From Gammaproteobacteria bacterium (lineage in GTDB: Bacteria > Pseudomonadota > Gammaproteobacteria > Steroidobacterales > Steroidobacteraceae), in assembly GCA_018970145.1 (NCBI GenBank), contig JAGWWY010000002.1, forward strand, positions 310,001-374,000: a DNA stretch of 64,000 nt, written 5' to 3'. The notes beneath the pieces are model-generated. The model saw nothing but the letters and a program-made list of their open reading frames with translations, did no database searches and was not told the origin of the DNA. Positions 1 through 64,000 of this stretch are shown one piece after another; position 1 is the first letter of the stretch, and every line of letters begins with the position of its first letter. The translations under genes were made by a program, and so were the position numbers.

Positions 1-3
1 CGG

Positions 4-1017
4 TCATCGACTGAGCTCATCGATCACGAGGCGCTTGAGACCATCTCGTCCCACTTGGTAGGCGATGCTGCCGATCGGATCGCCGGCACGCGGCGTCGCG
101 ACGCCGTCCTTGGACCATTTGGCCGACACTTCGACCGCTTGTCCCGCTTGAATGGCAAGGCCGGGGACCATGCTGTCGCGCGCCGTCAACTCGAGTGTGA
201 CCGGCAAGTCGACCGAGACGCGCTTAACCGCGAGCGGCGGACCCGGCTGGCCAGGCACGCGCACGAAGACAAACAACACGCCACCACGCTCGAGACGCGG
301 TTTCATCGCCGCCGAAACAGACACCTCCACTTGTACTCGCGCCGCCGCGTCTGCCGAGGCTGGTTCAGATGGCGGTGACGAGGGCAGTGACGCTCCCTGC
401 ACACCCGCTCCCTTCAAACTCGCCACCTGCTGCTCGAGGATGCTGCGAACTTCGGGCGGCGGTGACATCGCGAGCATGGTTTCGAAGCGTTCGATCGCTA
501 GAGCCATCTCACCGCGTTTTTGCGCCGCGACCGCCGCGAAGAACAAAGCTTTCTCCGATTGCGGCGCAAGCACGAGCGCCATCTCGAACAAGCGACCGGA
601 ACGCTCGTCGACCTCGCCATCGGCTTGCAACACCATCGCCTCGGCCATGCCCAGCAGAGCTTCGGGGTTGCGGCCCTCCTCGAGACGGTCGGCGCGTCGG
701 AACGCGCGTTGTGCGAGCGGATACTGGCCGATCGCCAACTGCGATCGCCCAAGCATCATCCAACCTTCGACATCGTCGGGGTTTTTTTCCAAGCGTCTTG
801 CGAGACGCCCCACCATGGCCGACTGTTCGGCCGCCTCGGCAGCCTGCGTTCTATCCCAGTTCGACCATTCGCGGTACAACAAAAGGCTCGTCACCACGAC
901 GGCGATAGCGACAGCCACGGCAACACCGCGCTGCGTCCTTTCGCGCGCCAGAGGCCAAACGAGAGCCGCAATGGACGCGATCAAAAGAACGATCGCTCCG
1001 ATCCAGAATAGCGTCAC
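4..1017 (-). CDS. ccmI: Cytochrome c maturation protein CcmI (TPR)
   Basis: Membrane-anchored apocytochrome c chaperone that hands apoprotein to the CcmF/CcmH haem ligase. The 337-residue product begins with two hydrophobic segments (about 4-22 and 33-49). A TPR region follows (about 75-200, with repeats such as DVEGWMMLGRSQLAIGQYPL), then a Pro/Ser/Ala linker and a beta-rich periplasmic C-terminal domain typical of proteobacterial CcmI. The start is GTG at 1017, overlapping the ccmH stop as GTGA, so translation is probably coupled. It is the last ccm gene in the window; its stop lies 4 bases from the left edge. Confidence 0.9.
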   Translation of the reverse strand: MTLFWIGAIVLLIASIAALVWPLARERTQRGVAVAVAIAVVVTSLLLYREWSNWDRTQAAEAAEQSAMVGRLARRLEKNPDDVEGWMMLGRSQLAIGQYPLAQRAFRRADRLEEGRNPEALLGMAEAMVLQADGEVDERSGRLFEMALVLAPQSEKALFFAAVAAQKRGEMALAIERFETMLAMSPPPEVRSILEQQVASLKGAGVQGASLPSSPPSEPASADAAARVQVEVSVSAAMKPRLERGGVLFVFVRVPGQPGPPLAVKRVSVDLPVTLELTARDSMVPGLAIQAGQAVEVSAKWSKDGVATPRAGDPIGSIAYQVGRDGLKRLVIDELSR

Positions 1018-1466
1018 CGCCCAACCCCCTCGATATCGTTATCTTCGGCCTGATCCACCATCGCCGCGCGTTGTCGCACGATGCGTACAGCCACAAACAA
1101 CCCGATCGCCAGCAGCAAGGCCGGTGTCAACCACAGCCAGGCCGTACGCCAAGACCAACGCGGTCGAAACAGGATGAAATCACCGTAGCGTGCACTCAAA
1201 TGATCGCGGATCTCCGCATCGGTCTTGCCGGCTTCAAGCAACTCGCGAACCTCGCGACGAAGATCGCCAGCCAGACCGACAGGAGAATCGGCGATCGATT
1301 GGTTCTGGCACTGCATGCAACGCAACTCGTGCGTCAGACTGCGATAGCGCTCTTGCAATACCGGATCTGCCAATTCGATCGGATCGATCGCAAAGACAAC
1401 CGACATCGACCAACCGAGTATCAGACTCCAAAACACCGCCGCCCAGCGCGGCCGAGCAATTCTCAT
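1014..1466 (-). CDS. ccmH: Cytochrome c-type biogenesis protein CcmH
   Basis: Periplasmic thiol-redox component of the haem ligation module, which reduces apocytochrome CXXCH cysteines together with CcmG. It carries the diagnostic LRCMQCQNQ motif (Cys50, Cys53), an N-terminal signal/anchor helix (about 8-26) and a C-terminal membrane helix (about 105-125). The product is 150 residues, the short CcmH form without fused TPRs; those are in the separate ccmI. I chose ATG 1466 because it forms an ATGA overlap with the ccmG stop and places the signal peptide at the N-terminus. A longer frame to 1505 only adds residues lying inside ccmG. Confidence 0.93.
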   Translation of the reverse strand: MRIARPRWAAVFWSLILGWSMSVVFAIDPIELADPVLQERYRSLTHELRCMQCQNQSIADSPVGLAGDLRREVRELLEAGKTDAEIRDHLSARYGDFILFRPRWSWRTAWLWLTPALLLAIGLFVAVRIVRQRAAMVDQAEDNDIEGVGR

Positions 1467-1987
1467 TTGACACCTCGGATACGCGGCAAGAACTCGTTCT
1501 GCCACGCGAGCGGATGCAGAGCACCCACATGCTTGTAGCGCACGATGCCCGCCGCATCGATCAAAAACGTTTCGGGTGCGCCATAGACGCCCCAGTCGAT
1601 CGCGACACGGCCCTCACGATCGGCCGGGATGACGGTGTAGGGATTACCGAGTTGCTCCAACCATTGTTGTGCTGCCGCAGGATCGTCTTTCCAGTTGAGA
1701 CCGACGATCGGGATCTCGCCGGCACCGGCGATCTCGAGGAGCATGTCGTGCTCGCGGCGACACTCCGCGCACCAAGTTCCCCACACGTTCAGGAGATACC
1801 AACGCCCACGCAGGGACTCATTCGCGAACGTCTCGGCAGAGCCGAGTACGGGCAACTCGAACTGCGGGGCAGGCTTGTCGATCAGTGGTGAGGCAATCAC
1901 CGATTTATTGGGCGATCGCTGAATGCCGACGAACAACAACGCAACCAATGCGGCAAAAATGCCTGCAGGCAACAGAAACCGATTCAT
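1463..1987 (-). CDS. ccmG: Thiol:disulfide interchange protein CcmG/DsbE
   Basis: Periplasmic membrane-anchored thioredoxin-fold reductant for cytochrome c maturation. The 174-residue protein has one N-terminal anchor helix (about 5-22) and a thioredoxin active site WCAEC (Cys73, Cys76). It also has the acidic, Pro-containing features of CcmG (GVYGAPETFLID, which includes the cis-Pro loop). Its ATG at 1987 overlaps the ccmF stop (ATGA), and its own stop overlaps the ccmH start. Electrons presumably come from DsbD, which is not in this window. Confidence 0.95.
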   Translation of the reverse strand: MNRFLLPAGIFAALVALLFVGIQRSPNKSVIASPLIDKPAPQFELPVLGSAETFANESLRGRWYLLNVWGTWCAECRREHDMLLEIAGAGEIPIVGLNWKDDPAAAQQWLEQLGNPYTVIPADREGRVAIDWGVYGAPETFLIDAAGIVRYKHVGALHPLAWQNEFLPRIRGVK

Positions 1988-3903
1988 GCGGCCTCACCGC
2001 GCTTACGGTAACGGCGATCAAGCGTGGCGATGATGCCACCGATCGCCATCAACAGCGCGGCCAGCCAAACGTAGTTGATCAGCGGACGAACCTGCGCGCG
2101 CACGCTCCAGCGTCCAGCGCCGAGATCTTCACCCAAGGCTGCAAACACATCGCGCGACCACTGCATGTCGATACCAGCTTCCGTCATCTGCTGACGTTGT
2201 ACCCAATAATTGCGCTTCTCCGGATGCAGCACGCTGACGGGTTTATCGTTCTCGCTAACAGCAACTTCGCCGCGTAACGCGTCGTAGTTTGGACCCTCGA
2301 CGAACTCGAGCGAACGCAATTCGTATTTGAACTCACCCACCGTACCGGACTCACCGACGGCCAGCGCGATGTCACGCTCCCGCGTGTAACTCTCGACGGC
2401 CGTCACCGAGATGACGAAAAAGCCCAGCGAGGCGTGCGCGATGGTCATGCCGATGATGGCCGGCGTCATCGACAAGCGACGACGCCAGCGATCGATCGGA
2501 TCGACCAACGCGGAGAACAGCAGCCAACCGCCGACCAAGAATCCGATCGGCGTGAGCACCTTCGCGCCTTCCCAAACGGCAAGCACCAACACGGCGGTGA
2601 GCAAGGCGGCGGCGACCAGCGCAACCAAGATACCGGTTCGACGCTCGCGCAAGCGACCTTTCTTCCACAGCGAGTGGCTACCGACCGCCGAGAGTGCGAT
2701 CAAGGGCAAGGTCGGCAACAAGAACACGGGGTCAAAATATTGTCGACCTACCGAGAGCGTGCCAAGGCCGAGCGAATCGGCGATCAACGGCGCCATCGTG
2801 CCCGCGAACACGGCAGCCGTCGCCACCACGAGCAGAATATTGTTGAACAGCAGGAAAGACTCACGCGAGGTGAACTCAAAACCCGCATTACTCTTGAGCA
2901 CGGGGGCTCGCCACGCATAGAGTGTCAAAGCACCACCAATAACGATGACGAGAAAGGCGAGAATGAACAGCCCGCGCGTCGGATCGGCGGCGAAGGAATG
3001 GACCGACACCAGCACACCCGAACGAACGAGGAAGGTGCCGAGCAACGAGAGAGAAAATGCCAAGATCGCGAGTAACAAAGTCCAGCTCTTGAAAAGACCG
3101 CGCTTCTCGGTCACGGCCAGTGAGTGAATCAAGGCCGTGCCAATCAACCAGGGCATGAAAGATGCGTTCTCCACCGGATCCCAGAACCAATAGCCACCCC
3201 AGCCGAGCTCGTAATAGGCCCACCAGCTGCCAAGACCGATGCCCACCGTCAGAAATGCCCAGGCGATCGTCGTCCAAGGTCGCATCCATCGCGCCCATTG
3301 CTGATCGAGCTTGCCCTCGATCATCGCGGCGCAGGCAAAGGCGAACGCCACGGCGAAACCGACATAGCCGGCGTACAACATGGGTGGATGTGCAGCGAGC
3401 GCGGGATCCTGTAACAAAGGGTTGAGATCACGCCCGTCAGGCGGCGCTGGCCACAGTCGCTCGAACGGATTCGACGTCGCGAGCGTGAACAGCAGAAAGC
3501 CCACCGAAATCAGACCCATCACACCGAGCACGCGGGCTGCGAACTCAACCGGCAGGGAGCGCGAGAGCAGCGCGACCGCGAGCGCCCATCCCACCAAGAT
3601 CCACGCCCACAACAATAGCGAGCCTTCGTGTGCGCCCCATACCGCCGAGACCCGGTACAGCAGCGGTAGCGCCGAATTCGAATTCGAAGCGACGTAGAGC
3701 ACCGAGAAATCGTTCTGGACGAAAGCGTAAACGAGCGCAGCGAGCGCCAAACTCGTCAACGCAAATTGCGCGTAGACCGCCGGTCTGACGGCCGCCATCC
3801 AACTGGCCTGCCCCTTCGCGGGCCCCACCAGACCAAAGAAAGACTGCGAGAGTGCTGCAATCAAGGCGAGCACCAACGCAAAATGTCCCAGTTCAACGAT
3901 CAC
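1984..3903 (-). CDS. ccmF: Haem lyase CcmF
   Basis: Large polytopic inner-membrane subunit of the cytochrome c haem ligase. The 639-residue length matches the family, with about 14-15 predicted membrane helices. The tryptophan-rich WWD haem-handling motif is present (WGGYWFWDPVENASFMPW, about residues 235-252). The start is GTG at 3903, 8 bases after the ccmE stop. Part of the ccmABCDEFGHI operon: it receives haem from CcmE and acts with CcmG, CcmH and CcmI. Confidence 0.96.
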   Translation of the reverse strand: MIVELGHFALVLALIAALSQSFFGLVGPAKGQASWMAAVRPAVYAQFALTSLALAALVYAFVQNDFSVLYVASNSNSALPLLYRVSAVWGAHEGSLLLWAWILVGWALAVALLSRSLPVEFAARVLGVMGLISVGFLLFTLATSNPFERLWPAPPDGRDLNPLLQDPALAAHPPMLYAGYVGFAVAFAFACAAMIEGKLDQQWARWMRPWTTIAWAFLTVGIGLGSWWAYYELGWGGYWFWDPVENASFMPWLIGTALIHSLAVTEKRGLFKSWTLLLAILAFSLSLLGTFLVRSGVLVSVHSFAADPTRGLFILAFLVIVIGGALTLYAWRAPVLKSNAGFEFTSRESFLLFNNILLVVATAAVFAGTMAPLIADSLGLGTLSVGRQYFDPVFLLPTLPLIALSAVGSHSLWKKGRLRERRTGILVALVAAALLTAVLVLAVWEGAKVLTPIGFLVGGWLLFSALVDPIDRWRRRLSMTPAIIGMTIAHASLGFFVISVTAVESYTRERDIALAVGESGTVGEFKYELRSLEFVEGPNYDALRGEVAVSENDKPVSVLHPEKRNYWVQRQQMTEAGIDMQWSRDVFAALGEDLGAGRWSVRAQVRPLINYVWLAALLMAIGGIIATLDRRYRKRGEAA

Positions 3904-3911
3904 GTTTGACC

Positions 3912-4385
3912 TCAGGTTTCCGGTTTGGCTTTGCGCGGGTCGGGATCGACCGGCATCACGCCACCGTGCTTGCTTTTAATGGCTTTAGCCACCTCGGGCG
4001 GCATGTAATTCTCATCGTGCTTGGCGAGAATTTCATCGGCGACGAAAATCCCATCATCACCGAGACGGCCATGGGCTACGACGCCTTGGTTCTCGCGAAA
4101 GAGATCCGGGAGGACACCCGTGTAAACCACTTTCACATCGCGCTCGAAGTCGGTCACCACGAAACTCATGTCTAGGCTACCCGCTTCGCGCTCGACCGTA
4201 CCCGGTCGCACCATGCCGCCCAAACGAAAGCGCTTGTCGATCGGCGCGTCGCCGGCCGCCACCTGCGAAGGATCAAAGAAAAACATCACGTTCTCTCGAA
4301 ACGCACTCAGTGCGAGCAAGCCCGCCACCGACACGCCCGCCAGAATTCCGACCACCAGAGCGACACGACGTTGGCGTGGCGTCAT
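3912..4385 (-). CDS. ccmE: Periplasmic haem chaperone CcmE
   Basis: Carries haem covalently from the CcmABCD release complex to CcmF. The 157-residue protein has an N-terminal anchor helix (about 7-28), an OB-fold beta-barrel core and the haem-binding signature HDENY, with the covalent-haem histidine at His123 and Tyr127. The C-terminal tail is short and charged. The ATG at 4385 overlaps the ccmD stop (ATGA). Confidence 0.95.
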   Translation of the reverse strand: MTPRQRRVALVVGILAGVSVAGLLALSAFRENVMFFFDPSQVAAGDAPIDKRFRLGGMVRPGTVEREAGSLDMSFVVTDFERDVKVVYTGVLPDLFRENQGVVAHGRLGDDGIFVADEILAKHDENYMPPEVAKAIKSKHGGVMPVDPDPRKAKPET

Positions 4386-4552
4386 GTTTGCGTCCCCGCC
4401 GGGTCACCCTCGAGTCGACGCAATGCTGCGGCACGCGCGCTCGCGTGGGCTTTAAGCGCGATGACGATATTGGCCACGATGGCCACGAAGGTGATCAGGT
4501 AGGACGGCCAAAGAAAAGCCGCGTAACCGTCCATGGCGAAAAACTCACTCAT
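4382..4552 (-). CDS. ccmD: Haem exporter protein CcmD
   Basis: Small single-pass membrane protein that stabilises CcmE within the CcmABC complex. The 56-residue product has the family pattern: a short N-terminus with FFAMDGYAAFLWPSY, one membrane helix (about residues 13-33) and a basic cytoplasmic tail. I chose ATG 4552 because it makes an ATGA overlap with the ccmC stop; an in-frame extension to 4573 would lie inside ccmC. Confidence 0.88.
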   Translation of the reverse strand: MSEFFAMDGYAAFLWPSYLITFVAIVANIVIALKAHASARAAALRRLEGDPAGTQT

Positions 4553-5289
4553 CGCAAAGCCTCTCGTATCCAACTCGCGCTGCGCTCACGCCGCAGGATC
4601 TCCGCCCGCAGACGCACCAGCATCACCGCTGCGAAGTAGAGGGTGAAACCTAGGAACATCAGCAACAACGGCACCAACATCTCCATCGGCATGGATGGCT
4701 TGGCCATTTTCATCACCGAAGGTGCCTGGTGGATCGAGTTCCACCACTCGACCGAATAACGAATGATGGGGATGTTGACAACGCCGACAAGTGCAAGCAC
4801 CGCGCTCGCCCGATCGGCGCGACCGAGGTCATCGATTCCCGACCGCAAGCCAATATAGCCGAGGTACAAGAACAGCAACACCAACTGGGCCGTCAGGCGT
4901 GGATCCCACACCCAATAGGTTCCCCACATCGGCTTACCCCACAGCATCCCCGTGACGAGCGAGACGACCGTGAACCACGCGCCGATGCCAGCACAACTCG
5001 CTGCGGCTGCGTGCGCGACCTTCATGCGCCAGATGAGGCCGACCCCGGCGGCGGTCGCCATCACCGCGTAAATCATGACCGACAGCCAAGCGGACGGCGC
5101 GTGCACGTAGATGATGCGAAAGCCTTCACCCTGTTGATAATCGGGCGGTGCAAGCACGAGCCCGCCATACAGCGCGGCGAGGATAGATAGCGCGGCGGGC
5201 CATGCGAACCACGGTGTCAGCAGACCCGCCAGACGATAGACGTGCGGCGGCGACCCGAAACGATGAAACCAAGCCCAGTTCGTCCCCAT
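4549..5289 (-). CDS. ccmC: Haem exporter protein CcmC
   Basis: Polytopic membrane protein that loads haem onto CcmE. The 246 residues have about six helices and the WWD-type motif WGTYWVWDPRLT (about residues 125-136), plus conserved periplasmic histidines (HAPSAW near residue 64 and a second near 188). The ATG at 5289 follows the ccmB stop by 15 bases, and the stop overlaps ccmD. It is the haem-handling member of the ABC-like CcmABC complex. Confidence 0.95.
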   Translation of the reverse strand: MGTNWAWFHRFGSPPHVYRLAGLLTPWFAWPAALSILAALYGGLVLAPPDYQQGEGFRIIYVHAPSAWLSVMIYAVMATAAGVGLIWRMKVAHAAAASCAGIGAWFTVVSLVTGMLWGKPMWGTYWVWDPRLTAQLVLLFLYLGYIGLRSGIDDLGRADRASAVLALVGVVNIPIIRYSVEWWNSIHQAPSVMKMAKPSMPMEMLVPLLLMFLGFTLYFAAVMLVRLRAEILRRERSASWIREALR

Positions 5290-5304
5290 CCCCTACTCCA
5301 AGCC

Positions 5305-5997
5305 CTATTCCAAACCGATGCGTACGGCCGCCGCAGCAGCCAACGGCGCCAGGGTCAATCCGAGCACCGCCAGAGAACCGAGAAGATACAGCGCTCCTGT
5401 CGGACTGTCGCCGGTGATCGCGAGTTCCGTCGCCCGCGCGCCGAAGACCAAGACCGGGACGGCCAACGGCAAGGTCAGCAGCGACAACAGCACGCCACCC
5501 CGACGCACGCCGAGCGTCAGGCCCGCGCCGATCGACCCCAACAGACTGAGCGTCCACGTGCCGAGCGCCAAAGCGCCCATGACGCCGGTGGCCGCGGTCA
5601 ACGGCACGCCAAGCACCACACCGAGCCACGGCGCCATCAGGGTGAGCGGCAACCCCGTCAACAACCAATGTGCGATCGTTTTGGCCAGCAGCAGCCACGT
5701 GAGCGACTGCCCTGAGAGAACGTACTGCTCGAGCGTTCCGTCACTGGCGTCTTCGCGAAAGAGATGCTCCAACGCGAGTAACGACGCCAGCAACGCCCCC
5801 ACCCACAGCACGCCTGGCGCGATCGCACGCAACTTCGCGAGCTCGGGCGTATAGCCCAACGGGAACATGGCAGTGACCACGGCGAAGAAGGCCAGCGGCT
5901 GCAACACCTGGGCGGGACGACGGACCGCCAGCAACCATTCACGCTGCAACACGATACGCGCCGCCTGCCAGCTGCTGGCTGCCTTGCTCACTGTCAT
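5305..5997 (-). CDS. ccmB: Haem exporter protein CcmB
   Basis: Membrane subunit of the CcmABCD complex that releases holo-CcmE, paired with the ATPase CcmA. It is 230 residues, the usual CcmB length, with about six membrane helices and the cytoplasmic region REDASDGTLEQYVLSG that contacts the ATPase. The start is ATG 5997, forming an ATGA overlap with the ccmA stop. A longer frame to 6168 is an antisense-like extension inside ccmA and has no family similarity. Confidence 0.94.
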   Translation of the reverse strand: MTVSKAASSWQAARIVLQREWLLAVRRPAQVLQPLAFFAVVTAMFPLGYTPELAKLRAIAPGVLWVGALLASLLALEHLFREDASDGTLEQYVLSGQSLTWLLLAKTIAHWLLTGLPLTLMAPWLGVVLGVPLTAATGVMGALALGTWTLSLLGSIGAGLTLGVRRGGVLLSLLTLPLAVPVLVFGARATELAITGDSPTGALYLLGSLAVLGLTLAPLAAAAAVRIGLE

Positions 5998-6623
5998 GAC
6001 CGTGCTGCGCCGAGCGCCAGCGAATCGCAGCGCAACGGATCCAATCCCAACGGCTGATGGGTCGCAGCGAGCAACATGCCGCCGCCGCTCAAGTGACGGC
6101 TCAACGCCGTCTGCACCAGCGCCTCGCCCGCACCATCGAGATTCGTGATCGGTTCGTCGAGCACCCACAGCGTTGCGCCCATCAATCCGAGCGCGGCGAA
6201 GGCGATACGTCGGCGCTGTCCAGCAGATAAGGTTCGTACTGCGCGATCGGCGAACGAGTCCGCTTGCATCTCGCGGAGGGCCATCGCGACATCGCTCGGG
6301 CCGATGACGCGGCGCAGACCAACCAGCCCGCGCAAATTCTCACGTCCCGTCAGATCCATCTTCAGCGGCGCATCGTGACCGAGGTAGGCAAGTTCCAAGT
6401 GGTACTGCGGGTCGCGGAACGAACAAGGCACCGCGCGCCAACACAACTGCCCGTCCTCCGGTTCGACCAGCCCGCACAGCGTGCGCAGCAACGTGGTCTT
6501 GCCGGCCCCGTTCGGTCCGGTCACGATCATCACCCGCCCGGCGTCGAGTTCGAACGACACTCGAGAGAGGATCGCTCGCTCGCCGCGGTAAACAGTCAGG
6601 TTTTTGACGACGAGTGGTGACAT
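5994..6623 (-). CDS. ccmA: Cytochrome c maturation ABC ATPase CcmA
   Basis: ATPase of the CcmABCD complex; hydrolysis drives release of haem-loaded CcmE. The 209 residues contain Walker A GPNGAGKTT (about 37-45), ABC signature LSAGQRRRIA and Walker B LWVLDEP. The ATG at 6623 begins only 9 bases downstream of the tRNA-Leu CCA end, and no Shine-Dalgarno sequence is visible in that spacer. The longer open frame to 6749 is simply tRNA-Leu read as protein (AELVDATDLKS) and is rejected. It is the first gene of the ccm operon. Confidence 0.94.
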   Translation of the reverse strand: MSPLVVKNLTVYRGERAILSRVSFELDAGRVMIVTGPNGAGKTTLLRTLCGLVEPEDGQLCWRAVPCSFRDPQYHLELAYLGHDAPLKMDLTGRENLRGLVGLRRVIGPSDVAMALREMQADSFADRAVRTLSAGQRRRIAFAALGLMGATLWVLDEPITNLDGAGEALVQTALSRHLSGGGMLLAATHQPLGLDPLRCDSLALGAARS

Positions 6624-6632
6624 GACAAGCTG

Positions 6633-6719
6633 TGGTGCCCCGGGCCGGAATCGAACCGGCACGGCCTTGCGGCCAACGGATTTTAAGTCCGTTGCGTCTA
6701 CCAGTTCCGCCACCGGGGC
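6633..6719 (-). tRNA. tRNA-Leu (anticodon UAA)
   Basis: The 87-base gene folds with acceptor GCCCCGG/CCGGGGC, a long variable arm (GGCCGCAAGGCC region), the T-loop TTCGATTC and an encoded CCA. The anticodon loop CTTAAAA gives UAA. The long variable arm fits a class II leucine tRNA. It lies on the same strand as, and directly upstream of, ccmA. In E. coli the tRNA-Leu(UAA) gene leuZ follows glyW and cysT; here those two partners are 6 kb away. Confidence 0.97.
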
Positions 6720-6784
6720 CGCCAAAAGGAGGCGGTGTAAGACTAACATGTCGGGGCTGACACCGGAGACCCGAGGCCAATATC

Positions 6785-8599
6785 ATGACCACTGCCCTTC
6801 GCGCGCTCATCTTGCTATCCGCACTCGCGCTTACCGCCTGCACCACCTCCCCGACCCAATCGACGCTCGCAATCGCCGACGACGCGGCAACGCGTCAACT
6901 TGATAGCGGCCTCATTAGGGGATTTGCCAATGTCGCCGGTGGCCATAGTTGGCTCGGCATTCCCTACGCGGCACCTCCGGTCGGCGAGCGCCGCTGGCGA
7001 GCCCCGCTCGCACCGGCGAACTGGGCCGGGCGACGCGACACACTGCACGCGGCCTCGCCGTGCATCCAATACGGCTCACCGTTGGGTGGTGTCGGCGGCG
7101 CCGGAACGAAGCAAGGCAACGAGGATTGCCTATACCTGAACGTGTACGCGCCGCGCCTCGACCCTACCTCCGCGCGTGGCGCACGCTTGCCGGTGATGGT
7201 GTGGATACACGGCGGCGGTAACACCGTCGGTCACGCCGCGTTTTGGGATGGGAGTGTCCTCGCGCAGCGTGAGAATGTGATCGTCGTGATGATCAACTAT
7301 CGCTTGGGTCCGTTCGGCTGGTTTCGGCCGCCTGCGCAAGACGGCGATACACCGGAGGATCGCTCGGGGAATTACGGCACTCTGGATACCATCGAAGCCT
7401 TGCGGTGGGTCGCGCGAAACGCCGCCGCGTTTGGGGGTGATCCGAGCAACGTCACGGTGTTCGGCGAGTCAGCCGGCGGCACCAACGCGCTCGCGCTGCT
7501 GATTGCGCCGCAAGCACGCGGTCTCTTCCACCGCATGATCATCCAGAGCTTGGGTTTCGGCTTCGCCCGTCAGGATGAACCGGCGGCCTTGCGCGCAACC
7601 GAGCGCGCCCTGCTCGTGGCATTGCAGCGCGCGGGACGTGCCGCCGATGCCGACAGCGCGGCGCCAGTTGCCGCTGCGCTCTCGAGTGCCGAGCGAGCGT
7701 CGTTGCTCCGCGCGCTCGACCCGTGGGAGCTGTATTCGACTTACGAGCGCGCTGCCAGCGAATGGGACCGCATCCCCACCGTATTCCAAGATGGTCACGT
7801 GCTGCGCAGCGGTCCGATCATCGACTTGCTTGCCGATCCCAACCAGCACCATGACGTACCGGTGATCCTCGGTACCAATCGTGACGAACCGAAGATCTTC
7901 ATGGCTTTTGATCCGCGCCACGTGCGCACCGCACTTGGCCTGCCGATTTCTTTGAAGGATCCCGTGCGTTACGAGCGTGAAGCCCGTTATCGGTCGCTGC
8001 TGTGGAAAGCCGATAGTGTCGACTCGTTGGCCGAGGTACTGGCGCGTCACGGCGCACCCGCCTGGGGTTATCGCTGGGACTGGGACGAGCAAGGGCGCGC
8101 CTTCGGCTTTGTCGATATCTCGCGCATCGTCGGCGCCGCTCACGGGCTCGAGATCTCCTTCGTGCTCGGCCAGTTCGACGTGGGTCCGCAAAGCGAGCTG
8201 CTATTTCATGCGGACAATGAAGCGCCTCGGCTGCACTTGAGCGAACGAATGATGGGCTATTGGGCGGAGTTCGCGCGACGCGGCGACCCCGCTTCTGGCG
8301 GCCGTCCCGATGGGATCGCGTGGTCGCCGTGGCCCAACGATGCGGCAGCAGAGGGTCAACTGCGTGATCGCCTCATGATTTTTGACACACCCGCCGACGG
8401 CGGTATTCGGATGGCGGATGTCCGTATCGATCGCGACGCCGTTGTGCAATTGATGGAGCGCGAGATCGACGTCGCGACAGATCGATGCGAGGCCTTCCGT
8501 GCCACCTTCCGCAACCGGGTGGACGAGTGGGCGGATCGTGTGTGGCTCGACTTCAGCCGCCGTTCGAGCTGCTTGGGAGCGCGCGTACGCGATAGATGA
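6785..8599 (+). CDS. Type-B carboxylesterase, probable lipoprotein
   Basis: Alpha/beta-hydrolase of the carboxylesterase/para-nitrobenzyl esterase family. The 604 residues start with a lipoprotein signal peptide (LTAC, lipid-modified Cys19), so it is probably membrane-anchored in the periplasm. The catalytic triad is visible: Ser229 in GESAGG, Glu368 in GTNRDE and His453 in GAAHG. The ATG at 6785 has a GAGG Shine-Dalgarno 8 bases upstream. It is transcribed away from tRNA-Leu. Its 3' end overlaps the opposing sugar-dehydrogenase gene by 47 bases. The substrate ester is unknown. Confidence 0.88.
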   Translation: MTTALRALILLSALALTACTTSPTQSTLAIADDAATRQLDSGLIRGFANVAGGHSWLGIPYAAPPVGERRWRAPLAPANWAGRRDTLHAASPCIQYGSPLGGVGGAGTKQGNEDCLYLNVYAPRLDPTSARGARLPVMVWIHGGGNTVGHAAFWDGSVLAQRENVIVVMINYRLGPFGWFRPPAQDGDTPEDRSGNYGTLDTIEALRWVARNAAAFGGDPSNVTVFGESAGGTNALALLIAPQARGLFHRMIIQSLGFGFARQDEPAALRATERALLVALQRAGRAADADSAAPVAAALSSAERASLLRALDPWELYSTYERAASEWDRIPTVFQDGHVLRSGPIIDLLADPNQHHDVPVILGTNRDEPKIFMAFDPRHVRTALGLPISLKDPVRYEREARYRSLLWKADSVDSLAEVLARHGAPAWGYRWDWDEQGRAFGFVDISRIVGAAHGLEISFVLGQFDVGPQSELLFHADNEAPRLHLSERMMGYWAEFARRGDPASGGRPDGIAWSPWPNDAAAEGQLRDRLMIFDTPADGGIRMADVRIDRDAVVQLMEREIDVATDRCEAFRATFRNRVDEWADRVWLDFSRRSSCLGARVRDR

Positions 8600-9806
8600 C
8601 ACCGGCATAGTCATCCGATACGTAGATCGCACCATCACCGCCCTCGACGACGTCCACGGGCCGCCCGATCAAACCATCGGCATTGCGGAAACCCTCGAGA
8701 AACGATCGCTCGGAGATACGCCCATCGGCATCGAAATCGAGTGCGACGACCGCATATCCGGCTGGCGTGCTGCGATTCCAAGACCCGTGCAAAGCCACCA
8801 GCGCGGTGCGGGCGTAAGCCTGCGGTCTTGCCGGGTGACGCAGAAAGCGCATGCCTAACGGTGCGGTATGAGCGCCGAACTCGTGGGCTGGCGCAAGCGT
8901 CCGTAACACTCGCGGATCAGGCGTGGCACCGTACTCGGGGTCGACGATGTCGCGCCCGTGACGGAACGGCCATCCGTAAAAACCACCCTGCACGATGCGA
9001 TTGAGTTCATCGGGCGGCAAGTCATCACCGAGTAGATCGCGACCGTTCTCGGTTGCGTACAAACTTTGATCCCAGGGCGCCCAATCGAAGCCGTAGGGGT
9101 TTCGAGTCCCGCTCGCCAGCACTTCACCCTCGCCGACTTCGCCGACTTCGCCGCCCTCGCGCGCCCAACGCATCAGGGTCGCGCGCCGCGGATCGGCCTC
9201 GATGCAAACGTTGCAGGTCGAACCCTGTCCGACATAAAGCGCGCGGTCCGGACCGATGCGGACCGTCTTGCGCCAATGGGTACCATCGGCCGTCAGCCCA
9301 GCAACTACGACTTGGCGCTCGCCCGTGACGGTCGCGGTCTGCGAGTCGAATGGAATCCGAATAATCTGGGTCGCCTCGGCGACGTAGAGATAGCCCTCGT
9401 GTAGGTCGAGCCCATTGGGTCGATCAAGCCCGCTGAACAACACGCGCCGCCCATCGGAGCGCCCATCGCCGTCACGATCGGGCTCGAGCGCGGTCACCAG
9501 TCCACCGCGAGGTTGCGAGAGCAGGATCTGGCCACCCGCTGCGACCACCAGGACGCGCGCACTCGGCAAATCGCTCGCGAAAATCGCAACCTCGTAGCCG
9601 GGTGCGGCGCGCAACTGACTTGCCACCACCGCCGCGGTTGGCGCTGCAACGCTCTCGCCCCGAATCATGCGCCACAGCATGACGCGATCAGAGATCGCAA
9701 CACCGCCTAAGAAAAACAGCCAAACGAAGCCCGTCACCGCAAGCGCGGTGAGCGACAACGCGATGCGTAACAACCAGCGTAACCAAAGCGGTCGGGGAGT
9801 TCTCAT
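8553..9806 (-). CDS. PQQ-type glucose/sorbosone dehydrogenase family protein
   Basis: The 417-residue protein has an N-terminal membrane anchor (about 11-33) followed by a six-bladed beta-propeller of the sorbosone/soluble glucose dehydrogenase family (DGDGRSDGRRVLFSGLDRPN, GTRNPYGFDW, FYGWPFRHG, HGSWNRS). Such proteins oxidise sugars or related alcohols in the periplasm with PQQ; no PQQ synthesis gene is in the window, so substrate and cofactor remain inferred. A CNVC pair and a short Gly-Glu-Val repeat (DNA 9129-9155) lie mid-protein. It is divergent from the M1 peptidase (48-base gap) and convergent with the esterase. Confidence 0.82.
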   Translation of the reverse strand: MRTPRPLWLRWLLRIALSLTALAVTGFVWLFFLGGVAISDRVMLWRMIRGESVAAPTAAVVASQLRAAPGYEVAIFASDLPSARVLVVAAGGQILLSQPRGGLVTALEPDRDGDGRSDGRRVLFSGLDRPNGLDLHEGYLYVAEATQIIRIPFDSQTATVTGERQVVVAGLTADGTHWRKTVRIGPDRALYVGQGSTCNVCIEADPRRATLMRWAREGGEVGEVGEGEVLASGTRNPYGFDWAPWDQSLYATENGRDLLGDDLPPDELNRIVQGGFYGWPFRHGRDIVDPEYGATPDPRVLRTLAPAHEFGAHTAPLGMRFLRHPARPQAYARTALVALHGSWNRSTPAGYAVVALDFDADGRISERSFLEGFRNADGLIGRPVDVVEGGDGAIYVSDDYAGVIYRVRALPSSSNGG

Positions 9807-9841
9807 GGCGCTGCAGTATCCCAGAGCGCCCGTCCCGCGGG

Positions 9842-9847
9842 TAGAAT
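9842..9847 (+). promoter_or_regulatory. Candidate -10 box before the M1 peptidase gene
   Basis: TAGAAT ends 7 bases before the ATG at 9855. A start of transcription 6-8 bases downstream would fall almost on the ATG, so the message would be leaderless or nearly so. No Shine-Dalgarno or convincing -35 is visible. Confidence 0.35.
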
Positions 9848-9854
9848 CGGCGGG

Positions 9855-12329
9855 ATGAAATACGCCAGTGCCGCCCTGTTCGGGCTATTCCTGACCTTCG
9901 CGTTCACACCTGCCAACGCCAGTAACGGCAAGGGCATCCCAGGAGATGCAGACTTGCGATTCGCGCAACTCGAGACCTTGTTGCCGACCGCGGGCACGAC
10001 TCGAACGGCCTCGGGTGCGCCCGGAGCCCAATATTGGCAGCAACGGGCGGACTATCGAATCAAAGTCACGCTCGATGAGCAGCGTCACCGACTCGTCGCC
10101 TCCCAAAGCATCACCTATATGAATCGCTCACCCGATTCGCTCTCGTACGTCTGGCTGCAGCTCGATCAAAATATTTTCAAGGACGACTCCATCGCGCGTC
10201 GCTCGGAGGTCGCCGCTAACTCGGGCACGCGCCGAGATAGCGTCGGCAAAGGCGACAGCTTGAGCTTTGCGGCGATGCGCCGTCATCAGGCTTTCCAGGA
10301 TCGCAAGTACGGCTTCGAGATCGGCTCGGTACGCGACGCCTCGGGTCGCACTCTGAGCACGACCGTCAATGACACCATGATGCGTATCGATTTGCCGCAG
10401 CCGCTGCGCCCCGGGACGAGCATCGAGATCCGCTTTGACTGGGAGTCGAACATCGTCAATGAGGCAGCCATCGGTGCACGCGGCGGCTACGAGTACTTTG
10501 AGGAAACCAACACCTACCAATACTTCCTCGCACAATGGTTCCCGCGCCTCGTCGCCTACACGGACTACACGGGTTGGCAGCACAAACAGTTCTTGGGTCG
10601 CGGCGAGTTCACGCTTGAGTTCGGCGACTACGACATCGAGCTGACGGTGCCCGCCGATCACATCGTTGCCTCGACGGGCGAGTTACAGAATGCCGATGCC
10701 ATTCTCACCACCACGCAGCGCGAGCGCTTGAAGCGCGCGGCCACTGCGAAATCACCCGTCTTCATCGTCACGCCCGAAGAAGCCAAGGCGAATGAGAAGG
10801 AAGGCACGGATCGCACGCGAACTTGGCGCTTCAAGGCCCAAAACGTGCGTGACTTCGCTTGGGCGAGCTCGCGCAAATACATTTGGGACGCCATGGGCTA
10901 TCGACAAAACGATGCGGCGCGCCCCTTCGTGATGGCCATGTCGTTCTACCCCAACGAAGGTGAGCCGATCTGGTCAAAATATTCGACTCATGCCGTCATC
11001 CATACGATGGAGGTTTACTCGCGATTCTCTTTCCCTTACCCCTACCCAGTCGCCATCTCGGTGAACTCTTGGGAACGCGGTGGCATGGAATACCCCATGA
11101 TCACCTTCAACGGCTATCGACCGACGGCAGATGAAAAAACCGGCAAGCTCACTTACTCGCGCAATACGAAGTACGGCTTGATCGGCGTGATCATCCACGA
11201 AGTGGGTCACATCTATTTCCCGATGATCGTGAACTCGGACGAGCGTCAGTGGACGTGGATGGACGAAGGCCTCAACACGTTTCTCGAGTACATGGCCGAG
11301 CTCGAGTGGGAAGAGAAGTTTCCGGCCTTCGGTGATAAGACCAACGTGCTCGATGCCATCACGACATACATGCAATCGAGCGATCAAGTGCCGATCATGA
11401 CCAACTCCGAGAGCATCGTGCAGTTCGGTCCGAACGCCTACTCAAAGCCCGCCGCCGCGCTGTCGGTCTTGCGTGAAGTGGTGATGGGCCGCGAGCTGTT
11501 CGATCATGCCTTTCGTGAATACGCCAATCGCTGGAAGTTCAAGCGCCCGACTCCGGCGGACTTCTTCCGTACGATGGAGGACGCCTCGGGTGTCGATCTC
11601 GACTGGTTCTGGCGCGGGTGGTTCTACGGCACGGACCACGTCGATGTCGCCGTCGGCGATATCCGTGAATATCAGGTCTCGAGCCAGGATCCCGATGTCG
11701 AGTTCCCGTTGAAGCGCTCCGAGTTCGCTCGCGATTGGCCAGACTCCCACTCGCAAAAGCTCAACAAGGCCGAGGGTCGTACCCCACGGCTCGAACGCTA
11801 CCCCGAGCTGAAAGACTTCTATAACGAAAACGACGCCTTCGTCGTCACCAACAAGGATCGCAACGAGTACCGCGAGTTCCTTGAGAAGCTCAAGCCTTGG
11901 GAGAAAGCAACTTTCGAGCGCGCCGTGAAAGCGGGCGAGCACGTCTACTTCGTCGACTTCCGTAATGTGGGCGGACTCGTGACCCCGTTGCCGCTGACCC
12001 TGAATTATGTCGATGGCAGCCGCGAGGACTATCTGATCCCGGCTGAAGTCTGGCGTTACAACGCAATCGAGGTGACGAAGCTTTTCATCCGCGACAAGCG
12101 CATCGCGAGCATCGAACTCGATCGGAATCATCTAATCGCCGATGCCGACAAGAGCAACAACGTCTCGCCGCGCCGCATCGCGCAGAGCCGCATCGAGCTG
12201 TTCCGCGCTCGCGATGCGGGTCGTAACCAAATGCTCGATGCACTCGCCGAACTGAAGACCCAAGGCAAGAGCGGCGATGCAGCCAAGACCGAGGAGAAAG
12301 CACTGCCGCTCGCGCCGGCCCAGCCGTAA
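9855..12329 (+). CDS. M1 family metallopeptidase, secreted
   Basis: The 824-residue protein has an N-terminal signal peptide (about 1-22) and a gluzincin M1 catalytic domain. The zinc site is HEVGH (His448, Glu449, His452) with the third ligand Glu471 in WMDEGLN, the exact HExxH-18-E spacing. A GGMEYP stretch near residue 410 stands where aminopeptidases have GAMEN, so exopeptidase activity is plausible but altered. The C-terminal part (about 620-824) matches nothing I can name. It probably trims peptides in the periplasm or is surface-bound. The DUF6702 gene follows by 21 bases. Confidence 0.87.
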   Translation: MKYASAALFGLFLTFAFTPANASNGKGIPGDADLRFAQLETLLPTAGTTRTASGAPGAQYWQQRADYRIKVTLDEQRHRLVASQSITYMNRSPDSLSYVWLQLDQNIFKDDSIARRSEVAANSGTRRDSVGKGDSLSFAAMRRHQAFQDRKYGFEIGSVRDASGRTLSTTVNDTMMRIDLPQPLRPGTSIEIRFDWESNIVNEAAIGARGGYEYFEETNTYQYFLAQWFPRLVAYTDYTGWQHKQFLGRGEFTLEFGDYDIELTVPADHIVASTGELQNADAILTTTQRERLKRAATAKSPVFIVTPEEAKANEKEGTDRTRTWRFKAQNVRDFAWASSRKYIWDAMGYRQNDAARPFVMAMSFYPNEGEPIWSKYSTHAVIHTMEVYSRFSFPYPYPVAISVNSWERGGMEYPMITFNGYRPTADEKTGKLTYSRNTKYGLIGVIIHEVGHIYFPMIVNSDERQWTWMDEGLNTFLEYMAELEWEEKFPAFGDKTNVLDAITTYMQSSDQVPIMTNSESIVQFGPNAYSKPAAALSVLREVVMGRELFDHAFREYANRWKFKRPTPADFFRTMEDASGVDLDWFWRGWFYGTDHVDVAVGDIREYQVSSQDPDVEFPLKRSEFARDWPDSHSQKLNKAEGRTPRLERYPELKDFYNENDAFVVTNKDRNEYREFLEKLKPWEKATFERAVKAGEHVYFVDFRNVGGLVTPLPLTLNYVDGSREDYLIPAEVWRYNAIEVTKLFIRDKRIASIELDRNHLIADADKSNNVSPRRIAQSRIELFRARDAGRNQMLDALAELKTQGKSGDAAKTEEKALPLAPAQP

Positions 12330-12350
12330 CAGGACCCTGGAACGAAACGG

Positions 12351-12884
12351 ATGATGGATGTCACTCGACGCCGCTGGATGCTGGGCGCACTGGCGCTCGG
12401 CACCGTCGGCGGCTTGGCGCCGAACGGATTACTTGCCCATCGTGCACACGTCACTCTGACGAGACTGTCAGCGAATCGGCGTACCCGGCGTTGGGAATGG
12501 AGTCACTCGATCCACTTTCACGATGCCGCCCTCGCGCTTCAACGACTTGCCCCCGGTAAGGATTTGCAACCGGTCGATGCTGCCGGACAAGCTCGGTTGA
12601 TGTTCGAACTCGAACAGCGCTTCCGTTGGATCACGCCAAGCGGTAATCAACTGCAGCCGCAGGCAGTCGCCGCCGAGCTGCAAGGCGACGGACTCGTTCT
12701 CTACCAGGATTGCGGGGCTCCCGATGAAGTCGGCAGCTACGAGGTGGAGTGCCACCTACTACACGACATCTTTGAAGCTCAAAGTAATACCGTCAGCATC
12801 GAGCTCGTCGAGCCACCTCTGCGGCGCCAACTGACGGCCACGATGCCGACGACTCGATTCGAGTTGCGGGCGCGTGGAGGCTAG
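12351..12884 (+). CDS. DUF6702 family protein
   Basis: The 177-residue protein has an N-terminal export signal with RRRW ahead of a hydrophobic stretch (about 12-28), which may be a Tat-type signal. A small beta-rich domain follows (FHDAALALQRL, FRWITPSGNQLQP, CHLLHDIFEAQSNTV). I recognise it as DUF6702-like, a family often found beside M1 peptidases, as here. The function is unknown; a periplasmic partner of the upstream peptidase is a reasonable guess. Its last 10 bases overlap the CCA end of the opposing tRNA-Cys. Confidence 0.7.
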   Translation: MMDVTRRRWMLGALALGTVGGLAPNGLLAHRAHVTLTRLSANRRTRRWEWSHSIHFHDAALALQRLAPGKDLQPVDAAGQARLMFELEQRFRWITPSGNQLQPQAVAAELQGDGLVLYQDCGAPDEVGSYEVECHLLHDIFEAQSNTVSIELVEPPLRRQLTATMPTTRFELRARGG

Positions 12885-12948
12885 GGTCGGAATCGAACCG
12901 GCGTAGACGGCTTTGCAGGCCGCTGCATGACCACTCTGCCACCTAGCC
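12875..12948 (-). tRNA. tRNA-Cys (anticodon GCA)
   Basis: The 74-base gene has acceptor GGCTAGG/CCCTAGCC, anticodon loop CTGCAAA (GCA), U73 discriminator as expected for cysteine, and encoded CCA. It lies downstream of tRNA-Gly, as cysT follows glyW in E. coli. Its 3' end overlaps the end of the convergent DUF6702 gene by 10 bases. Confidence 0.97.
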
Positions 12949-12965
12949 GCACTGCGTTAAGAGAA

Positions 12966-13041
<76 letters not shown>

Positions 13042-13084
13042 TCTGGAACAGAGGGGCAAGATTGTAGGGCCAACCCGCCGTAAG

Positions 13085-13657
13085 TCAAGGTGCCGACGAC
13101 GCTCTCCCCTTCAAGTCCGGCCAAGCCGCTCGCAAATAGTCGATCGCAGAAATCACCGTCAGCACCGCCGCGATCGCGGTCAGTAACACCCCGAGCTTGT
13201 AGGTTGGGAGGAACCACACATCCCAGCGGATCAGCATCATCGACAAGCCGACGATCTGCAGTATCGTCTTGAGCTTACCGAGCTTGGAGACCGCGACCTT
13301 GCGTCGCTGACCGATCTCGGCCATCCACTCGCGCAGCGCGGAAATGGCGATCTCACGACCGATGATGACGATAGCCGGCAACACCACGATCAAACGCGGA
13401 TCTTTGCTCACGAGCAGCACGAGCGCGACGGCGACGATCAGTTTGTCGGCGACCGGGTCGAGAAATGCCCCCAACCGAGAGGTCTGGCCCAGCTTGCGCG
13501 CGTAGTACCCATCGAGCGTATCGGTGATACCAGCGATGGCGAATAAGGCCCCTGCCGCGGGATCCGACCACGGAAACGGCATGTAGAACAGCACCACGAC
13601 CAGCGGAATCGCAAAGATACGCATCCAGGTCAGTACATTCGGAACGGTCCAGAGCAT
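13085..13657 (-). CDS. pgsA: CDP-diacylglycerol-glycerol-3-phosphate phosphatidyltransferase
   Basis: Inner-membrane enzyme making phosphatidylglycerophosphate, the committed step to phosphatidylglycerol and cardiolipin. The 190 residues have about five helices and the complete CDP-alcohol phosphotransferase signature DG..AR........G...D...D (from DGYYARKLG to FLDPVADKL, about residues 48-71). It starts 6 bases after the uvrC stop and is followed by tRNA-Gly and tRNA-Cys on the same strand. Confidence 0.95.
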   Translation of the reverse strand: MLWTVPNVLTWMRIFAIPLVVVLFYMPFPWSDPAAGALFAIAGITDTLDGYYARKLGQTSRLGAFLDPVADKLIVAVALVLLVSKDPRLIVVLPAIVIIGREIAISALREWMAEIGQRRKVAVSKLGKLKTILQIVGLSMMLIRWDVWFLPTYKLGVLLTAIAAVLTVISAIDYLRAAWPDLKGRASSAP

Positions 13658-13663
13658 GGTTCT

Positions 13664-15478
13664 CTACTCGCCGGGGTGCAACGAATCATAAAGGTTTTGC
13701 GCCAACGCAGGACCGATTCCCGGCGCGCGCTCGAGATCCGAACGTGCGGCTTTCAGCACCCCTTGCAGCCCGCCGAAATGCTGCAGCAGGGCCTTGCGCT
13801 TAGCCGGCCCCAAGCCGGGTACGGTCTCAAGTATCGACTCATTGAAACGCAGCGCACGACGACGCCGGTGCCCCGTGATCGCAAAACGATGCGCCTCGTC
13901 GCGAATACGTTGAATCAGCTTCAAGGCCGCCGACTGCGCACCCGGCACCAAGGGTACTTCACCGCGCCAATGCAATCGCTCCTGTCCCGCCCGCCGATCC
14001 GGTCCCTTTGAAACACCGAGGGTCGGTACCGCCGCAAACTCGAGTTGCTGCAATACCTCGCGCACACCGGCAAGCTGCGCCGGACCACCGTCGATTACCA
14101 GCAGATCAGGTCTCGCGATTTCGCCCGCTGCGATGCGCGCATAGCGCCGCTCGATTGCCTGCCGCAGCGCACCGTAGTCATCGCCAGCGGCGACCCCCGT
14201 GATGTTGAAGCGACGGTAATCCTTCTTGAGAGGACCCTCCGGCCCAAAGACAACACAGGAAGCGACGGTCCCTTCGCCTTGCGTGTGGCTGACGTCGAAG
14301 CATTCCATGCGAGCGGGCGGTGCGACCAACTCCAGCAAAGCGGCCAACGCGGTGTAATCCTCTCGATAGCCCTCGCGACGTGCAAGGCGCATGCGCAGCG
14401 CGTTGGTGGCATTGTCGCGAGCCATTTCCACCCACCGCGCCGCGAGACCACGTTGTGCGTGTCGTAACCGCACACCGCGTCCGACCAGTACGCCGAGGGC
14501 ATCGGCAATCGGCTCGGCGTCGTCAAGCGCTAAGCTCGTGTAAATCTCCGGTGGCGGCGTTTGCTCGTGGTAATACTGAACGATGAATGAAGACAAGGCC
14601 TCGGCGGGCTCAGCCAGCAAAGCCTGCGGAAAGTAGCTCGATGTGCCGAGGCTCCGCCCACCACGAACCGGCATCACGCTGATGCCATAACCACCGGGAT
14701 CGCCCGTGATGGCGAAGATGTCGGCATCACGCTCATCGTCAGCTGCTACGACCTGCTGCGACTGCAATTCTTTGATCGCCGCGATCTGATCCCGAATCGA
14801 CGCGGCCCGTTCGAACTCGAGGCGCTGCGACGCGTCCTCCATTCGATCTGCGAGCTCGCGCAAAACTTCGTCGTTACGCCCCTCGAGCACCCGCACCGCA
14901 GCGGATACATCGCGTGCATAGTCCGGCTGCGAAATGAGCCCAACGCAAGGCGCGGAGCAACGTCCGATTTGAAATTGCAGGCAAGGCCGGCTGCGATGCG
15001 CAAAATAGCTATCGCGACACGGACGCAAGCGAAACACCTTCTGCAGGTAATGCAATGACTCCGAGACGGCACCGGCGTTCGGATAGGGACCAAAGAAACG
15101 CCCTCGCAGGTTTCGACTGCCGCGATACACCGACAGGCGCGGAAACTCATGATCGTCGCTGAGCCAAAGGTAGGGGAAACTTTTGTCATCCCGAAGTACC
15201 ACGTTGTACTTCGGGTGTAGCGCCTTGATGAGATTATGCTCGAGCAGCAGTGCCTCGGTTTCCGAACGGGTGACGGTCACCTCTATCGACGCAATCTGCG
15301 CCACGAGCGCCTGCACCTTCGGGTGAATGTTCGAGGGCACAAAATAGCTACCCACGCGATCGCGCAAACTCTTGGCCTTGCCCACGTAGAGCAGCAAGCC
15401 ATCGGCCGCGAACATCCGATAGACGCCCGGTCGCCGCGGCAAGCTCGCCACGAAACCGCGGGCATCGAAAGCACTCAC
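13664..15478 (-). CDS. uvrC: UvrABC excinuclease subunit C
   Basis: Dual-incision nuclease of nucleotide excision repair. The 604-residue product contains an N-terminal GIY-YIG domain (GVYRMF...LYVGKAK, about 15-40) and a UVR motif (about 200-240). The RNase H-like nuclease follows (FDVSHTQGEGTVASCVVF and LLVIDGGPAQL), then tandem HhH motifs (VPGLGPAKRKALL, APGIGPALAQNL). I chose GTG 15478 because it overlaps the upstream glycosylase stop as GTGA and matches the family N-terminus; a longer frame to 15583 adds only residues inside the neighbour. pgsA follows by 6 bases. Confidence 0.95.
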   Translation of the reverse strand: MSAFDARGFVASLPRRPGVYRMFAADGLLLYVGKAKSLRDRVGSYFVPSNIHPKVQALVAQIASIEVTVTRSETEALLLEHNLIKALHPKYNVVLRDDKSFPYLWLSDDHEFPRLSVYRGSRNLRGRFFGPYPNAGAVSESLHYLQKVFRLRPCRDSYFAHRSRPCLQFQIGRCSAPCVGLISQPDYARDVSAAVRVLEGRNDEVLRELADRMEDASQRLEFERAASIRDQIAAIKELQSQQVVAADDERDADIFAITGDPGGYGISVMPVRGGRSLGTSSYFPQALLAEPAEALSSFIVQYYHEQTPPPEIYTSLALDDAEPIADALGVLVGRGVRLRHAQRGLAARWVEMARDNATNALRMRLARREGYREDYTALAALLELVAPPARMECFDVSHTQGEGTVASCVVFGPEGPLKKDYRRFNITGVAAGDDYGALRQAIERRYARIAAGEIARPDLLVIDGGPAQLAGVREVLQQLEFAAVPTLGVSKGPDRRAGQERLHWRGEVPLVPGAQSAALKLIQRIRDEAHRFAITGHRRRRALRFNESILETVPGLGPAKRKALLQHFGGLQGVLKAARSDLERAPGIGPALAQNLYDSLHPGE

Positions 15479-16116
15479 CGTGACAAAGCCTCCGCTCGCT
15501 GCAGCACCGCGAGAAACATCTCGCGGGTGAGACGACGCGTTTGCGTGTTGTATCGGCTGCAATGATACGAGTCGATCAGCCAACGGCCATCGGCAAGCCG
15601 ATGCTCGGCCGCATGCGCGAAGTGATACGCGCCGCGTGGCTCACCAAAAGCATCGAGAATCGCATCGTGTGCAATGCGACCCAACGCGAGAATGACTCGC
15701 AAGTTTTGATATTCCTCGAACTCCGCCTTCAGCCAGCCGTTACACTCGCGCGCCTCCGCGGGAGTCGGCTTGTTGGCGGGCGGCACGCATTTAACGGCAT
15801 TGGTGATCCGCACGCCGCGCAGCTGCAAACCATCGTCACGGGACTCGGACACCACCTTGCTCGAGACGCCGACGGTGTGCAGGGTCTCGTAGAGCAGAAT
15901 CCCGGCGTGATCGCCCGTGAACGGCCGACCGGTGCGATTTGCGCCATGCATCCCGGGCGCCAAACCCACCACCAGCCAACTCGGATTCGCATCACCGAAG
16001 GCCGCCACGGGTGCGGCGTGATAACCGGGAAACTTCCGACCAGATTGCTCCCGAAACTCCACGAGCCGCGGACAACGTCGACAAACAGGGTCGAAGCTGC
16101 AAGAGGCCGAACTCAT
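15475..16116 (-). CDS. Uracil-DNA glycosylase, family 5 (UdgB-like)
   Basis: Removes uracil and possibly other deaminated bases from DNA. The 213-residue protein has Fe-S-type cysteines near the N-terminus (CSFDPVCRRC), motif A GLAPGMHGANRTGRPFTGD, which lacks the polar catalytic residue of family 1 as family 5 does, and the C-terminal DSYHCSRYNTQTRRLT loop. The ATG at 16116 is preferred. An in-frame GTG at 16140 would overlap the icd stop; neither has a clear Shine-Dalgarno. It is coupled to uvrC by a GTGA overlap, forming a small DNA-repair unit behind icd. Confidence 0.87.
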   Translation of the reverse strand: MSSASCSFDPVCRRCPRLVEFREQSGRKFPGYHAAPVAAFGDANPSWLVVGLAPGMHGANRTGRPFTGDHAGILLYETLHTVGVSSKVVSESRDDGLQLRGVRITNAVKCVPPANKPTPAEARECNGWLKAEFEEYQNLRVILALGRIAHDAILDAFGEPRGAYHFAHAAEHRLADGRWLIDSYHCSRYNTQTRRLTREMFLAVLQRAEALSR

Positions 16117-16132
16117 GGGTTGATCACGCGCA

Positions 16133-17461
16133 TCAATCACTCATGTGACGGATGATCGCGTCACCGAAACCGGAGCAACTCATCAACTTGGCACCGGGTA
16201 TCAATTGCTGCATCGCCTCCTCGACGTTACGACGAGCAGCCAGTTCGCGCTTGCTGGCACGAATGGCCTCGCGGAGTCTTGCGAGATCGTAAGTCAGTTC
16301 TTTCGCGGCGATCGTACTGGCAACGCCCTTGATGATGAGATCGGCAGCTTCGCCCCACTTGAGGTAACGCAGCATCATCTCGGCCGACAAGATGATCGAG
16401 CCCGGGTTGACCCGATCCTTGCCGGCGAATCCCGGCGCTGTACCATGGGTGGCTTCGAACACCGCAAGACCGTGGCCGATATTGCCGCCCGGCGCGATAC
16501 CGATACCACCGACCTGCGCCGCAAGCGCATCCGAGATGTAGTCGCCGTTCAGGTTTAAGGTGGCGATCACGTCGTACTCTTCCGGACGCAGCAATACTTG
16601 CTGCAGGAAGTTGTCGGCGATGACGTCCTTGACCACGATGTCCTTGCCGGTGATCGGGTTGCGGAAGCTCATCCAAGGGCCGCCACCAAACTCGCTCGCA
16701 CCGAATTCGTCCTTCGCCAACTGGTAGCCCCAGTTGCGAAACGCCCCTTCGGTGTACTTCATGATGTTGCCCTTGTGCACGAGCGTCACCGATACCCGAT
16801 CGTTCTCGATCGCGTACTGGATAGCCATGCGGATCAATCGCTGGCTGCCCTCCTTCGAAACGGGCTTGATGCCGATACCAGAGCTCGCCGGGAAGCGGAT
16901 GCCCTTCGCGTGTAACTCCGATTGCAGAAAGTGGATCAAGCGCTGCACTTCATTCGAGCCCGCCGGATATTCGATTCCCGCGTAGATGTCTTCGGTGTTC
17001 TCGCGAAACACGACCATATCGGTCAAGGAGGCATCCTGCATGGGCGTCGCGACACCCGGGAAATATCGAATCGGTCGTACGCAAGCGTAGAGGTCTAAAG
17101 TCTGACGCATGACCACGTTCAGCGAGCGAATACCGCCACCGATCGGCGTCCCGAGCGGCCCTTTGATCGAGACGACGAACTCACGCAACGCATGCAGCGA
17201 TTCATCTGGGAACCACGTTCCACAGACCTGATTACCCTTCTCGCCTGCAAAAATTTCCATCCATTCAATGCGACGACGATCACCGTAGGCTTTGGCCACC
17301 GCGGCATCTACCACCTTGCGCATGACGGGTGTGATGTCTATCCCGATACCGTCGCCTTCGATGAACGGGATGATGGGACGATCCGGCACGTTGAGGCTGC
17401 CGTCCGCGTTGATCGTGATGCGACCGCCGGCGGTCGGTACCTGAATGAACTCATACTTCAT
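16133..17461 (-). CDS. icd: NADP-dependent isocitrate dehydrogenase
   Basis: TCA-cycle enzyme converting isocitrate to 2-oxoglutarate and CO2. The 442 residues carry [14 protein letters not shown] and the [13 protein letters not shown] loop, with Ser113 at the same position as the AceK-phosphorylated serine of E. coli Icd. A phosphorylation switch at the glyoxylate branch point is therefore possible, though aceK is not in the window. The ATG at 17461 lies 4 bases after a strong hairpin, with no visible Shine-Dalgarno. It lies downstream of aceBA on the same strand. Confidence 0.95.
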
Positions 17462-17465
17462 GAAA

Positions 17466-17500
17466 AATCCGCGCCCTTGCTCGTCCGAAGGGCGCGGATT
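17466..17500 (-). terminator. Hairpin terminator after aceA, abutting the icd start
   Basis: A perfect 13-bp inverted repeat (17466-17478 with 17488-17500, 9-base loop) is followed on the minus strand by a run of five T (17467-17463), then C, then the icd ATG. It has the form of a Rho-independent terminator for aceBA, and it also sits where an icd ribosome binding site would be expected. Confidence 0.8.
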
Positions 17501-17503
17501 CTA
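17498..17503 (-). promoter_or_regulatory. Candidate -10 box for icd
   Basis: TAGAAT on the minus strand straddles the upstream arm of the aceA/icd hairpin. Transcription from it would start inside the hairpin, so the icd message would carry only part of the stem. The -35 match is poor. Confidence 0.35.
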
Positions 17504-17519
17504 CCCGAGGCCGCGAGAC

Positions 17520-18806
17520 TCAAGCGACGGCGAATTGCTCCTCTTCCGTCGAGCCCTTCATGGCCGTGACCGACGATTGCCCTGCCGAGACCGTCTGAGT
17601 GACGTCGTCGAAATATCCCGCACCGACTTCACGCTGATGCTTAGTGGCGGTGTACCCGTCTTTCTCGGCTGCGAACTCCGCCTGCTGCAGAGTCACGTAA
17701 GCCGACATCTGCGACTCGCGATACCCCTTGGCGAGTTGGAACATCGAGAAATTCAAGGCGTGGAAGCCCGCGAGAGTGATGAATTGGAACTTATAGCCCA
17801 TCGCGCCGAGCTCACGCTGGAACTTGGCGATCGTTGCGTCGTCGAGTTTCTTCTTCCAATTGAACGAGGGCGAGCAATTGTAAGCGAGCAGCTTGCCCGG
17901 GAACTGCGCGTGGATTGCCTCGGCGAAATGCTTCGCTTCGGTCAAATCGGGCGTTCCCGTCTCGCACCACAACAGATCGGCATAGGGTGCATAGGCGAGA
18001 CCACGCGCGATCGCCTGTTGGAGACCCGCTCGCACATGAAAGAACCCCTCGGAGGTCCGTCCGCGCTCGGTATCGATGAACGGGCGATCACGCTCATCGA
18101 CGTCCGCCGTCAGCAGATTCGCACTCTCGGCGTCCGTACGTGCCACCAGAATGGTCGGCACATCGCACACATCGGCCGCCAAACGCGCCGCCACAAGCTT
18201 ATTGACAGCCTCTTGGGTCGGTACGAGCACCTTGCCGCCCATATGCCCGCACTTCTTGGCCGAGGAAAGCTGATCCTCGAAATGCACGCCTGCGGCGCCC
18301 GCTTCGATCATGCCCTTCATCAACTCGAAGGCGTTCAAGACACCACCGAAGCCAGCCTCGGCATCGGCCACGATCGGCTGCAGCCAGTCAATCGAGTCAT
18401 CGCCCTCGGCGTGATGCAGTTGATCCGCGCGCAGCAGCGTGTTGTTGATACGACGCACGACCTGCGGTACCGAGTTGGCCGGGTACAGCGATTGATCTGG
18501 ATACATCTCGCCGGCGAGGTTTGCATCACCCGCCACCTGCCAACCCGACAGGTAGATCGCCTTGAGACCGGCGCGCACTTGCTGCATCGCTTGGTTGCCA
18601 GTCAATGCACCGAGCGCATTGACGTACGGCAGGGTCGCCATGTTGCGCCAAAGTTTCTCCGCGCCGAGCCGCGCGAGCGAATGCTCGATCGCGACCGTAC
18701 CGCGCAGACGCACCACATCCTGCGCGCCGTAACCACGCTGCACTCCGCTCCAGCGCGGGCTCGTGGACCATTCTCGTTGTAACTCGTCGGCACTCTTCAG
18801 GGGCAT
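17520..18806 (-). CDS. aceA: Isocitrate lyase
   Basis: Glyoxylate-shunt enzyme cleaving isocitrate to glyoxylate and succinate. The 428-residue product has the catalytic KKCGH motif (Cys186) and the upstream metal/substrate region [10 protein letters not shown]. The ATG at 18806 has a good Shine-Dalgarno (GAGGA) 7 bases upstream. It follows aceB by 57 bases on the same strand, as in the classical aceBA operon, and ends in a hairpin before icd. Confidence 0.97.
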
Positions 18807-18863
18807 GTTCGTCCTCGTTGATTCGGGGGATGTTTCAGGGGTTGATGTAGCGGGACATAAAGC

Positions 18864-20456
18864 TCAGGCCAGCTCGCGGTAGGCGGCCAGCGTCAGGAAT
18901 GTCGCAAACTCGGGGGCCGTGGTGATCTCATCTAAGAGCGCAGCCGCCTCGGTGTACTTGCCCGCGACGAATGCGGACTCGCCCAGCGCGGTTCGTAATC
19001 GCGCGAGCTCTGCATGCAACTCGCTGCGAAACAGCTCGGCCGTGACCTTGCGACCATCGGCAAGCACGCCGCCCGGGTGACGAATCCATTGCCAGATCTG
19101 TGCGCGTGAGATCTCCGCCGTCGCCGCGTCTTCCATCAAATTATTGATGGGCACACAACCGTTGCCACACAGCCAAGCGGCCATGTATTGCAGCGACACG
19201 CTGACGTTGTCGCGAAGTCCGTCGGCCGTGATGGAGCCTTCCGGCACACGCAGCAGATCGTCGGCTGAAACGGCGACATCCTCTCGCAAGCGATGCACCT
19301 GGTTCGGGGTCGGCATCAAACGATCAAACACGTCCAGTGCGATCGACACCAGAGCCGGATGCGCCACCCAAGTACCATCGTGCCCGTCGCCCGCCTCGCG
19401 CTCCTTGTCGGCACGTACCTTCGCCAACGCGGCGTCGTTGGCGATTGGGTCGTTCTTGATCGGAATCTGCGCAGCCATGCCGCCCATCGCGAAAGCACCG
19501 CGCCGGTGACAGGTACGGATACAGAGCAAAGAATACGAGCGCATGAAGTGGGTCGTCATCGTGACGAGGCGACGCTCCGGGAGGAGGAAATCCGCTCGTT
19601 TTGCGAATTTTTTGATGAAGCTGAAGATGTAGTCCCAACGCCCGCAGTTGAGACCGACAATGTAGTCGCGCAGTTCGAACAGGATCTCGTCCATCTCGAA
19701 TGCCGCGAGGATCGTCTCGATCAATACCGTGCACTTGATCGTGCCGTGCGCGAGACCCAAACGTCTCTCAGAGAAGTCGAACACCTCCGCCCACAGCCGT
19801 GCCTCTCGGTGGCTCTCCATCTTCGGCAGGTAGAAGTACGGCCCGGTGCCGCGTGCCGCAAGTTCATGGTGGTTGTGGAACAGGTACAAGCCAAAATCCA
19901 CCAAGGCTCCCGGAATCGGCTTGCCGGCGAAAAGCAGGTGCTTTTCCTCAAGATGCCAACCGCGCGGACGAACGAACAGCACGGCGACTTTATCGTTGAG
20001 CGCATAGCGCTTGCCCTCCGCGCTCGTGAAATCGATGCGCCGGGCCACGGCATCGCGCAAATTCGCCTGACCGGCGATCACGTTGTCCCACGACGGCGCG
20101 AGCGAGTCCTCGCAATCGGCCATGAAGACTTTGGCGCCGCAATTGAGCGCATTGATGATCATCTTGCGATCGGTCGGTCCCGTGATCTCGACGCGGCGGT
20201 CCTGCAGGTCGGCCGGAATCGGCCCGACCCTCCAGTCGCCTTCGCGGATCGCACGGGTCTCCGGTAAAAAATCTGGCATCTCGCCGGCATCGAGCCGGGC
20301 CTGACGCTGCTCGCGAGCGCGCAGAAGTTGTTCGACGCGCGGGCCAAAACGGACGACCAGCTCGCCGAGAAAAGCGACCGCCTCGGCCGTCAGGATTCCC
20401 TCGTCGGCCGGACGGGTGGGTAAGCCGGGTAGATATTCGAGACCGGGGACGTTCAT
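18864..20456 (-). CDS. aceB: Malate synthase A
   Basis: Condenses glyoxylate with acetyl-CoA to malate, the second step of the glyoxylate shunt. It is 530 residues, the length of the A-type enzyme; the signature includes [32 protein letters not shown] and the C-terminal [21 protein letters not shown]. The ATG at 20456 faces the divergent regulator gene across a 92-base region holding a palindrome. It is the first gene of the aceBA operon. Confidence 0.97.
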
Positions 20457-20527
20457 GCAGACTCGCGTGGAGTGGAATGACGATTGAACTCTAGCGGCAT
20501 TGGTGAGAGTATTTACACAATAGAAAT

Positions 20528-20540
20528 TTCACAGTGTGAA
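20528..20540. promoter_or_regulatory. Palindromic operator candidate between aceB and the regulator
   Basis: TTCACAGTGTGAA is a perfect 13-base palindrome with a single central base. Half-site-like copies flank it: TTTACAC at 20512-20518 and TTTCAC at 20541-20546. It lies 8 bases before the regulator ATG and 72 bases upstream of aceB. That placement suits autoregulation plus control of aceBA by the neighbouring XRE protein. It is the inverse arrangement of a CRP site, so CRP is unlikely. Confidence 0.55.
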
Positions 20541-20548
20541 TTTCACGT

Positions 20549-22093
20549 ATGGTCGGACTGCTACGCCAGGGACATTTTCTCGGCTCCAAATTACGCAGCC
20601 TGCGCAAGCGCAACGGCCTCACCCTCGATGAAGTCTCGGCGCGCTGCATCCAACTGGACTCCGAGCACGCTCCGTCGGTGTCCTACCTCAGCATGGTCGA
20701 GACCGGCAAACGCGTCCCGTCCGCCCAAATGCTCGAGGTGCTCGCCCAGGTCTTCGGCAAAGACGTCGGCTGGTTCCTCGATCGAACCGAAGCGCAACCG
20801 GCGAGCCCGCCGCGCAAAGGCCGAGGTGGCGTCGCTACGGTGATGCCGCTGGAACCGGCTTTCCTGTTCTCCAAAGAATTGCTGCAATCGGCGCTACCGG
20901 AACTGCTGGCCCAAACCGGAACGAGTGGTCGGCAGTTCGCTCGATTGCTCGTGCGCGTCTGGCAGGAGGCGCGTCAAAACGATTTCCCCGATATCGAACG
21001 CGCCGCCGAATCGGTGGGCCGGCGTCGTATGCCGCTCACGCTCGAAGATGTACTCAAGATCGCCAACGACTTGGGGCTCCTGATTCGGTGGATCGACGAG
21101 GATCGCCGCAACCCGCAATCGAAGTTGCTGCGTGCGCGCTTCGAGGCGCCGAGCACCATCGTCATTAATCGGCGTTTGCGCGGCCAAGAGGCCCGCCTCA
21201 AGTACACCCTCGCCTTCTTCATCGGTCACAAGATCCTGCATGGCGCCGACGGAGTCGTGCCACCGCACAGCGTGACCGGCGCCACGGCAGAAGAACCGAC
21301 GACCGTTGATGCCGCCTCGATGGCGCCGCGCGATGTGTTACTTGCTTGGCGCGACTTCGAGTGCAGCGCCTTCGCGGGCGCGCTGCTCTGCCCTAAACAG
21401 CCGCTGCGTCAATTCCTGGTGCGCGAGCATCATGAGATTGCCGCCTGCGACAAACTGGGGGTTACTCCAGCCGTGATGATGCGCCGCATGACGGCGGTAT
21501 CGCCATATCGCCACTGGCATTTCTTTGATGGCTATTCGCCAGGATTCTTGCGTGCCGTCTACCGCGGCAATGGCATTCCTCTACCGTGGGGCAACATGAG
21601 TCTGGTGCCTGATCCGTGCCCGCACTGGGCGGTTTTCCGGCTGCTGCGAGATACGCCCGAGTCGCGCGCGGCCGAACACAAACCAGTCTCGCAGATCTCG
21701 ATCATGCGCGATGGCGGTGAACCCAAGCTCTACTGCTGTCACTCGCTGCGCACTCAGGATGCCGCCGATGTTTCCCACGTCTTGTCCGTCGGCGTGGATC
21801 TCGCACCCGCTCTCGAGGCACAAGGGCTCGATGCGCGCGCGATGATTACGATGATCGACGAGAGTTGTCGCCGCGGCAAAGGTGTCGGCAAGGTGCCACC
21901 CGAGGCTGCAGCGGGGATTCGAACCGTGAGCCACGTCTTGAACATCGCGTGGGTGGCGCGGGCGCTTGAATCACCGGCCAGCGTCATCTGTCCGCGCAGC
22001 AGTGGCTGCCCCCGCGAAATCAGCTGCGGCGACGCTCCGCTCGCCCGCGATCTGCGATCAACATCGCGAGCTCCAACGACTGCTCGTAGTTGA
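20549..22093 (+). CDS. XRE-family regulator (DUF3612-like), likely aceBA regulator
   Basis: The 514-residue protein begins with an XRE helix-turn-helix (about 12-68, SKLRSLRKRNGLTLDEVSAR to VFGKDVGWFLDR). A long region follows that resembles IrrE/ImmA-type and DUF3612 regulators. The would-be metallopeptidase helix reads GHKILHG, so the catalytic glutamate is absent and it probably senses rather than cuts. The C-terminal half has cysteine clusters (YCCHS, CPRSSGCPREISC). Divergent placement next to aceB suggests control of the glyoxylate shunt, probably by an acyl-CoA or organic acid (inference). Its last 74 bases overlap aroG. Confidence 0.75.
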   Translation: MVGLLRQGHFLGSKLRSLRKRNGLTLDEVSARCIQLDSEHAPSVSYLSMVETGKRVPSAQMLEVLAQVFGKDVGWFLDRTEAQPASPPRKGRGGVATVMPLEPAFLFSKELLQSALPELLAQTGTSGRQFARLLVRVWQEARQNDFPDIERAAESVGRRRMPLTLEDVLKIANDLGLLIRWIDEDRRNPQSKLLRARFEAPSTIVINRRLRGQEARLKYTLAFFIGHKILHGADGVVPPHSVTGATAEEPTTVDAASMAPRDVLLAWRDFECSAFAGALLCPKQPLRQFLVREHHEIAACDKLGVTPAVMMRRMTAVSPYRHWHFFDGYSPGFLRAVYRGNGIPLPWGNMSLVPDPCPHWAVFRLLRDTPESRAAEHKPVSQISIMRDGGEPKLYCCHSLRTQDAADVSHVLSVGVDLAPALEAQGLDARAMITMIDESCRRGKGVGKVPPEAAAGIRTVSHVLNIAWVARALESPASVICPRSSGCPREISCGDAPLARDLRSTSRAPTTARS

Positions 22094-23384
22094 GGCGCGG
22101 ATCCACCGTGGATTTGTAGGCGCGCTGCAGGTCGGTGTCCGACAGCCCGCGTGCGCCGCCGGTACATTCGGTGACATCCTCGCCTGTGAGCTCGATGTGT
22201 ACACCGCCCAAGTGTGAGCCGAGATCCCGATGGATTTGAAAACTCAACTCGAGTTCTTTGAGAATGTTTTCGAAGCGTCTGGTCTTCAAACCGCTTTGGC
22301 TGTTCTCGGTATTGCCGTGCATCGGATCGCAGACCCACAGCACCGAATGACCCGTCGCGCGAACCGCTTGAATGGCCTTCGGCAAAGCGGTCTCGATCTC
22401 CTTGGCACCAAAGCGATGAATCAGAGTGAGCTTACCCGGCGCGTTTTGCGGATTGAGCGTGGTGACCAATCGCTGCAACCAGCCGGCGTCCATCGCCGTA
22501 CCGATCTTGATGCCAATCGGATTGGCAATGCCGCGACAATATTCGACATGTGCTCCGTCGAGCTGCGCCGTGCGCATACCGATCCAAGGCATGTGGGTCG
22601 ATAGGTTGTACCAGCGCTGCGCGCGCGGGATAAATCGCGTTTGTGCCTGTTCGTAGTGCAGGATCAACGCTTCGTGACTCGAGTAGAACTCGGCCCGCAG
22701 CGCCTGATGCACTTCCTTCGCACTGATGGTTTCAAAAAACTCGAGACCATCGGCAACCGACGCGACGATCCGCTCGTACTCCGCTTTTAGCGGCGAATGA
22801 CCGACAAATCCCAAATCCCAGTATTCGGGATGATGCAGATCGGCAAAACCACCGTCGATCAGCGCGCGAACGAAATTCAAGGTGAGCGCGGCACGCTCGT
22901 AACCCCGCAGCAACAAATCCGGGTCCGGTTGTCGCGATTCAGGGGTGAATTCCGAACCGTTGACGATATCGCCGCGGTATGACGGCAGCGTCACTCCATC
23001 GCGTGTTTCGGTGTCGGCAGAGCGGGGCTTGGCGTACTGCCCGGCCATCCGACCGACGCGGATGATCGGTTTCTTCATGCCGTGCGTGAGCACGAGACTC
23101 ATCTGCAGCAGAATCTTCAGTCGAGTCGCGATCTTGTCGGACTGACAATCGTCGAAACTCTCGGCGCAGTCGCCTCCCTGCAACAGGAAGCTCTCACCGC
23201 GCTGAGCAGCCGCGAGGTCCTCGCGCAATCGCTCGACTTCCCACGAGACCACGATCGGCGGCAGGCGCGACAGCTTTGCCACCGCCTCAAGCAGCGCAAC
23301 GGGATCGGGGTAAGACGGCTGCTGCTGCGCGGGTCGGGTTTGCCAACTGGTCGGATTCCAAGCCTGATGTTCGGGGGTTTTCAT
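22020..23384 (-). CDS. aroG: Class II (plant-type) DAHP synthase
   Basis: First enzyme of the shikimate pathway, joining phosphoenolpyruvate and erythrose 4-phosphate. The 454-residue protein is the class II type by FLLQGGDCAESF (about residues 61-72), VRVGRMAGQYAKPRS, WVCDPMHGNTE and the C-terminal TVDPRLNYEQSLELA. It follows mazG by 12 bases and ends inside the tail of the convergent XRE regulator gene (74-base overlap). The overlapping part is conserved in aroG, so the regulator tail is probably the flexible partner. Confidence 0.95.
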   Translation of the reverse strand: MKTPEHQAWNPTSWQTRPAQQQPSYPDPVALLEAVAKLSRLPPIVVSWEVERLREDLAAAQRGESFLLQGGDCAESFDDCQSDKIATRLKILLQMSLVLTHGMKKPIIRVGRMAGQYAKPRSADTETRDGVTLPSYRGDIVNGSEFTPESRQPDPDLLLRGYERAALTLNFVRALIDGGFADLHHPEYWDLGFVGHSPLKAEYERIVASVADGLEFFETISAKEVHQALRAEFYSSHEALILHYEQAQTRFIPRAQRWYNLSTHMPWIGMRTAQLDGAHVEYCRGIANPIGIKIGTAMDAGWLQRLVTTLNPQNAPGKLTLIHRFGAKEIETALPKAIQAVRATGHSVLWVCDPMHGNTENSQSGLKTRRFENILKELELSFQIHRDLGSHLGGVHIELTGEDVTECTGGARGLSDTDLQRAYKSTVDPRLNYEQSLELAMLIADRGRAERRRS

Positions 23385-23396
23385 GACGCGGCGATT

Positions 23397-24209
23397 CTAT
23401 GCCGTTTCAGCAGCGGTTTTAACGGTTTTTTCAGCGATTTTTGCTTCCCGCCACAACGCTTCCCAGGCCTCGAGGTCCAACTGCTCGAGGACTAATCCGC
23501 GGTCACGCGCGAACGACTCCATGCACCGAAAGCGGCTCTCGAACTTGGTGTTCGCCTGCCGCAGTGCGGCTTCCGGATCGAGTTTTAGATGCCGCGCCCA
23601 GTTGGCCACAACGAACAGCAGGTCACCGAGCTCCTCGCTTTGCCGCTCGACGGACTGCCGCTCGCGTAGGGTTTCCTCGAATTCGCCGAGTTCCTCGTCG
23701 AGTTTGGCCCGCATGTGCGAAGCGTCCGGCCAATCGAAGTGCACGCGGGCAGCTCGCTTGCCGAGCTTTACCGCTCGAGTGAGCGCCGGCAGCGACCGGG
23801 CCACCCCGGCGAGCGTGCCCTGCTCGCCGGCCTCGGCGCGCTCGCTTTGTTTGTAGCCCTCCCACGCCTGCGTCTGCTGCTCGGCCGTCAAATCTTGGGT
23901 TTCGCCAAACACATGCGGGTGACGGCGCACCAGCTTGTCGGCGATGGCTCGAGCGACATCGTCGAAGTTGAACTGACCGGTCTCCTCGGCGATCCGCGCG
24001 AGAAAGACCACCTGATACAACAGGTCGCCGAGTTCATCACGAACCGCCGCCACATCGTCCCGCTCGATGGCATCGGCGACTTCAAAAGCTTCCTCGAGCG
24101 TATGCGGCACGATGCTGCGCATCGTCTGCTCGAGATCCCAAGCGCAACCGCCTTGCGGGTCTCGCAGACGTTGCATCACCGTCAACAACTGATCCATCGA
24201 CATGCTCAA
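23397..24209 (-). CDS. mazG: Nucleoside triphosphate pyrophosphohydrolase MazG
   Basis: House-cleaning enzyme hydrolysing NTPs to NMP and pyrophosphate. The 270-residue protein contains two MazG domains with the metal-binding EExxE/ExxD pattern: EEAFEVADAI...ELGDLLYQVVF in the first and EEFEETLRER...ELGDLLFVVANW in the second. The ATG at 24209 overlaps the NUDIX stop (ATGA); aroG follows. Confidence 0.95.
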   Translation of the reverse strand: MSMSMDQLLTVMQRLRDPQGGCAWDLEQTMRSIVPHTLEEAFEVADAIERDDVAAVRDELGDLLYQVVFLARIAEETGQFNFDDVARAIADKLVRRHPHVFGETQDLTAEQQTQAWEGYKQSERAEAGEQGTLAGVARSLPALTRAVKLGKRAARVHFDWPDASHMRAKLDEELGEFEETLRERQSVERQSEELGDLLFVVANWARHLKLDPEAALRQANTKFESRFRCMESFARDRGLVLEQLDLEAWEALWREAKIAEKTVKTAAETA

Positions 24210-24868
24210 CGATCCTCGCCACGCAAAACGCGATACAGCGTCAACAACATGCCGGCGGTGGCACCCCAGATATGGTGCGGGCCGAACGGCACATCCGTCA
24301 GTTCGACCTCCGAGCCCTGAAAATGCCGGCTCCGACGGACATGATTGCGCTCATCGAGCAAATGCCGCAGCGGCATCTCGAACACCTCGGCAACTTCGGC
24401 CGGATCGAGTTGCAGATCAAACCCGGGCTGGATGAAACCCACCACCGGCGTCACGCGATATCCACTGATGATCAGATGATCCGGCAGAAAGCCGGCCAAC
24501 GCGATACGCGTACGGGATAAACCGATTTCCTCCTCGGTCTCACGCAGGGCTGCACTCGTAATGTCGCGATCGAGTGGATCGACTCGACCGCCGGGAAAGC
24601 TGATCTGACCGGCATGCTGCGACAGGTGCTCGGCGCGCCGAGTCAACAAAATGGTGAGACCCGTTTGGTGCTCGACGATTGGCACCAGCACTGCCGCGGG
24701 CGTTGGTTGCTCCGGAAAAAAGCGGCGCAACTCCGAGCGACGCTCGGGGCTCAAGGCGCCGTAACGCCAATCCTCGCGCGGCGTGGCGCAAGGCTCGCGC
24801 AGCACATACTCGCAAATGCGCGCTTTGAGAGCTGCATCATCGAGTGAAACCAGATCAAGGGAATTCAT
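24206..24868 (-). CDS. NUDIX hydrolase, CoA-pyrophosphatase type
   Basis: The 220-residue protein has a Nudix box of the CoA-diphosphatase/NudL type (FPGGRVDPLDRD followed by AALRETEEEIGL, about residues 93-117). It likely hydrolyses CoA, oxidised CoA or a related nucleotide diphosphate. It heads the NUDIX-mazG-aroG unit and is divergent from purB across 45 bases. Confidence 0.87.
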   Translation of the reverse strand: MNSLDLVSLDDAALKARICEYVLREPCATPREDWRYGALSPERRSELRRFFPEQPTPAAVLVPIVEHQTGLTILLTRRAEHLSQHAGQISFPGGRVDPLDRDITSAALRETEEEIGLSRTRIALAGFLPDHLIISGYRVTPVVGFIQPGFDLQLDPAEVAEVFEMPLRHLLDERNHVRRSRHFQGSEVELTDVPFGPHHIWGATAGMLLTLYRVLRGEDR

Positions 24869-24913
24869 GGGGTATCATGCGGATTCTACTCCAACCCCGC
24901 CGGTCTGATCCGA

Positions 24914-26284
24914 ATGTCACTCGACGCACTCGATGCTCTCTCGCCCCTTGATGGTCGGTATGCCAAAAGCACGGCACCGCTGCGTGCGCACCTATCGGAG
25001 GGCGCTCTGATTCGCGAGCGTATTCGCATCGAGGCTGATTGGTTGGTGTTCCTCGCGGATACGCGACCGGCGGGTCTGCCGGCAGCAGCTCAGATCACGC
25101 GCGCCTTGCGCGATGCCGCCGTCGAGCTTGCCAAAGCGCCGCCCGCCTCGGCAGCTGCCGCCGTCAAGGCCATCGAACAGCGCACCAACCACGACGTAAA
25201 GGCCGTCGAGTACTACGTCCGCGACCAGCTTGCCTCCGCCGGTGCCTCGCCCGAGTTACTCGAGCTCGTGCATGTGGGCTGTACCTCCGAGGACATCAAC
25301 AACCTCGCCTATGCTCGTCTGCTTCGCGACGCGCGCAACCTGATGCTCGCAGAGTTTCGTGCCCTCTTGCTGCAACTGCGGGAGTTCTCTCTGCAGCATG
25401 CCGATCTGCCGATGCTCTCACGCACACACGGCCAAACCGCGAGCCCGACGACGCTCGGCAAGGAGTGGTCGAACGTGGCGGCGCGTCTCGCTCGCGCGAT
25501 CGATCGCTGGAGTGGCGTCGCCGTACTCGGCAAATGGAACGGTGCGGTCGGCAACTTCAACGCGCACGTGGCGGCGGCGCCGCAGGATGATTGGGCGGCA
25601 CTTTCGCGCCGCTTCGTCGAGTCGATGGGACTTGGCCACAACGCACTCACCACCCAAATCGAACCGCATGATTGGATCGGCGAGTACGCCGATGCGCTCG
25701 CGGCACTCGATGTCGTACTCATCGATTTTTCGCGTGATGTGTGGGGCTACATCAGCTTGGGGTACCTCAGACAACGCGCCGTTGCAGGCGAGGTGGGGTC
25801 ATCGACGATGCCCCACAAGGTCAATCCAATCGATTTCGAAAACGCCGAGGGCAATCTCGGTATCGCTAACGCCCTGCTGCGGCACTTCGCCGACAAATTA
25901 CCGATCTCGCGTTGGCAGCGCGATTTGACCGACTCCACGGTATTGCGCAACGTGGGCGTCGCCCTCGGTCACGTGCTCGTCTCGTTACGCGCCCTGCGGC
26001 GAGGCCTCGGCAAGATCGAACCCGATCCCACCCGTATGGCGACCGATCTCGCCGAAGCATGGGAAGTCCTCGGCGAAGCTGTGCAGACCGTTTTGCGTGC
26101 GCGTGGCGTACCGAATGGATACGAACTGCTCAAGGACTTCACCCGCGGACGTCGTATCGATGGCGTCGCCTATCGCGCTTTCGTCGCTACGCTACCGATC
26201 GACGAAGCGTCGAAGTCACGGCTTGCGGCGATGACACCGACGAGCTATCTCGGTCTCGCGGGGTCTCTCGCGCGCGGCTCTTGA
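24914..26284 (+). CDS. purB: Adenylosuccinate lyase
   Basis: Catalyses two fumarate-releasing steps of purine synthesis. At 456 residues it matches the E. coli-type enzyme, with the superfamily signature GSSTMPHKVNPIDFENAEG (about residues 295-313), the catalytic-histidine stretch SRTHGQTASPTT and the N-terminal SPLDGRYAKST. mnmA follows by 10 bases; in E. coli too, purB lies close to mnmA. Confidence 0.97.
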   Translation: MSLDALDALSPLDGRYAKSTAPLRAHLSEGALIRERIRIEADWLVFLADTRPAGLPAAAQITRALRDAAVELAKAPPASAAAAVKAIEQRTNHDVKAVEYYVRDQLASAGASPELLELVHVGCTSEDINNLAYARLLRDARNLMLAEFRALLLQLREFSLQHADLPMLSRTHGQTASPTTLGKEWSNVAARLARAIDRWSGVAVLGKWNGAVGNFNAHVAAAPQDDWAALSRRFVESMGLGHNALTTQIEPHDWIGEYADALAALDVVLIDFSRDVWGYISLGYLRQRAVAGEVGSSTMPHKVNPIDFENAEGNLGIANALLRHFADKLPISRWQRDLTDSTVLRNVGVALGHVLVSLRALRRGLGKIEPDPTRMATDLAEAWEVLGEAVQTVLRARGVPNGYELLKDFTRGRRIDGVAYRAFVATLPIDEASKSRLAAMTPTSYLGLAGSLARGS

Positions 26285-26294
26285 TCCACCCTCG

Positions 26295-27359
26295 ATGAAG
26301 ATTGTCGTCGGTCTTTCAGGCGGCGTCGACTCGGCGGTCGCGGCATTGCGGCTGCGTCGCCAGGGACACGAGCTGCAAGGCCTGTTCATGGCGAACTGGG
26401 CCGAGGACGACAGCTACTGCACGATCGCCGACGACTATCAGGATGCAAGAGCGGTCTGTCGCGAACTCGACATACCTTTGCATCGGGTCGACTTTGCCGA
26501 GCAGTATCGACAGCGCGTCTTCGATTATTTTCTAACCGAGTATCGCGCCGGTCGAACCCCCAACCCCGATGTGCTTTGTAACCGTGAGATCAAGTTTGGC
26601 GTTTGCCTAGAGCATGTCCGCCGTCTCGGCGGGGAGCGCTTCGCCACGGGGCACTATGCGCGTCGTGTCGAGGGTGCGCATGGTGTGGAACTTCACAAAG
26701 CGCTCGATCACGATAAAGACCAGTCGTACTTCCTGCACGCCTTGGAGCTGCCACAGCTGCACGCCGCGCTGTTCCCGATCGGAGAGTCGCGCAAAGCGGA
26801 GATACGTGCCGAGGCGCGAGCCGCTGGATTGCCGGTTTACGACAAGCCGGACAGCACCGGCATCTGCTTCATCGGTGAACGACCGTTTCGCGAGTTTCTT
26901 GCGCAGTACGTGAGCGAAAATCCGGGTCCGATCGAGACAGCCGAGGGCGAGCAAATCGGGACGCATCGCGGGCTTGCCTTTTACACGCTCGGACAACGCG
27001 GCGGCCTCGAGATCGGGGGACGGCGCGGTCACGACGAAGCCCCGTGGTACGCGGCTCGCAAGGATCTTGCTCGAAACACCTTGGTCGCGGTGCAGGGCCA
27101 CGATCACCCGTTGATGCAAACCCAGTGGGTCAAGACCGGGCCGATGCACTGGCTGATCGACCCGCCGCGCGCGCCGTTCGAGGCGACGGTCAAGTTGCGA
27201 TACCGCCAGCCAGATCAAACCTGCCGCGTCGAATTGCAAACCGACGGCGGCATGGAAATGCATTTCGAGTCTCAACAGCGGGCCGTGACCCCGGGCCAGT
27301 TTGCCGTTCTGTATCAAGGCACGCGCTGTCTGGGCGGCGCGGTCATCGAATCGCTATAA
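26295..27359 (+). CDS. mnmA: tRNA-specific 2-thiouridylase MnmA
   Basis: Thiolates U34 of tRNA-Lys, -Glu and -Gln. The 354-residue protein has the PP-loop SGGVDS (residues 8-13) and the two catalytic cysteines Cys95 (NPDVLCNREIKF) and Cys191 (STGICFIGERPF). A perfect TATAAT overlaps its stop codon and probably serves the next gene, acnA. Confidence 0.97.
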   Translation: MKIVVGLSGGVDSAVAALRLRRQGHELQGLFMANWAEDDSYCTIADDYQDARAVCRELDIPLHRVDFAEQYRQRVFDYFLTEYRAGRTPNPDVLCNREIKFGVCLEHVRRLGGERFATGHYARRVEGAHGVELHKALDHDKDQSYFLHALELPQLHAALFPIGESRKAEIRAEARAAGLPVYDKPDSTGICFIGERPFREFLAQYVSENPGPIETAEGEQIGTHRGLAFYTLGQRGGLEIGGRRGHDEAPWYAARKDLARNTLVAVQGHDHPLMQTQWVKTGPMHWLIDPPRAPFEATVKLRYRQPDQTCRVELQTDGGMEMHFESQQRAVTPGQFAVLYQGTRCLGGAVIESL

Positions 27360-27360
27360 T
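27355..27360 (+). promoter_or_regulatory. Candidate -10 box for acnA
   Basis: A consensus TATAAT spans the mnmA stop codon, 44 bases before the acnA ATG. It predicts a start of transcription near 27367 and a leader of about 38 bases. No good -35 is seen at normal spacing. A G-rich stretch about 10 bases before the ATG may be the ribosome site. Confidence 0.5.
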
Positions 27361-27404
27361 TTCAACTCGTTTTTGCCCAGTTCACCTGTTTCCGGGGGTT
27401 TCCG

Positions 27405-30176
27405 ATGGCCGACAGTTACCGCGCGCGCAAAACACTGAAAGTAGGTTCGCGTTCCTACGAAATGTGGAGCCTTGCCGCGCTGCCGCAGAAGAAAGTGGCA
27501 CGACTGCCCTATTCGCTCAAGATCCTGCTCGAGAACCTGCTCCGCTTCGAGGACGGTGTCAACGTCACTCGCAAGGACATCGACGCGCTTCTCAACTGGA
27601 AGGCGCAGACCACCCCCGATCACGAGATCTCCTTCACGCCTGCGCGCGTGATCATGCAAGACTTTACGGGCGTGCCTTGCGTGGTCGATCTCGCCGCGAT
27701 GCGCGAAGCGATCCGCAAGCTCGGTGGCGACCCCCAGCGAGTGAATCCGCTGGCGCCGGCTGAACTGGTCATCGATCACTCGGTGCAAGTGGACCACTAC
27801 GGCACCGCCAATGCGCTGGCAAAGAACACCAAGATCGAGTTCCAGCGCAACGGCGAGCGCTATTCCTTCCTGCGCTGGGGTCAAACGGCATTCCGCAATT
27901 TCAAAGTGGTCCCACCGAATACCGGCATCGTGCACCAGGTCAACCTCGAATTCTTGGGGCGAGTGGTATTTGAGAATCGCAACGGGTCGAAGTTGCAGGC
28001 TTACCCCGACACCCTCGTCGGTACCGACTCGCACACCACCATGATCAATGGTCTCGGCGTACTCGGTTGGGGCGTCGGTGGCATCGAAGCGGAGGCGGCG
28101 ATGCTCGGCCAACCTGTCACCATGCTGATCCCACAGGTCGTTGGCTTCAAGCTCACTGGCCAATTACAGCCCGGTGCGACGGCGACCGACCTGGTGCTCA
28201 CCGTCACCGAGATGTTGCGCAAAAAAGGCGTCGTTGAAAAATTCGTTGAATACTTTGGCGACGGGCTTGCAAACTTGCCGCTCGCCGATCGCGCCACCAT
28301 CGCCAACATGGCGCCGGAGTACGGTAGCACTTGCGGCATCTTCCCGATCGACGAAGAGACGCTGCGTTATCTCGCACTCTCGGGCCGCAGCAAGCCACAA
28401 ATCGCGTTGGTCGAGGCCTACGCCAAGGCACAGGGCATGTGGCGCTACAACGGCGCGCCGCAAGCGGACTACACCGACGTGCTCGAACTCGACATGAGCA
28501 CGGTCGAGCCGTCGCTCGCAGGTCCCAAGCGTCCGCAAGATCGCGTGCCGCTGCGCTCGCTCAAGCAGGTCTACGGTAAAGCCCACGCGCAGATGGCAGA
28601 GGAGCGCGCCAAAAAGAATCCGGCGGCGCAAGGCATCGGCAAAGTGGCCGGCAAAACCAACTTTGAAGTCAAAGATGGCGCCGTGCTGATCGCTGCCATT
28701 ACGAGCTGCACCAACACCTCGAACCCGTCGGTAATGCTTGGCGCTGCGTTGCTTGCGCGCAATGCCGCTGAGAAGGGCTTGAAGGCCAAGCCATGGGTCA
28801 AGACGAGCCTCTCGCCGGGCTCGAAGGTGGTCACCGACTATCTCACCAAGGCTAAGCTGCTCGACGACTACGCCAAAGTCGGTTTCCACGTCACCGGTTA
28901 CGGCTGCATGACCTGTATCGGCAACTCGGGACCGCTCAAGCCCGAGATCTCCGCCGCTGTCAAAGCCGGCGATGTGATCGCGACTTCCGTGCTATCGGGT
29001 AATCGCAACTTTGAAGGCCGCGTGCATCCGGAGGTCAAAATGAACTTCCTCGCGTCGCCGCCGCTGGTCGTCGCCTATGCCCTCGCAGGTACCACCGATA
29101 TCGATCTCAACAACGAGCCGCTAGGCATGGGGCGCAATGGCAAGGCCGTTTTTCTCAAAGATATTTGGCCCTCGCCACAAGAAGTCGCCGAGACGGTTCG
29201 CGCCTCGATCGACTCGAAGATGTTCCGCAGCAGCTACGGCAACGTCTTTGCCGGCGATGCCAACTGGCGTGCAATCAAAGTGCCCGCCGGCAAACTCTAC
29301 GCGTGGGACGAGAAATCGACCTACGTGCGCAACCCGCCGTACTTCGACGGAATGCAGATGCAGCCGAAACCGGTGCAGCCGATTCGTGGCGCTCGTGCGT
29401 TGGCCTTACTTGGCGACTCGGTCACCACGGATCACATCTCGCCCGCTGGTGATATTGCACGCGGCAGCCCAGCAGCCCGATACCTCGAGTCACATGGCGT
29501 CGAGAAGGTCGACTTCAATTCCTACGGCGCACGCCGTGGTAACCACGAAGTCATGATGCGCGGTACCTTCGCTAACATCCGATTGCGTAACTTGCTGGCA
29601 CCGGGTACCGAGGGCGGCGTCACGATCCACTTGCCCACCAATGAGACGATGTCGATCTATGACGCGTCGATGAAGTACCAGGCTGCAGGTACACCGCTCG
29701 TCGTCATCGCTGGTAAGGAATACGGCACCGGCTCGTCGCGTGACTGGGCTGCCAAGGGCACGATGCTGCTCGGTGTTAAAGCTGTCGTCGCTGAGAGCTT
29801 CGAGCGTATCCATCGTTCGAATCTCATTGGTATGGGCGTCATCCCCTGCCAGTTCGTGAACGGGCAGAACGCGCAATCGCTCGGGCTCACCGGTCGCGAA
29901 ACCTTCGACTTTGGTGATCTCAAAAATGCTGACGCCCGATCGGTCAAGATCACAGCCACGCCGGAAAATGGCGGTAAGCCAATCGTATTCGAAGTCCGCA
30001 TCCGTATCGACACACCGAAAGAGCGCGACTACTATCGTCACGGCGGCATTCTGCAGTATGTGTTGCGGCAACTCGCCAGCAGCAGTCAGCCGAAACCAAA
30101 GAAAAAGGCCAAAGTGAAACCCGTCGCCTCGCGAGCGAAGAAGACCGCTCGTCGGGTAGCGCGTCGTAGCAAATAA
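27405..30176 (+). CDS. acnA: Aconitate hydratase A with basic C-terminal tail
   Basis: Fe-S enzyme of the TCA and glyoxylate cycles interconverting citrate and isocitrate. Cluster cysteines are Cys435 ([10 protein letters not shown]), Cys501 and Cys504 (GYGCMTC), the numbering of E. coli AcnA. The family is usually about 890 residues. This one has 923, ending in a roughly 32-residue tail with 14 Lys/Arg ([22 protein letters not shown]). The tail may aid RNA or DNA contact, given the iron-responsive RNA-binding role of aconitases (inference). Confidence 0.96.
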
Positions 30177-30192
30177 CGACCGGCAGGCTCGC

Positions 30193-30873
30193 GTGGATGT
30201 TCTCGATCAACCGCGTGAGCCTGCTCCTCTGCTCGTTTTCTTTGATCTCGACGGCACCATCACCCGTCGAGATACCCTCTCCGGTTATTTACTCGGGTTC
30301 GCGTTACGGCATCCGCTGCGACTGTTGCGGTTCCTGGCCGCACTGCCCGAACTCGCACAATTCTTGATCGATCGGGATCGCGGCCGACTGAAGGGCGCGT
30401 TGATCGCGAGAATCATGGGTGGGACCGCACGTCAGACTATCGACGAGTGGAGTCGAGATTACGTGGCGAGCCTGCTCCGACGCGGGGTGTTCAGCGAGGC
30501 GCGTGCGGCGATCGATCGCCATCGCAACGCCGGCGATCACTTGGTGTTGATGTCGGCAACCGTCGATCTCTACGTCCCGGCGATCGCCGACGCCCTCGGT
30601 TTCACTGAGCACATCTGCACGCCGGTACGCTGGCGCGCCGACGGTACCCTCGATGGCGCTTTGGCCGCCGCCAATGTTCGCGACCTTGAGAAAACCCGCC
30701 AACTTAAGCGGCTGGCGCTGCGCCATACGGGTAAACTCTTGGTAGGCTACGCCAACTCGATGCCCGATCTAGATCACTTGAGGCTCGTCGATCGCGCGGT
30801 GCTGATCAACCCGAGCAAGCGTCTGCGTCGGGCGGCCGAAAAACTTCCAGTTGAATTTAAGTACTGGTCGTAA
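30193..30873 (+). CDS. HAD-IB family phosphatase
   Basis: The 226-residue haloacid dehalogenase-superfamily protein has the nucleophile motif FFDLDGT (Asp18, Asp20), motif II VLMSAT and a C-terminal GYANSMPDLDHL acidic motif, like the SerB-related HAD-IB group. It may act on a phospho-metabolite or phospholipid head group; I cannot tell which. The start is GTG at 30193, 16 bases after acnA. msrP follows by 24 bases. Confidence 0.8.
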   Translation: MDVLDQPREPAPLLVFFDLDGTITRRDTLSGYLLGFALRHPLRLLRFLAALPELAQFLIDRDRGRLKGALIARIMGGTARQTIDEWSRDYVASLLRRGVFSEARAAIDRHRNAGDHLVLMSATVDLYVPAIADALGFTEHICTPVRWRADGTLDGALAAANVRDLEKTRQLKRLALRHTGKLLVGYANSMPDLDHLRLVDRAVLINPSKRLRRAAEKLPVEFKYWS

Positions 30874-30897
30874 TTCGCTGTTTTAAAGGATTTTCTG

Positions 30898-31893
30898 ATG
30901 GCAAAGTATATCTACCCGAAGATCCCGCCCTCGGCTATCGAAGCCGCTCCGATCGAGCTTGCACCGCAATCAAGGTCGCGCCGAGAGGCGCTGGCCGCGC
31001 TCGCTGCAGGCGCGGGCGCCGCCTGCCTCGCCCCGCACTCGATCGCACAACCAACCTCGCTACGAGCCCCGAGCTCGACGTCTTCGCCGACACCACCGCG
31101 TTTTCGACGAAATACCGCGATGTCGGTGAGCGAGGCCCCGAACAGTTGGGAGGAGATCACCACCTACAACAACTTTTACGAGTTCGGCCTCGACAAGGGC
31201 GATCCGTCAGAACGCTCCGGGTCGTTCAAACCCACGCCATGGTCGGTCGAGATCGCGGGTGAGGCCGCCAAACCGGGCCGCTATACGCTCGAAGATATCC
31301 TGAGGCCCCATGCCCTCGAAGAGCGCATCTATCGTTTCCGCTGCGTCGAGGCTTGGTCGCGGGTCGTACCTTGGCTCGGCATTCCGTTGAGAGACGTGCT
31401 CGCGCGCTTCGAACCGAACTCGCGAGCAAAGTATGTCGAGTTTACGACCTTGCTCGATCCCAAGCAGTTTCCCGGGCAACGCTCTCGCGTCATCGATTGG
31501 CCTTACGTAGAGGGTCTGCGTATCGATGAAGCCATGCATCCGCTCACGCTGTTGACCGTTGGTCTGCACGGACGCTGGCTACCGAACCAGAGCGGCGCGC
31601 CACTGCGGCTGATCGTGCCTTGGAAGTATGGATTCAAGAGCATTAAGTCGATCGTGAAGATCCGCTTCACGGAGCGACAACCCGCCACGAGCTGGAACAA
31701 AGCCGCACCCGACGAATACGGCTTCTTTGCCAACGTCAACCCGGCGGTCGATCACCCTCGCTGGAGCCAAGCCAAAGAGCGTCGCCTCGGCGGTGGGTTG
31801 TTCGGCGCGCGCGTCGATACGCTGCCCTTCAACGGCTACGCCAACGAGGTGGCTTCACTGTATCGCGGTCTCGACCTGCGTCGCTTTTATTGA
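30898..31893 (+). CDS. msrP: Methionine sulfoxide reductase catalytic subunit MsrP
   Basis: Periplasmic molybdenum enzyme repairing oxidised methionines in envelope proteins. The 331 residues begin with a Tat-type signal (SRRE, Arg28-Arg29, then an Ala-rich hydrophobic stretch to about 50). The molybdopterin-binding domain has the metal-ligand Cys149 ([10 protein letters not shown]), the GIPLRDVL region and [16 protein letters not shown]. The ATG at 30898 has AAAGGA 8 bases upstream. Its stop and the msrQ start share TGATG, so the two subunits are coupled. Confidence 0.95.
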
Positions 31894-32489
31894 TGACGGC
31901 CGCCGTGGATCCGCGTCGCGCGCGACGCCGCTCAGAGCAGCTCGCGCTACTCACCGCGCTGCTGCCGCTCGTTTGGATGGCGAGCGCCGTGCTCGAGATC
32001 TTTGGTCAATCGCTTGGTCCGAACCCCAGTCGAGAGCTGTTGCACAGCAGCGGCAAGACGGCACTCAACGCCCTGTTGATTACGCTCACGCTACGACCCT
32101 TGCAGCAATTGACCGGTCGTATCGAATTTCTATGGCTGCGACGCATGGCTGGACTCACGAGCTTCAGCTACGCGACACTGCATCTGCTCGTATACGCCGT
32201 TCTCGAACTCGGTCTCGACTGGAGCGATCTCGGTAACGAGATTGCACAGCGTCCCTTCATTATCGTGGGATTGATCGCCCTGATCGGCATGATCCCGATG
32301 GCGGCGACCTCCACCGACCGCGCAATGCGACGCTTGGGCCGCCGCTGGCGCCAATGGCACTACGCCATCTATCCCGTCGCGATCCTCGCGGTATGGCACT
32401 ACTACTGGCAAGTGAAACTCGATGTCACCGAGCCGTTGATTTATGCGGGCATCCTCGCGCTGCTATTCGGTTACCGCCTTTACCGCTAA
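31893..32489 (+). CDS. msrQ: Haem-binding membrane subunit MsrQ
   Basis: Inner-membrane b-haem protein passing electrons from the quinone pool to MsrP. The 198 residues have about five or six helices with the histidines expected for haem (LLHSSGK, ATLHLLVY, WHYAIYP, AVWHYYW) and the ferric-reductase-like architecture. The ATG at 31893 is embedded in the msrP stop (TGATG). It ends 3 bases short of the convergent YgjP-type gene stop, a very tight junction. Confidence 0.94.
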   Translation: MTAAVDPRRARRRSEQLALLTALLPLVWMASAVLEIFGQSLGPNPSRELLHSSGKTALNALLITLTLRPLQQLTGRIEFLWLRRMAGLTSFSYATLHLLVYAVLELGLDWSDLGNEIAQRPFIIVGLIALIGMIPMAATSTDRAMRRLGRRWRQWHYAIYPVAILAVWHYYWQVKLDVTEPLIYAGILALLFGYRLYR

Positions 32490-33187
32490 CGAAATACCCA
32501 CTGCGGCACCTGCTGCCACCCGCGCGTGAGCGCCCGATCCAGTTCGCGCCAACTAGGACATACCGCCTCGACCGCCCTCCAGTAGCGCGCCGAGTGATTC
32601 ATGTGACGGGTATGCACCAACTCATGCAGCATCAAATAGTCGAGTACCTCAGGCGGCTGGAACGCACCGCATAGATTCAAACTAATGACGCCTCGTCGCG
32701 AACACGACCCCCAGCGAGTGCGTTGCCGACGTAATTGCATCGAGTCGTAGTGAAACCCGTGCCGATCGGCTAATTGCGTTAGTCGGCGCTCGAAGTGTGG
32801 ACGCAAATAGTGACGCAACCAGTCGATCAACAGCGCTCTCGACTCTGCACGGCTCGCGCGCTCGCCAAGGTGCAACCGAAGTTGTCGATCGGGCAGCTCG
32901 AGGCAATAGGATCGCGTCGAGGCGGTGGTAGTTTCAGTTACCCCCCATTCCTCATCCAGTGCCGGCAGGCCCAGTCGTGGCGGCGGAAACGGCTCTGGTA
33001 CCCATTGCTGCAATCGCTCGGCACGACGGGCATCCATCCAACGTCGGTGACGAGCGATAAAGTCATCGACGATCGCACCCGGTGCATACAACGGGACGAT
33101 GACCTCGACATGACCATCGAGATGCACGCGGGCGGACAGCCTGCGCGCCCGACGGCTGCGGCGAATCTCGATCGGCAACTCGGTCAT
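32486..33187 (-). CDS. YgjP-like metallopeptidase domain protein
   Basis: The 233-residue protein of the DUF45/YgjP (SprT-like, M48) group has the zinc motif HELVHTRHMNHSARYW (HExxH with a further His) and the family stretch RRQRTRWGSCSRRGVISLN. It is probably a cytoplasmic protease or zinc-binding protein of unknown target. The start at ATG 33187 (MTELPIEIRRSR) leaves 42 bases to the divergent threonine aldolase. The frame stays open to 33931 but that extension is antisense to the aldolase and is rejected. Confidence 0.82.
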   Translation of the reverse strand: MTELPIEIRRSRRARRLSARVHLDGHVEVIVPLYAPGAIVDDFIARHRRWMDARRAERLQQWVPEPFPPPRLGLPALDEEWGVTETTTASTRSYCLELPDRQLRLHLGERASRAESRALLIDWLRHYLRPHFERRLTQLADRHGFHYDSMQLRRQRTRWGSCSRRGVISLNLCGAFQPPEVLDYLMLHELVHTRHMNHSARYWRAVEAVCPSWRELDRALTRGWQQVPQWVFR

Positions 33188-33229
33188 GATGCGGCACATG
33201 ATAGCCGCATGAGTTAGCATGCGCGCCCC

Positions 33230-34249
33230 ATGGCGATCTATTTCAAAAGCGATAACACGGCACCGGTGGCGCCCGCCATCATGGCGGCATTGCATGCGGC
33301 TAACGACGGTTACGCTCGCGGATACGGCGACGATCCATGGACGATGCAACTGCAAACTCGTTTCGAGCAGTTGTTCGAGCACGACTTGCGCGTATTTCCG
33401 GTCTCGACCGGCACCGCCGCGAATGCACTCTCGCTTGCGACACTCGTCCCACCGTGGGGCGCCGTGTTGACCCACGAGGAAGCGCATATCGTTCGCGACG
33501 AATGCGGCGCACCCGAGTTCATGTCTGCAGGCGCACGGCTGATTTGTATGAGCGGCGATGGCGCTAAAGTGACCCCGTCGATACTCACTCACACGCTCGA
33601 CGCGAACCCCACCTCCGTGCACACGGTTCAGCCGCGTGCGCTGTCGATCACGCAGGCCACCGAGCTCGGTACCGTGTACACACCCGCCGAGATAGCGGTG
33701 CTGTCCACGCTCGCGCACGAGCGTGGTCTCAAGATGCATATGGATGGCGCCCGCTTCGCCAATGCCGTTGCCTCGCTCGGATGTACTCCCGCTGACGTCA
33801 CCTGGCGCGCCGGGGTGGACGTGTTGTCGTTCGGTGCCACCAAGAACGGCGCGCTGACGGCAGAGGCGGTCGTTTTCTTCGATGCGCAACTCGTGGCCGA
33901 TTTTGAGTTTCGACGCAAGCGAGCGGCGCATCTGTTATCGAAGTCACGCTATGTCTCTGCACAGCTACTGGCTTACCTCGACAACGATCTCTGGCTGACA
34001 CTCGCGCATCACGCAAACCGCTTGGCCAAGCGTATCGGCGCTGCCGCTGGATCCGCGCTGCTGCATCCTGTGCAAGCGAACGAGGTCTTCGTGCGACTCG
34101 GTGATGTGCGCATCGCGGCGCTGCGCGAGCTGGGCTTCGAGTTCTACGACTGGGGTGCCAGCGGCTCGGGCGAAGCGCGTTTCGTTGTCTCTTGGTGCCA
34201 AGCGGACAGCGATGTTGACGCCCTGTGCCACGCCCTATGCTCGAACTGA
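33230..34249 (+). CDS. ltaE: Low-specificity threonine aldolase
   Basis: PLP enzyme splitting threonine/allo-threonine to glycine and acetaldehyde. The 339 residues belong to the beta-eliminating lyase/threonine aldolase fold (SDNTAPVAPAIM, VSTGTAANALSL, MHMDGARFANAV) with the PLP lysine in SFGATKNGALTAE. Its 3' end overlaps tatD by 13 bases. Its closeness to thrABC may reflect threonine metabolism, though it is on the opposite strand. Confidence 0.88.
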   Translation: MAIYFKSDNTAPVAPAIMAALHAANDGYARGYGDDPWTMQLQTRFEQLFEHDLRVFPVSTGTAANALSLATLVPPWGAVLTHEEAHIVRDECGAPEFMSAGARLICMSGDGAKVTPSILTHTLDANPTSVHTVQPRALSITQATELGTVYTPAEIAVLSTLAHERGLKMHMDGARFANAVASLGCTPADVTWRAGVDVLSFGATKNGALTAEAVVFFDAQLVADFEFRRKRAAHLLSKSRYVSAQLLAYLDNDLWLTLAHHANRLAKRIGAAAGSALLHPVQANEVFVRLGDVRIAALRELGFEFYDWGASGSGEARFVVSWCQADSDVDALCHALCSN

Positions 34250-35034
34250 TCGATATCGGCATCAATCTGACCCATGACAGCTACGATCGCGATCGCGCGG
34301 CCGTGCTATCACGCGCCGTCGATCACGGGGTTCGCCAGTTCATCGTCACCGGCGCCTCCGCTGAGAGCTCGAAAGCGGCGCTCGACCTCGCGGGACTCGC
34401 GCCGCGAATCCTGCGATCGACCGCCGGTTGTCATCCCCATCACGCGGTCGACTACGATGCGACGGCACACTCGATCGTCGCAGAACTGTTGCTGCATCCG
34501 TTAGTCGCCGCCGTCGGCGAGACGGGTCTCGACTACCATCGAAATTTTTCATCGCCCTCGGAGCAACGGCTGGCGTTTGAGAGGCAGCTGGATCTGGCGG
34601 TGGCAACACGCAAACCCCTGTTCCTGCACCAGCGCGACGCACATGCGGATTTCATCGCCATGTTGACGGAGCGAGCGACCGTATTGCCTCGAGCGGTACT
34701 GCACTGCTTTACCGGCAATGCGACGGAGCTCGAAGAGTCCTTGCAAATCGGTCTGTACATTGGCATCACTGGCTGGATCTGCGACGAGCGACGCGGGCAC
34801 CATCTTCGGGAACTGGTGGCTCGCATTCCCGTTGGGCGTCTGATGATTGAAACCGATGGCCCTTATCTTCTGCCGCGCGATCTCAAGCCCAAGCCCGAAT
34901 CGCGCCGCAACGAACCGATGTTTCTGCTGCATATCGCCAAGATCATCGCCGCAGCGCGCGGTGAATCGTTGCAAGAACTCGCGTCCCACACGACGCAGAC
35001 CGCCAGGACCTTTTTCGATTTTCCGGCGCAGTGA
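34237..35034 (+). CDS. tatD: TatD-family metal-dependent DNase
   Basis: Metal-dependent 3'-5' DNase/RNase. The 265 residues form the TIM-barrel amidohydrolase fold with the family motifs DIGINLTHDSY, GCHPHHA, VGETGLDYHRN, HQRDAH, LHCFTGN and ETDGPYLLPRD. The N-terminus resembles E. coli TatD more than YcfH. ATG 34237 (MLELIDIG) is preferred; an in-frame start at 34225 adds four residues. Confidence 0.92.
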   Translation: MLELIDIGINLTHDSYDRDRAAVLSRAVDHGVRQFIVTGASAESSKAALDLAGLAPRILRSTAGCHPHHAVDYDATAHSIVAELLLHPLVAAVGETGLDYHRNFSSPSEQRLAFERQLDLAVATRKPLFLHQRDAHADFIAMLTERATVLPRAVLHCFTGNATELEESLQIGLYIGITGWICDERRGHHLRELVARIPVGRLMIETDGPYLLPRDLKPKPESRRNEPMFLLHIAKIIAAARGESLQELASHTTQTARTFFDFPAQ

Positions 35035-35051
35035 CCGCGCCGATGGCCGTG

Positions 35052-35654
35052 CTAGTGACGCTGAAAGCGGCTCGGACGAGCACTCGTCTTCAAGTGCTGC
35101 CAATCAGCCATCCAAGGTTCGACGACACGCTCGGCATGGCGGCGCTCGCCGAGCAAAAAGTCGGCTTCGAGTGATTCCTCGCGCAACGTCATACGCGGCA
35201 AACCCTTCGGAAACGTGGCAGCACGCGAGAAGACCACCCGTCCGTCGACCGGAATCGATCCGGCCGAACCACGAACCGCCGCAATCCGATCGTAAAGCGC
35301 AGCCTGCGGGTTGGCGAAGGTGAAACGCCGACCCGCCGCCATTACCGTCCACTCGGTCATGCTATCGGCGCCGAAGACATTGCCAGCGATATCACGCACG
35401 TCGAGCACCAGCAGACCCCGAGTCGTAAAGAGCAGATAATCGATATGTACTTCGCTCCCCGACCCATCCGCTAACGCGACATCGCGTAGATAATCGACCG
35501 AGACCCCGACGATCCGAGCTTCACGGGCGAGTCGCTCGCGGCGCGCCCGATAATGCTTGTAGCCGAATACTGCGAAGCTGCCGACCAGCAAGCCGGCGAC
35601 GGCCGCCAGCAACACCAGGCTTGCCGGATCATTCAAAGAAAAGCCAAACGTCAT
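35052..35654 (-). CDS. NERD-domain membrane protein
   Basis: The 200-residue protein has one N-terminal membrane helix (about 10-30) and a nuclease-related NERD domain (VHIDYLLFTTRGLLVLDVRD, then NVFGADSMTEWTV and FTFANPQAALYDRI). The restriction-like fold suggests a membrane-tethered nuclease or remnant; the target is unknown. The ATG at 35654 overlaps the thrC stop (ATGA), so it is translated as the fourth gene of the thr operon. A longer frame to 35831 lies inside thrC and is rejected. Confidence 0.85.
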   Translation of the reverse strand: MTFGFSLNDPASLVLLAAVAGLLVGSFAVFGYKHYRARRERLAREARIVGVSVDYLRDVALADGSGSEVHIDYLLFTTRGLLVLDVRDIAGNVFGADSMTEWTVMAAGRRFTFANPQAALYDRIAAVRGSAGSIPVDGRVVFSRAATFPKGLPRMTLREESLEADFLLGERRHAERVVEPWMADWQHLKTSARPSRFQRH

Positions 35655-36967
35655 TGTCGTGCCGATAACAACGCCGTACGCAGTGCTGCCAAACTCGGCT
35701 CCAGAGATTCGACCTGAGTGGGTCGTTGCAGCAATTCCGCCAAAGCTGGCGGTACCGTTATCGATGAGTCGATCAACGGCTCGACGATTTCCGGAAACTT
35801 GGCGGGCGATGCCGTCGCTACGATGCACCAAGGCAGTCCGCGTCGAGAACGCTCATCCATCGTCGCCCACACCTCGGCCGCGACAGCCGTGTGGGGACAC
35901 CAAATCTGACCAAAGCGCCGTCGGTCACTACGTATTCGCGTCGCGATGCGCTCGTCGTCGACGGATTCGGCCGTCACCGCACCCCGCAGAACCTCGATAT
36001 CCGGGTGCAACGCACGCAAGCGCTCCATATTCGAGGGATGCCCCACGTCCATCGCAGAGGCAACCGTTGCCACACTGCGCCGAGGCGACCACTCGCCCGT
36101 CTGCAGATAATCGACCACGGTTCGATTCGCGTTGTGCGCGAGCACAACTCGCCCGATGGGCAGGCCGATGTGACGCGCCCAGATACAGGCGACGGCATTA
36201 CCGAGGTTGCCGCTCGGAATGATGAAATTGAGCTTGCGCGCGTGTCGACGCCAATACTGCAGCGACGTCGACGCGTAATACGCCGCCTGCGGCAACAGTC
36301 GGCCGAGATTGATACTGTTGGCCGAGGATAAACTCATCGCCGTATTCAACTGCGCATCGACGAAGGCCTCTTTGACCATGCGCTGGCAGTCGTCGAAAGT
36401 CCCGGCGACCGCAAAACTGCGTACGTTGTCGCCCCAGCAAGTCAGCTGACGCTCTTGCGTCGGCGAGACTAGCCCCTTGGGGAACAGCACCGTCACTGCC
36501 ATGCCGGGGCGACGATGGAACGCCGCGGCTACGGCACCGCCGGTATCGCCGGAGGTGGCAACGAGGATATTGACGATCGGGTCGCTCGGCGAGCGCAAGC
36601 GCTGAAAGCTTGCCGCAAGAAAACGCGCACCGAAATCTTTGAAAGCCGCGGTCGGACCATGGAACAGCTCGAGAACGTGCATCTCGCCGTCACCCTCCGC
36701 AGCCGATACCGACACGAGCGGCGCCTCGAAGTTAAATGCGTCCGCGGTGATGTCTGCGACCAGAGAGTCGAGTCGATCGCCGGCTGCAAACGGCGCAATC
36801 AGACGCGCGCCGACCTCAGCGAGGGTCGCACAGCCGTCGAAGTCGCCTATCGCCAGACTCGGCCAGACATCCGGTACGTACAATCCACCGTCCGGGGCAA
36901 GACCGCGCAAAACGGCCTCGCTCAAACGCAATCCGAGGGGCTCACCACGGGTACTGGAAAAACGCAT
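35651..36967 (-). CDS. thrC: Threonine synthase
   Basis: PLP enzyme converting O-phosphohomoserine to threonine. The 438 residues include the PLP lysine in FHGPTAAFKDFGARF (about 100-114) and the phosphate loop ATSGDTGGAVAAAFH. The N-terminal FSSTRGEPLGLRLSEAVLRG type matches gammaproteobacterial ThrC. It follows thrB by 17 bases and its stop is coupled to the NERD gene. Confidence 0.96.
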   Translation of the reverse strand: MRFSSTRGEPLGLRLSEAVLRGLAPDGGLYVPDVWPSLAIGDFDGCATLAEVGARLIAPFAAGDRLDSLVADITADAFNFEAPLVSVSAAEGDGEMHVLELFHGPTAAFKDFGARFLAASFQRLRSPSDPIVNILVATSGDTGGAVAAAFHRRPGMAVTVLFPKGLVSPTQERQLTCWGDNVRSFAVAGTFDDCQRMVKEAFVDAQLNTAMSLSSANSINLGRLLPQAAYYASTSLQYWRRHARKLNFIIPSGNLGNAVACIWARHIGLPIGRVVLAHNANRTVVDYLQTGEWSPRRSVATVASAMDVGHPSNMERLRALHPDIEVLRGAVTAESVDDERIATRIRSDRRRFGQIWCPHTAVAAEVWATMDERSRRGLPWCIVATASPAKFPEIVEPLIDSSITVPPALAELLQRPTQVESLEPSLAALRTALLSARQ

Positions 36968-36984
36968 CGTGTCGCGAACTCAGG

Positions 36985-37920
36985 TCAGGCTGACACGACG
37001 CGTGCACCGTCCGACTCGATGGGCACAACCCAATGGTCGGTCTCGACGCCGTGACGGGCAAATTCCTGCGCCATCGCCAAACGCACCGCGTCGGCTACGT
37101 CCGACTGCGCCCACGCGAACAGCGTAGGCCCCGCACCGGAGATCGAACAACCCAACGAGCCGGCGGCGAGCGAGGCGTTTCGCACTGCCGTGAACCCCGG
37201 GATCAACTGCCGACGCTGCGGCTCGATCACGACATCGTTCAAACCCTCGCGGATCAACTCGAGATCGTCGGTGTAGCAACCGGAGATGAAGCCGGCGAGA
37301 TTGGCGGTCTGCCAAACGAAGTCGGCCATCGCGACATCGCGCTTGAGTATCGCGCGAGCTTGCTTGGTCGCTAAAAACATATGCGGATGCACGATCACCG
37401 CCCGGATGCCTTTGGGCACGGGGATACGTTTCACTCGCGGATGATCGATACCGACCGTCAACACCAGCCCGCCGAACAACGAAGGCGCGATATTGTCGAC
37501 ATGCATGGATCCGCTCGCGACCGCCTCGCCTTGCATCGCAAACTTCAGCAGATCAATTTTTTCGAAGGGTTGATCGAGCAGTGCATTCGCCGCCACCACG
37601 GCCGCCACGGCCGAAGCCGCAGATCCCCCGAGACCCGAACCGAGCGGAATACCTTTCTCGATATGCAATTCGATGCCGAACTGGGGCTTGGCCGCAACCG
37701 CGAGCGCGAGGACCGAACGCCCCGCAGTGTTCTTCTCGGCCTCGAGCGGAATGTCGACCACCACACCACTGCAACCGGTGATACGCACCCCGGGAGTCGA
37801 ACTGCGTGTCGCTCGGACCCGATCACCGAGCGCGTCGACCGCAAATCCGAGAATGTCGAAGCCGATACCGACATTACCGACCGAGGCTGGCGCGAACGCC
37901 GTGGCGCTCTCACGACTCAC
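36985..37920 (-). CDS. thrB: Homoserine kinase
   Basis: GHMP kinase phosphorylating homoserine. The 311-residue protein has APASVGNVGIGFDILGFAVD at the N-terminus, the ATP loop GIPLGSGLGGSAASA (about 91-105) and a C-terminal GCSISGAGPTLFAW motif. The GTG start at 37920 overlaps the thrA stop (GTGA). Confidence 0.96.
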   Translation of the reverse strand: MSRESATAFAPASVGNVGIGFDILGFAVDALGDRVRATRSSTPGVRITGCSGVVVDIPLEAEKNTAGRSVLALAVAAKPQFGIELHIEKGIPLGSGLGGSAASAVAAVVAANALLDQPFEKIDLLKFAMQGEAVASGSMHVDNIAPSLFGGLVLTVGIDHPRVKRIPVPKGIRAVIVHPHMFLATKQARAILKRDVAMADFVWQTANLAGFISGCYTDDLELIREGLNDVVIEPQRRQLIPGFTAVRNASLAAGSLGCSISGAGPTLFAWAQSDVADAVRLAMAQEFARHGVETDHWVVPIESDGARVVSA

Positions 37921-40406
37921 AGTCGCGCTCCAAGGTACGCCGACAGGCGCAGCAGATCGGCAAAGATGCCACCGGCTGTGACCTCGGGTCCCGCGCCAGG
38001 ACCTTGCACGATCAGCGGGTTATTGTTGTATCGACTCGTCGCAAAACGCACCACGTTATCGGTCAAAGCGATGTTCGCAAACGGATGTTTGCGATCGAGT
38101 TCGACCACACCGACGGTCGCCTTGCCATCGGCCGTCAGGCGACCAACGTAGCGCAAAACTTTCCCTGCTGCGGTTGCGCGCTCGAAACGATCTTTCATGG
38201 CAGCATCGTGCAGCGGCAATCGTTGCAAAAACTCGTCGATCGAACCGAGCTCAAGACCCGCCGGCACCAGACTCTCGACCTGCACGTCGGCCATCTCGAG
38301 ATCGAGACCCATTTCGCGTCCAAGGATAATCAACTTGCGAGCCACGTCGGTCCCGGACAAATCATCGCGCGGATCCGGCTCGGTATAGCCGCGCTGCTTC
38401 GCCTCACCGACGATGTCGCTGAATTCCCGCGAACCATCGTAAACATTGAAAAGATACGCGAGCGTACCGGAGAAAATACCCTCGATGCTCGTGATCTCAT
38501 CGCCCGTCTCGCGCAGATCGCGCAGCGTCTGCACGACTGGCAAGCCCGCTCCGACTGTCGCCTCGTAAAGATAGTGGGTACCGCCGATACGACGCGCCTG
38601 CTGCAACGCACGGTAGCTCTCCAGCGGCGCACTATTGGCTTTCTTGTTCGGCGTGACGATGTGAATGCCCGCAGCGAGCCAGTTTGCGTAGTGTTTGGCA
38701 ACCTCACCGCTCGCCGTGCAATCAATGATCACACGATGCGGCAAATAGTCGACTCCGACATGCTCGACAAAGGCCGCAAGATCAGCGGACCGATCGGTCG
38801 CTGCAAATTCGTTCTGCCAAAGCGATAAATCGACACCCTTGTCCGACAGCAGCATCCGCTTGGAAGACAGTAGCCCGCGCACGCGCAAATCCAGCTTGAA
38901 ATCGCGTCGCAGACGCGCCGATTGCGAAGCCATCTGCTCGAGCAATACCTTGCCGACCGTCCCCGGACCGATGATGCCAACCGACACCGTGTGCGAGGAG
39001 AGGTAGAAACTCGCGTGCACTGCCCGCAGGGCACGCGTTGCAGCCTTGGCAGGAACGACCACCGAGATATTGCGCTCGGAAGCGCCCTGCGCAATCGCGC
39101 GAACGTTGACGCCGGCCAGGCCAAGCGCGTTGAACACCTTGGCCGAGATGCCTGGCATTCCGGCCATGCCATCGCCCACGACCGCGAGAATCGCCAAGTC
39201 GCGATCGACCTCGACCGATTGGATCTGACCATCGGCAAGCTCGCGTGAAAACGCCGCTCGCACCACGTCGACCGCGCGATCGGCCTGCTCCTTTGGTACA
39301 GCGCAGCAGATCGAATGCTCCGAACTTCCCTGAGAAATCAGCACGACCGAAATCGACTCTTCGCGCAGTGAGCCGAAGAGTCGGTGCGCGGTACCCGGCA
39401 CACCGATCATGCCGGCGCCCTCGAGGTTCACGAGCGCGATGTTCTCGATGGTCGTGATGCCCTTCACCGCCAATGCCGAGGTCGGCCGAGCGCAGATCAA
39501 GGTGGCAGGATGATCCGGTGCGAACGTGTTGCGGATCCAGATCGGAATCTCCCGCCCCACCGCCGGCGCCATAGTCTGCGGATGGATCACCTTGGCACCG
39601 AAGTATGCCAACTCCATCGCTTCGTTATAGGACAACGAATCGATGACCTGCGCATCCGGCACGCGACGCGGATCGGCCGACAGCACGCCATCGACGTCCG
39701 TCCAAATATGAATCTCACGCGCATCGAGCAGCGACCCGAAGATCGATGCCGAAAAATCGCTACCGTTGCGACCGAGTGTCGTTTGGACGCCGCGAGCGTC
39801 GGCGGCAATAAAGCCGGTGATGATCAGCGTTCCCTCGAACTCGGCGGGAATCGCTGCCTTAATCCGGCGCTGTGACTCCTGCCATTGCACCATCGGTCCG
39901 AGCGGACCCCACTCGACCACGACCACCTCGCGCGCATCGAGCCAACGAACCTCGCCGGATCGCTTACCGCTGCTGGCATAAAAATCGCGAAACAGGCGGG
40001 TCGACCAGATTTCACCGTAACCTGAGATCAGATCCGTGACGTTGCGCGAAGCGGATCGTGTCAGCGAAACCGCCTGCAAGATGCCCTCGAGATCCTGCAG
40101 ATCGCGATCAATACCGGCGAGATAAGCATCGACGGCAGCCCTCGTGAGCAACGAGGTAGCGATGTGCTCGTGCCGCTGACGCAGGGCGATAAGCCCATCG
40201 CGCCACACCGCATCGCGTCGCTCGGCTTGGGACACGAGTGCGAGCAGACTGTCGGTGACACCTTTGCAGGCAGACAGCACGACCCCCATGCGGGACGGAG
40301 CCCACGAGTCAAGAATGCTAGCGACTCGACGGAAACAATCGGCGTCAGCGACGCTCGAGCCGCCGAACTTGTGGACAACCCAGTCGGCGGGTGAAGAAAC
40401 AGCCAT
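37917..40406 (-). CDS. thrA: Bifunctional aspartokinase/homoserine dehydrogenase I
   Basis: Carries the first and third steps from aspartate to homoserine in one chain. The 829 residues contain the aspartokinase domain (KFGGSSVAD near 13, LGRNGSDFSAS), two ACT regulatory domains (about 315-460, for example VNLEGAGMIGVPGTAHRLF), and the homoserine dehydrogenase with GIIGPGTVGKVLLEQM and the C-terminal YTEPDPRDDLSGTDVARK. ATG 40406 (MAVSSPADW) gives the family N-terminus; the frame to 40484 is upstream read-through. I looked for a thrL-like leader rich in Thr/Ile codons in 40407-40533 and found none. Confidence 0.96.
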   Translation of the reverse strand: MAVSSPADWVVHKFGGSSVADADCFRRVASILDSWAPSRMGVVLSACKGVTDSLLALVSQAERRDAVWRDGLIALRQRHEHIATSLLTRAAVDAYLAGIDRDLQDLEGILQAVSLTRSASRNVTDLISGYGEIWSTRLFRDFYASSGKRSGEVRWLDAREVVVVEWGPLGPMVQWQESQRRIKAAIPAEFEGTLIITGFIAADARGVQTTLGRNGSDFSASIFGSLLDAREIHIWTDVDGVLSADPRRVPDAQVIDSLSYNEAMELAYFGAKVIHPQTMAPAVGREIPIWIRNTFAPDHPATLICARPTSALAVKGITTIENIALVNLEGAGMIGVPGTAHRLFGSLREESISVVLISQGSSEHSICCAVPKEQADRAVDVVRAAFSRELADGQIQSVEVDRDLAILAVVGDGMAGMPGISAKVFNALGLAGVNVRAIAQGASERNISVVVPAKAATRALRAVHASFYLSSHTVSVGIIGPGTVGKVLLEQMASQSARLRRDFKLDLRVRGLLSSKRMLLSDKGVDLSLWQNEFAATDRSADLAAFVEHVGVDYLPHRVIIDCTASGEVAKHYANWLAAGIHIVTPNKKANSAPLESYRALQQARRIGGTHYLYEATVGAGLPVVQTLRDLRETGDEITSIEGIFSGTLAYLFNVYDGSREFSDIVGEAKQRGYTEPDPRDDLSGTDVARKLIILGREMGLDLEMADVQVESLVPAGLELGSIDEFLQRLPLHDAAMKDRFERATAAGKVLRYVGRLTADGKATVGVVELDRKHPFANIALTDNVVRFATSRYNNNPLIVQGPGAGPEVTAGGIFADLLRLSAYLGARL

Positions 40407-40533
40407 GATGATGAGCAAAATCCGCTGAAAAACCTCGACAACTGTATCGGCCGGAGCCCTGCACACGCAAGTTTTGGCGCGCAAATCACGCTATCCGACC
40501 GAAAGGCACGCCATGTCCTAGACTTCGCATGTC

Positions 40534-41352
40534 ATGGAATGGATCACCCTCTGGCCTCTGGCCCTCTTGTTGCTGGTAACCGGGCTGGTGGCCGGCCTCA
40601 TCGCAGGATTACTCGGCGTCGGCGGCGGCATCGTGCTCGTGCCCGTGCTCGATCTCGTGTTGCGTTATCTCGGGGTGCCGGCGGAGGGCTCCATGCACGT
40701 AGCCGTCGCTACGTCGCTCGCGACCATCATTCCGACCGCCATCGCCTCGAGCCGGACTCACGCCGCGCGTGATGGCATCGACTGGTCACTGGTCAAAGCG
40801 TGGTTACCCGGTCTACTGGTCGGCGGCCTGCTTGGCAGCGCGCTGGCCGCTCGCGCGACGGCGCAGGTTTTAGCGGGCGTGTTTGCCATTGTGGCGACGT
40901 TGGTCGCGTTGAAGATGGTGCTGCCGCTCGACCACTGGCGGCTGCGTGACACCGTGCCGCGCGGACTCGGCGGCAATCTCATCGCCACTCTCATCAGCAC
41001 GGTCTCAACCATGATGGGCATTGGCGGCGGAACGCTGTCGGTTCCCGTCATGACGCTGACCGGCAGCGCGATCCATCGCGCCGTCGGCACCGCCGCGTTT
41101 TTCGGGTTGGCGCTCGCCGTGCCCGGAACCATCGGCTATCTGCTGGCAGAACCACCGGTCGACATGCCCGGAACCACCGTAGGCCTCATCAGTTTATCGG
41201 CGCTGATCGCGATCGTGCCCACCTCGACCTGGATGGCGCCGATCGGCGCGCGTCTCGCTCATCGCCTCGATCGTCGACGCCTCTCGCAGGTCTTCGGCGT
41301 GTTCCTCTGTCTGGTTGCTGTTCGTATGCTGTTCAGGAGTCTCTCACCGTGA
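40534..41352 (+). CDS. TSUP/TauE-SafE family membrane transporter
   Basis: The 272-residue polytopic protein (about eight helices) has the twin glycine-rich half-repeats of the sulfite exporter TauE/SafE family (LIAGLLGVGGGIVLVPVLDL and STMMGIGGGTLSVPVMTL). It may export or import a small organosulfur or carboxylate anion. It heads a plus-strand operon: its stop overlaps the next gene as GTGA. It is divergent from thrA over 127 bases. Confidence 0.87.
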   Translation: MEWITLWPLALLLLVTGLVAGLIAGLLGVGGGIVLVPVLDLVLRYLGVPAEGSMHVAVATSLATIIPTAIASSRTHAARDGIDWSLVKAWLPGLLVGGLLGSALAARATAQVLAGVFAIVATLVALKMVLPLDHWRLRDTVPRGLGGNLIATLISTVSTMMGIGGGTLSVPVMTLTGSAIHRAVGTAAFFGLALAVPGTIGYLLAEPPVDMPGTTVGLISLSALIAIVPTSTWMAPIGARLAHRLDRRRLSQVFGVFLCLVAVRMLFRSLSP

Positions 41353-42356
41353 CCACCCACGCCATTTCTGGACCCTTCTTCGAGGACTTTCAGCGTGGCC
41401 TCGAATTCGATGCGCCGGCCGTAACCATAAACGCAGGCCACGCCGCATGGCATCAAGCGCTGTTCGCCGATCGATTGCGCATACCGCTCGACCATCACGC
41501 AAGCAGCGCGATCACCGGCGCGCCGGACGCCATGGTGCACCCGCTACTGGCGATCAACATCGCTATCGGTCAGTCGACATGGGCGTCACAGCGCGTGAAA
41601 GCCAATCTTTTTTATCGCGGCTTGATCCTGCACCGCAGCGTGCACTTGGGCGATACCCTCTACACCCGAACAAAGGTCGTGGGACTGCGCCAGAACAAAA
41701 CTCAAGCCAATCGAGCGGCAACGGGCATCGTGGCACTCGAGATGACGACGACGAATCAACACGGCGAGACGGTGCTCCACTTTTGGCGTTGCCCGATGAT
41801 TCCCTGTCGTGATGCGGCAGCGTGCACGGGTCATGACGATGATCTCGATCAAATCGGCGCTGCGGTGACGCCGGAGAAGGTGATCGCCGCACTACCCACG
41901 CACTGGAACCTTGCACCCGCAGAGCGCTGGCTGGGTTGGCGCCATAATGCACTGGCTATCGACGATCATGTTGTCGTCGAAGCGCGTGACACGGTGACAT
42001 CTGCGCCGGAACTCGTCCGCCTATCTTTGAACATGGCGATGGCACACACAGACTCGACGGTGTCCTATCTCGGTGAGCGACTCGTCTTTGGCGGACACAC
42101 GATCTTCACGTGCTTCGCGCAGATCACGCGTGCGCTGCCGAATCTGTTGACGCTGATCGCTTGGGAAAATTGTGACCACTTGGCGCCGGTGCTCGAAGGC
42201 GACTTGCTGCGAACGACCTTCGATATTCGCGAACGCGTTCCCGTACCGGAGGGCGGCGCCTTGCTGCGCATCACGACCCAATGCTACGCGGCCCGAGGTC
42301 TACCTGAGGCCGAAACGGCTGTACTCGATTGGACTTTTTGGGCGTGGAGCGCGTGA
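41349..42356 (+). CDS. Double-hotdog MaoC-like acyl-CoA hydratase
   Basis: The 335-residue protein has two hotdog halves. The first (about 1-155) contains FEDFQRGLEF and HPLLAINIAIGQST, with the helix and HRSVHLGDTLYTRTKV pattern of MaoC/FAS1-like dehydratases. The second (about 185-335) contains HTDSTVSYLGERLVFGGHTIF. It resembles mesaconyl-/2-methylfumaryl-CoA hydratases, so it probably adds water to an unsaturated acyl-CoA; the substrate is unknown. The GTG start at 41349 has AGGAG 9 bases upstream and overlaps the TSUP stop. Confidence 0.75.
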   Translation: MTTHAISGPFFEDFQRGLEFDAPAVTINAGHAAWHQALFADRLRIPLDHHASSAITGAPDAMVHPLLAINIAIGQSTWASQRVKANLFYRGLILHRSVHLGDTLYTRTKVVGLRQNKTQANRAATGIVALEMTTTNQHGETVLHFWRCPMIPCRDAAACTGHDDDLDQIGAAVTPEKVIAALPTHWNLAPAERWLGWRHNALAIDDHVVVEARDTVTSAPELVRLSLNMAMAHTDSTVSYLGERLVFGGHTIFTCFAQITRALPNLLTLIAWENCDHLAPVLEGDLLRTTFDIRERVPVPEGGALLRITTQCYAARGLPEAETAVLDWTFWAWSA

Positions 42357-42358
42357 GC

Positions 42359-43738
42359 ATGAGTCATCCCGATCGCGTCACCGCGAAACTCATCGACCAT
42401 GTCATCTCGCATCGTTACGAAGCCCTCTCACCGAGCGCCGTCACGGCGACGTCGACCTTTGTGCTTGATTCACTCGGCGTGGCCCTCGCCGGATCACGGG
42501 TGCCCCTAGTACCGGAGTTGATTGCACTCGCCCAAAGTTGGGGGCAGTCAAACGACTGCCGTGTTTGGGGGAGTGGACAGCGCGTTCCGGCCATCACGGC
42601 GGCGTTCGTCAACGGCTATCAAATCCACAACCAAGAATGGGACTGCGTGCATGAGCCGGCCGTCGTACATCCCATGGCGGTGGTGCTCGCGACCTTGCTC
42701 GCTTGGTCCGAGCAACAGGGTCGTATAGACGGTCGACGCTTCGTCAGCGGTTGCAACGTCGCCGTCGACGTCGCTACCACGATCGGCCGTGCCGCGCGCA
42801 ACCAACTGCGATTCTTCCGCCCGGCGATGTGTGGCGCGCTCGGGGCAACGGCTGGCATAGCCAATATGTTGAGCCTTGATAGCGAGACGACTCGTAGCGC
42901 GCTCGGTCTCTGCTACAGCCAGCTCTCGGGCACTATGCAAGCACATGTCGAAGGATCACCGATGCTGCCGTTGCAGATCGGCGTCAACACGCGCGCAGCG
43001 CTGCTGGCGATCGACTTGGCCGTTCGCGGCGTGTCGGGACCTCGCCATTTTCTAGAGGGTGATTTCGGTTATTTCGCCCTGTTCGACTCCGCATGGGATC
43101 CTGCGGTCTTCGAGCGGATCGGAACGCGCTCGGAGATGGCGCATTTGTCGCATAAACCCTTTCCAAGCGGACGTGCCACGCATGGGGGTATCGACGGCGC
43201 ACTGACGTTACAAGAGCAACTCGGCTTCGCGACAACCGATATCCAAGAAATTCGGGTGCATGCCCCACCGCTGGTCGTCCAACTGGTCGATCGGCCGGCG
43301 CACGCCGAGATGTTGCCCGCTTACGCACGGCTTTGTCTCCCGTATGTGGTAGCGACCGCCCTGCTCACGGGCGATGTCACCGTGGCCGATTTTGACCGCG
43401 AGAAACTCTGCGCTCCAGAAAGACTGGCCCTCGCCAGCCGCATCCGAGTGCAACGGGATACCAACCCGTCACTCAATGCTTTGGCTCCACAACGAGTCGA
43501 AGTGCAATTGTGCGGCGGGCGAATCGAAGAGTTACCCTTGCCCGCGGTCCTCGGCGCACCCGGAAGACCGCTGACGCGCGAGCGACATCTCGCCAAGTTT
43601 CAGCGGGCCGCCGCTGCCGGCCTTCAGCCTATGCGTCCAACATCGATCTCCAAAGTGATTCAACTGGTCGATGAACTACCCGCCATCACCGACATGACCC
43701 AACTGGTCGATGCGATGTTGTTCGAGGACGCGGCATGA
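42359..43738 (+). CDS. MmgE/PrpD family protein
   Basis: The 459-residue protein belongs to the MmgE/PrpD fold, which includes 2-methylcitrate dehydratase, cis-aconitate decarboxylase and iminodisuccinate epimerase. Visible family features are VLDSLGVALAGSRVPL, AAFVNGYQIHNQEWDCVHEPAVVHP and KPFPSGRATHGGIDGAL. ATG 42359 is chosen for a GGAG 9 bases upstream; a GTG at 42353 would overlap the hydratase stop. There is no methylcitrate synthase nearby, so it is probably not a propionate pathway gene. Confidence 0.82.
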   Translation: MSHPDRVTAKLIDHVISHRYEALSPSAVTATSTFVLDSLGVALAGSRVPLVPELIALAQSWGQSNDCRVWGSGQRVPAITAAFVNGYQIHNQEWDCVHEPAVVHPMAVVLATLLAWSEQQGRIDGRRFVSGCNVAVDVATTIGRAARNQLRFFRPAMCGALGATAGIANMLSLDSETTRSALGLCYSQLSGTMQAHVEGSPMLPLQIGVNTRAALLAIDLAVRGVSGPRHFLEGDFGYFALFDSAWDPAVFERIGTRSEMAHLSHKPFPSGRATHGGIDGALTLQEQLGFATTDIQEIRVHAPPLVVQLVDRPAHAEMLPAYARLCLPYVVATALLTGDVTVADFDREKLCAPERLALASRIRVQRDTNPSLNALAPQRVEVQLCGGRIEELPLPAVLGAPGRPLTRERHLAKFQRAAAAGLQPMRPTSISKVIQLVDELPAITDMTQLVDAMLFEDAA

Positions 43739-45144
43739 CTTACCCAAATTATTTTGAGTCGTTTGACTATGCGCAGATGCGCAGAGACTTTTCGCTTGGA
43801 ACCGACTTCAGCGACGACTTCGCCAAGCGCTCGCGCGACGAAATTCGCGCGCATCAAGATCGACTCTTCCGGCGCTGTATGCAACGCGCCTGGCAGATCC
43901 CCTTCTATCAGCGCCTGTGGGGCGCGCATGGCTTGACACCGCATGATGTCAAGGGACTCGACGATATAGCCAAGCTGCCGATCTTCGGCAAAGCCGAACT
44001 CATGAAGAGTCTCGCCGATCATCCGCCCTATGGGGATTATCACGGCTTCGACCGATGGGATGTCGAACAACGACCCGTCACCGTTATCCACACCACGAGT
44101 GGCACAACCGGGCGACCGCAGGTCGTGCTGTTCAGCCCCAAATCGCGCGAAGTGCAGGCGCTGCTCGTCGCGCGGATCTGGCGCATGCAGGGACTACGGT
44201 CGACCGATGTCATTCACTCCGTCTACGGACACGGCATGATCAACGGCGGGCATTTCGTCCGCGAGGCTGCCCTGCACTACACGAACTCGCTGTTTCTATC
44301 CGCAGGCACCGGTAAGGAAACGCGTTCTGTCACTCAAATCGAATTGATGCGCGACCTCAAAGTCACGGTGATCGTAGGCTTTGTCGATTACATCCGACAA
44401 CTCTCCGAAACCGCGCGCGAGATGGGGCTCGAACCAGGCCAAGACTTACCGATCCGCGCGATATTCGGTCACGTGGGACGCGAGTCGCGTAGCGCACTCT
44501 CACGCGCCTGGGGCGGTGCAGAAATCTTTGACTGGTATGGCGTCGCAGATACGGGCCCAATCGCCGCTGAAGGCCCCGATCGTGACGGCATGTACGTCAT
44601 GGAGGACGCCCAGTATTTGGAGCTCATCGACGAGGGGAGCGGACGAGCGGTCAGCGCCGAGGACGCCGGTGACATGGTGGTCACCTCGCTCTATCGCGAC
44701 GATGTCTATCCGCTGATTCGCTTCAACACCCACGATCTGTCGGCTTGGAAAAGCGGCACCTCCTCCCTCGGTTTTCAATTGCAGCGCACCGTCGGCGTAC
44801 TCGGACGTAGCGACAACATGGTCAAGCTTCGCGGTATCAACGTTTACCCACTCGCGCTTGCTGCGATCCTCAACGAACGCACCGAATTCGCAGGCGAATA
44901 TATTTGTCGGGCCCGCCGTGACGCTTCCGGTCGCGACAATCTCTGCGTCATCATTGAGACACGTGCTGGCGCTCACCCGGACCCCGAGATTGCACGGGGA
45001 TTCGCCAGTCTGCTCAGCCGACGGGTCGGCGTCGAAATCGAAGTGGAACTCGTCGCACCGGGCGCAACAGCAGCGCTCACCCAGATCGAAAGCCGGCAAA
45101 AACCCATTCGATTGATCGACGAGCGACCCAAGGCGAGCGCCTGA
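43735..45144 (+). CDS. PaaK-like AMP-forming CoA ligase
   Basis: The 469-residue adenylate-forming enzyme of the phenylacetate-CoA ligase type has the ATP loop TTSGTTGRPQVV (about 118-129), DWYGVADTGP in the adenine-binding position, a TRYNTHDL-like RFNTHDL and the C-terminal hinge VLGRSDNMVKLRGINVYP. It would activate an aromatic or other carboxylate as its CoA thioester, feeding the upstream hydratase (inference). The ATG at 43735 overlaps the MmgE/PrpD stop (ATGA). Confidence 0.85.
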   Translation: MTYPNYFESFDYAQMRRDFSLGTDFSDDFAKRSRDEIRAHQDRLFRRCMQRAWQIPFYQRLWGAHGLTPHDVKGLDDIAKLPIFGKAELMKSLADHPPYGDYHGFDRWDVEQRPVTVIHTTSGTTGRPQVVLFSPKSREVQALLVARIWRMQGLRSTDVIHSVYGHGMINGGHFVREAALHYTNSLFLSAGTGKETRSVTQIELMRDLKVTVIVGFVDYIRQLSETAREMGLEPGQDLPIRAIFGHVGRESRSALSRAWGGAEIFDWYGVADTGPIAAEGPDRDGMYVMEDAQYLELIDEGSGRAVSAEDAGDMVVTSLYRDDVYPLIRFNTHDLSAWKSGTSSLGFQLQRTVGVLGRSDNMVKLRGINVYPLALAAILNERTEFAGEYICRARRDASGRDNLCVIIETRAGAHPDPEIARGFASLLSRRVGVEIEVELVAPGATAALTQIESRQKPIRLIDERPKASA

Positions 45145-45148
45145 GACC

Positions 45149-46402
45149 ATGCCGTTTGCGAACGCCGTCGAGCGGCTCGAGGCTGCTATCCAAAAAGTCG
45201 AGTGCGATGATCTCAACGCCTGGTGTCATCTCGATCTCGAGGCGGCACGGCAAGCGGCGCGCGAGAGTGTACAGCGCTTAGCTAACGCGCAGAGTCTGAG
45301 CACCATCGACGGCTGCATTGTTGGCATAAAGGCCAACATCGCCGTTGCCGGTTGGCCTTGGGCAGGCGGCTTGCGCAGCCGCCACGACGTGCACGCCGAG
45401 AGCGACGCCGCCGTGATCAAAGACTTGCGAGCAGCCGGTGCGATCTTGCTCGGACAAACGACGATGGATGCCGGTGCACTCGGCGCGAGCGGACGCAGTC
45501 TGCAAGGTGCGATTCGACATCCGCTCGATCCGACACTGTCGGTCGGCGGCTCGAGCGGCGGCTCGGCCGCGGCCGTTGCCGCAGGACACTGCGATGCGGC
45601 CCTTGGTAGCGACACGATCGGCTCGGTCCGCATTCCCGCCGCACTGTGCGGCATCGTCGGCGTCAAGCCATCGCCCGCTCGCTTGAGCCTCAAAGGGGTG
45701 CTCCCAGTGCACGAGGACTTCGATCATCTTGGGCCGCTGACGCGCGAGGTCACACTGGCGCGTGGCTTGCTCGAAGTGCTCGGCGCACTCGACAAGTCGA
45801 CCGCGCCGCCAGCCGGCAAATTACGCTGCGCAGTGATGACTTCGTTCGGCGATGTCGCGTTGGATGCAGGCGTCGAATCCGCTTTCCATCGCGCGATCAA
45901 TCGTTATGCCAATCGATACGCCGCCCCAGAACGACTCGAACCACTATCAGAGAACAACGAGCCTCTGTCGCTACGCAAGGTACGCCGTGCAATCTTTGCT
46001 CTGTGTGAACATCGCATGTGGCTTGCCCATCGCGAGCATCTCGAGACGAACCCTGACGATTTCGACGAACCGCTACGCGGAATGCTCGAGTTCGGTGGCC
46101 AACTAGACGTTACCAAGCTGGGTCGCTATCGCACGACGGTCGGCGAATTTGCGATGCGCTGGCACGAGATGATGCGAGGGTTCGACATCGTCTTGCTACC
46201 GACCTCTCCGGTGCCAGCCTTCGCCCACACGCTGCCGACACCTGATTCTTTGGCAGATCTCACCGTCATTGCGACGGCCACGAGCTCACCAGCTGCCACC
46301 ATCCCCATCGCAAACGAAGGTCTGCCGGCTGGGCTCCAAATTATTGGACGGCCGGGCCACGACGAACTCGTCATGGCATTTGCCGATGCCTTGTCAGCCT
46401 GA
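45149..46402 (+). CDS. Amidase signature family hydrolase
   Basis: The 417-residue enzyme hydrolyses an amide, probably a small one. The Ser-cisSer-Lys machinery is visible: Lys in GCIVGIKANIAVAGWP (about residue 58), the serine-rich VGGSSGGSAAAVAAGHCD, and the nucleophile loop SDTIGSVRIPA, where most members read TDTGGSIRIPA. The Ile for Gly just before the nucleophilic Ser is unusual. It starts 4 bases after the ligase and its end overlaps the convergent PuuE-like gene by 9 bases. Confidence 0.87.
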   Translation: MPFANAVERLEAAIQKVECDDLNAWCHLDLEAARQAARESVQRLANAQSLSTIDGCIVGIKANIAVAGWPWAGGLRSRHDVHAESDAAVIKDLRAAGAILLGQTTMDAGALGASGRSLQGAIRHPLDPTLSVGGSSGGSAAAVAAGHCDAALGSDTIGSVRIPAALCGIVGVKPSPARLSLKGVLPVHEDFDHLGPLTREVTLARGLLEVLGALDKSTAPPAGKLRCAVMTSFGDVALDAGVESAFHRAINRYANRYAAPERLEPLSENNEPLSLRKVRRAIFALCEHRMWLAHREHLETNPDDFDEPLRGMLEFGGQLDVTKLGRYRTTVGEFAMRWHEMMRGFDIVLLPTSPVPAFAHTLPTPDSLADLTVIATATSSPAATIPIANEGLPAGLQIIGRPGHDELVMAFADALSA

Positions 46403-47242
46403 CTGAATGCTGAGGTAGTGCGCGGCGATATCGCGACGCGTCGCGATCCAAACGCCCTCCGCGCGACTCACGTGCTGCAGGAATCGATCAAGCGCGACGA
46501 TGCGTCCGGGACGGCCGATGATGCGCAAATGCACGCCGAGCGACATCATCCGCGGGCGCCCGACGGACTCCGCGAGCAGCCAGTCGAAGGTATCCCGAGC
46601 GTAGATTAGCCAATCGCTTGGGGTGAGCGCCGGCGCATTCCACATTTTCATGTCGTTCGAATCGAGCGCATAGGGCAGCACCACCATTGGTTTGTCCAAC
46701 GAGCGATCCATGAAAGGCTCGTCGCGACTGAAATCGTCCATGTGATAGAGGTAACCCTCTTCACTCAACAAACGACGCGTTTCAGCAGTGTGCAGATATC
46801 GTGAAAGCCAGCCAACGGGTCGAGTCCCGGTAGTCGTGGCGATGCTGTTGGTGGCCTTGCGAATGAAGTCGCGCTCGACGTCTTCACTCATGCCGAGTTG
46901 GTGCGCCCAACGATAACCGTGCGCGCACACTTCGTGTCCGGCACCGGCGATACCGCGAGCCACTTGCGGCGCGCGCTCGAGTGCCACGGCGGCAGCCGTG
47001 AAGGTCGCGGAAAATCCGTAACGATCAAGCAAACCTAGTACGCGGGGTGCACCCTCATTGATTCCGTACGCGTAGTTCGACTCGTTGCCGAAATTGCGCA
47101 CTGGCTTCTTCAAAGTAATCCCGAGCTCATCGACAGGCTCCGGACCGCGATCGCCGTCCTCGATGTTGAATTCGGCGCCTTCTTCCACATTCACGACGAG
47201 CGAGAGCGCGAGACGCGCACCACCGGGCCAAGCGTAACTCAT
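46394..47242 (-). CDS. PuuE-like polysaccharide deacetylase family hydrolase
   Basis: The 282-residue protein belongs to the NodB-fold branch that includes PuuE allantoinase and cyclic imidases rather than sugar deacetylases. Features are VVNVEEGAEFNIEDGD near the N-terminus, YAYGINEGAPRVLGLLD, HEVCAHGYRWAHQ and a C-terminal GVHLRIIGRPGR. A cyclic amide or imide is therefore a likelier substrate than a glycan (inference). It follows the SDR gene by 2 bases and faces the amidase. Confidence 0.8.
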   Translation of the reverse strand: MSYAWPGGARLALSLVVNVEEGAEFNIEDGDRGPEPVDELGITLKKPVRNFGNESNYAYGINEGAPRVLGLLDRYGFSATFTAAAVALERAPQVARGIAGAGHEVCAHGYRWAHQLGMSEDVERDFIRKATNSIATTTGTRPVGWLSRYLHTAETRRLLSEEGYLYHMDDFSRDEPFMDRSLDKPMVVLPYALDSNDMKMWNAPALTPSDWLIYARDTFDWLLAESVGRPRMMSLGVHLRIIGRPGRIVALDRFLQHVSRAEGVWIATRRDIAAHYLSIQSG

Positions 47243-47244
47243 GT

Positions 47245-48087
47245 CTAGTGGTACTCCTCGCCGCCCGAAACGTTCATCGCCTCACCGGTGATATACGCAG
47301 CCTCACTGGACGCCAGAAAAGCGCAGGCCTTGGCAACATCTTCCTGCAAACCGGGTCGCCCGAGCGGAATGCGCGCACGCATGTCTGCGAGATATTTCTC
47401 CTCACTGCGGCCAGTCGCTGCACTGAAGAACTGATTCTGCCAAGCGCCAAGACCCGTGGTGACATGGTTCGGACAAATTGTGTTGACGGTGATGCCCTGT
47501 CCACCGAGCTCGATCGCCGCCGAGCGAGTGAGACCCACCATGCCGTGCTTTGAAGATACATAGGCTGATGCGAACGGGAACCCCGACTTTGACGCTTGGC
47601 TACCGATGTTGATGATACGACCGCCCTGCCCTTGGGCGATGAACTGTACGGCGGCATGCTTGATACCGAAAAATGCCCCTCGCAGATTGACACCGAGCAC
47701 GGCGTCCCAATCCGCCTGAGTCATCTCGATGATCGGCTTCATCAGATAACCGATACCCGCGTTGTTCACCATGATGTCGAGGCGTCCATAGTGCGCCACC
47801 GTCTTTGCGACGAGTTCGGCGACCTGCGTCTCTTCGAGCACATCGCACACGAGACCGATCGCCTCGCCGCCGGCCGCACGGATCTCCGTAACGATCTGCT
47901 GCATTTCCTTCGATGAGCCAATGGCGGTCTCTGGCATTTCAGCGCCGCGCGCGGCACCGATATCGCTTACGACCACCTTGCAACCCTCGGCCGCCAAACG
48001 CCTGACCATCGCTTCGCCCAAGCCCTTGGGACGACCCGAGCCTGTGACGATCGCCACCTTGCCGCGCAGATCCGGATACACGCTCAT
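47245..48087 (-). CDS. Short-chain dehydrogenase/reductase
   Basis: The 280-residue Rossmann-fold oxidoreductase has a slightly extended nucleotide loop (VTGSGRPKGLGEA, about 14-26), NNAGIGYL, catalytic Ser near 164 and YVSSK (Tyr/Lys pair), and a C-terminal NVSGGEEYH. It oxidises or reduces an unknown alcohol/ketone. The ATG at 48087 has a strong AGGAG upstream. It is transcribed with the PuuE-like gene. Confidence 0.9.
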   Translation of the reverse strand: MSVYPDLRGKVAIVTGSGRPKGLGEAMVRRLAAEGCKVVVSDIGAARGAEMPETAIGSSKEMQQIVTEIRAAGGEAIGLVCDVLEETQVAELVAKTVAHYGRLDIMVNNAGIGYLMKPIIEMTQADWDAVLGVNLRGAFFGIKHAAVQFIAQGQGGRIINIGSQASKSGFPFASAYVSSKHGMVGLTRSAAIELGGQGITVNTICPNHVTTGLGAWQNQFFSAATGRSEEKYLADMRARIPLGRPGLQEDVAKACAFLASSEAAYITGEAMNVSGGEEYH

Positions 48088-48128
48088 CAGAACTCCTAGT
48101 GAGAACTTCAGACTGCTAACATCATCGC

Positions 48129-48899
48129 ATGAGCGAACTGCTGACGGACATAGCTCCCCCGATGGGTCGAGTCACGTTGAACCGACCCGACAAGCGCAAC
48201 GCACTGAACTTCGCGATGTGGATGCAGCTCACTGACATCGCCGCCCAACTGTTGCGAGATGACCGCCTGCGAGTCGTCCTGTTGACAGGCGCGGGTGACG
48301 AGGCCTTCAGCGCGGGTGCAGACATCCTCGAGATGCGCCAAAGCCTGACTGATCCGCCGAAGATGCAGGCGATGCAACAGGCAGTGCTGGATGCGCAGGT
48401 GGCGTGGGAGCGCATTCCGATGCCGACGATCGCCATGATCCGCGGCGCCTGCACCGGCGGAGGCTGCGGGCTCGCCTTGAGTTGCGATCTGCGCATCGCG
48501 ACGCCGGAGGCCTTTTTCGCCATCCCACCTGCCAAGCTCGGCCTCGCGTACAGCCTGGCTGACACCAAACGACTGTACGATCTCGTCGGCCCGTCACGGT
48601 CGAAGGAAATCCTGTACACCGGCAGGCGTATCGATGCGACGGAGGCGCTGCGCTTAGGGTTGATCAACCAGATCGTCCAACCAGATGAACTCGAGCCCTA
48701 TACGCAGGCACTGGCCAGTGAAATCGCAGGCAACGCGCCAAACTCGGTGCGCGCTGCCAAAGCGGTGGTCAACCTGATCAGCTCGGGCACCGATGCCGAA
48801 ACCCCCGTCTCGAAGCGCTATTACGACGAGAGTTTTTCATCGCTCGAGTTTCTGGAAGGGGCGCGCGCGTTCATGGAGAAGCGAGCACCGAAATTCTAA
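48129..48899 (+). CDS. Enoyl-CoA hydratase/isomerase family protein
   Basis: The 256-residue crotonase-fold protein has the oxyanion-hole stretches AFSAGADILEM and IRGACTGGGCGLALSCDLRIA. The general-acid/base glutamates of hydratases are not both obvious, so it could be an isomerase, hydrolase or C-C lyase. It is divergent from the SDR (41-base gap) and ends 7 bases before the convergent alpha/beta hydrolase gene. It probably acts on CoA esters made by the nearby ligase (inference). Confidence 0.87.
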   Translation: MSELLTDIAPPMGRVTLNRPDKRNALNFAMWMQLTDIAAQLLRDDRLRVVLLTGAGDEAFSAGADILEMRQSLTDPPKMQAMQQAVLDAQVAWERIPMPTIAMIRGACTGGGCGLALSCDLRIATPEAFFAIPPAKLGLAYSLADTKRLYDLVGPSRSKEILYTGRRIDATEALRLGLINQIVQPDELEPYTQALASEIAGNAPNSVRAAKAVVNLISSGTDAETPVSKRYYDESFSSLEFLEGARAFMEKRAPKF

Positions 48900-48906
48900 G
48901 TTCGAC

Positions 48907-49881
48907 TTATTCTTTGAGCTCGTCGAGCTTGTCGTGCTCATCGAGATAACGACGTATCACCGCTGCACTCTCAAGCGGAGCTTCCTGCACCAGCATATGC
49001 CCAATCCCGGGCAGCACCTCGAGACGAACTTCCGGTGAGTTCTGCAGCAAGGCTTGCGTCTCGTACGCCAGCGACAAAGGCACGCGCTTGTTCCGCTCGC
49101 CCCAGATCAGCAATACCGGCACTTTGACCGCGCGGATTTTCTCCTCAACGCCGCCCGAGACGTACTGCCGCAGCAACTCGATCATCGCCAAGCGATTACC
49201 TTCACGGCGCCACATCGAATACCACTCATCGACGACGGCATCACTGACCCGAGCAGGATCACCGTAATCGTTTTCGAGCATGAAGCGAGTGAAGGCTGGC
49301 GGCGCGACGTAGGCAATCACGTTCGCCGCTTTTGGAATATCGGCGCCCTGCGTCCGACCACGAACACGCTTCTCCAAAGACCCGGGACTGATCAAGACCA
49401 AGCGCTCGACTCGATCCGGATGATCGGCCGTATACCGCATCGCCACCGTACCCCCGATCGAAGTGCCGGCAAGAGTGAACCGCTCGAGACCGCGCGAGTT
49501 GATGAAGGATTCGATGAGGTATTGGATGCGCTCGAGCGTGTAGTTGCCGCTAGGTTCCGGTCCGGTCAGACCATGCGCAGGCAAATCGACCCGAATGACA
49601 CGATAGCCATCCTTGAGCGCGCTGACCCACGGTTCCCACATGAACAAACTCGAATAGTTGGCATGCAGCAGGACCACGACTGGCCCTTCGCCCTCGTCCC
49701 GATAATGCAGTCGCACCCCATCGATTTCGACGAATCGCGAGCGCTCATCCGCCCAACGAGCCTCGACCTCGGCGGCAGGCTGATCGCGATAGATCCACGC
49801 CGCCGCTGCAGCGATCACGACGGTTGCCGATACGACGAACACCACCGTCCCGAGTAACCATTGAAGTAATTTGTGGATCAT
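48907..49881 (-). CDS. Membrane-anchored alpha/beta hydrolase
   Basis: The 324-residue protein has an N-terminal membrane anchor (about 5-27) and an alpha/beta-hydrolase domain with HANYSS near the oxyanion hole, nucleophile elbow GTSIGG, acid in VLLIWGERNKRVP and a C-terminal catalytic His in PGIGHML. It resembles ester or meta-cleavage-product hydrolases. ATG 49881 (MIHKLLQWLLG) starts just before the anchor; upstream in-frame codons to 49956 run into the MFS gene and are rejected. Confidence 0.86.
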   Translation of the reverse strand: MIHKLLQWLLGTVVFVVSATVVIAAAAAWIYRDQPAAEVEARWADERSRFVEIDGVRLHYRDEGEGPVVVLLHANYSSLFMWEPWVSALKDGYRVIRVDLPAHGLTGPEPSGNYTLERIQYLIESFINSRGLERFTLAGTSIGGTVAMRYTADHPDRVERLVLISPGSLEKRVRGRTQGADIPKAANVIAYVAPPAFTRFMLENDYGDPARVSDAVVDEWYSMWRREGNRLAMIELLRQYVSGGVEEKIRAVKVPVLLIWGERNKRVPLSLAYETQALLQNSPEVRLEVLPGIGHMLVQEAPLESAAVIRRYLDEHDKLDELKE

Positions 49882-49905
49882 GCCGAGCACCTCACCTCGG
49901 GCAGA

Positions 49906-49911
49906 TATACT
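49906..49911 (+). promoter_or_regulatory. Candidate -10 box for the MFS gene
   Basis: TATACT lies in the 67-base gap between the divergent hydrolase and MFS genes, 37 bases before the MFS start. A GGGGGA Shine-Dalgarno sits about 7 bases before that GTG. No clear -35 is seen. Confidence 0.35.
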
Positions 49912-49948
49912 CCAAGCACTCGAATAAAAACCAACGGGGGACGACCGC

Positions 49949-51244
49949 GTGACCACATCTCAAACGTCGACCTACGCGAACCCACTCTATGCGTGGTTCG
50001 TGGTCCTGGTGCTGGCGCTGGCCAACTGCGTGTCCTTCATCGACCGATTGATTCTGTCCTTGCTCGTGCAGCCGATCAAAGCGGATCTACAGATCTCCGA
50101 CACCGCGTTCAGCCTGCTTGCCGGTGCCGCTTTCGCGATCTTCTATTGCGGCATGGGGCTCGTCATCGCACGCTGGGCTGACCGTTACAGCCGTAAGTGG
50201 ATCATCACCTCAGGCATCGTGCTCTGGTGCAGCATGACGACTTTGGCGGGAACAGCGCGCTCCTACGCGCAGCTCTTTCTCTACCGCGTTGGTGTCGGCG
50301 TTGGCGAAGCCACGCTTTCGCCGTCTGCCTACTCCATGCTGGCAGGCTATTTCCCACCTCAACGACTCTCGCTTGCGATCGGCGTCTTTAGTGCGGGTGT
50401 CACGGCCGGCACCGGGCTCGCTTACTTGCTTGGCGGCGTCACGATTGCCTGGGTGATGTCGCAAGGCACGGTCGCCTTACCGGTCATCGGCGACTTGTCG
50501 GGATGGCGACTCGTGATGGTCATCATCGGCTTGCTCGGCCTGCCCGTCGCTTTGCTAATGCTCTTCGTCAAAGAGCCCCCACGCGCTCACCAAGGATCAC
50601 CGGCCACGTTGCAAGAGACGCGCGCCCACTTCAAAGCCAACCTCGCTCGCTACGGCTACGTATTCGCAGGCTACGGCACGACGGCCGTTACCGCCTTCGC
50701 GGTGATGACGTGGACGCCAGCGCTGTATCAGCGCCAGTACGGCGCGACGCCTGCTGAGTCGGCATTGACTATCGGCACCGTGGCACTCGTCGGCGGCTTA
50801 CTCGGTGCCTTCGCAGGCGGTTGGTGGTCCGATCATCTCGAATCGAGAGGCGATCACCGGGCCAAGTTGCGCGTCTTGTTCTACTGTGGACTCGGCCTAG
50901 TGTTACCGTCGATACTCGCTCCCTTCATGCCGACGATGCAGGCGCACGCCGCGCTGATCTTCTTCACGTTTTTCTTTGGCTCGGCGGCTACCGGACCTGC
51001 AGGCGCCTACGTGCAAGCGATCACCCCTGATCGTATGCGAGCGCAGTTCGGCGCGGCCTACCAATTGTCACTGGTGCTGGTCGGCGCGACGCTCGGGCCG
51101 TTCGCCGTGGGTTTTTCCACGGACTTCATCTTCGGTGATGAAAGCAAAATCGGCTATTCGATGGCGCTCGTCTCAGCGCTGGCCAACCCGATCGCCGCCT
51201 ATCTGCTGTGGCAAGCCTTCAAGCGGGCACGTGCACCGCTTTGA
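49949..51244 (+). CDS. MFS transporter, Spinster-like
   Basis: The 431-residue polytopic protein has about 12 helices and the loop-2/3 MFS motif (ARWADRYSRKW, between helices 2 and 3), then FLYRVGVGVGEATLSPSAYS of helix 4, as in Spinster-like permeases common near TonB-dependent receptor genes. It may import the substrate of the surrounding catabolic genes (inference). The GTG start has a strong Shine-Dalgarno. Its 3' end overlaps the aldehyde dehydrogenase gene by 26 bases. Confidence 0.88.
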   Translation: MTTSQTSTYANPLYAWFVVLVLALANCVSFIDRLILSLLVQPIKADLQISDTAFSLLAGAAFAIFYCGMGLVIARWADRYSRKWIITSGIVLWCSMTTLAGTARSYAQLFLYRVGVGVGEATLSPSAYSMLAGYFPPQRLSLAIGVFSAGVTAGTGLAYLLGGVTIAWVMSQGTVALPVIGDLSGWRLVMVIIGLLGLPVALLMLFVKEPPRAHQGSPATLQETRAHFKANLARYGYVFAGYGTTAVTAFAVMTWTPALYQRQYGATPAESALTIGTVALVGGLLGAFAGGWWSDHLESRGDHRAKLRVLFYCGLGLVLPSILAPFMPTMQAHAALIFFTFFFGSAATGPAGAYVQAITPDRMRAQFGAAYQLSLVLVGATLGPFAVGFSTDFIFGDESKIGYSMALVSALANPIAAYLLWQAFKRARAPL

Positions 51245-52667
51245 GGCGCGAATAGCTGTATAGCTCCGCCAAACACTCCTCGCCACCGAGACCGCTGTCT
51301 TTCCACCCACCGAACGGCGTGCCGACGAAGTGCTGACCTGCGGTGTTGAGCCAGACGGTGCCTGATTCGATCGCGCGCGTCATGCGCAATCCGGTGGTGA
51401 GATCGCGCGTCCACACGGCCGCCGTCAATCCATAGGGCGAGTCGTTGGCGAGTTCGACGACTTCGGATTCATCGCGCCAGCGTTGCGCACAGACGATAGG
51501 ACCAAAGATTTCCTCGCGTACCACTCGCATGCTGCGGGTCACATCCGCGTATAGCGTGGGCTCGAGCCAATAGCCACCCGCAAACGCCTCACCCGGTGGT
51601 CGGCGACCCCCGGTGACCAGTCGAGCGCCCTGCACGGTCGCGTCGGTGATGAAGTCCTGCATCCGTTCGAACTGTTTCGAGGAATTGAGTGGCCCCATCT
51701 CAGAGGCGGGATCCAGCGGATCGCCGAGGCGAAGCGCCCGCATTCGCATCGCAACCCGTTCGACGATTTCGTCATGGACGTCGGCATGTAACAGCAAACG
51801 ACTGGTCGAGCCGCACGACTGACCGGCCCACGAAAAATTCATACCAGCGACCGCCATTTCGACGACGCGATCCAAGTCTGCATCGGGAAAAACGATGAAC
51901 GGATTTTTACCGCCGAGCTCCAAACTCACATGTTTGACAGCCGACTCGGCGGCCGCGCGTTGGATGGCAAGTCCCGTTGCCACCGACCCAGTGAAGCCGA
52001 TACGACGCACAAGCGGATGCCGAACCAAGGCGTCACCCGCCGGCGCGCCTTGGCCGTGCACAATATTCACGAGACCTCGTGGCAAGGTGTCACGGACCAA
52101 CTCGCCTAGCACCGAGCCCGACAACGGACTCGTTTCAGGCGTTTTCACCACCACTGCGTTGCCGGCCATCAATGGTGCAGCCAGGTGCGCCGCGGCGAAC
52201 ATGAAGGGATGATTGAAAGGCACGATCCGCGCAACGACGCCATACGGCTCGTGAACGGTGTAATGCAGACCGCGCGCCGTGGCCGGAATGGTCTCGCCTT
52301 TCAACTCGCTACCGAGCCCGGCAAAGTATTCGAGATAACCCGCGGCAATCTCGACGTCGGCGCGCAACTTGCCGATGGTGTTACCGGTATCGCGCGCCTC
52401 GAGCGTAAGGATCTCATCGCCTCGAGCGCGAATGGCAGCCGCCAGGGCTTTCAACCGATGGGCTCGTTCCCAGACCGACAAGCCACCCCAATCCCGTTGC
52501 GCTCGCATCGCAGACTGCACAGCCTGGTCCACATCGAGCGCGGTCGCCGCAGGCACACGCCCGAGCGGCTTGAGCGTCGCAGGCTCGTGACTGTCGATCC
52601 AGTCGCCCGCTCGGCCTCCTTCGCCAAGCGTGAGCTCTCCATCGATCAGATGCCGACCTTCAAACAC
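51219..52667 (-). CDS. NAD(P)-dependent aldehyde dehydrogenase
   Basis: The 482-residue enzyme has the ALDH-family FTGSVATGLAIQ cofactor loop, general base Glu in SLELGGKNPF, catalytic Cys in WAGQSCGSTSR and the C-terminal AGQHFVGTPFGGWKDSGLGGE. It oxidises an unknown aldehyde to the acid, which could supply the CoA ligase of this region. It lies downstream of the TonB-receptor terminator on the same strand, so it likely has its own promoter. Confidence 0.92.
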   Translation of the reverse strand: MFEGRHLIDGELTLGEGGRAGDWIDSHEPATLKPLGRVPAATALDVDQAVQSAMRAQRDWGGLSVWERAHRLKALAAAIRARGDEILTLEARDTGNTIGKLRADVEIAAGYLEYFAGLGSELKGETIPATARGLHYTVHEPYGVVARIVPFNHPFMFAAAHLAAPLMAGNAVVVKTPETSPLSGSVLGELVRDTLPRGLVNIVHGQGAPAGDALVRHPLVRRIGFTGSVATGLAIQRAAAESAVKHVSLELGGKNPFIVFPDADLDRVVEMAVAGMNFSWAGQSCGSTSRLLLHADVHDEIVERVAMRMRALRLGDPLDPASEMGPLNSSKQFERMQDFITDATVQGARLVTGGRRPPGEAFAGGYWLEPTLYADVTRSMRVVREEIFGPIVCAQRWRDESEVVELANDSPYGLTAAVWTRDLTTGLRMTRAIESGTVWLNTAGQHFVGTPFGGWKDSGLGGEECLAELYSYSRLKAVHVPA

Positions 52668-52709
52668 GGCACTTCCTCGTAAAAATCATCAACGCGCAAA
52701 AAAATGAGA

Positions 52710-52741
52710 AACGGGTCGCAACCGCGAGGCTACGACCCGTT
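52710..52741 (-). terminator. Rho-independent terminator after the TonB-dependent receptor gene
   Basis: A 9-bp perfect stem (52710-52718 with 52733-52741; AACGGGTCG/CGACCCGTT) can extend inward with wobble pairs. On the minus strand it is followed by TCTCATTTTTTT. It lies 39 bases past the receptor stop and separates it from the aldehyde dehydrogenase gene. Confidence 0.85.
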
Positions 52742-52779
52742 GGAGTGAATCGGGGTCAACCCGATGAATCGCGCCCGAC

Positions 52780-55569
52780 TCAGCGACCGCCGAAGCGATA
52801 CGCGAAGCGAAACCCGACGATACGCGGATCCGGTAACGCGACACCCGAGGTATTCGCCGGCGAGAAGTTGCTGGGGTCCGCCAGCGACTGAGCCACATCA
52901 CCCGGGTTTGAGCTGCCCGCCTGCACGGTATCGTCATCCGTGATGTTATTCGCGAAGATCTGCAGGTCCCAACGGTCGGATGTCATACCGATACGAACGT
53001 TACCGATGGTGAAGGCATCAAGTTCGACTAGGTTGTAAAAGTCGAGGTAGCGCTTCGATTGCTTCTGCACGTCGCCTTCGACAAAGAAGCGCACGCCCGT
53101 TGCACCGAAGAGATCACCTATCGGACGTGACCAACGTGCCATGCCGACCAGCGAATGCTTGGGCGCACGCTCGAGCTTGCGACCCTTGAGATTGTGGAAG
53201 CACACGCGGGAGTTAGCCAGCGTATCGGTCTTGCGATTGCAACTGCCCACGCGTACCGCATCGGTCGGCGAGGCAGAGGTGAACGGGAAATCAATGAACT
53301 CGGTATCGAGGTACGCGTAATTGAGCCCGAATAACAGACTCTCGTTCGGCGCCCACTGCGTATCGAGCTCAAGGCCCCGAACTTCCGCCTTACCGGCGTT
53401 CAGCAAGCGACCGACCAAGATGCCCGAGGGCGTCACAAGCTGGGCACCGACCTGCTTGTCATCGTACTTGATGAAGAACACGCCCGGGTTGAAGCGCACT
53501 CGACCATCAGCCGACTGAATCTTCGCGCCGAACTCGTATTCTTGGATCTTCTCATCCTTGAACGAGAATTCGTCGTAGGCACCGTCATAATCCGCGTCCT
53601 GCCACGATCCGGCCGTGACCGTCGAGACACCACCGGGCTTCACGCCCTTCGCATAGGTCAGGTAAAGCAACATGTCGTCAGCCGGACGAAACTCGATCGT
53701 CGCGCGCGGCGTAAAGTAGCTGTGCTCCGTCTCGAGCGTGACTGGCACGCCCGGAGCCTGTTGTACGCCTGAGCCCGGCACCCCCGGTGGCGCGAACGGG
53801 TTAAAGAACGGATAGAGGTATCCGACCGACGGGAAGCCGATCTGGAAGCCCGGGAAGCTCGGATCTTGGCACTTCGTTACCGGGCCACCCGGGAACGATG
53901 CCGCGTCGAGCGTCGGCGAGCAATTCACACCAGCGACCGTCTCGGTCTCCTGACCGTAGCGCCCCTCGACACTGACACGCCAACGCTCGTTGAGATCGTA
54001 CTCGATCAAACCGAAGAATGAATTATGTTCGATATCACGCGCGTTCACGCGCGGGATCGGATTGGTCATCAATCCAAGTACCTGGTTCGCCGAGCGATTT
54101 TGACAACTTGGGCCGATCGCCGGTTGACCCGGGAAGAACGTGTTTGGCGGAATCGGCGGCAAACAGAAAATATTGATCGAGCGAGTCGTTTGAGCCGCCT
54201 TTTCCTGCCAGTACAGATAGCCCAACATGAAGTTTGCGGGACCGTCGAAATCCGAACGGAAGCGCAACTCTTGGCTGAACTGCTCCGTCTCGTTCGCGTT
54301 GTCGAACTTCGCCGCGCGCAACGAGGTATCGACCCCGTTGACGACACCGGAATCGAAGTCGCCGTCCTCTTCGAAGGTGAAGTTCGCATCGGTGATACCC
54401 GTCAGCGAGGTCACCGTGCCGAAATCGAAGTCCCAGTTGAGCACCGCCGAGAAACGCAGGATCTCACGTGTGCTGCCGACGTAGTCCTTGCCAGTCAATG
54501 GATTGGGATCCAACTTGACCTTGAGCTTGTCCGCTGACGGAATGAGACCCGCCGACGAATAGACGTGGTTACTACCGAAGAACGTACCCGGATAGGCGGG
54601 GTTACCGGAACCGGGTGGCAGGGTGAACCCCGGCGGCAACACCGTTGTACCCGAATACACTCGACCACTCCCCGCCGGACAACTTCCACGCACGGCAGCA
54701 ACCACGGCGCCCGTGCCGACGGTCAAGCATTCCGCGCCCGTCGTCGGCCTTACCGACACGAGTGAAATCGGTACCTGCGCCGTTGCCGATTGACCAAACT
54801 CGTCGTCGGTGTATTCCGCGCGGAACTTGGCGCTGAAGCTCTCATTCGGCTCCCACTTGGCAGTCAGAGCCAAGCCCCAACCGTCGCCGTCACCGACCTC
54901 GCCGCCGGTCACTGAATTTTTGTATATGCCGTCCTGCTTCCACTGCACGGCATTTACGCGAATACCGACGGTATCACTCAGCGGACCGCTCCAGGAACCC
55001 GTCACATCTTGTCGACCATACTCCGCGAACGAGGCGCGAATATCACCCTCGGCGACGGTCGCCGGATCCTTGGTGACGTACTGCACGGCACCCGCGAAGG
55101 CGCTGCGACCATACAACGCCGACTGCGGACCCTTGACGATTTCGATGGCCTGCAGATCGAGCAATTTATTGGTCGCTAGCAACGAACCACCGCCGAACTG
55201 AATACTCTCGCTGGAGGTATCGATACCATCGACGAGTACGGCCACATTGACACGGCCGCGCGTCGGCGAGAGACCGCGAATCGAAATGCGGTTGTCGGTT
55301 GCTGAATATCCTTTGTCATAGATCAACGACGCATCGAGCCGGGCGATATCCTCGACGTCGGAAATACCCATCTTCTCGATGTCGCCGGACGTGATGGCCG
55401 TGATGGACATAGAGACATCCTGCAGATTCTCCTCGCGCTTGCGCGCCGTCACGACGACCTCTTCGAGACCGACTGCGTCGTTCGCGACCAAAGGCATCGC
55501 CATCACGGTGGACATGCCGCCAATGACGAGAGCAACCGACCGCTGCGCCGGCTTGAGCGATTTACTCAT
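52780..55569 (-). CDS. TonB-dependent outer-membrane receptor
   Basis: The 929-residue protein has a signal peptide (about 1-29), a TonB-box-like LEEVVVTARKREENLQDV (about 35-52), a plug domain (SISIRGLSPTRG-like RISIRGLSP, VDGIDTS, EIVKGPQSALYGRSAFAG) and a large beta-barrel. Its relatives import substrates larger than about 600 Da or scarce organics; nothing shows it is a siderophore receptor. The last residues are YRFGGR, without the usual terminal aromatic. It is followed by a strong terminator. Cys-containing loops (for example FCLPPIPPN) lie on the extracellular side. Confidence 0.92.
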   Translation of the reverse strand: MSKSLKPAQRSVALVIGGMSTVMAMPLVANDAVGLEEVVVTARKREENLQDVSMSITAITSGDIEKMGISDVEDIARLDASLIYDKGYSATDNRISIRGLSPTRGRVNVAVLVDGIDTSSESIQFGGGSLLATNKLLDLQAIEIVKGPQSALYGRSAFAGAVQYVTKDPATVAEGDIRASFAEYGRQDVTGSWSGPLSDTVGIRVNAVQWKQDGIYKNSVTGGEVGDGDGWGLALTAKWEPNESFSAKFRAEYTDDEFGQSATAQVPISLVSVRPTTGAECLTVGTGAVVAAVRGSCPAGSGRVYSGTTVLPPGFTLPPGSGNPAYPGTFFGSNHVYSSAGLIPSADKLKVKLDPNPLTGKDYVGSTREILRFSAVLNWDFDFGTVTSLTGITDANFTFEEDGDFDSGVVNGVDTSLRAAKFDNANETEQFSQELRFRSDFDGPANFMLGYLYWQEKAAQTTRSINIFCLPPIPPNTFFPGQPAIGPSCQNRSANQVLGLMTNPIPRVNARDIEHNSFFGLIEYDLNERWRVSVEGRYGQETETVAGVNCSPTLDAASFPGGPVTKCQDPSFPGFQIGFPSVGYLYPFFNPFAPPGVPGSGVQQAPGVPVTLETEHSYFTPRATIEFRPADDMLLYLTYAKGVKPGGVSTVTAGSWQDADYDGAYDEFSFKDEKIQEYEFGAKIQSADGRVRFNPGVFFIKYDDKQVGAQLVTPSGILVGRLLNAGKAEVRGLELDTQWAPNESLLFGLNYAYLDTEFIDFPFTSASPTDAVRVGSCNRKTDTLANSRVCFHNLKGRKLERAPKHSLVGMARWSRPIGDLFGATGVRFFVEGDVQKQSKRYLDFYNLVELDAFTIGNVRIGMTSDRWDLQIFANNITDDDTVQAGSSNPGDVAQSLADPSNFSPANTSGVALPDPRIVGFRFAYRFGGR

Positions 55570-55771
55570 TTTTATATGACCCCCAAGTCATGATGTTTTA
55601 AAGCTGCACTCGAGATTTCTTCACTGAACCTCTAAGCACAACATTGGCAGAGTGCTACAACCGCTCTGCTCCGTCAAACTTCACATCGCGCGAGCAACAC
55701 AATCCGACCACCCTGTGCACGCCAGCGGTGCACCACTGCACCCCGAAGGTCTGCCGAGCGCGAGCCCGGCG
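55570..55771 (-). promoter_or_regulatory. Upstream region of the TonB receptor gene with inverted repeat
   Basis: This 202-base gap has no supported gene. GCAGAG (55647-55652) and CTCTGC (55664-55669) form an interrupted inverted repeat that may be an operator. TTGACG on the minus strand lies just upstream of it as a possible -35, but no convincing -10 follows. A GGGGGT Shine-Dalgarno-like run sits 11 bases before the receptor ATG. Confidence 0.35.
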
Positions 55772-56647
55772 CTAGCGTTGCACCGGTTTGGCTGACACCG
55801 GTTTGGCTGACATGCGTTGCGGGAACTCTCTTTCCGCCCGCTCGCGATAGGCATGCGGCAATTGATCGACGTGCTGCAGTTTCGCGCCCGAGGCGTGCCA
55901 GATCAGATGCCCGGGCTGATCCCTCATATCCATCCACTTCAGCCAATTCATGAAGACCACCGAGGAGAAGCTGGCTGCAACCGAGTTTTGGCGTACATCC
56001 AACACGGCATCGCGTTGCGCGAAAATGGTCTGTCGTTGACCGTGCATCGCCGGCATACCCGGTGGATAAACCGTCTGATGCTGCAGCCAAAGATGCGTGC
56101 CCATCTGGTGCCACTGCAACTGCAATGGCTTCCTGACCGGCTCACCGAGCGGTGTTCCATCCAACCGAACCGGCCAAATTCCCTCTCTGGTATACGCAAA
56201 TCCGAGGTTGCCACCCTGCACCGCGGGCTTCACAGCCTCGCGTTTGCCCGTATACGGATTGGCGAACTCATACAAAAATTCGCCGGTCTCGAAATCACGA
56301 AAGAAGGTCACCGTATGCCCGCCGAGCTGGAAATCGTCACCGCGATGAGAAAACCAATAGACCTCCATCCCCTCGAATCGCATCAGGGGTCTGGGAGTTT
56401 CCCCCTCGCCTCGCACACCGAAAATGACACCAGTGAACCACCAGCGCACGTCCTCCTCCAACAAACTGCCTTGCATCCGCACGAGATTCCGCAGCTGCTC
56501 CGGCGAGCGCCAGGTTTCCGGGGCCATGGCGCCCGTTGCCAGCGCACTCGAGTCTGCCGAAGTCGACTCGACACCCACACCCGCCCCTAAGATTAGACTG
56601 CCGGCCAACCAACGGCGTCGACTGATCGAGCGTGACCTTGAAATCAC
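55772..56647 (-). CDS. DUF1838 family protein, exported
   Basis: The 291-residue protein has an N-terminal Tat-like signal (SRRRWLAGS then a hydrophobic run) and the DUF1838 domain (WWFTGVIFGVRGEGETPRPLMRFEGMEV in part, HTVTFFRDFETGEFL, WHQMGTHLW). Family function is unknown, but it recurs beside TonB-receptor and Rieske genes in catabolic bacteria. The GTG start at 56647 overlaps the upstream gene stop (GTGA). The C-terminus carries a duplicated SAKPV from a 15-base tandem repeat. Confidence 0.8.
   Translation of the reverse strand: MISRSRSISRRRWLAGSLILGAGVGVESTSADSSALATGAMAPETWRSPEQLRNLVRMQGSLLEEDVRWWFTGVIFGVRGEGETPRPLMRFEGMEVYWFSHRGDDFQLGGHTVTFFRDFETGEFLYEFANPYTGKREAVKPAVQGGNLGFAYTREGIWPVRLDGTPLGEPVRKPLQLQWHQMGTHLWLQHQTVYPPGMPAMHGQRQTIFAQRDAVLDVRQNSVAASFSSVVFMNWLKWMDMRDQPGHLIWHASGAKLQHVDQLPHAYRERAEREFPQRMSAKPVSAKPVQR
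55781..55810. repeat. Perfect 15-base tandem duplication
   Basis: CACCGGTTTGGCTGA occurs twice back to back at the 3' end of the DUF1838 gene. It keeps the frame and gives SAKPV-SAKPV just before the last two residues, as expected of replication slippage. Confidence 0.95.
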
Positions 56648-57171
56648 GTCAGTCGTACCGTGACTTTATTCTCGGCGTCGATATCGGAGACATCGATTTC
56701 GACACCCATCACGGCGGCATAACCGTACAAACGCGGCTTTAGCCAGATGTCGTGCACCTCTGCGTCCGTCAGGTCGAACTGACCGATCCGTCGCGAAATA
56801 GCGAGGACATGCGAAAAAGGAAATGTGAACCGGCGCTCGCCAGGCAGCACTCGCAGATCGAGACAAAGCTGATAGAGACAGGCGGTGCGCTCGAACATCG
56901 CCGTCAGCGCGAGCTCACGATCGCCTGTTCGGAGGATCGCCTCGCGGGTACGCTCCAACATCGGTCGCATGGTCTGCACATCGTGCTCGACATACTGCTT
57001 CGAGAGCCCCTTGTTCTTGGCGAACTGCACCGAGTTCAGATGCATCTTGACCAAGGCGTCGTTCATCTCGTGCTGATATGGCATCGAGTCTTTCAGCGTG
57101 CGGATCGCGAGCGCAACCGCCTGCCCCAAAATCTCCTCGCGCCCCTCGAAGCCACTGGTGTTATCCGTCAC
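56644..57171 (-). CDS. Unrecognised 175-residue protein
   Basis: I do not recognise the family. The 175 residues have no signal peptide or membrane helix and look mostly alpha-helical in the first two thirds (GQAVALAIRTLKDSM, MRPMLERTREAIL, ERTACLYQLCLDLRV). The end is beta-rich with acidic residues (GVEIDVSDIDAENKVTVRLT). It begins at GTG 57171 and is coupled by GTGA to the exported DUF1838 gene, so the two probably work together. The divergent Rieske gene lies across a repeat-rich 206-base region. Confidence 0.7.
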   Translation of the reverse strand: MTDNTSGFEGREEILGQAVALAIRTLKDSMPYQHEMNDALVKMHLNSVQFAKNKGLSKQYVEHDVQTMRPMLERTREAILRTGDRELALTAMFERTACLYQLCLDLRVLPGERRFTFPFSHVLAISRRIGQFDLTDAEVHDIWLKPRLYGYAAVMGVEIDVSDIDAENKVTVRLT

Positions 57172-57377
57172 GCTACCCCCTGACGTTGACCATTCAAGTT
57201 AAAGCCCTGTCACCGGGCTTGTCATTGATGCTGTTGTAGCCGCGATTGGCTTGTCCGCCAATGGCGGGCTCGAGTAATACGCCCGGCTTGTCCATTCGTT
57301 GGACACACAGGGGTCGGAGTACTAGGCTTGCCCGGCCGTAGTCGCGTAAAAGACCCGCGTTCGCATGGAGGTGAAGC
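57172..57377. promoter_or_regulatory. Repeat-rich divergent control region before the Rieske gene
   Basis: This 206-base gap holds no gene but several repeats: a perfect 13-base palindrome CCGCCAATGGCGG (57255-57267), an overlapping inverted repeat ATTGGC/GCCAAT (57245-57250 with 57257-57262), and a small hairpin GTCCA-TTCGT-TGGAC (57290-57304). There are four direct copies of GGCTTGTC or GGCTTGCC (starting at 57216, 57248, 57285 and 57325). It likely binds a regulator of both flanking genes. Confidence 0.5.
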
Positions 57378-58562
57378 GTGTACATCAATTTTTGGTATCC
57401 GGTCGTTCGCAGCGAGGATCTCGGCAAGACACCGCAAAAGGTCCGTCTACTCGGTCACGACTTCGTCGTCTTTCGCGACGAACACGGTCAACCCGCCGTC
57501 CTCAGTGATACATGCGTTCACCGTGGCGCGAGCCTCTCGGGTGGCAAGTGCAAAGATGACGGCACCGTGCAATGCCCCTACCATGGTTGGCGCTTCAATC
57601 GTGACGGAATTTGCACGCGCATTCCCTCGATTGGCAAAACCACCAAGCCGCCGCCGCGTGCGCGCGTTGATGCCTACCCGGTCGAGGAGCAGTACGGCAT
57701 CGTCTTCGCATTCCTCGGCGACTTGCCGGCAGATCAACGCCCACCCATCATGCCGATTCCGGAGCACGGCACGGACACGTGGCGCGCCACGCTAGTCACG
57801 TTCGATATCGACTACCACTACGAGCGCTCCATTGAGAACGGGCTTGATCCGGCCCACAACGAATACGTTCACCCGACGCACGGTTATCAAGGTGAGCGCG
57901 AGGACACGTATCTGATGACGGAGCTGAGACCCCATCAAGAGAATCCGTGGGGACACGGCTTTTTGTCGACCTTCGATGCACCACCGTTGAAGAACCCCAT
58001 TATGCGGCTCTTCAAAAAAAAGGGCGGCAAGATGGAAGCCGGTTCGGGCACCTATGGTCCCAACCACATGTGGACCTACATTCGATTCACCGCCAAGACG
58101 GCGATGCACCAGTACATGTTCGAAGCGCCGATCGATATCAACAAGACACGCGTGTTTTTGTTGAACCAGCGTAATATCGGATTTTTCAAACAAAGCAAGA
58201 TGGGCGTGCTCGGCGGCTGGCTGAAACGACGAATTAATGCTTGGCTCGACACCAAGATCAACGAACGCAATATGTTCATCGCCTCGCAAGACATCAAAGT
58301 GATGAACCACGTCATGCCGCGATTGACACCTCCCTCCCGTGCGAAGGAACTGATGATGCCGGCAGACAAAGTCATTCTGCAGTACCGCGACAAGCTCGAT
58401 GAGTTCGAAGCGCGCGGCTGGCGCATCGATATGGCAGCCGTGCAAGCAGCCCGAGAGCGCGCCGACATCATCTTTGCGATTCCCTCACCTGCTCGTCGTG
58501 AATCGCAAGCCTGGGTACTGGATGAGGTTCCCCGGCTCCCGGCGAAAACCGTCAGCGCATAG
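57378..58562 (+). CDS. Rieske non-haem iron oxygenase, alpha subunit type
   Basis: The 394-residue protein has the Rieske [2Fe-2S] site (Cys46-x-His48 and Cys66-x2-His69) and the mononuclear iron motif Asp157, His160, His165 (ENGLDPAHNEYVHPTH). It would hydroxylate, demethylate or cleave an aromatic or polycyclic substrate. It needs a reductase not present in this window. The start is GTG at 57378, preceded by a strong GGAGGTG Shine-Dalgarno. A MocA-like gene follows by 7 bases. Confidence 0.92.
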   Translation: MYINFWYPVVRSEDLGKTPQKVRLLGHDFVVFRDEHGQPAVLSDTCVHRGASLSGGKCKDDGTVQCPYHGWRFNRDGICTRIPSIGKTTKPPPRARVDAYPVEEQYGIVFAFLGDLPADQRPPIMPIPEHGTDTWRATLVTFDIDYHYERSIENGLDPAHNEYVHPTHGYQGEREDTYLMTELRPHQENPWGHGFLSTFDAPPLKNPIMRLFKKKGGKMEAGSGTYGPNHMWTYIRFTAKTAMHQYMFEAPIDINKTRVFLLNQRNIGFFKQSKMGVLGGWLKRRINAWLDTKINERNMFIASQDIKVMNHVMPRLTPPSRAKELMMPADKVILQYRDKLDEFEARGWRIDMAAVQAARERADIIFAIPSPARRESQAWVLDEVPRLPAKTVSA

Positions 58563-58569
58563 CCTGCAC

Positions 58570-59190
58570 GTGAAGTCGACGGCCGTTCACGCTCTCGTGC
58601 TGGCCGCGGGTGCAGCGCGTCGTTTCGGAAGTCCGAAAGGTCTCGCCGACTACCGCGGGAAACCGCTGATTCGACACGTCGTCGACTCGGTGATCGCCGC
58701 GCTCGCGACTCGTCCTTACGCAACCGGTCTGACGGTTGTACTTGGCCCCGCACCCGACCCACTGCGAGACGCACTGCAAGGCTGCAGCGCCGACATCATC
58801 ATCAACCCTCGATGGTCTGACGGCTTGTCGAGTTCACTGCGCGTCGGGCTCGATTCGCTACCCTTTGGCGTGTCGGCCGTCTTGGTCGCCTTGGGTGATC
58901 AAGCGCTCGTCACGAGCGGTGACTACCAGCGTCTATTGGATGTCGCCGAGCTAAATCCGGAGCGCCCCGTCGCGGCGGGCTATCGCCACACGGATGGCTA
59001 TCACCACACGGTCGGTGTGCCCGCCATGTTCCCCACCCATTATTTCGAGCGCCTTCGTGCCCTGCAGGGCGATCGCGGTGCTGCCAGCTTGCTGACATCG
59101 GATAACTCGGTCGTCAGTGTCGATATTCCAAACGCCCTCTTCGATATCGACACACCCGAACAGTTGGCTGCTGCGCTCGCCCAGCGCTGA
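58570..59190 (+). CDS. MocA-like molybdenum-cofactor cytidylyltransferase family protein
   Basis: The 206-residue nucleotidyltransferase has the MobA/MocA N-terminal loop LVLAAGAARRFGSPKGLADYRGKPL (read in two parts: AAGAARRFGSPKG then KPLIRHVV), NPRWSDGLSSSLRVG and VALGDQALVTS. MocA enzymes make the cytosine dinucleotide form of molybdopterin for xanthine-oxidase-type hydroxylases; none is in the window. The GTG at 58570 fits family length; the open frame to 58399 lies inside the Rieske gene. Confidence 0.8.
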   Translation: MKSTAVHALVLAAGAARRFGSPKGLADYRGKPLIRHVVDSVIAALATRPYATGLTVVLGPAPDPLRDALQGCSADIIINPRWSDGLSSSLRVGLDSLPFGVSAVLVALGDQALVTSGDYQRLLDVAELNPERPVAAGYRHTDGYHHTVGVPAMFPTHYFERLRALQGDRGAASLLTSDNSVVSVDIPNALFDIDTPEQLAAALAQR

Positions 59191-59197
59191 TAATCAA

Positions 59198-59779
59198 TCA
59201 GCGAAGCTGCGACTCGCCTGGCATGGATGCTCTGAGCACATGGGCCTTGGCCACGAGCGGCAAGCTCTCACGCGCATAACAGGCTTGATCAAACCAAGAC
59301 GTCGAGCGTACCCGAAGCAACGCGGGAATGAGATATTTGAGCGGCGCGAAAAATAACTCACGACACCATCGTACCTCGAGCTCCCACGTCTCGAGAGCCG
59401 TCGCCGCATCGACTCGCGTGGTTCCAGCAGATCGGTACGTGATGTCGAACAAATCAGGGCGCGCCGCTAACGCCGCCGCAGCGCCCAATGCAACCACACC
59501 GCCATCCGACTGATCTGCCAAGGTCGGCAAAAGAGCTCGACCCAAGCGTGCGCGCAGCATGGCGCTATCCGGCGGCTCGGTCGCTGCCTCTGCCACTCGA
59601 ACCATGTCGAACACGGCGTAACGCAGGTTCTGTTTCGCCACACTCAACTGTGCGAACTCAAAAATCGCCATCAGCGCCGGTAGCAGAATGGCGACGAACA
59701 CCACCATGAACTCGACCATCGAAGCGCCTGATGCACAACGCTTCGTCCGCCAATATTTATAGTGCCCTGGTCTGATCAC
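59198..59779 (-). CDS. TadE-like pilus assembly protein
   Basis: The 193-residue protein has the TadE/TadG N-terminal signature: a short basic leader, then GASMVEFMVVFVAILLPAL leading into one membrane helix (about 20-42) with the Glu typical of pseudopilins. A periplasmic domain with a few cysteines follows. It is the last gene of the Tad operon visible here and lies 12 bases after the DUF192 gene. The start is GTG 59779 or a nearby codon. Confidence 0.82.
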   Translation of the reverse strand: MIRPGHYKYWRTKRCASGASMVEFMVVFVAILLPALMAIFEFAQLSVAKQNLRYAVFDMVRVAEAATEPPDSAMLRARLGRALLPTLADQSDGGVVALGAAAALAARPDLFDITYRSAGTTRVDAATALETWELEVRWCRELFFAPLKYLIPALLRVRSTSWFDQACYARESLPLVAKAHVLRASMPGESQLR

Positions 59780-59791
59780 GCTATGACGTGC

Positions 59792-60142
59792 CTAGGCGTT
59801 GGCGATCGGAGTCATCTGGCTCAACATCGCCTCGATCGACGAACCACACGTGACACGGTGCGCCTGACAGCTGTCGGCTGGAAACTCCCACGTATCGACG
59901 GCGTTGGACACTCGAGCGATCACGATGCGCCACGGCGGAACGCGAGGTCGGATCTCCACGATCACCGCATCATCAGAAACAAAGACCACATCGATCGGAC
60001 GCGCCAACCCCAGCGTGTGCACCGCTCGACAGCGCGGCAGACATAAGGCATCGAACTCGCGCCAAGTCACGCCGAGACCTACGCCGCACAGGCGGTCCGC
60101 ATAACGTTGCGCGAGCTTTACTCGCAGCGGTCGCAACTTCAC
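59792..60142 (-). CDS. DUF192 family protein
   Basis: The 116-residue protein matches DUF192 by CRAVHTLGLARPIDVVFVSDD, the VPPWRI stretch and a C-terminal small beta domain. Many DUF192 proteins are exported, but this one has no signal peptide. The function is unknown. Its place between tadC and a TadE-like gene suggests a role in, or regulated with, the pilus. The start is GTG 60142. Confidence 0.82.
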   Translation of the reverse strand: MKLRPLRVKLAQRYADRLCGVGLGVTWREFDALCLPRCRAVHTLGLARPIDVVFVSDDAVIVEIRPRVPPWRIVIARVSNAVDTWEFPADSCQAHRVTCGSSIEAMLSQMTPIANA

Positions 60143-60149
60143 AGAATGC

Positions 60150-61028
60150 TCACGGCGACAGATTGATGAAACGCAAGACGATCGGTGCGGCCAGTACGAT
60201 GAACGTGCAGGGAAATATGCAAAGCACCAAAGGGCCTAACATTTTCACGGGCGCCTCCATGGCCGCCTTCTCGGCACGCGCAAAGCGCTCGTCGAGACGT
60301 TGCTCCGATTGCGCCCGAAGCACGTCGGCTAGACTGCCGCCGCTCGAATCGGCCTGGATCAAGGCGGCCACGAGGGCGGTCACAGCCGGACTGTCGAGCC
60401 GTTCGGCGAGGGCTCGTAACGCCTCGACTCGAGAACGCCCCGCACGCAAATCTCCTTGGACACGCATGAAGGCACGCCTCAATAAAGTTTCCGGTGCACG
60501 CTCCGTGCTGATCTTGAGAGCGACACTCAGAGCGCCGCCCGCCTCGAGCGATAAGGTCAGCATGTCGAGATACATCGGCAACTCACGAAGCACTTCCAGA
60601 CGCTGCCGCGCTGCCGCTTCCTTCAACCACCACCACGGCAACAACGCGACGATCGAAGTTGCGAGCATTGCCGTCGCGACGGTACCGAGGACGATGAGTA
60701 CGCCAACCCCGACAACCAGAGGCAAGGACACAGCGATCGCCATGAATTGATGAGGCAATAGTCCATCATCGATTTCAGCGACACGCAGCTCGCGCTGGAT
60801 ACGCTCGCGCAAGCCGAGCGACAACCGCGGACCTAACCATAATGCCAATGGTGCACTGAGCACGATCATCACGCGCCAAAGCCAAGGCGCCGAGTATTCG
60901 GGTCTGGTGGCGTTTTCGGCGACGCGCCAACGGGCCGCCACCGACGAAACAGCACGCCCGAACAACCAAGCGCCTGCGAACACCGCCACGGTCATTGAGA
61001 TCGCTATCCACGCGTCTGCCGTCAACAT
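60150..61028 (-). CDS. tadC: Tad secretion system inner-membrane protein TadC
   Basis: The 292-residue protein has the type II secretion F (GspF) domain (LDMLTLSLEAGGALSVALKI through MRVQGDLRAGRSRVEALRALAERL) with membrane helices near 7-25, 50-70, 100-135 and 270-290. It forms the inner-membrane platform with TadB. It lies 12 bases after the tadB stop. Confidence 0.88.
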   Translation of the reverse strand: MLTADAWIAISMTVAVFAGAWLFGRAVSSVAARWRVAENATRPEYSAPWLWRVMIVLSAPLALWLGPRLSLGLRERIQRELRVAEIDDGLLPHQFMAIAVSLPLVVGVGVLIVLGTVATAMLATSIVALLPWWWLKEAAARQRLEVLRELPMYLDMLTLSLEAGGALSVALKISTERAPETLLRRAFMRVQGDLRAGRSRVEALRALAERLDSPAVTALVAALIQADSSGGSLADVLRAQSEQRLDERFARAEKAAMEAPVKMLGPLVLCIFPCTFIVLAAPIVLRFINLSP

Positions 61029-61040
61029 GTCGCACCCCGA

Positions 61041-61922
61041 CTACACACGTATTTGCACGATGCGCCGAATCAGGACGAAGCCGACCCACTCGAGCACGAC
61101 GAGTACGCCAATGACAGCCCATCCGGCGGGCGATTCCACCAGTTGATTCATTTCACTCGGATTCAACCACCACAAAACGATTGCCAGGCCGATCGGCAAC
61201 GCACCCATGACCCAACCCTGCAATTTGCCTTGAGCGGTCAGGGCACGAATGCGATTCTCTAACGCCAGACGTCGTCGAACCATCCGTGCGTAGCGCTCGA
61301 GTGCCTCGGCGAGACCACCACCGAGTTCGCGAGCAATCGCCAGTGTTGTCACCAGCATGCGCGCATCAGGCAGATCGACTCGTGCGGCAAACCCCTGCAA
61401 CGCCTTATCGAGTGGAACCCCGAGTCGTTGCTCACGCAGCACCAGTGCGAACTCTTGGGATATCGGTACTGGCTGATGCTTGACGACTTGCTCCAACGCC
61501 TGCCCGAAAGCGAGCCCGGACCGTAATGAAGATGCCATCGCGCTGGCCGCCTCGGCTAACTGCGGTTCCAGTGCGCGACGTCGGCGTTGTTTCAGCCAGC
61601 GATAAATTAAGGTGGGCGCCACGATCACGATCAATAAGACCAGGGCAGCCGCCTGCGCACCGATCCAAATAAAAGTGATCAACGGTAATGCAAGTGCAGC
61701 CATCAGGTTCCACTGCAAAAACCGCACAGGATCGAGAAACAGAAACAACTCGGCGAACTCGACCTCGGTCAAATGCTCGAGATGATGTCGGTGTTCTCGC
61801 GAGCCCCACTGCACCGTACGCGACAAGACGAGGGCCAATAGCGCAGCGACCCCGCCGATGACCAGCGCCCAACCGGCGCCGTCGATCCACTCGGCGAGCC
61901 TGGCGAACCCCAACGTGGTCAC
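61041..61922 (-). CDS. tadB: Tad secretion system inner-membrane protein TadB
   Basis: The 293-residue protein has a type II secretion F domain (ASAMASSLRSGLAFGQALEQV, LPDARMLVTTLAIARELGGGL) and helices near 15-32, 70-105 and 235-290. It is the partner of TadC in Flp pilus assembly. The GTG start at 61922 overlaps the cpaF stop (GTGA). Confidence 0.88.
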   Translation of the reverse strand: MTTLGFARLAEWIDGAGWALVIGGVAALLALVLSRTVQWGSREHRHHLEHLTEVEFAELFLFLDPVRFLQWNLMAALALPLITFIWIGAQAAALVLLIVIVAPTLIYRWLKQRRRRALEPQLAEAASAMASSLRSGLAFGQALEQVVKHQPVPISQEFALVLREQRLGVPLDKALQGFAARVDLPDARMLVTTLAIARELGGGLAEALERYARMVRRRLALENRIRALTAQGKLQGWVMGALPIGLAIVLWWLNPSEMNQLVESPAGWAVIGVLVVLEWVGFVLIRRIVQIRV

Positions 61923-63490
61923 GACGGCGCTCCGCTGCTGAAAAGATCCAGATTCAGGGATGCACCCGATCGCAGCAAGGCTTCATAAAACTGCGGGACG
62001 TGTCCACAGGCGCTGAAAACAGACCCGGACGAATCCGAGCGGAAGATATCCTGCATTTGAATGGTTCCCGCCACGATGCCGGTGATTTCGGTGATACGGG
62101 TAATGCAGCGGCGTCCGCTCGACAGGCGGGCTTGGTGGACGATCACGTGGATCGAGCCGGCGATCTGCTCTCGGATGGCGCTGACCGGCAACTCGACTCC
62201 CGACATCAATACCATCACTTCGAGACGTGAAAGTAACTCGCGAGGGCTATTTGCATGCACCGTGCTGAGCGACCCGTCATGACCGGTATTCATTGCTTGT
62301 AACATGTCGAGCGTTTCGCCCCCGCGGCACTCGCCGACCACAATACGATCCGGTCGCATACGAAGCGCATTGCGCACCAGATCCCGAATCGTTATCTCGC
62401 CCCGCCCTTCGATGTTTCTCGGGCGGGTCTCCAGGGTGACGAGATTGGCGTGGTCGAAACACAGTTCCGCCGAGTCCTCGATCGTGATGACGCGCTCATC
62501 CGCGGGTATCAAACTCGAAAGTACATTCAATAGCGTCGTCTTACCGGAACCCGTGCCACCGCAAACGAGAATGTTTCGGCGCGATTCGACACAGATACGC
62601 AAAAACGCCAACATCGCCTCACTGAGCGACCCGTTGGCAACGAGATCCTGCGCCGTCAAACGACGCTTGCCGAAGCGGCGGATGGTCAGCGCAGTGCCTT
62701 GTATCGCCAACGGATGCACAATGACATTGACGCGAGAGCCATCCGGCAGGCGCGCATCGACCATCGGCGATGCATCGTCGACACGCCGACCAAGCGGCGT
62801 AACGATCCGATCAATAATCCCGCGGAGGGCAGGCTCGCCACTGAAGCGCTGAGGACTGCGTTCGATTTTTCCCGATCGCTCTATGAAGAGGTGCGCCGGT
62901 CCGTTGACCATGATCTCACCGACGCGTTCATCGGCCAGCAAGGTCTCCAACGGACCGAGACCTAGCGACTCGGCCAAGACAAAACGAACGAGTTCATCTC
63001 GATCACCACCCAAGCCACGCGACTCCTCCTGCGCGAGCGGGCTCAACAGATCTCTGGCCAACGCGCGTAGATGCTCATCGGACATACTCGCCACGTCGCG
63101 CCGTCGAATATCGAGTTGTTCGATCAACCGCTGGTGTAGACGCCCCGCGGCCGCAAGCCAGCTGGGTTCGTTCGCCATGATGGTGTCGGCCGTACGCCTC
63201 CGCTCGAGATCGGCACTGCCCTCGCGAGCAAGCAAAAATCGTAGGTCGACATCGCCGACTCGAACGATATCCCACGGCCCGAGCGGCCCGGCCGTCACGA
63301 TGCGCTCGCCGTTCACTCGCGTACCGTGCGCACTCCCGAGATCGACCAACCCGAACTTACCATCGACCGCCATCTCAAGCCGAGTGTGGCGATCGATGAC
63401 ACCGGTACTCTCGAGACAGACTGCGCAGTCGGACTCGCGACCGATCCAGTGGACACCCGGCAGCAACGCCACATCGCGGGCTGGGGTCAC
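61919..63490 (-). CDS. tadA: FHA-domain fused CpaF/TadA secretion ATPase
   Basis: The 523-residue protein joins an N-terminal forkhead-associated domain (about 1-90; GRESDCAV, RHTRLEM and DLGSAHGTRVNGE are the phosphothreonine-binding loops) to a type II/IV secretion ATPase. The ATPase has Walker A CGGTGSGKTT (about 310-319), the Asp box ITIEDSAEL and Walker B RIVVGECRGGE. It powers Flp pilus assembly. The FHA domain could tie the motor to a Ser/Thr kinase (inference). The GTG start lies 1 base after the secretin stop. Confidence 0.9.
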   Translation of the reverse strand: MTPARDVALLPGVHWIGRESDCAVCLESTGVIDRHTRLEMAVDGKFGLVDLGSAHGTRVNGERIVTAGPLGPWDIVRVGDVDLRFLLAREGSADLERRRTADTIMANEPSWLAAAGRLHQRLIEQLDIRRRDVASMSDEHLRALARDLLSPLAQEESRGLGGDRDELVRFVLAESLGLGPLETLLADERVGEIMVNGPAHLFIERSGKIERSPQRFSGEPALRGIIDRIVTPLGRRVDDASPMVDARLPDGSRVNVIVHPLAIQGTALTIRRFGKRRLTAQDLVANGSLSEAMLAFLRICVESRRNILVCGGTGSGKTTLLNVLSSLIPADERVITIEDSAELCFDHANLVTLETRPRNIEGRGEITIRDLVRNALRMRPDRIVVGECRGGETLDMLQAMNTGHDGSLSTVHANSPRELLSRLEVMVLMSGVELPVSAIREQIAGSIHVIVHQARLSSGRRCITRITEITGIVAGTIQMQDIFRSDSSGSVFSACGHVPQFYEALLRSGASLNLDLFSSGAPS

Positions 63491-63491
63491 C

Positions 63492-64000
63492 TCACACCCC
63501 CTTCAGCTCGTGCGAGCGCGCGGGAGCCGGCCGCTCTGGCGCTTTGCGCTGCGCGGGACCGAGTGAGTCGATACGCTCTTGCGCACGTCGCAAGCGCTCA
63601 GCGTCCTCGTTACCACGCGCAGTCGCTGACTCGAGTCGCGGTGTCAAAAAAATCACGACCTCGGACTCTTCTTGTCGTTGACCTTTGACGCCGAATAATC
63701 GACCCACCGCCGGCAATCGAGAAACCCCTGGCAAACCCTCGGTATCTCGACTGCGCTGTCGTTGCGTCAGCCCTGCGATCACGACCGTATCGCCATGACG
63801 CAAATCGATATCGGTGCTCGATCGGCGCTTCAGCAACCCAGGGATCCCCGCGACCCGCTGGGCGTTGTCGACCTGACTGATCTCCGTCTCGACACGGAGC
63901 ATCACGACCCCCGGCGTATCGACCACCGGCTTGATATCGAGGATCACGCCATACTCACGAAACTCGACATCGGTCGATCCGACCGAGTTGACCACCGGCA
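63492..64000 (-). CDS. Tad/type II secretin, C-terminal part (partial)
   Basis: The 5' end lies beyond the right edge. The visible residues form the end of a secretin domain (VEFREYGVILDIKPVVD, LRHGDTVVIAGLTQRQ, LPAVGRLFGVKGQRQEESEVVIFLTPRL), followed by a charged tail. It corresponds to CpaC/RcpA, the outer-membrane ring of the Flp pilus. It lies immediately upstream of the FHA-CpaF gene, so the rest of the tad operon (tadV, flp, cpaB) is expected to the right of this window. Confidence 0.88.
   Translation of the reverse strand, partial: PVVNSVGSTDVEFREYGVILDIKPVVDTPGVVMLRVETEISQVDNAQRVAGIPGLLKRRSSTDIDLRHGDTVVIAGLTQRQRSRDTEGLPGVSRLPAVGRLFGVKGQRQEESEVVIFLTPRLESATARGNEDAERLRRAQERIDSLGPAQRKAPERPAPARSHELKGV

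Follow-up and report, generated by a model that had tools for sequence, protein, structure and literature searches.

A conserved proteobacterial gene cluster with a possible role in cyclic-imide catabolism

The window, the whole 64,000-nucleotide stretch of DNA analysed, carries a block of 15 genes, from a TauE-type carrier to a Rieske oxygenase, that is intact and under purifying selection (Table 1). In one pairwise comparison with a single relative (78–98% protein identity), dN/dS was 0.02–0.19 across the 15 genes, with 0.11 for TauE and 0.09 for U175, which was 95% identical in the relative. The cluster is kept together in multiple proteobacterial orders. It probably opens the ring of a nitrogen-containing compound and channels the carbon into central metabolism. 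Our tentative interpretation is a catabolic pathway in which an N-heterocycle would be degraded via a cyclic imide.

The original prediction had the block ending at 49881. All nine of its genes were present as open frames at the claimed location, and their families matched by Pfam and NCBIfam. The tight coupling that it described was borne out. The plus-strand genes from TauE to the amidase overlapped by 4, 28 and 4 bp, followed by a gap of 4 bp, PuuE and SDR were spaced by 2 bp, and the convergent amidase and PuuE genes overlapped by 9 bp. The end was set too early, because the MFS, ALDH, TonB receptor, DUF1838, U175 and Rieske genes adjoin the block in relatives (L105, L107 and L112); we moved it to 58562, giving a block of ~40.5–58.6 kb. 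Relatives of the source bacterium are lake dwellers.

Table 1 Genes of the block, with window coordinates and main matches (E values or bit scores).
Gene product	Position	Strand	Evidence
TSUP/TauE-type membrane transporter	40534..41352	+	PF01925 E=3.6e-46; opens plus-strand operon
Double-hotdog hydratase	41349..42356	+	PDB 2bi0 Rv0216 E=7e-78
MmgE/PrpD protein, distinct subfamily	42329..43738	+	PF03972 6.3e-52
PaaK-like acid-CoA ligase	43735..45144	+	PaaK model 171.5 bits, cut-off 646.3
Amidase-signature hydrolase	45149..46402	+	PF01425 2.9e-69
PuuE-like hydrolase, candidate cyclic-imide hydrolase	46394..47242	-	TIGR03212 233 bits, cut-off 424.6
SDR dehydrogenase, candidate hydroxylactam-to-imide oxidation	47245..48087	-	PF13561 2.2e-57
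Crotonase-fold enoyl-CoA hydratase family protein, putative hydration or retro-aldol cleavage	48129..48899	+	PF00378 4.2e-52
Alpha/beta hydrolase	48907..49956	-	PF00561 2.6e-25
MFS transporter	49949..51244	+	PF07690 3.3e-42
Aldehyde dehydrogenase (ALDH)	51219..52667	-	PF00171 1.6e-148
TonB-dependent outer-membrane receptor	52780..55569	-	PF00593 5e-33; dN/dS 0.024
DUF1838 protein, divergent copy	55772..56647	-	PF08894 1e-16, weak match
U175, conserved 175-aa protein	56644..57171	-	without Pfam family
Rieske oxygenase, alpha subunit type	57378..58562	+	PF00355 1.6e-24, PF19112 8.2e-9

In the proposed pathway, whose reactions, reaction order and substrate class we infer throughout, the TonB receptor and the MFS carrier would import the substrate and the Rieske enzyme would oxygenate its ring. 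The SDR may turn a hydroxylactam into a cyclic imide, which the PuuE-like enzyme would open hydrolytically to a half-amide, and from this the amidase would release ammonia and a 2-substituted (branched) 1,4-dicarboxylate. The PaaK-like ligase is predicted to convert the dicarboxylate to its CoA thioester. The divergent PrpD may act via an enolate on the C2 position of either the dicarboxylate or its half-amide, the double-hotdog enzyme would hydrate a branched unsaturated dicarboxyl-CoA, and the crotonase-fold enzyme could hydrate or split this acyl-CoA. The ALDH would oxidise an aldehyde product, and the TauE-type carrier may move an acid or anion.

A five-membered ring (succinimide/maleimide type) is the most likely, since a C4 1,4-dicarboxylate is common to the characterised MmgE/PrpD substrates, as given in the excerpted part of PMC12290011. 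The same substrates argue against a six-membered version, in which a pyridine or piperidinone (nicotinate-like) would be opened via a glutarimide on the lines of the fungal hxn pathway. We consider this version quite unlikely, although the characterised SDR-imidase-amidase trio is of that kind (excerpt of PMC9304392) and CaiB10, a CoA-transferase linked to the cluster in distant carriers, is similar to succinate-glutarate CoA-transferase (533 bits, cut-off 750).

The precedent for consecutive SDR, imidase and amidase steps is HxnW, HxnM and HxnN of the Aspergillus nidulans nicotinate pathway, as far as the excerpt of PMC9304392 describes it. Compared by enzyme type, that pathway and the window both have an SDR, a PuuE-related imide hydrolase and an amidase-signature hydrolase in one unit. 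The hxn system is fungal, acts on a six-membered ring and has other named enzymes unlike those of the window (same excerpt). All three enzyme types are encoded together at 45149–48087, which is silent on the substrate. The amidase positions K61, S135/S136 and S159, which we take to be its Ser-Ser-Lys triad, are intact and conserved in at least 97% of 35 sequences. The PuuE-like protein matched the allantoinase PuuE (3cl6, same fold family, 2e-61) more closely than it did 3qbu, an imidase-related protein (6e-17), which counts against the imidase reading. It reached only about half the curated allantoinase score, and allantoin degradation was rejected on this score (TIGR03212, Table 1). The SDR family says little, because 224 NCBIfam families match.

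The PaaK-like ligase was about as distant from PaaK phenylacetate-CoA ligase (5e-42) as from 2-hydroxyisobutyryl-CoA synthetase (6hdw, 1e-39), all in the same ligase family. Phenylacetate degradation was rejected on its score against the TIGR02155 PaaK model (Table 1). The double-hotdog protein matched beta-methylmalyl-CoA dehydratase (PDB 8hgn, 8e-23) and scored below the cut-offs for RipB/Ich (41 bits, cut-off 340) and MC_hydratase (20.4 bits, cut-off 26.5). The window block was without a lyase of the CitE type, an acyl-CoA dehydrogenase and a CoA-transferase, which counts against the proposed pathway. A genome-wide search of the window's genome gave one CitE homologue at E<=1e-8 (C2:427974), ~60 kb downstream of the block; lying beside photolyase-like and unrelated genes, it was judged generic. 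When MaoC30, ACAD27 and CaiB were sought in selected stretches of the same genome, ACAD-like matches were only 26–28%.

On sequence grounds, the window PrpD is a distinct MmgE/PrpD subfamily without three residues of methylsuccinate isomerase (Msi). Its nearest solved relatives were iminodisuccinate (IDS) epimerase (2e-25) and cis-aconitate decarboxylase (5e-29) (PDB 2hp0 and 6r6u); the catalytic His position is common to them, whereas several active-site positions are replaced and fixed within the subfamily. For Msi, the excerpt of PMC12290011 names His88, Glu91, His102, His152, Lys202, Lys266 and the catalytic Tyr148. With residues matched by MAFFT, alignment and spacing, the window PrpD kept H100, E103, H114 (catalytic His) and K276 (enolate Lys), and had Leu160, Arg164 and Leu213 in place of Tyr148, His152 and Lys202. 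The Arg was present in 65/65 PrpD and the last Leu in 64/65. The companion PrpD2 kept Tyr, His and Lys (28/28) but had Asn for His88. Two of the three replaced residues are described as conserved across the MmgE/PrpD family in the excerpt (PMC12290011).

A job other than methylcitrate, as originally proposed for this PrpD, agrees with its 38, 31 and 22 bits against the 2-methylcitrate dehydratase NCBIfam models (cut-offs 575, 950 and 458). These scores, far below the cut-offs, led us to reject the methylcitrate cycle for the block. The claim that methylcitrate genes are absent held for the locus but not for the genome, in which a prpD-like gene at C1:174867 (779 bits, under the cut-off of 950) adjoins prpB (366 bits, over the cut-off of 354). 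Cis-aconitate decarboxylation was also rejected, since the PrpD positions aligned with His159, Lys207 and His277, which we take to be further active-site residues of the decarboxylase, are replaced. The decarboxylase His103, part of the active site according to the excerpt of PMC12290011, is kept as H114.

The window resembles the itaconate/methylsuccinate cluster ict-ich-ccl-mcd-msi in having an MmgE/PrpD protein next to genes for CoA activation and hydration. In the excerpted part of PMC12290011 this cluster comprises a CoA-transferase, a hydratase, a citramalyl-CoA lyase, a methylsuccinyl-CoA dehydrogenase and an isomerase, the methylsuccinate isomerase being an MmgE/PrpD protein with a branched C4-dicarboxylate as its substrate and a CoA route alongside. 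Membership was rejected, as the window block has only hydratase-like and PrpD-like genes of the five. It carries a ligase and is without CoA-transferase, acyl-CoA dehydrogenase and lyase, its PrpD is without the isomerase Tyr, His and Lys, and the amidase, PuuE-like, SDR, Rieske and DUF1838 genes are extra. The best reading is that the block echoes both the fungal HxnW-HxnM-HxnN and the itaconate/methylsuccinate routes and belongs to neither.

The original idea of CoA-dependent catabolism involving amide cleavage stood as regards families and conserved co-occurrence, in a larger block for which imide opening combined with branched C4/C5-dicarboxylate chemistry is the nearest fit. Parts of this chemistry are characterised (excerpts of PMC9304392 and PMC12290011). 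No description of the gene set as a whole turned up in the open-access literature searched. A recurrent multi-order proteobacterial cluster without a pathway name in this literature would gain a concrete candidate substrate class, cyclic imides. The MmgE/PrpD family would acquire a new subfamily, in which three methylsuccinate isomerase residues are replaced, and the fungal SDR-imidase-amidase trio a bacterial counterpart.

A search of other genomes, as originally suggested, found the same gene set recurring with its order kept, rather than never co-occurring. The complete eleven-gene set from TauE to ALDH was present in 7/80 PrpD loci. PaaK was immediately 3' of PrpD in 46/74 loci with room, and the amidase immediately 3' of PaaK in 43/43. 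The PaaK-like ligase and the PuuE-like hydrolase occurred in the identical 3 of 321 Gammaproteobacteria genomes (identical-pair chance 2e-5), a class-wide result based on two genomes besides the window's own, both with the two genes on separate contigs. Within the genus and family, 8 of 13 genomes had both genes and the other 5 had neither. The conserved order, the co-occurrence on separate contigs and the shared absence speak against a chance neighbourhood of unrelated ordinary genes, barely conceivable in our view despite the several strands, short convergent units and high gene density.

HotD-PrpD-SDR-ECH was kept without PaaK and PuuE in 4/80 loci (L031, L037, L038 and L056), with the Rieske gene also in L038 and L056, and is therefore useful without imide opening or this ligase. 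This favours a somewhat unlikely alternative, in which a nitrogen-free or aromatic/isoprenoid larger molecule would enter via TonB and be processed by a core of Rieske, SDR, HotD, PrpD and ECH, with PuuE, amidase and ligase as an add-on for amide-linked side groups. The best curated model of the Rieske protein, 4beta-methylsterol monooxygenase (89 bits, cut-off 600), points the same way. Steroid degradation, suggested by the Steroidobacteraceae relatives, Rieske and TonB, was kept only within this alternative. Against it, PuuE and SDR stood directly side by side in each of the 14 loci that have the two genes, and they share one operon in distant taxa, which speaks for a shared step. In those distant carriers the operon also holds CaiB, acyl-CoA dehydrogenase, MaoC and mostly CitE, enzyme types of the itaconate/methylsuccinate cluster. 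In G100 the amidase adjoins PrpD, and neither PaaK nor PuuE is in the genome, which counts against the cyclic-imide pathway.

Methyltransferase-like and REDY/HapK-like (PF11639) proteins are linked to the cluster in relatives, the linked family c35 weakly matches VioE (Z 9.7), and one antibiotic-cluster paper, in its excerpt, mentions DUF1838. These would fit a biosynthetic or tailoring cluster, which we regard as very improbable: PKS/NRPS genes were absent among annotated proteins, and the TonB receptor, MFS, ALDH and CoA ligase, together with the relatives' CitE, CaiB and acyl-CoA dehydrogenase, point to breakdown.

Pyrrole/bilin-derived imides are a putative candidate for the substrate, since genes of the CpeT (bilin-lyase) and DUF1838 families are linked to related clusters. 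In this unlikely extension, the wider cluster, with the window as one version of it, would mineralise tetrapyrrole (chlorophyll/bilin) breakdown products. The SDR would make maleimide/succinimide rings from pyrrole-derived hydroxylactams, the PuuE-like enzyme would open them, amidases would strip the nitrogen and branched dicarboxyl-CoA esters would be burned, while CpeT-, DUF3598- and DUF1838-family barrels would handle the pigment. PrpD would act on the half-amide, which would explain one carboxylate-binding Lys becoming Leu. If the substrate were a pigment-derived imide, the pathway would be relevant to what becomes of chlorophyll breakdown products, a matter called largely open in the excerpt of a plant/herbivore paper (PMC7318184).

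DUF1838 lay within 40 kb of PrpD in 15/21. For its model (mean pLDDT 75), Foldseek returned low-quality matches. By VIA-align it reached Z 7.1–8.9 (rmsd 3.2–4.1 over 119–145) to entries that we take to be calycin-type, including nitrobindin, CpeS and DUF3598, tied with equally scoring outer-membrane barrels. The linked c35 (mean pLDDT 82) resembles DUF1849/DUF1089 barrels (6ntr, Z 17.4, 3.0 A over 208), a likeness that names no function. No ring opener of the pheophorbide-oxygenase type was found in the window, where the Rieske protein matched PF00355 and PF19112 (VanA_C) only; the pheophorbide oxygenase domain is presumably the separate family PF08417.

CpeT was beside or near a related cluster in eight genomes and absent from the window, whose genome carries it away from the block, at C10:11998. 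It was found in 11/26 named carriers, and not in G115 and G123 despite their full distant-type cluster. Among gammaproteobacterial carriers, 7/17 had CpeT (one of the 17 classed only as “Proteobacteria”, six of the seven Alteromonadales or near), against 1/319 class genomes in a sample without cluster-free Alteromonadales (Fisher 1.7e-9, kinship ignored). The 319, drawn independently of PrpD, excluded G000 and G418 (apparently G175) and still held the carriers G220 and G339, both without CpeT. With these two moved to the carriers the counts were 7/18 against 1/317 (2.8e-9, kinship ignored), G339 probably being G163, already among the 17. In the window's family, 11/12 of the genomes searched that have a close PrpD carried CpeT, as did 7/23 others, four of these 23 having a distant PrpD.

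All nine genes that the original prediction had placed in a CoA-dependent catabolic set were present in the window, with open frames and tight packing, and family searches confirmed the names given to them. The proposed end at 49.9 kb did not hold, since conserved genes run on from there: a MFS transporter, an aldehyde dehydrogenase (ALDH), a TonB receptor, a DUF1838 protein, a 175-aa protein without known identity and a Rieske oxygenase. This extension was retained in relatives (loci L105, L107 and L112). Compared with one near relative (78–98% protein identity), dN/dS was 0.02–0.19 across the 15 genes from TauE to the Rieske oxygenase, and 0.31 for the MobA-like gene that comes next. The downstream flank carried Tad-type secretion genes. 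Judged from sequence, the block is a genuine, conserved and uncharacterised catabolic unit. The genome carrying it (G000) is 2.43 Mb in size and 95% complete, in 23 contigs, and the window spans C2:310001-374000. The MobA-like gene adjoined the Rieske gene in relatives as well, yet among the genes of the block we saw none for a molybdoenzyme.

Locations of the block, its surroundings and related features in other contigs and fetched loci
Feature	Location	Remark
Adjacent Oxidored_molyb and Ferric_reduct proteins	window 30898-32489	resembling a MsrP-MsrQ pair
Genes upstream of the block	window 35651-40484	taken by us, from reading the sequence, to be for threonine synthesis
Originally predicted nine-gene set	window 40534-49881	
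Three adjacent enzyme types shared with A. nidulans	window 45149-48087	
End of conserved extension	window 58562	
MobA-like NTP transferase	window 58399-59190	
Methylcitrate-type pair	G000:C1:174867-175595 (L001)	prpD-like gene, then directly prpB
Trio with full-length DUF1838	G000:C9:102051-102767 (L161 8286-10813)	with methyltransferase-like protein and small partner
PaaK frame in a relative	G118:C82:19713-21122	one in-frame TAA; broken copy or assembly error
Linked family c35	L053 6317-7048	

A PrpD scan of genome contigs gave 264 relatives, of which the best 80 were retained for locus counts. The search for the same gene set elsewhere, suggested with the original prediction, was positive: the set recurred in the PrpD loci of other genomes. 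All eleven proteins from TauE to ALDH were found in seven of the best 80 loci (L025, L032, L033, L035, L039, L046 and L085), several further ones ending at contig edges. A PaaK homologue (≥45% identity) lay immediately 3' of PrpD in 46 of the 74 loci, among the best 80, with at least 1.4 kb past PrpD, and the amidase came next in all 43 loci with the required 1.3 kb remaining past PaaK. Homologues of PuuE and SDR (≥50% identity) were present in 21 and 23 of the best 80 loci, respectively, and lay no more than 200 bp apart in all 14 loci having both. A second lineage (L031, L037, L038 and L056) retained HotD-PrpD-SDR-ECH, without PaaK and PuuE. Some PrpD relatives came from public MAGs whose records bear the names Klebsiella pneumoniae and Bordetella parapertussis (L025, L037 and L082). 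The title of L025 looks wrong, because it holds the entire block, with a PrpD ~90% identical.

Among 321 genomes drawn evenly from the class, PaaK (E ≤ 1e-110) was matched in three and PuuE (E ≤ 1e-70) in the same three: the window's own, G220 and G339, on separate contigs in the last two. The probability of an identical PaaK/PuuE pair by chance among 320 genomes was 2e-5, a value based on two genomes only. DUF1838 was found in 7 of the 321 genomes, G220 and G339 included (Fisher 2.9e-4; two of the seven were short fragments). Of 13 genomes from the same genus and family as the window, eight had both PaaK and PuuE and five had neither.

A wider cluster was found in Alteromonadales, Stenotrophomonas/Lysobacter, Parvularcula, Henriciella, Roseomonas and others; cultured relatives include Shewanella glacialipiscicola and Lysobacter antarcticus. 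In these distant loci, a second MmgE/PrpD protein (PrpD2) often preceded PrpD-PaaK-amidase, with a CaiB CoA-transferase after it in some. In the regions seen, the operon mates of PuuE-SDR were a REDY/HapK-like protein, two CaiB, an acyl-CoA dehydrogenase (ACAD), MaoC and mostly CitE. Further linked genes encoded hydrolases (isochorismatase-type, nitrilase-type and two more PuuE-like proteins), aconitase-type proteins, flavoproteins and DUF1838; a methyltransferase-like protein was also linked, along with its small partner. The cluster region of one Shewanella contig (L044, L122) had six carbon-nitrogen hydrolases, which would speak for a substrate rich in nitrogen or with several imide groups. 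The linked family c35 (~245 aa; relatives in L044, L055, L091, L101 and L103) gave no match in Pfam and NCBIfam searches, and its predicted structure was a barrel resembling DUF1849.

Two characterised systems may by analogy supply the pathway logic. In A. nidulans, the SDR HxnW converts a lactam 6-hydroxy group to an imide, HxnM opens the cyclic imide and HxnN then hydrolyses the half-amide (PMC9304392); in the window, genes for these three enzyme types are adjacent. Allantoinase PuuE was a closer match to the PuuE-like protein than was the imidase-related 3qbu, and we therefore do not claim orthology. For the itaconate/methylsuccinate cluster, the published account describes the MmgE/PrpD protein as a (S)-(R)-methylsuccinate isomerase, with a CoA-transferase, hydratase, lyase and methylsuccinyl-CoA dehydrogenase as gene neighbours, and a C4 1,4-dicarboxylate as common to all characterised MmgE/PrpD substrates (PMC12290011). 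The enzyme types of this cluster recur in the CaiB/ACAD/MaoC/CitE operon that surrounds PuuE-SDR in distant carriers. At family level, the predicted chemistry supports a route in which a cyclic imide would be opened, followed by branched dicarboxyl-CoA breakdown. Since a cyclic imide opening to a 1,4-dicarboxylate would be a succinimide or maleimide, we propose this five-membered class as the substrate.

Positions corresponding to functional residues of methylsuccinate isomerase were compared across the loci, in 65 sequences of PrpD and 28 of PrpD2, matching being based on MAFFT, one further alignment and near-equal spacing. Window residues H100, E103, H114 and K276 correspond to isomerase His88, Glu91, the catalytic His102 and Lys266, and were the same in 63, 64, 64 and 65 of the 65 PrpD. 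The second base, Tyr148, is replaced by Leu160 (Leu, Met or Ile in 62/65), His152 by Arg164 (65/65) and Lys202 by Leu213 (64/65). PrpD2 retained Tyr, His and Lys in 28/28, with Asn in place of His88 in 28/28. Accordingly, PrpD2 looks like a two-base epimerase and the window PrpD does not. By its residue pattern the latter is a member of a distinct subfamily; it may work through an enolate with a single base, a half-amide being a possible substrate. Elsewhere, the genome carried a methylcitrate-type pair (prpD-like gene 779 bits, cut-off 950; prpB 366 bits, cut-off 354).

The boldest reading still open, degradation of pigment-derived (tetrapyrrole/bilin) compounds by the cluster, we consider improbable. 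Pointing toward it, a linked CpeT/CpcT-family protein (PF06206, 4e-36; in PDB, chromophore lyase CRL, 2.6e-11, and phycocyanobilin lyase CpcT, 3.2e-10) was encoded beside or within the CaiB-to-SDR operon in five genomes (G152, G153, G154, G156 and G172) and in the cluster's vicinity in three others (G155, G174 and G175). CpeT-family genes occurred in 11/26 named carriers, and DUF1838 in 21/26 versus 0/14 control genomes, but these carrier counts ignore kinship. DUF1838 lay ≤40 kb from PrpD in 15 of its 21 carriers, including G166 with 28 copies; for these distances, contigs were paired by their length or through the locus itself, but for G170 and G173 by contig number only. A DUF3598-type protein (PF12204, 3e-5) recurred in six fetched regions. 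The DUF1838 predicted model was a barrel that matched nitrobindin, CpeS and DUF3598 weakly, on a par with unrelated barrels. Against a pigment substrate, CpeT was not found in G220, G339, G115, G123 or the window, the domain search of the window's Rieske protein gave no pheophorbide oxygenase type, and a ring-opening enzyme was not identified.

The G166 genome (that of L083), a deep-lake Rhodospirillaceae (alphaproteobacterial) MAG, had 11 CpeT-family matches beside its 28 DUF1838 matches. Close to CpeT genes lay tandem genes that look tannase-like by eye (L155) and a Rieske gene (L152). The window's genome had seven DUF1838 matches among those listed. Its trio on contig C9 shared 28% (methyltransferase-like), 32% (small partner) and 50% (DUF1838) identity with the linked versions.
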